This document shows positions 1 through 33,262 of a stretch of 33,262 bases of DNA, in pieces. This stretch comes from a virus. The position numbers and the translations under genes were made by a program. The notes beneath the pieces were generated by a model that made no database searches, had not been told where the DNA came from, and saw nothing but the letters and a program-made list of their open reading frames with translations. Location: positions 1 to 33,262 of IMG/VR virus record IMGVR_UViG_3300021963_000405. One strand, given 5' to 3'. The stretch's first letter is position 1; every line of letters starts with the position of its first letter.

Positions 1-1
1 G

Positions 2-2560
2 ATATCACCAAGCGGATGTAAGGTGGTATATGCAGGTTCTTTGGTACAACAAAACTTCGGTGAAACCTTAGACAAGCACGGATTCTTAGCTTGGGATTTG
101 GATACAATGACTTACGAAGAAATTGATATCAAAAACGATTATGGTTATTACACTTTGGATGTTGATGGTGGTATTGTGCCGGATGTAACTGATATGCCAT
201 TGTATCCTCGTTTAAGAGTGAGAGTAACTAATACGGATACCGCAGATACTAAAAGAATGATGGCGGATATTACGGCAAAGTATGGTGTAGAGGACTTTAC
301 AATTATTAGAACGGATACATTCAATAAGAAGAAAACCAACGATAGAGAAGCAAGGTTGGAGGTTGATAGTGTAGCTGATATAAACCATCAAAACTCTTTA
401 ATAGGTGAGTATATTGAACGTATGATGCCATTCGTAACAAAGGAGGACTTAGCTGGGATTGAGAAAATCAATCGTGACATTAATAGTAGAATCCAACCAT
501 CAGAACTACAAAGAAACATAAGCTGGAAACCAATTAAGTTTGATTTCAGTAATATGTTTTCATACGGAGAGAGAAACATAATCAACTTTGATAAGGTAAA
601 TGGATTGATGGGATTATTCGCACCAAATGCGCAAGGTAAATCATCTCTATTTGATGCAATCTCATTTTGTTTGTTTGATAAATGTAGTAGGGCTTACAAA
701 GCATCTGCTATTATGAACAATAGGAAGCAGGATTTCCATTGCCAATTAGAATTCTCTGTTGATGGAGTTGTTTATGGTATTCGTAGAGAAGGAAGAACTA
801 TTAATAAGGGAAAGAACGTAAAAGTGGATGTGGACTTTTGGAGAGAAGGAGATAGTGGTAGAGAATCACTTAACGGAACGGAACGTAGGGATACAAACCA
901 GGTCATTGAAACCTATGTAGGAAGATATGAGGATTTCATTATGACTGCACTTTCACTACAAGCTAATAACGCCCTATTCATTGATAAATCACAATCCGAA
1001 AGGAAAGACTTGATGGCTCAGTTTATGGGACTTGATATATTTGATAAGCTGTATGATACTGCTACAAACGATATCAAAGATGTGAATGCACTTATCAGAA
1101 ATTTCAGAAAAACCGACTTCACTTCCGAATTAGCCCAAAATGAAACTACACTAAATTCTAAAAGAGAGGAGTACGACGGGTTGGATGCTGAAAAGTTAGA
1201 ATTGGAAACTCGTAAAGCTGATTTAGAAGAACAAATTGTGGCATTATCTCAACAAATAGTTCCAATTCAAGGTAATTTAGATATTGATGAATTAAATCGT
1301 AAGTTAAAAAAGATTGAGAGTGAATTAACAACTTGGGGAGATACTAAGTTTGATAAAACCATAAAACTTACGGAAGCAACAGAATTGGTTAGAGAAGCCA
1401 AAGAAATGATTTATTCTAAGGTTAATATTAATGGTACTGATATTGGACAAGCTCAAATTCAATTAAATTTAGTTAATGGGCAATTAAAAGATACAAAACA
1501 TCAGATTCAATTATTAGAACAATCAATAAATTCTAATAAAGAGAAATTGGCACACTTAGCAGAGCATGAATATGACCCTAACTGTAATTTTTGTATGAAT
1601 AATGTATTCGTAAAGGATGCAAAGGAAACCGAAAGGAAATTGGGTGAGCAAAATAATCAATTGGAAACTCTTAATATATTGTTAGACGCTCTTAAAGGCC
1701 AATTGGAAGATTTGGATGGAGTTGAGGAGCAATTCAAACAATGGAAAGAATGGACTGATGAACATAAACGATTGGTTATAGTTAGAGAAAGATTGGAAGG
1801 TGATATCAGAACCGCAGATTCTAAAATTGAATTATTACAAACTCAAAGAGAAAATGTAAACGCTGATATTCAAAGATACAACGATAACGAAGAAACAATA
1901 ACTAAGAATCAGGCATTAGATATCCAAATTCAAAATGTTCGTAGATTAAAGCAAGGTGTAGAAACTCAAATATCCGATGTAAACAAACAAATGTTACGAT
2001 TAATGTCAGAGGTAGGTGCAACAAAAACATTCATTGACAATATGAAAGCTAAGATGGAGGAAGTAAAAGAATTGGAAACTAAAAACCAATTATATACATT
2101 CTACTTAGATGCGGTTAAGAAAGATGGTGTACCATATGAGTTAATATCTAAAGCACTTCCAGCAATTGAAAACGAAGTGAACAACATATTAGGACAAGTG
2201 GTGGATTTCTCAATCTCTATGGATACTGATGGAAAGAACATTAACGCTAAAATCGTTTACGAAGACCAGGAGTGGGCTTTGGAGATGTGTAGTGGTATGG
2301 AGAAGTTCATATCGGGACTAGCGATTAGAGTGGCTCTAATTAACATATGTAACCTGCCTAGACCTAACTTCTTAGTAATTGATGAAGGGTTTGGTACATT
2401 GGATGCGGATAACCTATCATCCCTATTTATGATGATGCAGTATCTTAAAACTCAATTCGATTTTATTTGGGTAATTTCTCACTTAGAACAAATGAGAGAT
2501 ATTGTGGATGGACTTATTGAAATTAAAAAAATAGATGGTTTTAGTAAGATTAACTTCTAA
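2..2560 (+). CDS. Fused Mre11/Rad50-type (gp47-gp46, SbcD-SbcC) recombination nuclease, 5'-partial
   Basis: The frame is open from the left edge (I-S-P-S-G-C-K before the GTG at 23), so the true start lies outside the window. Residues are numbered from that GTG. The first ~165 residues, beginning VVYAGSLVQQNFGE, look like the C-terminal capping region of an SbcD/Mre11/T4 gp47 nuclease. The rest is an SbcC/Rad50/gp46 ATPase: Walker A APNAQGKSS (GKS at 205-207), long coiled-coil arms, a zinc-hook-like CNFC at 521-524, an ABC signature-like CSGMEKFISG, and Walker B FLVIDEGFGTLD near the end. The T4 family uses this complex to process DNA ends for recombination-dependent replication. T4 encodes gp47 and gp46 separately, whereas here both parts are in one reading frame. 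The ATPase assignment is firm; the fusion is inferred because the catalytic phosphoesterase part is off-window. Confidence 0.85.
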   Translation: MSPSGCKVVYAGSLVQQNFGETLDKHGFLAWDLDTMTYEEIDIKNDYGYYTLDVDGGIVPDVTDMPLYPRLRVRVTNTDTADTKRMMADITAKYGVEDFTIIRTDTFNKKKTNDREARLEVDSVADINHQNSLIGEYIERMMPFVTKEDLAGIEKINRDINSRIQPSELQRNISWKPIKFDFSNMFSYGERNIINFDKVNGLMGLFAPNAQGKSSLFDAISFCLFDKCSRAYKASAIMNNRKQDFHCQLEFSVDGVVYGIRREGRTINKGKNVKVDVDFWREGDSGRESLNGTERRDTNQVIETYVGRYEDFIMTALSLQANNALFIDKSQSERKDLMAQFMGLDIFDKLYDTATNDIKDVNALIRNFRKTDFTSELAQNETTLNSKREEYDGLDAEKLELETRKADLEEQIVALSQQIVPIQGNLDIDELNRKLKKIESELTTWGDTKFDKTIKLTEATELVREAKEMIYSKVNINGTDIGQAQIQLNLVNGQLKDTKHQIQLLEQSINSNKEKLAHLAEHEYDPNCNFCMNNVFVKDAKETERKLGEQNNQLETLNILLDALKGQLEDLDGVEEQFKQWKEWTDEHKRLVIVRERLEGDIRTADSKIELLQTQRENVNADIQRYNDNEETITKNQALDIQIQNVRRLKQGVETQISDVNKQMLRLMSEVGATKTFIDNMKAKMEEVKELETKNQLYTFYLDAVKKDGVPYELISKALPAIENEVNNILGQVVDFSISMDTDGKNINAKIVYEDQEWALEMCSGMEKFISGLAIRVALINICNLPRPNFLVIDEGFGTLDADNLSSLFMMMQYLKTQFDFIWVISHLEQMRDIVDGLIEIKKIDGFSKINF

Positions 2561-2723
2561 CAACCGGTAATACATTTTTAGGTGTGGTCTTGTTTAAAGA
2601 CTGCACCTTTTCTTTTATAAGCGTTTCTACTAACCCATTTATCTTATATCCTTTCTCTTTACAAAATTCCTTTAATGCTTGATGTATTTGAGCATCTATT
2701 TGTATCATTGCGTACTTCTTCAT
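2550..2723 (-). CDS. Small ribbon-helix-helix (Arc/CopG-type) DNA-binding protein, 57 aa
   Basis: Reading the reverse strand from the ATG complement at 2723 gives a 57-residue protein ending at TAA (2550-2552). It begins MKKYAMIQIDAQIHQALKEF. The layout fits a minimal ribbon-helix-helix fold: a short strand (YAMIQI, residues 4-9), helix A (about 11-25), a turn at KGYKIN, and helix B (about 30-43, GLVETLIKEKV), then a polar tail. Such proteins bind DNA as dimers through the strand and usually repress transcription. It is the only leftward gene in the window. It overlaps the end of the recombination gene by 11 bases and faces away from the fibre gene. Its leader carries a tandem 10-bp repeat and a promoter-like motif in the matching orientation. 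The target is unknown; autoregulation is inferred. Confidence 0.75.
   Translation of the reverse strand: MKKYAMIQIDAQIHQALKEFCKEKGYKINGLVETLIKEKVQSLNKTTPKNVLPVVRS
2580..2616 (+). terminator. Rho-independent terminator of the gp47-gp46 gene
   Basis: The hairpin has a 12-pair stem: AGGTG, two G-U wobbles, GTCTT, loop GTTTA, then AAGAC, TG, CACCT. It is followed by the T-rich tract TTTTCTTTT. It lies 20 nt after the rightward stop codon. It also lies entirely inside the coding sequence of the opposing small gene, so one stretch of DNA serves as terminator on one strand and codons on the other. Confidence 0.8.
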
Positions 2724-2730
2724 AACGTTT

Positions 2731-2750
2731 CTTTAGTTTTCTTTAGTTTT
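2731..2750 (-). repeat. Tandem 10-bp direct repeat, candidate operator of the RHH gene
   Basis: CTTTAGTTTT occurs twice head to tail with no spacer, 7 bases upstream of the ribbon-helix-helix start codon and between it and its promoter-like motif. Ribbon-helix-helix dimers commonly bind direct repeats on one face of the helix, and a 10-bp period fits that geometry. The operator role is an inference. Confidence 0.55.
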
Positions 2751-2754
2751 CTAA

Positions 2755-2763
2755 TATAAATAT
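2755..2763 (-). promoter_or_regulatory. Phage promoter-like motif (leftward), upstream of the RHH gene
   Basis: The reverse strand reads ATATTTATA, an exact match to the motif found upstream of the rightward genes. It lies 31 nt before the leftward ATG. It is the only motif in this orientation that precedes a gene, and that gene is the only leftward one. Confidence 0.6.
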
Positions 2764-2784
2764 TAAAGTAATTATTTTTTACCA

Positions 2785-2793
2785 ATATTTATT
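2785..2793 (+). promoter_or_regulatory. Phage promoter-like motif upstream of the tail fibre gene
   Basis: ATATTTATT differs from the ATATTTATA consensus only at the last base. It lies 20 nt before the fibre ATG and is back to back with the leftward motif at 2755-2763, forming a short divergent promoter region. Confidence 0.5.
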
Positions 2794-2813
2794 TAATATA
2801 ATAGAATAACTAA

Positions 2814-5800
2814 ATGGCAGTAATAAAAAAATACGCAGAAAATCTAACAACTCCGCTTACAAATTACGGAACATTTTTAAATGATACAAATCCAAATTCT
2901 GATTATTTTAGAATAACTGAATTTAAAGATACATTTACTGGCGGTAAGAATGGATTTCTTGTGGAAGGTTCTCAGTATTTAAAAGAATCTACCGAACTTA
3001 AAGTTGAAATATTAGATGTAGAGGGTAATCCGGTATATTGGGAGCCTGGTAATGGTATTCCAGAATATTATGAAGGATTATCTAAGGTTGTTGCTGTATA
3101 TGTTTATGAGGATACTCCAATTGGGTTGGGTAAAATTACTATATTGGGTGAGGCTAAAACATACATAGATGAAAATGGTAATACGCAAGATGTACCTGAT
3201 GAGTGGAAAGGAATTTACAATCTTAAATGGGAAAGAAGTGTTCAAATTAATAGATTATTAAGTAATGAAGATAAAGTTAGATTTTATCGTAGACCTCAAG
3301 TAACTATCAATGAAATAGTAAAGCCAATATTCAATAACATAGTAACTCCAGTAATTCAAAAGGGTATTATTGATGGTAGTTCTCAATCTCCTAAAGCTGG
3401 TGATACTCTTACAAATTATACGTTACCAACATCATATCTTTTAACAATAACTGATGGCGGTGCATGGACTGGTTCTGTTGTTGGTACTAATATTGAGATA
3501 GCTGATTTGGGTGTTAATTTATTAGCAAATGATTTAGTAAATAAATCAAATTTAACCATATCAACTCCATATACTGTTGATGGTATTGTTACTGATTTTA
3601 TAGGACAAGGATATACTGCATCTTTTAATTATGTTGAAGGTGTTGATAATTTAAAAACTGCATTAACCGGGTCTTTTGCAAAAATAACTATTGGTGATTT
3701 AACTACATTTGTTGGTGATGTTGCTAGAGTTAAAGTATTTAGAAAATCTCAATCGGATTTAGCAGATTTTCAATTCATTCAAGAAATACAATTAGAATCA
3801 AATGAATTATTAGTTGATTTGGAATCAACAACAAAGAATCAGGAATTTTACGGATTATTTGATAATTCAAATTTTAAAAATTATTGGGTAACATCTTCAA
3901 ATAATTTATCAACTGCATTTAATCAAAACTTTTTATTTAATTCTGTAAAGTTAGATGCCAATGGAGGACCTTATAGATATTTTACAACTAAGTCAATAGC
4001 AATAACAGAGAATGCAGAATATACATTAAATTTTAATACTAGATTATTAGAAAATTTAAATTCAACAAATTACATTTCCGTTTATATAAGTGGTTCTAAA
4101 CAATCTACATATGGTGGAACTACAACAAAAGTAGCAGCATCTCAAGAAATTATAAAAATATATTCTGATAATTCTTTACTACAAAAAACATCAAAAACAA
4201 TTAATTTTAAAGCAGATGGATTATCCGATGCTAAACTATATTTTGATGTAAAGGGAAATGGTTGGCACATTTCGGATGTTAGTTTAAGAGCATCTCAAGA
4301 AAGTTCTTTTTCTCCTGATGAAATTACATTTATACAACCTGTACCAAGAACTTTACCAAGAGAAACATTTGAATTTTTATTTCAATTCTATGATATAAAT
4401 AATAACTATATCCCAGTAGTTGTTAGTGAAACAAAAACATTTGATGGTGGTAACTTAAATGTAATTAATAAAAGTATTGAATTAATTCCATCATCTTTAT
4501 ATTTTCAATTTGATTCTGGTTCTGGGAACGGCAATCCAGTACCACCAACAGTTATTAATGTTGATATTAAGAAAAATTATTTAACTGGTTCTTATACATT
4601 CACATCACGTTCATTTGATTTCTTTGGTACGGAGTTATCATCATCAATGTATGCTCCAATCGTAACACCTGGTTATTTGGGCGGACAATTTCCCGGCTAT
4701 CTAATTGATAACGATGGTAAGAATAATAATGTTATTTTAACTGTACAAAACTTTACAGGTTCAAGAGATGAAGCGTTAGAAGAATTAGTTGTACAATTTA
4801 TTGAATATACTGTAGAGTGTGAGGGTGTTGAAGATTCAATGGTTATCACTAGAGTAATAGATGGTAAGGGTGGTGTTAATTATGAGATTAGACCTTATAA
4901 TGGAACTATAATTAGAAACTCACATCCTTCATCTTCATTAGAGGTTCAAGCTATTCGTATTGATGGTGTTAATGAAATTTTATTACAAAGTGGTTTACCA
5001 AAAGGACGTTCAAATACTATGTTGCACGTACAATCGGGTTCTACTTATTTAACTTTAGCAGATGCAAGTGCATCCCAATTTATTAGAGGTATTCAGCCGG
5101 GTATAACTGGTTCTGGTGAAGTAAACTATAATGCAATATTCAATAGAGATTCTATAAATGGCCAATTGACATTATATATGATTCCAACGGGCTCCGCATC
5201 ACCATCTTCATCTATATTAACAACATTAACTTTAACGGATATTCAAGATGGTTTAGATACTGGACTTGTATTATTTGATACTAATCAATTTTCAATAAAT
5301 CCAAGAAATGAAAATAAATTCAGACCAATATATTCATCTGCAACCGCATCGTTTTATCGTAGAGGTACAACTGAAAATCCTATAAGTTGTTCATTTGAAG
5401 TTTACCCATCTATGTCAATTAATAAAGATTGGGTGCCTGAATATTGGATGAACTATACAACATTTAGTTGTGCTGAAAATATAACTGTAGCAGCTTATGA
5501 TGAAGGTGGTAATATAATTCCATCTAGAGCAAACGCTTCACAATATAGATTAAGTTCACCATTACAGCAAACTAAACAATTATTAGTAAGTTTTACTTAT
5601 ACGGAACCTTGGACTTCAGCATCAGTATCAGTAGACCAATCATTTACAATTACACCGGATGGTGCACCTGGTGATGAAACAATTATATTTGAAGTAGTTC
5701 CATCATCAATTACATTAGGCGCAAATTCAAGAGGTGTTGTTGGTGATTATAAACCATCAATTACGGATATTAAATTAAAGCAAGGTTCTAGATATCTTTC

Positions 5801-8800
5801 TTTTACTGGAAGTGCTGGTGATAATAAGTTTTCATCACATGGACAATTCTATATAGCAACTGCTTCTATTATTGAAAGTAATGTTAAGTCTGGTAATGTA
5901 CAATTTACTTCTTCAAATGGAGCAGCATATACATCATCTTTGATAGTAAGTGCATCTTCTGATTTAAGACAATTGAGTGGAAGTATTACATATCCATTAA
6001 TAATACATCCTTATTTTACTTCATCAATTTACACTGCAAGCGTTGTTGTTAATTATACAAAGGTATTGGAAGGAGCACCACCAATTCAAGTAATTATAAC
6101 TCCAAATGCACCAAACTTAAAAGCTGATGAGGTTGGATATATTTCAGATTACACCGCAGCTAATACAACAATACAAGTAAAAGATGGTGATGATTTTTTA
6201 AGATTTACAACACAATCAACCGCACCAGGTACATTTAGAATACAAAATGGGGGTTCTTTATTAACTTCAAATATTAGAACAGGCTCAATAGCTAGTTCAT
6301 CTTACAATACTGCAACAGTATCATTTAATAGATTTGACCATCCTTGGGTTTCCGCAAGTGCACAATATAACATTGTTGTATATCCATATGCTTTAGGACC
6401 CGGTCACGAATATACATCATCGGTGATTCAAAGAACTCAAACGTTTACAAAAAATATAGCACCACCAAATGCTAGAAGTGTAGATTTGAAAGCATCTTTT
6501 GATACTGTAAACTTTAATAAAGATGGAGTTGTATCTTCACCATTAGACCCAATTATATTAACGGCAACTGCAACAAATACAACTGGAGCAGTTTGGTTTC
6601 AATTTTATAAAGATGATACCGATTATACCGGTATAGTTGGAGAGGATTCGCCTGGTTCAAAATACGCAACTACTGAAATTGGTGGTGGTGATGCAACTGG
6701 GCCTGGTGAAAACGCAACTTGGACCGTTAGAATTAGAGATGGTAATTCATCACCAACGGCGCCAATTAGAGCAGAAAATTCATTAACAATAGCTGGTATA
6801 AAAGCTGGAGCAGATGCATACAAATTGGTAGCATCAAATGAAAGTACAACAATTACTGCTGATTTGTGGAATACTTCATTTAGTGGTAGTGGTATGAAAA
6901 TAACCACATTTAAAGGTACTGAACAATTATCAAATGTAAGTACACCTACATATAATGCGGCAAATGATGTTTATGATTTCTTAGGAAACTATATAGGTAA
7001 TTTAGGATTTTCATCAGCATCTATATTTTATACATCTTCGTTCGTCACACAATCATCTAATAAATTCCCAACAAGTGACCCTGCTTCAATTGGAGATATA
7101 GCTGCATGGTATGCACCTGCTGTAAATAAAAGTGGACAAATTGTATATAAAGTTGATTTTGAAAATAATAGACAAGTTCAATTTGTAACACAATCAATAT
7201 CTGTACAATTTGAACCACCGGCACCATATGTAGTAAATTTAACAAATGAAAGCTCGGCCGCAGTTTATAAAGTATCTGGGCAACTTTCGTTATCAAATAC
7301 TGGTACTGATATTAGAGTTTATAGAGGTGGTACTGAATTAACAAATAAGCCTGCTGGATTTACTTCTCCACAAAGAGATGCATATGGTGTTACTGGATAT
7401 CAAAATCAATGTAGGATTTCCGTATATTCAAAATCATCACATTTAACATTAGCAAATGGTTGGTTGCCGGGAAGTTATATTACTGGAGTACCTGCACAAA
7501 TGCCAAACATTTCTGGTTGGACTGACCCAAGCACAAATGTAACAGCAGAAATTGTATATCAAGTAGAATGTGAAGGAAGACAAACTTTATATAAAACACA
7601 ATCGTTATCTTTACAAATAGAAGGTTCAACTGGGCCTGGTATTGTAATGAGAGGTGAATGGAGTAGTTTAATAAATTATAGTGGTTCAGTTGAAACTAGA
7701 AACTTTCGTAGAGATGCGGTTATATATGGAACTAATCCAACAACATATTACGCAGCAATTAGTGGTAGTGGACCGCAAACTTATAATAAGCAAGGAACTT
7801 TGGTTGGCTCAAAAGCACCAACGGTTGGCTCTGATAATGCTTGGTGGCAATATTTAGGACAGCAAGAATTCTTTGTAGCAGCTAAGATAGCAATATTTGA
7901 TGAATCATTTGTAAAAAATACAATCAACGTTGGTAACAATAGTGGTAGTGCATTTGCAAACATTGTATTAGCAGGTGGTAGAGAAGACCCGTATATGGCA
8001 GTTGGGCAATATAGTACAATTGGATATGGTAATAGTGGAATTTGGTTGGGTATATATGATGATGGTACAAGCGCAAGTACATTTAAACCTAGATTTTCTT
8101 TAGTTAATGGAGATAACAGTAGGTTTATGAAATGGACCGGTACTGATTTGGAAATTAAAGGTTCTATTACCGTAACTGGTGGAGATGCGGCAACACAAAC
8201 TTACGCAACAACAGTAGCAAATTCGGCTGGAGCAACGGCATATGCAAATTCACAAGCATATACTGGTACTGCAGTAAGTTTACTTAGTGGTTCATTGGGA
8301 GCATTGGCAGCTATTGACCAAATTAACGCAGGACAGGCAACAACTTATATTGGAGCAGGTGCAATTGTAACATCTTTAGTTGCAACAAATTTAATAACTT
8401 CAACAAACTATTCAGCATCAATTGAAGCAGCACCATATTCTAATACTGGTACTTTTATTGATTTGGCAAATGGTAATATTACATCAACTGGATTTGCTGT
8501 TAAAGGAGATGGAACTGCATACTTTAAAGGAACTCTTAATTCATCAAACGCAACATTTGGTGCGTGGACTTTGGATAATACGGCATTCAGTTCCGCAAAT
8601 GGTAGAGTAACTTTAAAAGCAACAAGTGGTGATGAATCTATTTCTGTATTGGATTCTTCTAACGCATTAAGATTCTTAGCAAATACTGCGTTATCGTTAC
8701 CATCACCATCAGCAGCACAACCAACTTCATTTAATACATATGGACCTGGCGGAACTCCTGTTTCATACGCAGCAACAACATCAACAAATGGTGATGTAGA

Positions 8801-9830
8801 TGTTAGCGGAACTACATTTTTAAATTTAACATCATTCAATGCATCCAGTAATGGTGGTAGACACGCAGCAACTTATACATATAATCCAGCATCTGCTTAT
8901 AATACATACGCATACGCATATGGAGCGGCATCGGCATATATGGCAATAACATTAGTAATTACTGATAATTCCAATAATGTTGTTTCAACTGGAACAACAA
9001 AAACTGTATATGCATATGGAACTCAATATCAAGAACCTTATTATGGATATGGCCCACCATCCGGTTATTCATATTTGGGCGGAAACAATGCATATTTAGC
9101 AGACCCATCAACATTTACTGTATCTGCGGCAAATTTATCAGCATCTGGCGCATATAAATTACAATTACAAATTTATTATCAAGTATATACTAACGATACA
9201 TCGGGCAACCCTTATTACGATGATTCAACGGGATATGTAAATTTCCAAGAACCAAGTATTTCTAATACGATAGTTATACAAGCTACTAGTGCTGGTACTT
9301 ATGTAAACGGAGGAGGATTCTTAGCCGCAATTAGTGATACAAGATATTTGCAGGTTTCTGAAGGCCTTGATGGAGGGGCCGCAGCTAATTTAACATATTC
9401 AACAAAAATAAAAGGAAATTTAAATTTAGTTGATGGTACGGTATTTTCGGATTTAACTACTGCACCTGGATATGCACCTGCGGTAAAGGCATTTTGTAGA
9501 TTACTATATAATGGTGGTACTGGTGGCGCAGGAACTATTGGAAACTATTCAATGCAATCTGCATACAATATGGCAAGTGTATCTGTACATCCTACATATA
9601 GGTATTATACACATAATTTTACAACCCCTTTGGCAAATGCAGAATATTCAACATTGGTATCATTATCAAATCAGGGATATGTTGGTAATAATATAACAAA
9701 CGTGCCTATGATAGTAATACAAACATCTACATATACCGCATGGAGAGTTAAATTATTAAATAATAACGTTGATTATATTGAACAATCTATTGTTGGTGGA
9801 TATGCTGGAGTAGCCGTAATAGGAAGATAA
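2814..9830 (+). CDS. Giant tail fibre / adhesin, 2338 aa, with J-like C-terminal part
   Basis: This very large beta- and Ser/Thr/Asn-rich virion protein is probably a central or receptor-binding tail fibre. Residues 1-330 form a conserved-looking head domain. Residues ~345-500 resemble a CBM4/9-type carbohydrate-binding sandwich ending in WHISDVSLRAS. From ~950 to 1600 there are repeated beta-sandwich units of roughly 130-140 residues (GAPGDETIIFEVVP near 950, GAPPIQVIITPNAP near 1088, further units near 1218, 1333 and 1470). From ~1613 the pattern resembles tail host-specificity (lambda J-type) proteins: GEWSSLINYSG, MKWTGTDLEIKGSI near 1770, an Ala-rich helical stretch (~1787-1855), then VKGDGTAYFKGTL near 1893. 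The last ~120 residues, ending VAVIGR, look like a compact tip domain. A probable assembly chaperone follows directly. Receptor and exact tail position cannot be told from sequence. Confidence 0.8.
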   Translation: MAVIKKYAENLTTPLTNYGTFLNDTNPNSDYFRITEFKDTFTGGKNGFLVEGSQYLKESTELKVEILDVEGNPVYWEPGNGIPEYYEGLSKVVAVYVYEDTPIGLGKITILGEAKTYIDENGNTQDVPDEWKGIYNLKWERSVQINRLLSNEDKVRFYRRPQVTINEIVKPIFNNIVTPVIQKGIIDGSSQSPKAGDTLTNYTLPTSYLLTITDGGAWTGSVVGTNIEIADLGVNLLANDLVNKSNLTISTPYTVDGIVTDFIGQGYTASFNYVEGVDNLKTALTGSFAKITIGDLTTFVGDVARVKVFRKSQSDLADFQFIQEIQLESNELLVDLESTTKNQEFYGLFDNSNFKNYWVTSSNNLSTAFNQNFLFNSVKLDANGGPYRYFTTKSIAITENAEYTLNFNTRLLENLNSTNYISVYISGSKQSTYGGTTTKVAASQEIIKIYSDNSLLQKTSKTINFKADGLSDAKLYFDVKGNGWHISDVSLRASQESSFSPDEITFIQPVPRTLPRETFEFLFQFYDINNNYIPVVVSETKTFDGGNLNVINKSIELIPSSLYFQFDSGSGNGNPVPPTVINVDIKKNYLTGSYTFTSRSFDFFGTELSSSMYAPIVTPGYLGGQFPGYLIDNDGKNNNVILTVQNFTGSRDEALEELVVQFIEYTVECEGVEDSMVITRVIDGKGGVNYEIRPYNGTIIRNSHPSSSLEVQAIRIDGVNEILLQSGLPKGRSNTMLHVQSGSTYLTLADASASQFIRGIQPGITGSGEVNYNAIFNRDSINGQLTLYMIPTGSASPSSSILTTLTLTDIQDGLDTGLVLFDTNQFSINPRNENKFRPIYSSATASFYRRGTTENPISCSFEVYPSMSINKDWVPEYWMNYTTFSCAENITVAAYDEGGNIIPSRANASQYRLSSPLQQTKQLLVSFTYTEPWTSASVSVDQSFTITPDGAPGDETIIFEVVPSSITLGANSRGVVGDYKPSITDIKLKQGSRYLSFTGSAGDNKFSSHGQFYIATASIIESNVKSGNVQFTSSNGAAYTSSLIVSASSDLRQLSGSITYPLIIHPYFTSSIYTASVVVNYTKVLEGAPPIQVIITPNAPNLKADEVGYISDYTAANTTIQVKDGDDFLRFTTQSTAPGTFRIQNGGSLLTSNIRTGSIASSSYNTATVSFNRFDHPWVSASAQYNIVVYPYALGPGHEYTSSVIQRTQTFTKNIAPPNARSVDLKASFDTVNFNKDGVVSSPLDPIILTATATNTTGAVWFQFYKDDTDYTGIVGEDSPGSKYATTEIGGGDATGPGENATWTVRIRDGNSSPTAPIRAENSLTIAGIKAGADAYKLVASNESTTITADLWNTSFSGSGMKITTFKGTEQLSNVSTPTYNAANDVYDFLGNYIGNLGFSSASIFYTSSFVTQSSNKFPTSDPASIGDIAAWYAPAVNKSGQIVYKVDFENNRQVQFVTQSISVQFEPPAPYVVNLTNESSAAVYKVSGQLSLSNTGTDIRVYRGGTELTNKPAGFTSPQRDAYGVTGYQNQCRISVYSKSSHLTLANGWLPGSYITGVPAQMPNISGWTDPSTNVTAEIVYQVECEGRQTLYKTQSLSLQIEGSTGPGIVMRGEWSSLINYSGSVETRNFRRDAVIYGTNPTTYYAAISGSGPQTYNKQGTLVGSKAPTVGSDNAWWQYLGQQEFFVAAKIAIFDESFVKNTINVGNNSGSAFANIVLAGGREDPYMAVGQYSTIGYGNSGIWLGIYDDGTSASTFKPRFSLVNGDNSRFMKWTGTDLEIKGSITVTGGDAATQTYATTVANSAGATAYANSQAYTGTAVSLLSGSLGALAAIDQINAGQATTYIGAGAIVTSLVATNLITSTNYSASIEAAPYSNTGTFIDLANGNITSTGFAVKGDGTAYFKGTLNSSNATFGAWTLDNTAFSSANGRVTLKATSGDESISVLDSSNALRFLANTALSLPSPSAAQPTSFNTYGPGGTPVSYAATTSTNGDVDVSGTTFLNLTSFNASSNGGRHAATYTYNPASAYNTYAYAYGAASAYMAITLVITDNSNNVVSTGTTKTVYAYGTQYQEPYYGYGPPSGYSYLGGNNAYLADPSTFTVSAANLSASGAYKLQLQIYYQVYTNDTSGNPYYDDSTGYVNFQEPSISNTIVIQATSAGTYVNGGGFLAAISDTRYLQVSEGLDGGAAANLTYSTKIKGNLNLVDGTVFSDLTTAPGYAPAVKAFCRLLYNGGTGGAGTIGNYSMQSAYNMASVSVHPTYRYYTHNFTTPLANAEYSTLVSLSNQGYVGNNITNVPMIVIQTSTYTAWRVKLLNNNVDYIEQSIVGGYAGVAVIGR

Positions 9831-9842
9831 AAAAATAAAAAT

Positions 9843-10319
9843 ATGGAAGAATTAGAAAATTATATGATTGCTCACAAAGATGAAGAAGGTTACACCATAT
9901 GGTCTATACCAAATTTAGAATTACCAATACAAACGGTAGTAAACGCAACTTGTAGAAACAATGAACATTATGTTTTTGTAACATCATCTTTAGAAGATTT
10001 TGGATTTGCAACTGCATACGATGCTGATTTTTCATTACCAAGTGGTTCTATATCACGCATTTTATTTAATGTAGAAATTGCAAAAGAAACATTTAAAACT
10101 CATATTAGAAATGCTAGAAATGAATTATTTCCTGATTTAGATGTACAATATATGAGAGCATTGGAATCTGGTAATCAAACAAAAATTGAAGAAATAGTTC
10201 AAAAGAAAGAAACTTTACGAAATATAACAAATATTGATTTAAGTGATGTAACTACTTTATCTGAATTAAAAGCAAAATGGCCGGTTGATATATTAGGAAA
10301 ATCTTTGTACGAATTCTAA
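9843..10319 (+). CDS. Probable tail fibre assembly chaperone, 158 aa
   Basis: This gene starts 12 nt after the fibre stop with no promoter or terminator between, so the two are almost certainly co-transcribed. The C-terminal half (about 80-150) has a pattern seen in phage tail-fibre assembly proteins: LDVQYMRALESGNQ, then IVQKKETLRNITNIDLS, then TLSELKAKWP. In those families an acidic helix is followed by a K/R-rich 'K..LR..T' helix and an 'ELKA.WP' end. The N-terminal half is beta-rich and not recognised. Position and C-terminal pattern support a role in folding or trimerising the fibre, but the N-terminus gives no independent support. An alternative is a minor virion protein that binds the fibre. 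Confidence 0.55.
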   Translation: MEELENYMIAHKDEEGYTIWSIPNLELPIQTVVNATCRNNEHYVFVTSSLEDFGFATAYDADFSLPSGSISRILFNVEIAKETFKTHIRNARNELFPDLDVQYMRALESGNQTKIEEIVQKKETLRNITNIDLSDVTTLSELKAKWPVDILGKSLYEF

Positions 10320-10327
10320 AAAAGTAT

Positions 10328-10336
10328 ATATTTATA
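10328..10336 (+). promoter_or_regulatory. Phage promoter-like motif upstream of first coiled-coil gene
   Basis: This is an exact ATATTTATA, 16 nt before the ATG, followed by TATAAACATTAAAG. The downstream paralogue at 14069 has a very similar leader. Confidence 0.55.
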
Positions 10337-10352
10337 TATAAACATTAAAGTT

Positions 10353-10637
10353 ATGTCACAAAAAACAGAACAATTACCTAAAGAAACATTAGAATTATTA
10401 ATAAATTCGCAAACTAAAGCAAATGAACTAATTCTTAGTTTAGGACAAATTCATTTAAGAATTAGAGATTTTAATAATCAAATAGCTAAATTAGAAGAAT
10501 CTAAATTAGAAATAGAAGCTGAAATTGATAATTCAAGTAAGCAGTTTGTAGAACTTACTAAAACTTTAGAGATGAAGTATCCACAAGGTGAAGTTGATTT
10601 GAATCAAGGTATTGTTATATACGAATCTCCTGAATAA
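10353..10637 (+). CDS. Small coiled-coil protein, paralogue of the 14069 gene, 94 aa
   Basis: I do not recognise a named family. The protein is almost entirely helical and heptad-like from ~10 to 75 (LRIRDFNNQIAKLEESKLEI and onward), followed by the short motif KYPQGEVDLNQGIVIYE. The gene at 14069-14467 has the same plan and the same closing motif (KYPQGRINLQEGMIQYQ), plus a longer Gln/Ala-rich tail. The two copies bracket the sugar-transfer module. Proteins of this type are common as small conserved ORFs near structural genes of T4-like environmental phages, but no function can be given. It has its own promoter-like motif, and a host-type promoter follows its stop codon. Confidence 0.7.
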   Translation: MSQKTEQLPKETLELLINSQTKANELILSLGQIHLRIRDFNNQIAKLEESKLEIEAEIDNSSKQFVELTKTLEMKYPQGEVDLNQGIVIYESPE

Positions 10638-10643
10638 AATAAA

Positions 10644-10675
10644 TTTGGTAGTTTAGAATTAATTTTGTATCTTTG
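10644..10675 (+). promoter_or_regulatory. Bacteroidetes primary-sigma-type promoter (TTTG-N20-TATCTTTG)
   Basis: TTTG at 10644-10647 and TATCTTTG at 10668-10675 are separated by 20 nt. This fits the known Bacteroidetes -33 TTTG / -7 TAnnTTTG consensus. The glycosyltransferase fusion starts 16 nt downstream. I saw no other full match in the window; the other transcription units carry the ATATTTATA motif instead. Confidence 0.7.
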
Positions 10676-10691
10676 TTACAATTAATAAAAT

Positions 10692-12872
10692 ATGTCTAAA
10701 AAGAAGTTACTTTATATTGCTCCGCATTTATCTACTGGAGGACAACCGCAATACTTATATAAGCAGGTAAAGCATTTCATTAAAGATTTTGATATCCAAG
10801 TTGTTGAAATAAACAATAGTGGCGGTAATGCTTTTGTAGTTCAAAAAAATAGAATAAAATCATTAGTAACAGTACATACATTAGGAGAGGATAAATCTGA
10901 AATACTTAAAGTAATTGCAGAATTTAATCCTGATATCATACATTTTCAGGAAATCCCACAATTTGATTTAGCTACATTTATATTAGACCAAATTTTTACA
11001 AAAGATAGAAAATATTTTATTGTAGCATCTACACATGGTTCATTTACAAATCCATCTGAAATAGTTTATCACCCTGATAGATATATTTTAGTATCTGAAT
11101 GGAGTAGACAACGATTCATTGATACTGGAGTTGAAACCCAATTGTGGGAATATCCAATCGAAGAATACAAATTTGATAAGGAGGCTGCACAAAAAGAATT
11201 AGGGTTTGAATCAGACTGGAAACATATCCTTAATGTTGGTTTATTTGCTCCAGGTAAAAATCAAGGTGAGATATTTGCATTAGCAACTCAATTAGAAAAA
11301 TATAAAATTAAATTTCACTTTGTAGGAAATCAAGCTGGAAACTTTGAAGATTATTGGGCACCGTTGATGAAACATAAACCATACAATTGTGTGGTGTGGG
11401 GTGAGCGTGATGATGTGGATACATTCTACGCAGCAAGTGATATGTTTTATTTTAGTTCTAAATTAGAATTAAATCCACTATCAATTAAAGAGGCATTGAG
11501 TTATAAACTACCTTCTATATTCAGAAAACTACACACATACTTAGATACATACGATAACAATCCTTTGGTAACTTATATAAATGAAGATTTAAAAGCAACA
11601 AAGAAAGTTATATTAGATACACTTACACCTGAGTTTAATGAAATTCCTGGTTGGTTTGCTTATGATGAATTATATAATGAATTTGTAAATGAATCAAAAG
11701 ATGGAGATACTTTTGTTGAAGTTGGTAGTTGGTTTGGAAAATCTACAAATTATTTAGCAACAAAAATAAAAGAATCTAAAAAAGATATTAAGTTTATAAC
11801 GGTAGATACTTTTAAGGGAACTGATGATGAGGAGTTACATCAAAATATTGTAGGAGCATTCAATGGAGATATATTCTATGAATTTGTAGATAACACAGTA
11901 CTTTCAGAAAACTATGGTTCATTTGAAATAATTAAAGATACATCACACAACGCATCTAATCAATTCCAAAATGGTAGTATTGATTATATAATGTTAGATG
12001 CCGGTCATAGTTACGAAGATGTAAATGATGATATTCATTATTGGTATAACAAATTAAAACCGGGTGGAACTATTAGTGGTGATGATTATGGTGGAAGTTT
12101 CTTCCCTGGCGTTACTAGAGCAGTTAATGAATTCTTTTATGACCAATGTACAATTGGATTTAGAAATTGGAGACGTAAGAAACCTCGTATTCAGGTAAAA
12201 CATCTATTAACTAGACCTGATGATATGAGAGAGATGGTTAGTATCCAATCTCTTAAGCAATTAGAGAAATACGGAATTGTATATGAACAAATTATAAATG
12301 AAGTATATGAGGGATTGGCACCTGCTGAAAATTGTAGAAGGCCTGAGCATATAAGTAAAGATAATAAGCCGGGTGAGTTATACCCTGGTGCTGGTTTGGG
12401 TTGGATGACTGGTAGACACTATGGATGTTATTTAGCACATAGGGGAGCATTGGAAACGATGGATACTGAAAACTTTGATTATACTTTAATATTTGAAGCG
12501 GATGCATTTATTTATACTGGATTAGAGGAATTTGTTGAGATAGTACATAGAGCGTGTTTTATTTCAGAAAGAGATAACGTACCATTCATTTCATTCGCTG
12601 ACAATCCATCTAGAGAAAAAACAAAAATAGATGAACTATTTTCAAAAACAGCATTTAATCAGGATTTAGCACATTGTTATTTAATTCCAAATAGAGAGAA
12701 GCAGTGGTGGATGGATAGGTTGATAGATTGTGGTTGGGATGTTGGTGACCTTTGGTTCAATCACGTTTTCTATAATCACCCAAGACCTCGTTATACAACA
12801 AACAAAATGTATAGTAAGCAGGCGGAAGGATATTCATTATTGGATTTAACAGTTAAAACTTGGAATACATGA
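10692..12872 (+). CDS. Three-domain sugar-modifying enzyme: GT4-like glycosyltransferase, SAM methyltransferase, GT-A-like glycosyltransferase (726 aa)
   Basis: Residues 1 to ~305 resemble a GT-B (GT4-type) glycosyltransferase: N-terminal LLYIAPHLSTGGQPQYLYK, a second Rossmann half starting HILNVGLFAPGKNQGE, and the acidic donor-site pattern SKLELNPLSIKEALSYKLP. Residues ~315-495 are a class I methyltransferase of the Methyltransf_24 kind: SAM loop FVEVGSWFGKST near 342, then YIMLDAGHSYEDVNDDI near 433 and KLKPGGTISGDDY. The last ~200 residues look like a GT-A-type transferase, with a DxD-like acidic patch in YTLIFEADAFIYTG near 594-607. It would build or cap a glycan, with one methylation step. 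The next gene overlaps it by 4 bases (ATGA), so the two form a unit under the host-type promoter. Sugar, acceptor and order of action are unknown. The first two domain calls are firm, the third moderate. Confidence 0.8.
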   Translation: MSKKKLLYIAPHLSTGGQPQYLYKQVKHFIKDFDIQVVEINNSGGNAFVVQKNRIKSLVTVHTLGEDKSEILKVIAEFNPDIIHFQEIPQFDLATFILDQIFTKDRKYFIVASTHGSFTNPSEIVYHPDRYILVSEWSRQRFIDTGVETQLWEYPIEEYKFDKEAAQKELGFESDWKHILNVGLFAPGKNQGEIFALATQLEKYKIKFHFVGNQAGNFEDYWAPLMKHKPYNCVVWGERDDVDTFYAASDMFYFSSKLELNPLSIKEALSYKLPSIFRKLHTYLDTYDNNPLVTYINEDLKATKKVILDTLTPEFNEIPGWFAYDELYNEFVNESKDGDTFVEVGSWFGKSTNYLATKIKESKKDIKFITVDTFKGTDDEELHQNIVGAFNGDIFYEFVDNTVLSENYGSFEIIKDTSHNASNQFQNGSIDYIMLDAGHSYEDVNDDIHYWYNKLKPGGTISGDDYGGSFFPGVTRAVNEFFYDQCTIGFRNWRRKKPRIQVKHLLTRPDDMREMVSIQSLKQLEKYGIVYEQIINEVYEGLAPAENCRRPEHISKDNKPGELYPGAGLGWMTGRHYGCYLAHRGALETMDTENFDYTLIFEADAFIYTGLEEFVEIVHRACFISERDNVPFISFADNPSREKTKIDELFSKTAFNQDLAHCYLIPNREKQWWMDRLIDCGWDVGDLWFNHVFYNHPRPRYTTNKMYSKQAEGYSLLDLTVKTWNT

Positions 12873-14017
12873 TATACGATAATTTAAAAAAGAATAGAAA
12901 TCCAATTGTAAATGTTGAGAACAAAGTAGTAATACATTTTGTTAGAGGACCTTTTGTAGAAATCAAAGGAGGTAAGGTTGCCGAATATAAAGTTGAATTT
13001 ATAGATAATAAAACTGGTAGAATTGTTTATTCAACAACTGTTGGTAATAATTGTTGGTGTAAGTGTAGTATTGAGTATTATGTTGATTGGAAAATCAATA
13101 TATATGAAAATGGAAAAATGTGGTATCAGCATTTATATAATCCAAATAGTAAACGAGTTTATATTGCAATCGATTCCAAAGCTTTAGGCGATTCGTTATC
13201 TTGGTTTCCATACGCAGATGAATTTAGAAAAAAACATAATTGTAATGTGATAGTATCTACATTTATGAATGATATGTTTATAGACCAATATCCGGAACTT
13301 GAATTTGTTAGTCCTGGTACAAATGTTACTGATTTATATGCAATGTATGGTATTGGATTATTTTATAATGAAGATGGTACTATAAATGGATTAAAAAATC
13401 CAACGGACCCAAAAACAGTTACATTACAAAAAATGTGTTCTGATATTTTAGGATTAGAATATAAAGAAGTAAAACCAAAAGTAAGAGATGTAACCAAAGG
13501 ATTGGACTTGAATACTAAACAAGTTTGTATTGGCGTATTTGGAACTGCACAATCTAAATTTTGGAATAATGCAACTGGATGGCAAGATGTAGTTGATTGG
13601 TTGAATAACAAAGGATATACAGTCAAATTATTATCAAAAGAAGGTGATGATTATATGGGTAATAAGTTACCAAAAGGAATAGTTCATCATCCAAACGGAC
13701 CAATTGAAAGGGTTATGATGGAAATGAAAAAATCCAAAGCATTCATTGGAATAGGTAGTGGATTGAGTTGGTTGAGTTGGTCATTAGATGTTCCTACTGT
13801 ATTAATTAGTGGATTTTCATATGATTGGGCAGAAATGGAAGATTGTATCCGAATTGCAGCACCTAAAGGTAAATGTGAAGGGTGTTTTAATAGAATAAAG
13901 TTAGATGGTGGGGATTGGAATTGGTGTCCTGACCATAAGGGTACTGAAAGACAATTTGAATGTACAAAATCAATAACTTCGGAAATGGTAATAAAACAAT
14001 TAGAAAAATTCTTATAA
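12869..14017 (+). CDS. BAHT/TibC-type protein O-heptosyltransferase homologue, 382 aa
   Basis: I chose the ATG at 12869 because it overlaps the preceding stop as ATGA; an in-frame TTG at 12860 is less likely. The protein has the build of the bacterial autotransporter heptosyltransferases (TibC, Aah; GT9-related). It has an N-terminal beta-barrel region (about 18-95, including FVRGPFVEIKGGKVAEYKV), then DSKALGDSLSWFPYADEFRK near 102-121 (the family's 'GDtlAW.py...F' signature), a GT-B C-terminal half (FIGIGSGLSWLSW near 292-304), and a four-cysteine cluster C336-x2-C339-x13-C353-x11-C365. That cluster matches the position of TibC's iron-finger. Known members transfer heptose from ADP-heptose to Ser of strand-loop-strand adhesins. 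In this phage the obvious candidate acceptor is the nearby fibre, which is inference. No heptose-synthesis genes are visible here. Confidence 0.8.
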   Translation: MIYDNLKKNRNPIVNVENKVVIHFVRGPFVEIKGGKVAEYKVEFIDNKTGRIVYSTTVGNNCWCKCSIEYYVDWKINIYENGKMWYQHLYNPNSKRVYIAIDSKALGDSLSWFPYADEFRKKHNCNVIVSTFMNDMFIDQYPELEFVSPGTNVTDLYAMYGIGLFYNEDGTINGLKNPTDPKTVTLQKMCSDILGLEYKEVKPKVRDVTKGLDLNTKQVCIGVFGTAQSKFWNNATGWQDVVDWLNNKGYTVKLLSKEGDDYMGNKLPKGIVHHPNGPIERVMMEMKKSKAFIGIGSGLSWLSWSLDVPTVLISGFSYDWAEMEDCIRIAAPKGKCEGCFNRIKLDGGDWNWCPDHKGTERQFECTKSITSEMVIKQLEKFL

Positions 14018-14030
14018 AAATAAAAAAACA

Positions 14031-14045
14031 ATATACTTATATATA
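14031..14045 (+). promoter_or_regulatory. Variant phage promoter-like motif
   Basis: ATATACTTATATATA also occurs, identical over 15 bases, at 17315-17329. It may be a variant of the ATATTTATA element. It is followed by TAAACAATAAA, close to the leader of the paralogous gene at 10353. Confidence 0.45.
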
Positions 14046-14068
14046 TAAACAATAAAAAACATAATATT

Positions 14069-14467
14069 ATGGCAGAATTAGATAACATCCCACAAAAACA
14101 AACAATTGAAATTGAAACAGTTAAATTGGATGAATCTGTAGTAAAAACAATTACAGAATTAAATCAAAAATCAAATGCAATGGTTTCTGATTTTGGTAGT
14201 ATTTACCTTAGAAAAAAAGAAATAGCAGAAGAATTGATAAAATTAGATTCTATTTTAGAAGATTCGGAAGCTCAATTTAAATCAATTAATGCTGAATTAA
14301 AAGAAATTGTAGATGCATTAGATGATAAATATCCTCAAGGTAGAATTAATTTACAAGAAGGTATGATTCAATATCAGCCTGGTGCATTGAGTAGAAAGCA
14401 ATTAGCAGAACAACAAGCAAAACAAGCACAACAATCTGCTAGTGGTATGAAAGTTGTAAAAGAATAA
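14069..14467 (+). CDS. Small coiled-coil protein, paralogue of the 10353 gene, 132 aa
   Basis: Same architecture as the protein encoded at 10353-10637: a charged N-terminus, a helical heptad-like core (about 25-85), and the shared motif KYPQGRINLQEGMIQYQ. It adds a C-terminal extension rich in Gln, Ala and Lys (KQLAEQQAKQAQQSASG). The leaders of the two genes are also alike. This suggests that a gene plus its promoter was duplicated, with the sugar-transfer pair sitting between the copies. No enzymatic motif is seen. A small virion or chaperone-like protein is possible, but I do not assign a function. Confidence 0.7.
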   Translation: MAELDNIPQKQTIEIETVKLDESVVKTITELNQKSNAMVSDFGSIYLRKKEIAEELIKLDSILEDSEAQFKSINAELKEIVDALDDKYPQGRINLQEGMIQYQPGALSRKQLAEQQAKQAQQSASGMKVVKE

Positions 14468-14473
14468 TATCGA

Positions 14474-14482
14474 ATATTTATA
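14474..14482 (+). promoter_or_regulatory. Phage promoter-like motif upstream of the 932-aa gene
   Basis: Exact ATATTTATA, 16 nt before the ATG. It lies immediately after the upstream stop codon in a gap of only 31 nt. Confidence 0.55.
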
Positions 14483-14498
14483 TAGCAACAACTATATA

Positions 14499-17297
14499 AT
14501 GGGAGAATTATCAAAATTTTTAGTGGAATCAATATTATTGGAAGCGGCTCCGATAGACAAGCAAATAGTTGTCTATTCGGGCCGCTTTCAACCTTTTCAT
14601 AAGGGTCACTTCGCAACATATCAAAACCTTGTAAAGAAATTCGGGTCTGATAGTGTTTATATCGGAACTTCTAATGTTACCGATTCAAAAAAATCTCCAT
14701 TTAATTTTAAGGAAAAGAAAGCAATAATGACAACCATGTTTGGTATTCCATCAAACAAAATTGTTAATATTAGAAATCCGTATGCACCCGAGGAAATACT
14801 AAAAAAATATGATTCAGATACAACTGGTTTAATAGTTGTAGTTGGTGAGAAAGATGAGAATCGTTTAGGTGGTAAATATTTTACTCCATATAAAGGTAAA
14901 GTAACCGAACCATATTTAGATAGAGGATATGTGTACGCATCTCCGGCAACATCAAATCCTATTAGTGGTACTGATGTTCGTTATTGGTTAAGTGCTGGTA
15001 GTGTGGCTGATAGAAAGAAAAACTTTACAAAAGCATATCCAAAGTTTGATGAACAAATATTCAAATTAATTACTCTTAAATTAAAAGGATTAAAAGAATA
15101 TATCAACGAAGAAATTAAACTAAATGTAAAAGTTGGTGATACTTTGTTGATGGGTAAATTCAAAAACAAAAAAGTAGTTGTTAAATCAATAGGTGAAGAT
15201 GAGTGGGGAATGCCAACAATCAATGGTAAGAAAGCAGTAACATTCAGAATACCTAAGAAAGAGCAATTAAAAGAAATGGGATTGCCCGGTGGTGCTGGTG
15301 TTGGTTTAAGTTTGTCGGGTGGATATATTAATGGTGCACCAAAAGCTGATGATGTTAAGAAGGTTAGTAAAAAACTTAACAACAAAGGTATGAGTGGATA
15401 TGAAGAAATTGATGAAGATAAAATTCCTGGTGGATTGGCAAAAGGTAAAACTATAATTGATTTGGCTAAAAAATATGATGCTAAAGGATATTATGACCCA
15501 AAGCAATTTGCAAAAGAATACATCAAACCCAAATTAATGCAGGGTATTAAAGTTGAAATGGAGCACACAACTGATGTTCGTATTGCAACTGAAATAGCTA
15601 TGGACCATTTATGGGAAGATATCAACTATTATGAGAAGTTAGCAAGTATTGAAGGTGATAGTATAGCTGAAGCAAGTGGTAATGGGGCTTTTTACAATGA
15701 TGGAAATGCAACAAGCGGTACAATGTGGAATGCTGATTGGAATGATTATGATAATGAAGGATACTATTTAGATAACTTAGAAGGTTGGGATTTCTTTGAT
15801 GAAACTCCATCTGAAAGAGAAAAGAAAAAAGCAGTAGACCAAAAATTACCAATAGATAATCATAACGATACCACCGATAAGTATAATCGTATATTAAAGC
15901 ATAATTTAAAATCTCCATCCGATTTTCTAAAAGAAAGTTCAGCAAAGGATTTGGAAAAGCAATTAGTAGCATTATACAATACGGCTTTTAAGATGATGCC
16001 AAATTCACCAGCACAAATGAAAGTTAGAGCTGAGATAGACAAACTTAAAAAACAAATAGATTCACTAAAGAAGGAATCAGTAAACGAATCTCTATTATTA
16101 GAAGGTGGGGCTTATGGACATATGAATCACCCATTTGATATTGAGATGAATCTTACATTTGGTGACTTAAAACAAATTGTAGTAAGAGCATTAAATGGTG
16201 ATTTAGAATTAGCAAGAGAGAAGACTGATGGACAGGCATTAGCAGTTAGTTGGGTAAATGGTAGATTAGTTGCAGCTCGTAACAAATCACATCTAAAGAA
16301 CAAAGGAGCTGGTGCTATGACAATAGGACAAGTAGCAGATAAGTTTGCTGGTAGAGGTGGATTAACCGATGCTTACAACTTTGCTATGCAGGATTTATCT
16401 AAAGCAATTGGAGCACTATCCGAACCCCAACGTAAGAAGGTTTTTAAGGATGGTAGTTCGTTTATGAATTTGGAAGTAATATATCCAACGTCTGTAAACG
16501 TAATCCCTTACAATCAACCCCTATTAGTATTTCATGGTACATTTGATTATGATATGGATGGCACTATTGTGGGTGAGAACCAACAAGCAGCATCTATATT
16601 AGGTGGCATGATTAAACAAGTAAATGCACACGTACAATCTAAATACACAATACAGGGCCCTCCTATTAATAAACTTCCTAAATCAGAACACCTTTCCAAA
16701 TTACAAGGAAAGTATTTAGGAATGATTTCTAAACTACAATCTGAATTTGGTTTGCATGATTCTGATGGAGTAGCTGATTATCATCAAGCTTGGTGGACTA
16801 ACTTTGTAGAAAAGAAAGCTAAAAAGTTAGATTATCAACAAAAAATAGGATTAATAAAGAGATGGGCTTTTGGTGATAAGAGTTTCCGTATAGCAGAAAT
16901 AACTGATGAAAAATTAAGAACTTGGGCAGATACAACCGATAAGCAAGACCAACAAAAAATATCAAAGCAAAATCTAATGAGATTTGAGGAAATATTTTTA
17001 GGAGTTGGTGCCGATGTATTATCTTTTATGGATTCGGTTCTTACAGCAAACCCTGATAGTGCTAAAAGACAAATGGTAGCTCGTTTACAATCAACAATAT
17101 CTCAAGTAAAAGCAAGTGGTGACCCTAAGAAGATTGAAAAATTAAAATTAGAGTTATCTCGATTAAATGCACTTGGTGGATTTGAAAAGATTGTTCCAAA
17201 CGAAGGTATTGTATTTGTGTATGGTGGTAACACTTACAAATTAACTGGTGCATTCGCACCCCTAAATCAAATTTTAGGTATTTTCTTCGATAAATAA
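14499..17297 (+). CDS. Multidomain nucleotidyltransferase: NMNAT/cytidylyltransferase + DUF5661-like + ligase-like domain, 932 aa
   Basis: Residues ~22-170 are a nucleotidylyltransferase of the NMNAT/cytidylyltransferase superfamily: GRFQPFHKGH (28-37, with the HxGH signature) and the closing ISGTDVR (155-161). Residues ~305-385 resemble DUF5661 (VEMEHTTD 352-359, AMDHLWED 367-374). A low-complexity linker follows. Residues ~540-932 look like a covalent nucleotidyltransferase of the DNA/RNA ligase superfamily: motif I EKTDG with candidate nucleophile K575, a motif Ia-like VAARNKSHLK, motif III-like FMNLEVIYP, motif IV EGIVFVYGG (E902) and motif V-like TYKLTG (K914). Multidomain 'cytidylyltransferase' proteins occur in marine T4-like phages; the reaction is not known to me. 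LLE-A (13-16), INE-E (202-205) and LLE-G (533-536) fit the gp21 L/I-x-E cleavage rule and fall at domain edges. That suggests head packaging, which is a hypothesis. Confidence 0.75.
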   Translation: MGELSKFLVESILLEAAPIDKQIVVYSGRFQPFHKGHFATYQNLVKKFGSDSVYIGTSNVTDSKKSPFNFKEKKAIMTTMFGIPSNKIVNIRNPYAPEEILKKYDSDTTGLIVVVGEKDENRLGGKYFTPYKGKVTEPYLDRGYVYASPATSNPISGTDVRYWLSAGSVADRKKNFTKAYPKFDEQIFKLITLKLKGLKEYINEEIKLNVKVGDTLLMGKFKNKKVVVKSIGEDEWGMPTINGKKAVTFRIPKKEQLKEMGLPGGAGVGLSLSGGYINGAPKADDVKKVSKKLNNKGMSGYEEIDEDKIPGGLAKGKTIIDLAKKYDAKGYYDPKQFAKEYIKPKLMQGIKVEMEHTTDVRIATEIAMDHLWEDINYYEKLASIEGDSIAEASGNGAFYNDGNATSGTMWNADWNDYDNEGYYLDNLEGWDFFDETPSEREKKKAVDQKLPIDNHNDTTDKYNRILKHNLKSPSDFLKESSAKDLEKQLVALYNTAFKMMPNSPAQMKVRAEIDKLKKQIDSLKKESVNESLLLEGGAYGHMNHPFDIEMNLTFGDLKQIVVRALNGDLELAREKTDGQALAVSWVNGRLVAARNKSHLKNKGAGAMTIGQVADKFAGRGGLTDAYNFAMQDLSKAIGALSEPQRKKVFKDGSSFMNLEVIYPTSVNVIPYNQPLLVFHGTFDYDMDGTIVGENQQAASILGGMIKQVNAHVQSKYTIQGPPINKLPKSEHLSKLQGKYLGMISKLQSEFGLHDSDGVADYHQAWWTNFVEKKAKKLDYQQKIGLIKRWAFGDKSFRIAEITDEKLRTWADTTDKQDQQKISKQNLMRFEEIFLGVGADVLSFMDSVLTANPDSAKRQMVARLQSTISQVKASGDPKKIEKLKLELSRLNALGGFEKIVPNEGIVFVYGGNTYKLTGAFAPLNQILGIFFDK

Positions 17298-17314
17298 TCT
17301 TTTTTTGGATTTTG

Positions 17315-17329
17315 ATATACTTATATATA
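17315..17329 (+). promoter_or_regulatory. Variant phage promoter-like motif upstream of the packaging genes
   Basis: ATATACTTATATATA is identical to 14031-14045. It lies 19 nt before the ATG of the gene preceding terL. Confidence 0.45.
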
Positions 17330-17348
17330 CAAATATATCGTAAGTAAT

Positions 17349-18032
17349 ATGGCAAAGGAATTCAATAAAAAATTTATGCACCCAACACGTAGAAAGTTGG
17401 TTGATATGGTAATGCATGGTGCTGAATATGAAAAGGAATCATTTATTTCATTTTCTGGAGCAGATAAGGAAATTATAAAACGTAAGGTTGGTGAAAAATG
17501 GACTGATGAAGATGGTAAGTCTTGGGAGCAATTAGAAGCAGGTAAAATACAAACATCAGAATTAGGCGATACTATGGCTGAAGTTAGAGCTTATTTGGAT
17601 AAGCTAAATACTTGTAAATCTGATAATTGTAAAACAATTAAACCTGGTAGAGTTGATAAAAAATTAATATCTAAAACTGGATATTGTTTACATTGTCTTG
17701 CTTTGAGAGAAGCTCAGATAAAATATGATGGATTATGGGAGCCATATGAGGATTATAAAATATATTCCAATATGATTGCACATGGTAATGATATAGTAGC
17801 TCAATTTAAGCAAGCTTATAGAGATGCAAAGCAAACATATGAAGTAGTTCAAGAAGATGGTAAGATTGAAACTTGGAGTATGGAAAGGGATGTTGAAGAA
17901 CTTAAAGCAGAAATCCTTTTAGAGATTGTTAAGTTTGAAGGTGAGATTGAGCAAGCTACAAAACTAAGAAATGAGGCTTACGATAAATTAAAAGATAAAA
18001 ACTACGATTTAGTAAGACCACTTAACAATTAG
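17349..18032 (+). CDS. Zinc-binding protein in the small-terminase position, 227 aa
   Basis: I do not recognise the family with certainty. The gene lies one base before terL (stop 18030-18032, next ATG 18034), where a small terminase subunit (gp16) would be expected. It carries a zinc-ribbon-like cluster C89-x4-C94-x18-C113-x2-C116 and a C-terminal charged coiled coil (about 172-220). Small terminases recognise DNA and regulate the large subunit. They often contain coiled coils but not usually a zinc ribbon, so either this is a divergent gp16 or a different packaging or late-transcription accessory. Tight coupling to terL is the main support for a packaging role. Confidence 0.5.
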   Translation: MAKEFNKKFMHPTRRKLVDMVMHGAEYEKESFISFSGADKEIIKRKVGEKWTDEDGKSWEQLEAGKIQTSELGDTMAEVRAYLDKLNTCKSDNCKTIKPGRVDKKLISKTGYCLHCLALREAQIKYDGLWEPYEDYKIYSNMIAHGNDIVAQFKQAYRDAKQTYEVVQEDGKIETWSMERDVEELKAEILLEIVKFEGEIEQATKLRNEAYDKLKDKNYDLVRPLNN

Positions 18033-18033
18033 T

Positions 18034-19629
18034 ATGAGTACAGGTATAACACAAAAGAAATCCCTAAAAGAGATTATTGCAGAAGAATACAAAAAGTGTG
18101 CGGTAGACCCGATTCACTTTATGAAGAAGTATTGTATGATTCAGCATCCAGTTAGAGGTAAGATACCTTTCCATTTATTTCCATTTCAGGAAAAGACCCT
18201 AACGCAATTTGCCGGCAATAGATTTAATATAGTATTGAAATCACGTCAAACTGGTATCTCAACCTTATCGGCTGGATACGCACTTTGGAAAATGATATTC
18301 AATTCAGATTTCAACGTATTGGTTATTGCAACAAAGCAAGATGTTGCAAAAAACTTAGTAACTAAAGTAAGAGTAATGCATGAATTGCTTCCTACATGGC
18401 TTAAGAACGGGTCTATGGAAGATAACAAGCTTTCCCTTCGTTTAACAAATGGCTCTCAAATTAAGGCTATTGCTTCATCTCCTGATGCAGGACGTTCGGA
18501 AGCCTTATCACTTCTAATATTTGATGAGGCCGCTTTCATTGATGATATTGATGAGATTTGGGTGGCAGCTCAATCTACATTATCAACGGGTGGTAGTTGT
18601 ATTGCATTATCTACTCCTAATGGTGTGGGTAATTGGTTTCATCAAACTTGGTTAGGAGCTGAGGAAAGTAGAAATCCATTTAATACAATCAGATTACATT
18701 GGACAGTACACCCTGAAAGAGACCAAAAGTGGAGAGACCAGCAAGAAGAATTATTGGGAATAAAGAAAGCAGCACAAGAGTGTGATTGTGACTTTGTATC
18801 TTCTGGAGAGACTGTAATTGAACCGGAAACACTAATGTTCTATAAAGAAACATATATTCAAGAACCAATTGAGAAAGGTGGATTTGATGGAAACCTTTGG
18901 AAATGGGAACATCCTGATTATTCAAAATCATATATGGTAATTGCCGATGTGGCTAGAGGTGATGGTGCCGATTATTCCACTTGTCATGTAATTGATATTG
19001 TAAATGCAACTCAAGTAGCTGAATATAAGGGTAAAGTAGATACTAAAGATTTTGGAAACTTTTTAGTAGCTCTTTCAACTGAATATAACGATGCTTTACT
19101 TGTAATAGAAAATGCAAACATTGGATGGGCAACAATTCAACAAGTAATTGATAGAGATTATAAAAACTTATTCTATATGAGTAAGGATTTGAAATATATT
19201 GATGTGGAGAATCAAATGACTAATAGATATAGAGCAGAAGATAAAGGATTAGTAGCAGGATTTTCAACTACTTCTAAGACTAGACCTTTAATCATATCTA
19301 AATTAACCGACTACTTCAGAGAAAAATCAGTTATAGTTCGTTCTACTCGTTTAATAGATGAGTTATTTACATTTATCTATATGAATGGTAGAGCAGAAGC
19401 TATGAAGGGTTATAATGATGACTTAGTAATGGCATTTTCAATTGGATTGTGGGTTAGAGATACAGCACTTCGTTTAAGACAAGAGGGGATTGATTTAACT
19501 AAAAGTGCGGTTGGTGGTATTACATCAAATACTTATAATGGTATTTATGGTGGTGGAAATACTATGGATGATGACCCTTGGAAAATGAGAGCTGGTGATG
19601 GATTTGAGGATTTAACTCAATGGTTGTAG
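18034..19629 (+). CDS. terL: Terminase large subunit (gp17), 531 aa
   Basis: This is the DNA-packaging motor ATPase and headful nuclease. The ATPase domain has a deviant Walker A, KSRQTGIST (69-77): T4 gp17 has SRQLGKTT, while here the usual P-loop Lys is Ile and a Lys sits at the start of the motif, as in lambda gpA. Walker B is LSLLIFDEA (158-166, D164/E165) and the coupling motif is STPNG (from 193). The RNase H-like nuclease domain shows D305 in VIADVARGDGADYS, E359 in LVIENAN and the acidic pair D462/D463 in GYNDDLVMAF, which correspond to the three metal-binding acids of the family. The length is a little under T4 gp17 (610). Genes for tail sheath (gp18) and tube (gp19), which lie after gp17 in T4, are not here; the portal follows directly. 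Confidence 0.95.
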   Translation: MSTGITQKKSLKEIIAEEYKKCAVDPIHFMKKYCMIQHPVRGKIPFHLFPFQEKTLTQFAGNRFNIVLKSRQTGISTLSAGYALWKMIFNSDFNVLVIATKQDVAKNLVTKVRVMHELLPTWLKNGSMEDNKLSLRLTNGSQIKAIASSPDAGRSEALSLLIFDEAAFIDDIDEIWVAAQSTLSTGGSCIALSTPNGVGNWFHQTWLGAEESRNPFNTIRLHWTVHPERDQKWRDQQEELLGIKKAAQECDCDFVSSGETVIEPETLMFYKETYIQEPIEKGGFDGNLWKWEHPDYSKSYMVIADVARGDGADYSTCHVIDIVNATQVAEYKGKVDTKDFGNFLVALSTEYNDALLVIENANIGWATIQQVIDRDYKNLFYMSKDLKYIDVENQMTNRYRAEDKGLVAGFSTTSKTRPLIISKLTDYFREKSVIVRSTRLIDELFTFIYMNGRAEAMKGYNDDLVMAFSIGLWVRDTALRLRQEGIDLTKSAVGGITSNTYNGIYGGGNTMDDDPWKMRAGDGFEDLTQWL

Positions 19630-19646
19630 TGTTTTGATATTTTACG

Positions 19647-19655
19647 ATATTTATG
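19647..19655 (+). promoter_or_regulatory. Phage promoter-like motif upstream of the portal gene
   Basis: ATATTTATG matches the consensus in eight of nine positions. It lies 45 nt before the portal ATG in a 71-nt gap. Confidence 0.45.
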
Positions 19656-19700
19656 TTATATAATGTCAAAATAGGATTTTGTAGAAATTAATAATAAATT

Positions 19701-21479
19701 ATGGCAGAACAAGAAATAGATGATAGGAGTTTTTTTGGTAGACTAAAGAAGCTATTTGCATCCAATGCAATCGTAACGGTTGATAAAGATGGTAAACGTA
19801 GAGTAGTTGATACCGAAGAAAGACAAATGAATACTAACTTCGTAAATCTAAGAGATAGATATACAAAGTTACAAAGGTCCTATTACGAAACAAATCAGGG
19901 TGCACAATCAATGGCATATCATCAAGTTCGTAGAGAACTTTTTAGAGATTATGATGCTATGGATAATGACCCAATTATAGCATCGGCATTAGATATATAC
20001 GCTGATGAATCTACAACTAAAAATGAATTTGGTGATGTATTATCAATCAAATCATCAAACGAAAATGTAAGTGCAATACTTCATAACTTATTTTATGATG
20101 TTATTAATATAGAATTCAACTTATGGCCTTGGGTAAGAAACTTGGTAAAATATGGTGATTTCTTTTTAGCATTAGAAATTGCAGAAGGTAAAGGTATTAT
20201 TAATGTAACTCCATATTCTGTATATAATACTGAAAGATTAGAAGGTACTGACCCATTAAATCAGAACTATGTTAAATACAAAGTTGAATTAGATAGATTT
20301 GGTAAAAAGGAATATGAGAACTATGAAATGGCTCACTTCCGTTTATTATCAGATACCAACTTCCTTCCATATGGTAAGGCTATGATTGAAAATGGTCGCA
20401 GAGTTTGGAAACAATTATCATTAATGGAAGATGCGATGTTGATTCATCGTATTATGAGAGCACCTGAAAAGAGAGTGTTCAAAATTGATATTGGTAACAT
20501 CAATCCACAAGAGGTTGATAACTATATGCAAAAAATTATCAACAAAATGAAGAAAACTCCGTTTGTTGATAAAAATAGTGGTGATTACAACTTAAAATAC
20601 AATATTCAGAATCTTACTGAAGATTTCTTCTTACCTGTTAGAGGTGGAGATAGTGGTACATCAATTGAAAACTTAGCTGGATTGGATTATGCGGCAGTTG
20701 AAGATATTGATTATTTAAAAGCTAAATTATTTGCAGCATTGAAAGTACCAAAGGCTTACTTATCATATGATGAAAACGTTAATGGTAAAGCTACATTGGC
20801 TGCAGAAGATGTTCGTTTTGCTAGAACAATAGAAAGAATTCAAAGAACAATCGTTAGTGAATTATATAAGATTGCAATCGTTCACTTAGCTGGACAAGGT
20901 ATTGATGATGCCGAAATGACAAACTTCCAACTTACTTTAACTAACTCATCTACAATATATGAGCAAGAAAAAGTAAACTTATGGAGTGAAAAAGTTAGAT
21001 TAGCAACTGATATCAAAGGAATGAATATGTTATCTACCGATTGGGTATATCATAATGTATTCAGTATGAGTGAAGATGAGATGGATATGGAGAGAGCTAA
21101 AATGATATTAGACCTTAAAGACCGTTTCAGATATAACTCAATTGAACAGCAAGGGCAAGACCCAGCAAATCAACCTGAACCACAAAACGTTGAAGAAGAA
21201 ATTGAAAAGATGAAGCAGGAAATTGTGGATAACAAAGGTGGTAGACCAAGAGAGGGAAATACCTATGGTAAAGATAAACATCCATATGGTAGAGACCCAT
21301 TGGGTAACAAAGAAAATGAAAAAGAGAGAAAGAGAGAAACTCGTTCAATCGAATCAAGTAAAAAATTAGCACAAGAATATATCAATGGGATTTCAGCAAA
21401 AAAGAGGATTTTGAGTGAAAAAATAAAAAAAACTGACCTTTTGGATGAAAATAACCTGTTAGATGACAGTAAATTTTAA
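19701..21479 (+). CDS. gp20: Portal vertex protein (gp20), 592 aa
   Basis: This protein forms the dodecameric ring at the capsid vertex through which DNA enters and leaves. It is recognised from typical T4-like portal features: YDAMDNDPIIASALDIYADE near 90-109, a central wing/stem region, VPKAYLSYDENVNGKATLA (clip/stem area), and LTLTNSSTIYEQEK. The ~110-residue C-terminal tail is highly charged and low in complexity (ERKRETRSIESSKKL and neighbours), suggesting a flexible extension, longer than expected from the fold alone. Position between terL and the prohead genes agrees. The length is close to T4 gp20 (524) once the tail is allowed for. Confidence 0.92.
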   Translation: MAEQEIDDRSFFGRLKKLFASNAIVTVDKDGKRRVVDTEERQMNTNFVNLRDRYTKLQRSYYETNQGAQSMAYHQVRRELFRDYDAMDNDPIIASALDIYADESTTKNEFGDVLSIKSSNENVSAILHNLFYDVINIEFNLWPWVRNLVKYGDFFLALEIAEGKGIINVTPYSVYNTERLEGTDPLNQNYVKYKVELDRFGKKEYENYEMAHFRLLSDTNFLPYGKAMIENGRRVWKQLSLMEDAMLIHRIMRAPEKRVFKIDIGNINPQEVDNYMQKIINKMKKTPFVDKNSGDYNLKYNIQNLTEDFFLPVRGGDSGTSIENLAGLDYAAVEDIDYLKAKLFAALKVPKAYLSYDENVNGKATLAAEDVRFARTIERIQRTIVSELYKIAIVHLAGQGIDDAEMTNFQLTLTNSSTIYEQEKVNLWSEKVRLATDIKGMNMLSTDWVYHNVFSMSEDEMDMERAKMILDLKDRFRYNSIEQQGQDPANQPEPQNVEEEIEKMKQEIVDNKGGRPREGNTYGKDKHPYGRDPLGNKENEKERKRETRSIESSKKLAQEYINGISAKKRILSEKIKKTDLLDENNLLDDSKF

Positions 21480-21496
21480 TAAACATTAAAAAGTTT

Positions 21497-21505
21497 ATAT
21501 TTATA
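21497..21505 (+). promoter_or_regulatory. Phage promoter-like motif upstream of the prohead gene cluster
   Basis: Exact ATATTTATA, 41 nt before the ATG at 21547. The six genes that follow are spaced by at most about 6 nt, so this is probably the promoter for a long prohead operon ending at 25228. Confidence 0.55.
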
Positions 21506-21546
21506 TGTGTTAGTTTATAGACAGTAGGTTAAATATAGGGAAATAA

Positions 21547-22416
21547 ATGAAAAAAATAAAACATTCTAAGGTTAAGAATACCGGAGTGTTGTTTGAGCTT
21601 TTGGTAAGACAAATAACATTGGAAGTACTTAATGGTGATAAAACTGAGAACGCAAAAAACATTGTAAAAGAATTCTTTGCTTCTGGTACTGAATTAAATA
21701 AAGAATTACGTCTTTATGATTTACTATTAAAAGAAAAATATAATTCTGAAAGTAAAGCAGAAATGTTTGTAGATACTGTATCTCAGGCACATTCTAAATT
21801 AAACGAAGGTAAACTTGCAAAAGAAAAATACAATCTTATTAAGCAAATTAATGAGAAATTTGAATTAGAGCAGTTTCTTTCTTCGCCAATAACTAATTAT
21901 AAGGTATTGGCATCTATATACAAAGTTTTTGAATCTAAAAAATCCGAAAACTATGATATTAAAGATGTATTTAACTCAAAAGTAACCTTAATTGAAAACA
22001 TTATAGCTAGACCATCGACTAAAACTAACAAAGTAGAAGATACTAAATTAATAGAAACCTATAAGCAACAAGATAAAGACCTACGATTATTAACCTATAA
22101 GATTCTTGTTGAAACTTTCAATAAAAAATACACTAACTTAGATAGTAACCAAAAGAATTTGTTAAAGGAATATATAAACAATATATCAAATACATCTAAA
22201 TTCAAAGATTATCTTTCAGTAGAATTACCAAAAATTGTAGCTGAATTGAAATCAATCAAAGCTAAAATCCAAGATAAAGTAACTACTATTAAATTATCCG
22301 AAACTATTTCTATTTTAGAAAAAATGAAAATGGGTAAGAGTATATCTGATGGACAAGTTTCATCTATCATGCTTTCGTATGAGCTAATTAAAGAATTAAA
22401 ATCTAAATTAAAATAA
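21547..22416 (+). CDS. Conserved phage protein of the prohead operon, 289 aa, helical
   Basis: Unknown function. The protein is highly charged, Lys-rich and predicted mainly helical, starting MKKIKHSKVKNTGVLFELL. Similar proteins (N-terminal 'H..vkNTG.LFELLvRQ') lie between portal and protease in environmental T4-like phages. The stop codon overlaps the next start by one base (22416), so translation is probably coupled. T4 has the small prohead core proteins gp67 and gp68 in this slot, and a core or assembly role is a reasonable guess from position only. No catalytic motif, signal peptide or membrane segment is visible. Confidence 0.7.
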   Translation: MKKIKHSKVKNTGVLFELLVRQITLEVLNGDKTENAKNIVKEFFASGTELNKELRLYDLLLKEKYNSESKAEMFVDTVSQAHSKLNEGKLAKEKYNLIKQINEKFELEQFLSSPITNYKVLASIYKVFESKKSENYDIKDVFNSKVTLIENIIARPSTKTNKVEDTKLIETYKQQDKDLRLLTYKILVETFNKKYTNLDSNQKNLLKEYINNISNTSKFKDYLSVELPKIVAELKSIKAKIQDKVTTIKLSETISILEKMKMGKSISDGQVSSIMLSYELIKELKSKLK

Positions 22417-23003
22417 TGGAAGCTAGATTAAAAGAAATAATCAGAAGTATAGTTAAAGAAATCCAATCTGAAAAGGAATTGGAAGAAATGACTGGAACTG
22501 GTGCGGTTGCTGGATATAATACTCCGGCTGCATTTTCTAAACCTGGTTCTACTGCAAAGAAAAACAAAAGATTAGCTAACGTAACTGGTGGTGAAGTTGT
22601 TGATGATTTAGAAGAAGCTAAGGATTGGTTAAAAAACGATGTTCCTGCTGATTCTAAAAAGCCATTAGAAATAAAACCAACTGCAACCGATTGTAGTGAT
22701 TCTGGTGAAATTGCTGATAAAAGTGGTATGATATTAGCAAAGGATGATGATGAGGCTAGCTTAAACGAAAATCGTTGGTTAGCAATTAAAAAAGAAGAAA
22801 GCTCTCCTAAAGCTAAAATGAGTAAAGGTATTACATCTATCAAACAACAATTGGGTGAAGTAGAGAAATTTGTTAATTGGTATTCTAAGATAAAGAATGA
22901 GAATGGTGTTAAAAGAGATGATTACTACAAAAGAACAAATAAAAGTTTACATAAAATAAAAGAGAGATTAATGAATCTTTCAGAAAAAATTAGAACTTTA
23001 TAA
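22416..23003 (+). CDS. Small conserved prohead-region protein, 195 aa
   Basis: Function unknown. The N-terminal helix (MEARLKEIIRSIVKEI) is followed by MTGTGAVAGYNTPAAFSKPG (about 25-44), a Gly-rich peptide recurring in small proteins of this gene neighbourhood in marine T4-like phages. A disordered Asp/Ser/Lys-rich middle follows, then a helical C-terminus from ~135 (SIKQQLGEVEKFVNWYSKI). The start overlaps the previous stop by one base. Location between portal and protease and the simple composition suggest a core or head-internal protein. It contains no obvious enzyme motif. Confidence 0.65.
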   Translation: MEARLKEIIRSIVKEIQSEKELEEMTGTGAVAGYNTPAAFSKPGSTAKKNKRLANVTGGEVVDDLEEAKDWLKNDVPADSKKPLEIKPTATDCSDSGEIADKSGMILAKDDDEASLNENRWLAIKKEESSPKAKMSKGITSIKQQLGEVEKFVNWYSKIKNENGVKRDDYYKRTNKSLHKIKERLMNLSEKIRTL

Positions 23004-23004
23004 T

Positions 23005-23394
23005 ATGCCAGCACAATCAAAAGCACAACAACGATTTATGGGTATGGTTCATGCAGTACAAAAAGGAGACATAGAAGCACCATCTAAAGAAGTTGAAAAA
23101 GCAGCTGATTCAATGACTAAAAAAGATGCAAAAGATTACGCATCTACATCACATAAAGGTCTACCAAACAAAAAAGAAAGTATGAAAATCACTAAAGAAA
23201 GACTAAAAGAATTAGTTAAAGAAGTAATGACAGAAGAATCTGAATATCAAGCGTTTTTTCAAAAAGCATTAGATAAGACAGGTAAGGATATTAACTCAAT
23301 GTCTGATGATGAAAAAAAAGAGTTCTTTAATAAGATTGATTCCGCTTGGAATGGTAAATCTGAAAAGAATGAGGCTAAAAAGAAAAAATGGTAA
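23005..23394 (+). CDS. DUF3008-family small protein, 129 aa
   Basis: Residues 1-55 match the DUF3008 pattern: PAQSKAQQRFMGMVHAVQKG, then KAADSMTKKDAKDYASTSH and KGLP. This small domain of unknown function is found in bacteria and marine phages. It is followed by MKITKERLKELVKEVM, which looks like a second protein's start, and a C-terminal segment SEYQAFFQKALDKTG...KEFFNKIDSAW common in environmental phage proteins. It may therefore be a fusion of two small modules. It begins one base after the previous stop. A head-associated role is inferred from position. Confidence 0.7.
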   Translation: MPAQSKAQQRFMGMVHAVQKGDIEAPSKEVEKAADSMTKKDAKDYASTSHKGLPNKKESMKITKERLKELVKEVMTEESEYQAFFQKALDKTGKDINSMSDDEKKEFFNKIDSAWNGKSEKNEAKKKKW

Positions 23395-23400
23395 TATAAA

Positions 23401-23997
23401 ATGAAATCACTCTTAATAGAAACAAACCTATTCGAAGGTAAGGTAAACGAAGATGAGGGAGGAAGAACCTTAGTAAAGGGTATTCTACAAAGAGCATCTG
23501 CGGAAAACCAAAATGGTAGAGTATATCCTAGAGAAATCTTAATGAGAGAAGCTAAGAAATACGAAGTACTAATTAAAGAACGTAGAGCATTGGGTGAATT
23601 AGACCACCCGGATTCCACTGTAATTAATTTAAAGAATGTATCTCATAACGTAAGAGAAATCCATTGGGAAGGTGATGATTTATGTGGTACAGTAGAAATT
23701 CTACCAACACCATCTGGTAATATCTTAAAAGAATTATTAAAAGCTGGTATCCTATTAGGTATCTCATCAAGAGGTATGGGTTCGGTAACTAATATCGGAG
23801 AAGGTAAAGTAAAGGTTCAGGATGACTTTGAATTGATTGGTTGGGATTTTGTATCTAACCCATCTACACATGGAGCATTTATGGTGCCTGTAAACGAATC
23901 TGTTAATAGAGGTTTACAACAAATAGGAACTGATGTTTGTGGTGAATACTGCAAAGCTCAGGATTTAATGAGAGAAATAATAACTGAAATAGCATAA
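23401..23997 (+). CDS. gp21: Prohead maturation protease (gp21), 198 aa
   Basis: This is the serine protease that digests the scaffold and trims the capsid protein after prohead assembly (T4 gp21 type, herpesvirus-protease fold). It shows GRVYPREIL (40-48), the His motif GELDHP with H69, the nucleophile region GISSRGMGS (S122/S123), and GWDFVSNPST with D149. The N-terminal LLIETNLFEGKVNEDEG contains L/I-x-E-like peptides that could be self-processing sites. The length is close to T4 gp21 (212). In T4 the enzyme cuts after L/I-x-E, so probable substrates here include the scaffold, the MCP N-terminus and perhaps the 932-aa protein. Confidence 0.92.
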   Translation: MKSLLIETNLFEGKVNEDEGGRTLVKGILQRASAENQNGRVYPREILMREAKKYEVLIKERRALGELDHPDSTVINLKNVSHNVREIHWEGDDLCGTVEILPTPSGNILKELLKAGILLGISSRGMGSVTNIGEGKVKVQDDFELIGWDFVSNPSTHGAFMVPVNESVNRGLQQIGTDVCGEYCKAQDLMREIITEIA

Positions 23998-23999
23998 TA

Positions 24000-24548
24000 A
24001 TGGCAAAGAACTTTGATATATACGATTTTGTACACAACAATAAAATAACTTTAAAAGTTGATAGTAACAAAGGAACAACCGTATCTAAAGCATACAATGA
24101 TATCCGCAAAACTAACTTAAAAGAAGTAAAGATAGTTGATGGTAAATTCAGCATAGCTGAAAACTTAGAAGATAGAAAATTATCTACTGAAGTTAAAAAA
24201 CACTTCTTAGAAATTATTTCTACTTATAACACTTTCCAAGACCAAATGAAAAGACAATCTGATATGACAGAGGTTGCAAATACATTAGGTGCGATTGTTG
24301 AGGCTGCAAAAGAAATGACACTAAGAGAAAGTGGTGATTGGTTTGATAATGTGACTGTAAAAAGAAATATGCAAGAATTAGATAAAATGGGAAAATCATT
24401 TGATAAATTCGCATTAGAAGCAAAAGCAATGGATGAGAGATTACATTCTTTATATGAAGATATGGGTCACATCTTAAATCGTTACTATGAGATTGCAGAT
24501 ATCAGTACTGATACGATGCATGAAAGATTAGGAAATAAAAAGAAATAA
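24000..24548 (+). CDS. Conserved prohead-operon protein, 182 aa, function unknown
   Basis: The gene starts two bases after the protease stop. The protein has a short beta-type N-terminus (MAKNFDIYDFVHNNKITLKV) and a helical remainder with ESGDWFDNVTVKRNMQELDK near 113-132, a pattern recurring in proteins next to gp21 in marine T4-like phages. No enzymatic residues are evident. Position and helical content suggest a head-assembly accessory, but that is not demonstrated by any motif. Confidence 0.65.
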   Translation: MAKNFDIYDFVHNNKITLKVDSNKGTTVSKAYNDIRKTNLKEVKIVDGKFSIAENLEDRKLSTEVKKHFLEIISTYNTFQDQMKRQSDMTEVANTLGAIVEAAKEMTLRESGDWFDNVTVKRNMQELDKMGKSFDKFALEAKAMDERLHSLYEDMGHILNRYYEIADISTDTMHERLGNKKK

Positions 24549-24550
24549 TT

Positions 24551-25228
24551 ATGATTCGTTTAGGAGGATTGGTATCACAAAAAGCATTTGGTAAATTTGA
24601 AATGGGTAAAGTAATTTCTAATCCATTTGCAACCGCATTCGTTAATGAAGCAGAAGGCTCTGAAGACCACGAAGTATCAATGGCAAACAATTCATTGGAT
24701 ACTATCATTAAGATGGCAACTGAATTGAAAGCTAAGATGGGAAAAAATGAAAAAGATATTCCAGCTTGGATTCAAGACCATATTACTAATGCAGAAAACT
24801 TTATTTCACAAGCATCATCTAACTATCACGAATACGGACAAAACGAAGCTAGAATAGCTGAAGATTCACCTTGTTGGAAAGGATATAAGCAAGTTGGTAT
24901 GAAAGATAAAGGTGGTAAGCAAGTTCCAAATTGTGTACCTAACGAATCAGTAGTAAAAGAGGGCCCAATGAATTTACGTGGTGGAGTACCTAAAATGTAT
25001 GTTAAGTATTTAGCAGTTCAAAAGAAAGTTGCAGAATTAGTAAATGCTCAACTTAAAATGAAAGATGCATATTTTGCTGAAAAAGACCCAAAGAAAAAAG
25101 CAGCTATGATGCCGGCATTAAAAAAAGGTACTGGTCAATTAGAAATGTGGAGAAGAAATTTACAAAAAATAGAAGATAAATATATTTTAAGTCTTGATAA
25201 AGATGTGGAATATACTGGTGATATTTAA
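24551..25228 (+). CDS. Conserved phage protein with a 'CWKGYKQVGMK..PNCVP' motif, 225 aa
   Basis: Function unknown. It has a helical central part (DIPAWIQDHITNAENFISQA, about 73-92), followed by CWKGYKQVGMKDKGGKQ then VPNCVP (about 112-133), a two-cysteine peptide that recurs in many environmental phage proteins. A C-terminal helical segment is rich in Lys and Met. It is the last gene of the prohead operon: the stop is followed by a terminator hairpin at 25253-25279. The start overlaps nothing and follows the previous stop by two bases. Confidence 0.65.
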   Translation: MIRLGGLVSQKAFGKFEMGKVISNPFATAFVNEAEGSEDHEVSMANNSLDTIIKMATELKAKMGKNEKDIPAWIQDHITNAENFISQASSNYHEYGQNEARIAEDSPCWKGYKQVGMKDKGGKQVPNCVPNESVVKEGPMNLRGGVPKMYVKYLAVQKKVAELVNAQLKMKDAYFAEKDPKKKAAMMPALKKGTGQLEMWRRNLQKIEDKYILSLDKDVEYTGDI

Positions 25229-25252
25229 TAAATTTAATAAAAAAATATAAAG

Positions 25253-25279
25253 AAAAGCTTGGTTATTCCAAGCTTTTTT
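25253..25279 (+). terminator. Rho-independent terminator ending the prohead operon
   Basis: A perfect 10-bp stem, AAAAGCTTGG / CCAAGCTTTT, has a 5-nt loop (TTATT) and two further Ts. It lies 25 nt after the stop of the 225-aa gene and just before the methyltransferase gene. Confidence 0.85.
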
Positions 25280-25282
25280 CGT

Positions 25283-25291
25283 ATATTTACA
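25283..25291 (+). promoter_or_regulatory. Weak promoter-like motif abutting the methyltransferase start
   Basis: ATATTTACA matches seven of nine consensus bases but ends only one nucleotide before the ATG. A standard -10 role would therefore put the transcript start inside the gene. It may be chance, or the gene may be read by leakage through the terminator. Confidence 0.25.
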
Positions 25292-25292
25292 T

Positions 25293-26615
25293 ATGATTAA
25301 GCCTTTCTCAATTTTAGATACCCGAACTAAAGAATGGCAGGACCGTAAGAGGTACTGGATACAAACCTACAATATTCAATCGGAATTGGGCAGGGAAGAT
25401 ACCGATAGTAGAGCCCGTTTCTGGGAAGATAATACTATTTCAATATTTGATGCAACCCTTTGTGAGAATATGTACCAATGGTTCACTCCAAAAGAAGGTA
25501 AGATATTAGACCCATTTGCTGGTGGAAGTGTTAGGGGTATTGTGGCAACTGAAATGGGATATGAGTATATGGGTATCGATTTATCCAAACAACAAATACA
25601 GGAAAATCGAAAGCAATCATCTAAACCAAAATGGGTAAGTGGTGATAGTGATGAGATGTTGAATTATTTAGTAGATGAACAATTTGATTTTGTATTTACT
25701 TGTCCACCTTATTATGATTTAGAAGTTTATAGTGATAATTCGTTGGATATATCAACTATGGAAGATGATAAGTTCGATGAGAAATATTTCAGCATCTTAG
25801 GAAAGGCTGCAAAAAAGTTAAAGAATAATAGATTCTTTGCAGTAGTGGTATCGGAAGTAAGAGAACAATCCCTAACTGGAAATTACAAAATAGGAAAGTA
25901 TAGAGGGTTAGTATCTAAAACTATTCAAGCGTGTGAGGAAGCTGGACTACACTTCTACAACGATATGATTCTATTCAACTCACAACATCAGGCTGCTAGA
26001 GTAGTTGATACATACTTTAAAAGAAATCGTAAGGTAGCATCGGTTCATCAAAACATATTAGTATTCGTAAAAGGAAACCCTGATATTGCTGCAGAAGATA
26101 TTGAATTTGATGGAACATATCAATGTGTGGTAGATGGTGTGAAATATAAATCATTTAGAGAAGCAGCTATTTCAATAGACCCAAATACATTAGTAGCTAC
26201 CGAAGTTGAGAGAAGATGTCGTTCAACTAAATCCAAATATAAAGAGTGGCAAATCATTGGTGAGGAAACAAAACCACAAATTAAATACGAAGTTGATGGA
26301 GTTCCTTTTGAGAATCCAAAACAGGTAGCAGAATTGATTGGTGGTGATATGACCGAATCAATGGCTAGAAATTACATAGAATCAAACAATCCCAAATACC
26401 GTCATTGGAAGAAAGCCGATGGTTGGGATATTACCTACGAACAAATGCAAGATTTGTGGGCAAACAATATTACATTAGAATTACCTATCATTAGTTGTGA
26501 TGGTAAAGAATTTTATTCAATTATAGATGCGGCCAATTACTTTGGTTGTTCAGATGAGCGTATCCGCCAAAAACTTAAATCAGATAAGTATTCCACTTTT
26601 ATTTATCTTTTCTAA
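25293..26615 (+). CDS. DNA methyltransferase (N4/N6 type) with three C-terminal NUMOD-like repeats, 440 aa
   Basis: Residues ~1-265 form an amino-methyltransferase: motif I DPFAGGSVRG (73-82), a SAM-binding acidic end MGIDLS, and motif IV TCPPYYDLE (136-144), a CPPY variant of D/N/SPPY. Target base and site cannot be deduced. Residues ~275-435 contain three similar segments: VVDGVKYKSFREAAISI (279-295, ending in W319), YEVDGVPFENPKQVAELIG (332-350, ending in W372) and SCDGKEFYSIIDAANYFG (401-418). These resemble the small helical DNA-binding modules found in homing endonucleases. The gene lies between the prohead operon and the scaffold gene, where T4-like phages usually have nothing, and is preceded by a terminator. 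It looks like an inserted accessory gene. No cognate restriction enzyme is nearby, so it is an orphan methylase. Confidence 0.85.
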   Translation: MIKPFSILDTRTKEWQDRKRYWIQTYNIQSELGREDTDSRARFWEDNTISIFDATLCENMYQWFTPKEGKILDPFAGGSVRGIVATEMGYEYMGIDLSKQQIQENRKQSSKPKWVSGDSDEMLNYLVDEQFDFVFTCPPYYDLEVYSDNSLDISTMEDDKFDEKYFSILGKAAKKLKNNRFFAVVVSEVREQSLTGNYKIGKYRGLVSKTIQACEEAGLHFYNDMILFNSQHQAARVVDTYFKRNRKVASVHQNILVFVKGNPDIAAEDIEFDGTYQCVVDGVKYKSFREAAISIDPNTLVATEVERRCRSTKSKYKEWQIIGEETKPQIKYEVDGVPFENPKQVAELIGGDMTESMARNYIESNNPKYRHWKKADGWDITYEQMQDLWANNITLELPIISCDGKEFYSIIDAANYFGCSDERIRQKLKSDKYSTFIYLF

Positions 26616-26650
26616 AGAATTTTTTAGAAAAATTACGTTTTCTTAATCTT

Positions 26651-26670
26651 TTGTATATTTATTGATACAA
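26651..26670 (+). promoter_or_regulatory. Promoter-like motif within an inverted repeat, upstream of the scaffold gene
   Basis: ATATTTATT (26655-26663) sits inside TTGTAT...ATACAA, a 6-bp inverted repeat that could be an operator. The scaffold start is 141 nt downstream, giving the longest leader in the window. Confidence 0.45.
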
Positions 26671-26671
26671 T

Positions 26672-26694
26672 AACGCATTTTCATATGCGTTTTT
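26672..26694 (+). terminator. Hairpin with T-run in the scaffold leader (terminator or attenuator)
   Basis: AACGCAT / ATGCGTT forms a 7-bp perfect stem with a 6-nt loop, followed by TTT. It lies just downstream of the promoter-like motif, so it would be transcribed in the scaffold leader. It could end methyltransferase transcripts, attenuate scaffold/capsid transcription, or stabilise the mRNA 5' end. The sequence does not decide between these. Confidence 0.5.
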
Positions 26695-26804
26695 CCATTG
26701 GTAATGAATACTCACCTTTATGTGTAGTGACCAAAACGCCAATAAAAAAATTCTATTTAAGCTCAAAATACAATAGCTTAAGAAATCCGATAAATAAGGA
26801 AAAA

Positions 26805-27929
26805 ATGGCAAGTTCAAAATTGTTGAAAGAAGCCATCGCTGATGCTAAAGCTGTTAGAGAAACTGCTATTGCTAATGCTAAAATCGCTCTTGAAGAAGCG
26901 TTTACTCCTCGTTTACAATCTATTCTTTCTAAGAAATTACAAGCCGAAATGGAAGGTGATGAAGAAGAAGCAGATATGAACGAAGATAACGATGTATCAA
27001 GCGAAATTGGTAAAGGTGATAACAAAGTACCTGCTGATAAAGCAAACAACGATGACACTGACTTAAGCGGAATCGCAAACCAAAGCTCTGAAGTAGGTGC
27101 TGAAGTTGAAGATTACGACAAAGTTAAAGACCTTACTGAAGGCGAAGATGAAGAATCAAAAGAAATGGATGAGGAATACTCAACCGAAGATGATGAGGAA
27201 GCACCAGCTATGGAAGGTGAAGAAGAAATGGCTCCTGAAGCTGACGAAGATGAATTAGATTTAGAATCTATCATCCGTGAGTTAGAAGCTCAAATCGCAG
27301 GTGAAGAAGGTGAGGAAGAAGTTCCTGCTGAAGCACCAGCTATGGAAGGTGACGAAGCACCGGTTGAAGAACCAGTAGCAGCTGAACCAACTGAAGAACC
27401 AGCTATGGAAGCTGAAGAAGCTCCAGAAGCTGATGATGAAATCGACTTAGACGAAATTCTAAGAGAAATGGGATACGGAGAAGATGAGAACTCTGAAGAA
27501 GACAAAGCTGAAGATGCAGCTGAAATGAAAGCTGAAGTAGCTAACCTACAAGCTGAATTAGAAGAAGCATTAGCAGTAATCAAATCTTTAAAAGGTACAA
27601 TCAACGAAGTAAACCTATTAAACGCTAAATTATTATACGCTAACAAATTGTTCAGAGGTTATAACTTAACTAACGAACAAAAAGTTAAAGTTGTTGAAAA
27701 TTTAGACAGAACTTCTTCTGTAAGAGAAGTTAAATTAGTTTACGCTACACTTTCTGAATCAATGAAATTCACAGGTACTGAAAGAAAAGTTGCACAAGTG
27801 AAGAAAAATATCTCTGAAGGTATTTCTTCTAAAGTACAATCATCTACTGCACCTGCAAAAGAAATTATTGCAGAAAACACAAATGAATTAGCAAATCGCT
27901 TTAAGCAATTAGCTGGTATCATTAAATAA
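26805..27929 (+). CDS. gp22: Prohead core scaffold protein (gp22), 374 aa
   Basis: This is the internal scaffold that shapes the prohead and is digested by gp21. I chose the ATG at 26805, preceded by AAGGA at 6-nt spacing. The in-frame ATG at 26685 lies inside a hairpin and would add 40 residues unlike the rest. The N-terminus MASSKLLKEAIADAKAV is helical. A strongly acidic middle section follows (about residues 45-230) with PAMEGEE-type repeats, then a helical C-terminal half (LQAELEEALAVIKSLKG onward) ending NRFKQLAGIIK. Acidic, helical composition and position directly upstream of the capsid gene identify it. The length is greater than T4 gp22 (269), mostly because of the acidic insert. 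Confidence 0.85.
   Translation: MASSKLLKEAIADAKAVRETAIANAKIALEEAFTPRLQSILSKKLQAEMEGDEEEADMNEDNDVSSEIGKGDNKVPADKANNDDTDLSGIANQSSEVGAEVEDYDKVKDLTEGEDEESKEMDEEYSTEDDEEAPAMEGEEEMAPEADEDELDLESIIRELEAQIAGEEGEEEVPAEAPAMEGDEAPVEEPVAAEPTEEPAMEAEEAPEADDEIDLDEILREMGYGEDENSEEDKAEDAAEMKAEVANLQAELEEALAVIKSLKGTINEVNLLNAKLLYANKLFRGYNLTNEQKVKVVENLDRTSSVREVKLVYATLSESMKFTGTERKVAQVKKNISEGISSKVQSSTAPAKEIIAENTNELANRFKQLAGIIK
27201..27415 (+). repeat. Imperfect 20-bp repeats in the acidic part of the scaffold gene
   Basis: A unit close to GCACCAGCTATGGAAGGTGA occurs at 27201-27220, 27333-27352 and 27396-27415, the last with three mismatches. It encodes PAME(G/A) followed by acidic residues and probably reflects local duplication in a disordered segment. 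Confidence 0.7.
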
Positions 27930-27956
27930 ACAAACCCATAAAAATAAAATAACAAA

Positions 27957-29588
27957 ATGGCAAATTTTGATTTAAGCAAACTTATGGAAGGCAAGAACCC
28001 ACAAGCGGTAATGTTAGCTGAGACTCGTCAGTTAAAAAGCAAATGGGAAAAAACTGGCCTTTTAGAAGGTATGAAAGAAAGAGACCAACACTCTATGGCT
28101 GTTCTATTAGAGAACCAAGCAAAACAATTGTTGGACGAAGCAACTCAAACAGGTACATCTTCAGGTTCTGAGGAGTGGTCTGGTGTTGCTTTACCTTTAG
28201 TAAGAAGAATCTTCGGAGAAATCGCATCTAAGGAATTCGTTAGTGTACAACCAATGAACTTACCTTCAGGTCTTATCTTCTTCTTAGACTTCAAATATGG
28301 TTCTGCACAAGGAACTCCTGGTCAGTTCGGTGGTAAATCACTTTTCGGTGGTACTAACGCAACTGGTTCAGCAGCTAACTTCGGTAGAACTGATGCAGCA
28401 ACTGGTGGTCTTTATGGTGAAGGCCGTTACGGTTATTCAGTAAATGATGCGCAAGTAACAGCTACTGTAACTGCACAAACTTCAGCTTCTTGGGCTGATT
28501 TAGGTTTTGATTCAAACTACTCACAATCTATTGTTGCTAAGCAAGACGGACAAATCGTTAAATTGACTATCCCTAAAGCTAACATCGCTGCAACAGCTGA
28601 TACTGATGCAGTACGTTCATTTGCAATCGCTTCTGGCGTTGTATCTAACTTAAACCAATACAACTATGTATCTGGTACAAACGTTGTAATCTTCGTTTCT
28701 GCTTCTTTAGCTCAAAGAGCTGCATTAGCAAACGCTGGTACTGCGGCTGTAGTTTATTCTGAAGTTCCTGTAGCTTATGACAGAGGTGATTTCGAAGATT
28801 CAACTGCAAATGCTAGTGGTAACACTACAACTGCTTTAGATATCCCTGAAATCGACTTAGAATTGAAATCAGAGGCTATCGTTGCTAAGACTCGTAAGTT
28901 GAAAGCAGTATGGACTCCTGAATTAGCACAAGATTTGAATGCATACCATTCAATCGATGCTGAAGCTGAATTAACTTCTATGTTATCTGATTATATCTCT
29001 TTAGAGATTGATTTAGAAATCTTAGATATGTTAAAATCAAACGCTTTAACTACTGAATACTGGTCTACAACTGTAGGTGAGGAATATGTACAAGGTGCTT
29101 GGTCTAACATTGGTGGTTCTTCTAACGCATACACAAAGAATGCATGGTTTCAAACTTTAGGTGTTAAATTGAACAAAGTATCTAACAAGATTCATCAATT
29201 AACATTAAGAGGTGGTGCTAACTTCATCGTGGCTAGTCCTGATGTATGTACTATCTTGGAATCAATTCCTGGATTCGTTGTAAATGCAGATAAAGACGCA
29301 ATGCAGTTCGCTGCTGGTGTTACTGCAGTTGGTTCTATGAGCAATAGATACACAGTTTACAAAAACCCTTACATGACTTCTAACGAAATCTTGATGGGTT
29401 ATAGAGGTAACAACTTCTTAGAGACTGGTGCTGTTTACGCTCCATATGTTCCATTGATTATGACTCCATTAGTGTATGACCCTCAAAACTTCACACCTCG
29501 TCGTGGAGTAATGACTCGTTACGCTAAGAAGATGGTCAGACCGGAATATTACGGGAAGATTTATGTTAAAGATTTAGCTTCTATCTAA
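27957..29588 (+). CDS. gp23: Major capsid protein (gp23), 543 aa
   Basis: This HK97-fold shell protein is recognised from T4 gp23-like segments: LPLVRRIFGEIASKEFVSVQPMN near 80-102 (T4: LPLVRRVFP...VGVQPMN), then SEAIVAKTRKLKAVWTPELA near 304-323, DAEAELTSMLSDYI, and the C-terminal YAPYVPLIMTPLVYDPQNF. N-terminal residues 1-61 look like the region removed on maturation; L59-D60-E61/A62 fits the gp21 L-x-E rule at nearly the place of T4's cleavage after E65. Residues ~165-290 are Thr/Ala/Ser-rich and less conserved, and may be a surface insertion domain. The leader is A-rich with no Shine-Dalgarno. Codons ending in C (TTC, AAC, TAC) are more frequent than in the fibre, as expected for high expression. 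Confidence 0.95.
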   Translation: MANFDLSKLMEGKNPQAVMLAETRQLKSKWEKTGLLEGMKERDQHSMAVLLENQAKQLLDEATQTGTSSGSEEWSGVALPLVRRIFGEIASKEFVSVQPMNLPSGLIFFLDFKYGSAQGTPGQFGGKSLFGGTNATGSAANFGRTDAATGGLYGEGRYGYSVNDAQVTATVTAQTSASWADLGFDSNYSQSIVAKQDGQIVKLTIPKANIAATADTDAVRSFAIASGVVSNLNQYNYVSGTNVVIFVSASLAQRAALANAGTAAVVYSEVPVAYDRGDFEDSTANASGNTTTALDIPEIDLELKSEAIVAKTRKLKAVWTPELAQDLNAYHSIDAEAELTSMLSDYISLEIDLEILDMLKSNALTTEYWSTTVGEEYVQGAWSNIGGSSNAYTKNAWFQTLGVKLNKVSNKIHQLTLRGGANFIVASPDVCTILESIPGFVVNADKDAMQFAAGVTAVGSMSNRYTVYKNPYMTSNEILMGYRGNNFLETGAVYAPYVPLIMTPLVYDPQNFTPRRGVMTRYAKKMVRPEYYGKIYVKDLASI

Positions 29589-29642
29589 GGATAAAAGTTG
29601 ATACTTTACTAAGTTTTACTGGTAACGCTTCAATATAAAATT

Positions 29643-29671
29643 GGGGGAGAAGAAATTCTTCCCCTTTTTTT
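29643..29671 (+). terminator. Rho-independent terminator after the major capsid gene
   Basis: GGGGG-A-GAAGA pairs with TCTTCCCC (about 8 pairs, one bulged A, a 3-nt loop) and is followed by TTTTTTT. It is the most GC-rich intergenic hairpin in the window, 55 nt after the capsid stop. Confidence 0.85.
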
Positions 29672-29692
29672 GCTCTTTTCGGTAAAACTTTG

Positions 29693-29701
29693 ATATTTAT
29701 A
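29693..29701 (+). promoter_or_regulatory. Phage promoter-like motif upstream of the GIY-YIG gene
   Basis: Exact ATATTTATA, 13 nt before the ATG and directly after the capsid terminator. Confidence 0.55.
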
Positions 29702-29714
29702 TAAAAGAAGTTTT

Positions 29715-30278
29715 ATGGATGTAATTTACAAAATTAGTTCACCAAAAGGAAAGGTATATATTGGTAGAACAAACAATTTTAATGGCAGAATGGTCGAGCA
29801 TAAGCATTGTGCTCTAACAAAGAAAATGAAAAACTCATTATATAAAGCCATTAGGAAATATGGATGGGATAATATGACAAAAGAAATTATTTGCGAAGTT
29901 GAAACCGAAAAAGCGCAAATGCTAGAAGAAGAATTAATCAAAGCACATAATTCAGTTAAAAGGGGGTACAACGATACCTATACCGGCGGAGGTGGGGATA
30001 TATGGGTAGATAGACGAGATACTAAAGAATATATGGAATGGATATCTCATATGAAAGAAATCAGTACAGGCAAAAATAATGGTATGTACGGAAAGACACA
30101 CTCCGAAGAATCAAGGGATAAACTAAAAGAAAGAGCCAAAGGCCGTTTCACATTAGATTGGTATAAAGAAAGAAATGGTGATGTGGACGGTGAGAGATTA
30201 TATGAGGAAAGGAGAGTATGGTTAAAGAGTAGAAATTTGAAGAAAGATGAGAATGGTAGATTTTTAAAAGCAAAGTAG
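29715..30278 (+). CDS. GIY-YIG homing endonuclease with NUMOD3 motif, 187 aa
   Basis: The N-terminal GIY-YIG domain (about 1-90) has VIYKI (GIY element), KVYIGRTNNFNGRMVEH (YIG element with R25) and the catalytic glutamate region LEEELI (about 70-75). A NUMOD3-type DNA-binding motif, KNNGMYGKTHSEESRDKLKE, follows at 120-139, then a charged C-terminal tail. Such free-standing enzymes (T4 seg genes) cut a specific site in related phages and spread by repair. It sits between the capsid gene and the next virion gene, with its own promoter motif and a terminator before it, typical of an inserted selfish gene. The length is within the usual range, and no frameshift is seen, so it looks intact. Confidence 0.92.
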   Translation: MDVIYKISSPKGKVYIGRTNNFNGRMVEHKHCALTKKMKNSLYKAIRKYGWDNMTKEIICEVETEKAQMLEEELIKAHNSVKRGYNDTYTGGGGDIWVDRRDTKEYMEWISHMKEISTGKNNGMYGKTHSEESRDKLKERAKGRFTLDWYKERNGDVDGERLYEERRVWLKSRNLKKDENGRFLKAK

Positions 30279-30297
30279 AGGTTTCCCACATTTTAGA

Positions 30298-30306
30298 TAT
30301 TTATAC
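30298..30306 (+). promoter_or_regulatory. Phage promoter-like motif
   Basis: Exact ATATTTATA, 35 nt before the ATG at 30342. Confidence 0.55.
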
Positions 30307-30341
30307 TTGTTATAGATTATAAAATAAAGTAATAAAACAAA

Positions 30342-31079
30342 ATGGGACAGAAAAAAGGAAATCCAACACCATCGTATCAAAATCAGGCATACGAACAATT
30401 ATATCCAAACATTGGTAGAGATAACAGAGATATGGGTACAAAACCATGCATGATTGATGCTACAACAACATTGGATGAATTAGTTGATTCTGGTTCATTA
30501 CGTTATACTCAAGGATATGCAAAAGATTCGGATTTAACAGATGGTTCAATAAACGCTTCATTTAACACACTTAGTTCATCTGGACATCCGTGTGTAATAG
30601 GGAAATTAAGTTGGGCAAGATATGATGATACGCAATACACCACATCATCGTTTAGAAGTGTGACCGTTGCGGGTGGTGAAGTAACTATTCCAAATAACGG
30701 AGGTTATTCAGTAACAACTCATTTACATTCCGATATTCAATTTTACAATACAGGTTCACAACTAATACAGGTGGAAAACGAAGGAGATGTTTACTCTATG
30801 ACTGTAACTTTTAAAGCAAAAACTTCAAATGCAGGGGCAGCTTGGATGAGAATTCAATTAGATAGTGTGGGTTTAACTCCATATAATAGGGTTGGTAAAG
30901 ATTTATTTTTTGGAAAGGGTAATAATGTTTGGCACGATTATCACGAAGTATTTCAATTTTACGCAGATAGTGATTTTGTGGCAAATGGAAATCGATGGAA
31001 AATTAAAGCATTTGAAGCAACCATTGATATTGCAAATGTAATTTACTTTATACAACGAACACAAAATCATCTTATTTAA
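30342..31079 (+). CDS. Putative virion decoration or head protein, 245 aa
   Basis: No named family recognised. The N-terminal ~75 residues are polar and loop-rich (MGQKKGNPTPSYQNQAYEQL). The remainder is beta-rich and resembles a jelly-roll: EVTIPNNGGYSVTTHLHSDI, YSMTVTFKAKTSNAGAAWM, WHDYHEVFQFYAD, and WKIKAFEATIDIANVIYFI as the last strand. If the homing endonuclease is ignored, it directly follows the capsid gene, where decoration or head-surface proteins are often encoded. It has its own promoter motif and a strong terminator after it, so it forms a single-gene unit. The surface role is inferred from fold impression and position only. Confidence 0.5.
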   Translation: MGQKKGNPTPSYQNQAYEQLYPNIGRDNRDMGTKPCMIDATTTLDELVDSGSLRYTQGYAKDSDLTDGSINASFNTLSSSGHPCVIGKLSWARYDDTQYTTSSFRSVTVAGGEVTIPNNGGYSVTTHLHSDIQFYNTGSQLIQVENEGDVYSMTVTFKAKTSNAGAAWMRIQLDSVGLTPYNRVGKDLFFGKGNNVWHDYHEVFQFYADSDFVANGNRWKIKAFEATIDIANVIYFIQRTQNHLI

Positions 31080-31094
31080 AAAAAATATATACAT

Positions 31095-31125
31095 AAAAGG
31101 AGATACTAACACTATCTCCTTTTTT
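31095..31125 (+). terminator. Rho-independent terminator after the putative decoration gene
   Basis: A perfect 11-bp stem, AAAAGGAGATA / TATCTCCTTTT, has a 7-nt loop and further Ts. It lies 15 nt after the stop. Confidence 0.9.
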
Positions 31126-31150
31126 ATTTTTACCCCTTTCCAACATTTTA

Positions 31151-31159
31151 ATATTTATA
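31151..31159 (+). promoter_or_regulatory. Phage promoter-like motif
   Basis: Exact ATATTTATA, 22 nt before the ATG at 31182, right after a terminator. Confidence 0.55.
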
Positions 31160-31181
31160 AGAGTATTAAACCGAATTACTT

Positions 31182-31562
31182 ATGGCAGCAGGAAAATACT
31201 CTTTTATAATAGAGCAAGGAGCAACAACAAATTTTCAAATCAATTGGAACGATGAATCAGGTTCAGCAGTTGATTTGAGTGGTTATCAGGCCCGAATGCA
31301 AATCAGACCGGGTGTTGAATCATCTGATGTCTTTCTTTCACTATCATCATCACTAAAGTCCGATAATACGGGAATCAATTTAAGTGGTTCTAATTTTATA
31401 ACTCCATTGGCAAGTGGCTCAATCGGAGTATATATTTCTGCAGCATCTTCATCCGCATTAAATTTTGGTGAAGCATTTTACGATTTAGAATTGGTAAAAG
31501 ATAATGAAGTTACAAGACTATTAGAAGGTAAGGTGAAACTTTCCAAAAATGTAACACGATAA
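31182..31562 (+). CDS. Small beta-sandwich virion protein, 126 aa
   Basis: The pattern 'YSFIIEQGATTNFQINW ... VDLSGYQARMQIRPG ... FYDLELVKDNEVTRLLEGKV' is seen in small proteins next to neck genes of many environmental myophages. It recalls the N-terminal domain of upper baseplate (BppU-like) proteins. It is probably a virion component. It is separated by four bases from the next gene, and the two share a promoter motif. Precise location in the particle is unknown. Confidence 0.6.
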   Translation: MAAGKYSFIIEQGATTNFQINWNDESGSAVDLSGYQARMQIRPGVESSDVFLSLSSSLKSDNTGINLSGSNFITPLASGSIGVYISAASSSALNFGEAFYDLELVKDNEVTRLLEGKVKLSKNVTR

Positions 31563-31566
31563 TAAA

Positions 31567-31905
31567 ATGGCAATAGAAATAACTAAAAATCTTACGCAAG
31601 TAACTATATCAACGACCGGTGTAGCTGGTAGAAATGGTACATCTGGTACATCTGGATTTTCAATAGATAGTAGTTCATTTGCAACAACTGGTTCTAATAC
31701 TTTTATAGGAAATCAAACAATTACGGGTTCACTAAATGTAACTGGTTCGATTAATATTGATAATGTTATTAAATTAACACCCATAACAACTTTCCCAAAC
31801 GGACAAGCTGGAATGTTAGTAGCATCAGCATCGTATGGTAAAACAAATTTATATATGTACGATGGCTCTAATTGGAAATGGCTAGTGACCGGTTCAATCG
31901 CATAA
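31567..31905 (+). CDS. Short fibre-like virion protein with collagen-like Gly repeats, 112 aa
   Basis: The N-terminus (MAIEITKNLTQVTIS) is followed by Gly-x-y triplets GRNGTSGTSG (about 21-30), a beta-helix-like segment TGSNTFIGNQTITGSLNVTG (about 40-59), and a compact end with LYMYDGSNWKWL. The TGSNTF.GNQTI.GSL.VTGS pattern is common in trimeric fibre tips and spikes of environmental phages. It may be a short head or neck fibre (whisker-like). No promoter lies in front of it, so it is co-transcribed with the preceding gene. Confidence 0.6.
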   Translation: MAIEITKNLTQVTISTTGVAGRNGTSGTSGFSIDSSSFATTGSNTFIGNQTITGSLNVTGSINIDNVIKLTPITTFPNGQAGMLVASASYGKTNLYMYDGSNWKWLVTGSIA

Positions 31906-31947
31906 TTTTATATAATCTCATTCTAAACACTATTCTTTTGATTCTTA

Positions 31948-31956
31948 ATATTTATA
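31948..31956 (+). promoter_or_regulatory. Phage promoter-like motif upstream of the neck genes
   Basis: Exact ATATTTATA, 27 nt before the ATG at 31984. Confidence 0.55.
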
Positions 31957-31983
31957 GGTAACGATTAAAATAAGTACTTATAA

Positions 31984-33147
31984 ATGGCACAAGAATTAAT
32001 ATATCCGGGTTCATCATCATTCTTTCCAGGACAAACTCCCTTTGGAATATACGATGATGATTATGTATTCCAAGAAGATGCACCTAAAATGGCACTATGG
32101 TGTGCTAGAAGATTGGGGTTTCCTATTCAAAACGTAGAATTGCAGGATGAAAACTTCTATGCATGTTTTGAGGAATCGGTATCTGAATACTCCGCACAAG
32201 TAAATCAATTTAATATTCGTAATGATTTGTATTCTCTTAAAGGTAGAGATACTGGTACTAATTATTCTGGAAAATTAGTAGAAGGTAGTATATTACCACA
32301 TTTAGTACAAATTTCAGATGCTTATGGTACTTTAGTGGGAGTTGGTGGAAATACGGAAATTAAAAAAACAAAAATAACTTTAACTGCAGGTCAGCAAGTG
32401 TATGATTTAGATACATTAATTTCTAGTGTAAGTGAAAGTGGAAATCGTATTGATGTTAGTAAAGTTTATTTTGAACCAACACCTGCAATCAATAGATTCT
32501 TTGACCCATATTCAGTTTCTGGACAAGGTACATTAAACTTAATTGATGAATTTGGATTTGGTTCATATTCACCGGCAGCACAATTTGTATTGATGCCTGT
32601 ATTTGAGGACCTTTTGAGAATACAACATATTGAATTCAATGACCAAATTAGAAAATCAGCACATACATTTAATATTGTAGATAATAAACTTACCATATTC
32701 CCAAGACCAACAGCAACAACAATTGCAACAAAACCAAATCTTTATATTGATTATTTTGTAAGAAAGGATTTTGTAACAAATTCTACATCTGTAAAATCAA
32801 ATGTGGTTTCTGATTATTCTAATATAGGATACGATTTTATACAATATACTACTATAAATGATGTTGGTAAGCAATGGATTAGAAAATATACATTGGCATT
32901 AGTAAAAGAATTATTGGGAGCAATTAGAGAAAAATATTCAACAATTCCAATTCCTGGTTCTGAAATTAGTTTAGATGGGGCTGCATTAAGAAGTGAAGCA
33001 CAAACGGAGAAGGAAGCCCTAATGACTCAATTAAGAGAAACATTAGAAGAACTAAGTAGAAAAGTTCAATTTGAAAATAAGTCTAATGAAGCTAGGCAGC
33101 AGCAAGAAATGTTGCAAAAAGTTCCATTGGCAATTTATATAGGATAA
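31984..33147 (+). CDS. gp13: Neck protein (gp13-like), 387 aa
   Basis: This is a head-completion/neck protein at the head-tail joining site. The N-terminal CARRLGFPIQNVELQDENFY (about 39-58) matches T4 gp13 ([20 protein letters not shown]), followed by CFEESVSEYSAQVNQF. Further conserved stretches are NRFFDPYSVSG, LMPVFEDLLRIQHIEFNDQI, KQWIRKYTLALVKELLGAIR and YSTIPIPGSEISLDGAALRS, a set seen in the longer gp13 relatives of marine T4-like phages. It is longer than T4 gp13 (309) because of a C-terminal helical tail (about 340-387). The next gene starts one base after its stop and is gp14-like. Confidence 0.8.
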   Translation: MAQELIYPGSSSFFPGQTPFGIYDDDYVFQEDAPKMALWCARRLGFPIQNVELQDENFYACFEESVSEYSAQVNQFNIRNDLYSLKGRDTGTNYSGKLVEGSILPHLVQISDAYGTLVGVGGNTEIKKTKITLTAGQQVYDLDTLISSVSESGNRIDVSKVYFEPTPAINRFFDPYSVSGQGTLNLIDEFGFGSYSPAAQFVLMPVFEDLLRIQHIEFNDQIRKSAHTFNIVDNKLTIFPRPTATTIATKPNLYIDYFVRKDFVTNSTSVKSNVVSDYSNIGYDFIQYTTINDVGKQWIRKYTLALVKELLGAIREKYSTIPIPGSEISLDGAALRSEAQTEKEALMTQLRETLEELSRKVQFENKSNEARQQQEMLQKVPLAIYIG

Positions 33148-33148
33148 T

Positions 33149-33262
33149 ATGGCAAGATTTGCATTAGGTAGAGATATAAGATTCTTTGAAGGAATCTCAA
33201 GAGAATTAGTAGATGCAGTGGTAACAACCGCTGTGGTACTTTACAAGCTTATTATTGAAGAT
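33149..33262 (+). CDS. gp14: Neck protein (gp14-like), N-terminal fragment, 3'-partial
   Basis: The first 38 residues run to the window edge: MARFALGRDIRFFEGISREL, then VDAVVTTAVVLYKLIIED. The start 'MARF...RD.RFF.GI.RE..D.V' is typical of gp14 neck proteins of T4-like marine phages. Its place immediately after gp13, with TAAT spacing, gives the T4 gene order. T4 gp14 is 256 residues, so most of the gene is off-window. Confidence 0.7.
   Translation, partial: MARFALGRDIRFFEGISRELVDAVVTTAVVLYKLIIED

Follow-up and report, generated by a model that had tools for sequence, protein, structure and literature searches.

In a fragment of a T4-like phage, a BAHT-like enzyme and a three-domain fusion enzyme encoded next to it probably carry out O-heptosylation of collagen-like virion fibres, with the fusion enzyme elongating and methylating the glycan. 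Gene-content statistics suggest that the targets of the pair are collagen-like fibres of the virus itself and not the giant fibre encoded beside it. Throughout, the window denotes the whole stretch of DNA that was analyzed (33,262 nt).

The locus and its enzymes

A giant fibre gene, a tri-domain sugar enzyme and a BAHT-like gene had been described as contiguous in an earlier note on this DNA, and all genes of the range 2814–14467 were indeed present, contiguous and on the + strand. The range opens with the giant fibre or adhesin (2,338 aa; 2814–9830, +), neighbour of the enzyme pair, followed by a 158-aa protein (9843–10319, +) whose proposed role as a chaperone found no backing, its sole match being phrog_20196, of unknown function (E = 3.5e-19). 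The pair itself consists of the three-domain enzyme (10692–12872, +) and the predicted BAHT-like protein O-heptosyltransferase (12860–14017, +). Two coiled-coil paralogues (BLASTP E = 1e-11) flank it, a small one at 10353–10637 (+) and another at 14069–14467 (+), which is the last ORF of the range and no sugar gene. Just downstream, 14499–17297 (+) encodes a 932-aa, NadM-like nucleotidyltransferase-like protein that matches PF01467 and NMN adenylyltransferase models and is a conserved syntenic landmark among relatives; it was ruled out as HldC because NadM-type models match. Searches of the window yielded no HldE domain.

The BAHT-like gene, whose start is more likely the ATG at 12869, in an ATGA overlap with the upstream stop, scored 284.1 bits against TIGR04414 (E = 1.5e-84; curated cut-off, 200) and matched TibC (4rap) at E = 4.3e-53. 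Its structural model (pLDDT 90) has the TibC fold, including the N-terminal beta-barrel (TM 0.86–0.87 to 4rap/4rb4), and resembles TibC rather than WaaC (TM 0.86 versus ~0.45). The catalytic Asp110 and the donor residues Thr226, Lys230 and Trp305 of TibC are all kept in the window protein and across its clade, save for one Ser at position 226 in a domain from the triplet-selected contigs described below. The four-Cys iron finger is likewise kept in the window protein (Cys 339, 342, 356 and 368, corresponding to TibC 339, 342, 358 and 370). By profile and model, the gene encodes a real BAHT-like protein O-heptosyltransferase of predicted activity, which the earlier note had called a BAHT-like protein transferase. 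It falls into a clade of its own, made up of 38 sequences and free of intruders (UFBoot 100). Arg286, which contacts the adenine in TibC and is required there, is present in 70 of 71 proteins of the type associated with strand-loop-strand (SLS) repeats; its position is occupied by Val in the window protein, a call for which a one-residue alignment shift is possible, and by residues other than Arg in most of the clade, several relatives having no Arg there at all. At the Pro300/Ser294 position most clade members have Gly or Ser. The tip of the beta-hairpin thumb, a site of two hydrophobic residues in BAHT enzymes, reads Tyr-Met in the window protein and is gapped in many triplet-contig domains.

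The fusion enzyme comprises a GT4 part (aa ~1–325; PF00534, 34.7 bits, cut-off 26.4), a Methyltransf_24 part (~326–490; PF13578, 66.7 bits, above cut-off) and a GT25-like part (~490–726). Its model (pLDDT 84.5) contains GT4 and sugar-O-methyltransferase folds, with the GT4 part matching HepE (Z 22.7, rmsd 3.4 over 295 residues), BshA and WaaG and the methyltransferase part matching MeT1. The third domain was weak: PF01755 (GT25) scored 16.9 bits, below the cut-off of 24, and the model of the whole enzyme gave weak fold matches (TM 0.2–0.3) to GT25 enzymes such as GLT25D1/COLGALT1, which galactosylates hydroxylysine in collagen; the family also includes LPS enzymes.

The two enzyme genes were never separated in relatives, where they are always adjacent, and they are fused or neighbouring in unrelated phages. 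For example, both enzymes form a single polypeptide in Microcystis phage Mel-JY01, and L695 carries an FkbM methyltransferase, GT32, GT4 and BAHT in one chain. Across 19 loci from triplet-selected contigs, the BAHT-like domain was fused to a window-like GT4 domain in 10 and located near one in 7. One shared pathway for both enzymes is well supported by these gene arrangements. The earlier proposal that the BAHT-like enzyme initiates and the fusion enzyme acts with it is supported as joint action, most likely on a phage protein; recognition of the adjacent fibre through its beta repeats found no support.

Candidate acceptor and sugar donor

Viral contigs picked solely for Gly-Ser/Thr-Ser/Thr triplets carried a BAHT-like gene in 18 of 30 cases versus 2 of 48 controls (p = 5e-8), the controls being 23 GPQ-collagen contigs (2 positive) and 25 random contigs (0 positive), all of 40 kb or more. 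Of the two positive GPQ-collagen contigs, one contains 356 triplet matches as well. Part of the association is due to common phage ancestry: 29 pairs among the 19 BAHT-like domains from triplet contigs are >60% identical. Triplets were also found in six of six long relatives, in Mel-JY01 and in LR756501; LR756504 and contig G074 contain the enzyme and gave zero triplet matches. In bacteria, triplets occur in each of the seven genomes that belong to the clade and SLS repeats in none of them, whereas 20 of 20 genomes with other BAHT genes do contain SLS repeats. No SLS repeats (TIGR04415) above cut-off were detected in 12 phage records, long relatives included. Methylobacter chromosomes contain two-gene loci, with neither phage genes nearby nor SLS repeats, in which a triplet ORF adjoins the enzyme gene, and the enzyme also adjoins triplet proteins in several other phages. 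Mucin-like poly-Thr proteins were rejected as a general acceptor, being present in four loci only.

Within the 33,262 nt of this partial genome, the candidate acceptor locus is a 112-aa fibre-like protein (31567–31905, +) with GRNGTSGTSGFSIDSSSFATTGSN, a shortened counterpart of a collagen-like gene at the same place in relatives. The window copy retains just two GTS triplets and has no match to Pfam Collagen (PF01391). In the nearest relative (L710), the collagen-like gene lies 17 kb downstream and encodes at least 1,175 aa, with 52.3 bits against PF01391 (cut-off, 27.2); the counterpart in L711 is 652 aa long and includes 228 aa of triplets, which end in GTSGFSIDSGSFATTGSN.

Genes for ADP-heptose, resembling parts of HldE, are located next to the pair in 46 of 78 relatives (HldA- plus HldC-like in 39, HldC-like alone in 7) and are missing from the other 32. 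Where present, they start at the stop codon of the BAHT-like gene, and an HldC-like gene, usually with an HldA-like one, separates it from the counterpart of 14069–14467, unlike in the window. The encoded proteins score below curated cut-offs. LR756504 contains GmhA and LR756501 an HldA-like gene; a complete ADP-heptose pathway was not found in the long relatives, with GmhA in LR756504 only, and where a further HldC-like gene was examined, in G002 and in G003, no heptose neighbours were seen. Since HldE-like genes adjoin the pair in so many relatives, a heptose donor is supported, and heptose from ADP-heptose is the most likely first sugar. The donor may nevertheless differ, because most of the clade lacks the adenine-contacting Arg286.

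Alternative acceptors, donors and explanations

The giant fibre was the candidate acceptor in the earlier note, which envisaged its recognition through beta repeats. As described there, it is rich in Ser (10.6%), Thr (10.4%) and Asn (7.7%), and it holds two tandem pairs of ~120-aa repeats (aa ~920–1160 and ~1360–1640) whose best local scores in window-wise alignment were 109–113 versus ≤63 in shuffles; BLAST self-comparison found nothing, and a sequence search yielded no homologue of solved structure. In relatives with enough sequence the pair is preceded by the fibre, short triplet runs appear in the fibres of some relatives, and LR756508 has the same fibre head beside a different GT-like gene set. 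However, the window's fibre contains neither SLS repeats (TIGR04415) nor collagen triplets, the neighbourhood is merely syntenic within the lineage and elsewhere the enzyme adjoins triplet proteins. Because of these absences, and because the clade tracks Gly-Ser/Thr-Ser/Thr proteins, we regard glycosylation of the adjacent fibre through its beta repeats as distinctly unlikely; the fibre is probably not the main acceptor, although it is a possible additional one. It is very unlikely that the pair instead acts on glycans of the host surface (LPS or capsule) and thereby causes superinfection exclusion, a role proposed for glycosyltransferases and rfaE of pelagimyophages. The GT4 fold also occurs in WaaG and WbnH, the GT25 family extends to LPS enzymes and such genes are interpreted as O-chain modification in PMC7029224, but the BAHT-like enzyme has the fold of protein-modifying TibC rather than WaaC, many phages encode relatives of it fused to a GT4 domain, and its distribution follows a protein repeat, even in chromosomes without phage genes nearby.

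Retaining the collagen-like acceptor, a different nucleotide sugar might be used, with the HldE-like genes serving otherwise or making a different activated sugar. Replacement of Arg286 and the Gly or Ser at the Pro300/Ser294 site would fit this, as would the sub-threshold scores of the HldE-like genes and their absence from 32 of 78 relatives; conservation of the active-site Thr, Lys, Trp and Asp and the position of HldC/HldA-like genes directly after the enzyme in 46 of 78 argue for heptose, and we regard another sugar as unlikely. Finally, the enzyme–triplet association could simply follow from phage lineage and size, devoid of functional link, given that both occur in large phages and that some sampled domains are closely related. 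We consider this highly improbable: random and GPQ-collagen contigs of at least 40 kb mostly lack the enzyme, the Methylobacter loci are chromosomal and free of both phage genes and SLS repeats, and the fusion architectures are diverse.

A predicted fibre O-heptosylation module and its relation to known systems

From the computed enzyme families, fold, active-site conservation, pair inseparability and fusion, clade identity and triplet association, we infer O-heptosylation of collagen-like fibres, a pathway whose catalysis, heptose identity, triplet acceptor, step order, virion glycans and any benefit, such as an effect on host range, stability or antigenicity, are predicted. The two enzymes would form a phage-encoded protein O-glycosylation module, in which the BAHT-like enzyme places the first sugar, likely heptose from ADP-heptose, onto Ser/Thr of Gly-Ser/Thr-Ser/Thr triplets and the GT4/methyltransferase/GT25-like fusion extends the glycan with more sugars and caps it with a methyl group. 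In the lineage of the window, acceptors may be the product of a gene flanked by those for the major capsid and the neck, and the products of more distant, very long fibre genes. The HldC- and HldA-like genes of some relatives would supply more ADP-heptose, and the window phage may draw it from the host or from genes beyond the fragment.

TibC and AAH are BAHT protein O-heptosyltransferases of E. coli (PMC4358343), which the window enzyme resembles in profile, fold, catalytic Asp, Thr/Lys/Trp donor site, four-Cys iron finger and the location of its gene beside a repeat-rich surface protein. Unlike them, it belongs to a separate clade that has mostly lost Arg286, lacks an SLS autotransporter, is either joined to a GT4 enzyme in one chain or encoded next to one, and has triplet proteins as its likely acceptor. 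An analogy, with no kinship claimed, is Clostridioides difficile SgtA, an initiating protein glycosyltransferase that places O-GlcNAc on Thr of the GPT repeats of collagen-like BclA3 and is encoded immediately upstream of it (PMC7157674); SgtA is a different enzyme, uses UDP-GlcNAc and acts on spores instead of virions. T4-like pelagimyophages resemble the window phage in having sugar genes around tail-fibre genes, there as a host recognition cluster that includes glycosyltransferases and rfaE, and in structural proteins that contain triple collagen repeats (PMC7029224); the excerpted text takes these genes as host O-chain modification and describes no BAHT-like enzyme or triplet link. In the open-access literature, no paper was found that combined collagen-like, heptosyltransferase and phage, or that concerned Mel-JY01.

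The described substrates of BAHT enzymes are autotransporter adhesins of bacteria. We judge the evidence evenly balanced as to whether the present findings reflect a widespread, undescribed O-heptosylation system for Gly-Ser/Thr-Ser/Thr fibres that large phages share with a few chromosomes of bacteria, and for which some phages supply ADP-heptose genes. If the triplet-tracking sister clade is what it appears to be, the BAHT family would gain a second acceptor class and a new use, phage glycosyltransferase clusters so far read as host LPS modification would gain another reading, and glycosylated collagen-like fibres would be predicted on large phages.

The enzyme pair and its genomic setting

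The window, a genome fragment from a T4-like phage, carries terminase, portal, protease, major capsid and head-tail adaptor genes. An SbcC/gp46-like gene lies upstream of the fibre (2814-9830; 2338 aa), which is followed by a 158-aa protein of unassigned function, a coiled-coil protein (10353-10637), the three-domain enzyme (10692-12872), the BAHT-like gene (12860-14017; start probably ATG 12869, inside an ATGA overlap) and a second coiled-coil protein (14069-14467). The gene list of the earlier note stands, except that its chaperone label for the 158-aa protein is unproven. The two coiled-coil genes are paralogues, and the enzyme pair that they flank looks as if it had been placed inside a duplicated gene. 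Elsewhere in the window, a DNA methyltransferase-like gene (25293-26615) lies amid the head genes and a GIY-YIG homing endonuclease (29715-30278) directly 3' of the major capsid gene.

The BAHT-like identity proposed from sequence was borne out by a profile search (TIGR04414, 284 bits; cut-off, 200) and by TibC, an Escherichia coli protein O-heptosyltransferase, which is the sole solved relative by sequence (E = 4.3e-53) and resembles the predicted fold (TM 0.86). TibC residues Asp110, Thr226, Lys230 and Trp305 and the four iron-finger cysteines are conserved; Arg286, which contacts the adenine of the donor in TibC (PMC4358343), is not. In the fusion enzyme, GT4 and Methyltransf_24 exceed their Pfam cut-offs and GT25 scores below its own. 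Its model (pLDDT 84.5) resembles GT4 enzymes (Z about 20-23) in one part and sugar-type O-methyltransferases, for example MeT1, in another; the C-terminal domain, weakly tested, gave low-TM matches to GT25 collagen galactosyltransferase.

In relatives with enough sequence the two enzyme genes are adjacent, the fusion enzyme first; a fibre gene and then a coiled-coil gene precede them, and a coiled-coil gene and then a nucleotidyltransferase gene follow. At the matching location in Microcystis phage Mel-JY01, the GT4 part and BAHT-like domain form a single 1226-aa protein.

Candidate acceptors

BAHT enzymes act on autotransporters with strand-loop-strand repeats (PMC4358343); none of 12 phage records had such repeats over the cut-off. 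Of the 27 BAHT-bearing bacterial genomes compared, 20 had these repeats, and the enzymes of the seven lacking them are those that group with the phage enzymes. All seven contain runs of collagen-like Gly-Ser/Thr-Ser/Thr triplets, with a triplet ORF inside the fetched flank at 8/9 of their loci versus 1/71 strand-loop-strand-type loci. In Methylobacter luteus, for example, the BAHT enzyme gene is preceded, in ordinary chromosomal surroundings, by a gene whose 287-aa product contains GTAGTSGTSG repeats and scores 33 bits against Pfam Collagen. Phage/triplet-type enzymes formed one clade (38 versus 16 strand-loop-strand-type; UFBoot 100), which a quick FastTree run recovered identically with weak local support (0.36).

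Each of the first six long relatives tested contained triplets, with between 11 and 250 pattern matches; in contig G001, for example, triplets take up 948 aa of a 4590-aa protein. In the nearest relative of the window, whose BAHT-like protein is 88% identical, a collagen-like gene lies some 17 kb downstream. At the counterpart position in the window is a 112-aa candidate acceptor ORF (31567-31905) whose repeat content is limited to GRNGTSGTSGFSIDSSSFATTGSN; the triplet run in a long gene of another relative closes with almost this sequence. Given this position and resemblance, the ORF is best seen as a shortened allele of the collagen-like gene; further, longer triplet genes may lie beyond the fragment ends.

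The association also held in reverse. Among the matches listed, 18 of 30 long viral contigs picked solely by a G-T-S/T triplet DNA pattern had a TIGR04414 gene, compared with 2/23 G-P-Q/K collagen contigs (one of the two positives also having 356 triplet matches) and 0/25 random contigs, all of these contigs being fragments. The Fisher test on this listed set (p = 5e-8) overstates independence because some of the BAHT-like domains are kin (median identity 38%, with 29 pairs over 60%). In the triplet-picked contigs, the BAHT-like domain was fused to a window-like GT4 domain in 10/19 loci and near one in 7/19, and in eight of them triplet ORFs fell inside the flank fetched (about 8 kb). One single protein combined FkbM methyltransferase, GT32, GT4 and BAHT.

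In some relatives, mucin-like proteins containing stretches of 17-29 Thr/Ser residues separate the giant fibre from the enzyme pair (loci L075, 6152-7600; L147, 1817-3130; L070 and L071, about 5785-7890), and these are possible other O-glycan acceptors. Adjoining one of them in contig G002 (L189 1574-3571) is a 665-aa protein in which an apparent glycosyltransferase is joined to a radical-SAM/SPASM domain, as assigned by eye.

Putative heptose genes, probable target and possible function

HldC and HldA represent the two activities of HldE, the adenylyltransferase and kinase steps of ADP-heptose synthesis. HldC- and HldA-like genes separate the BAHT-like gene from the coiled-coil gene in 39 of 78 distinct relatives, as does an HldC-like gene alone in seven; their scores are under curated cut-offs, so their identity is drawn from family and position. 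Neither was found in the window. A 636-kb phage (LR756504) has a complete GmhA gene (L187 10084-10653; 251 bits, over the cut-off); it also encodes a BAHT-like protein and lacks triplets. The phage record LR756508 (L027 7136-11957) has neither BAHT-like gene nor triplets; its SbcC-fibre-nucleotidyltransferase order is unchanged, with a different GT-like gene set 5' of the fibre.

Together, the computation supports the enzyme pair as a protein O-glycosylation module that would act on collagen-like triplets. Heptose is the likely transferred sugar, although less surely so than the module and its acceptor, because Arg286 is lost and the Hld genes are optional. The domain content of the fusion enzyme suggests that it would elongate and methylate the sugar chain. 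A close likeness in operation, though not in descent, is SgtA, which transfers O-GlcNAc onto Thr of the collagen-like BclA3 encoded adjacent to it (PMC7157674). Where phage fibre regions contain rfaE and glycosyltransferase genes, these have been interpreted as modifying host LPS (PMC7029224); for this BAHT-like clade, the data favour a virion protein as the target over host LPS. Possible effects of such glycosylation on the phage are shielding, fibre stiffness or receptor binding.
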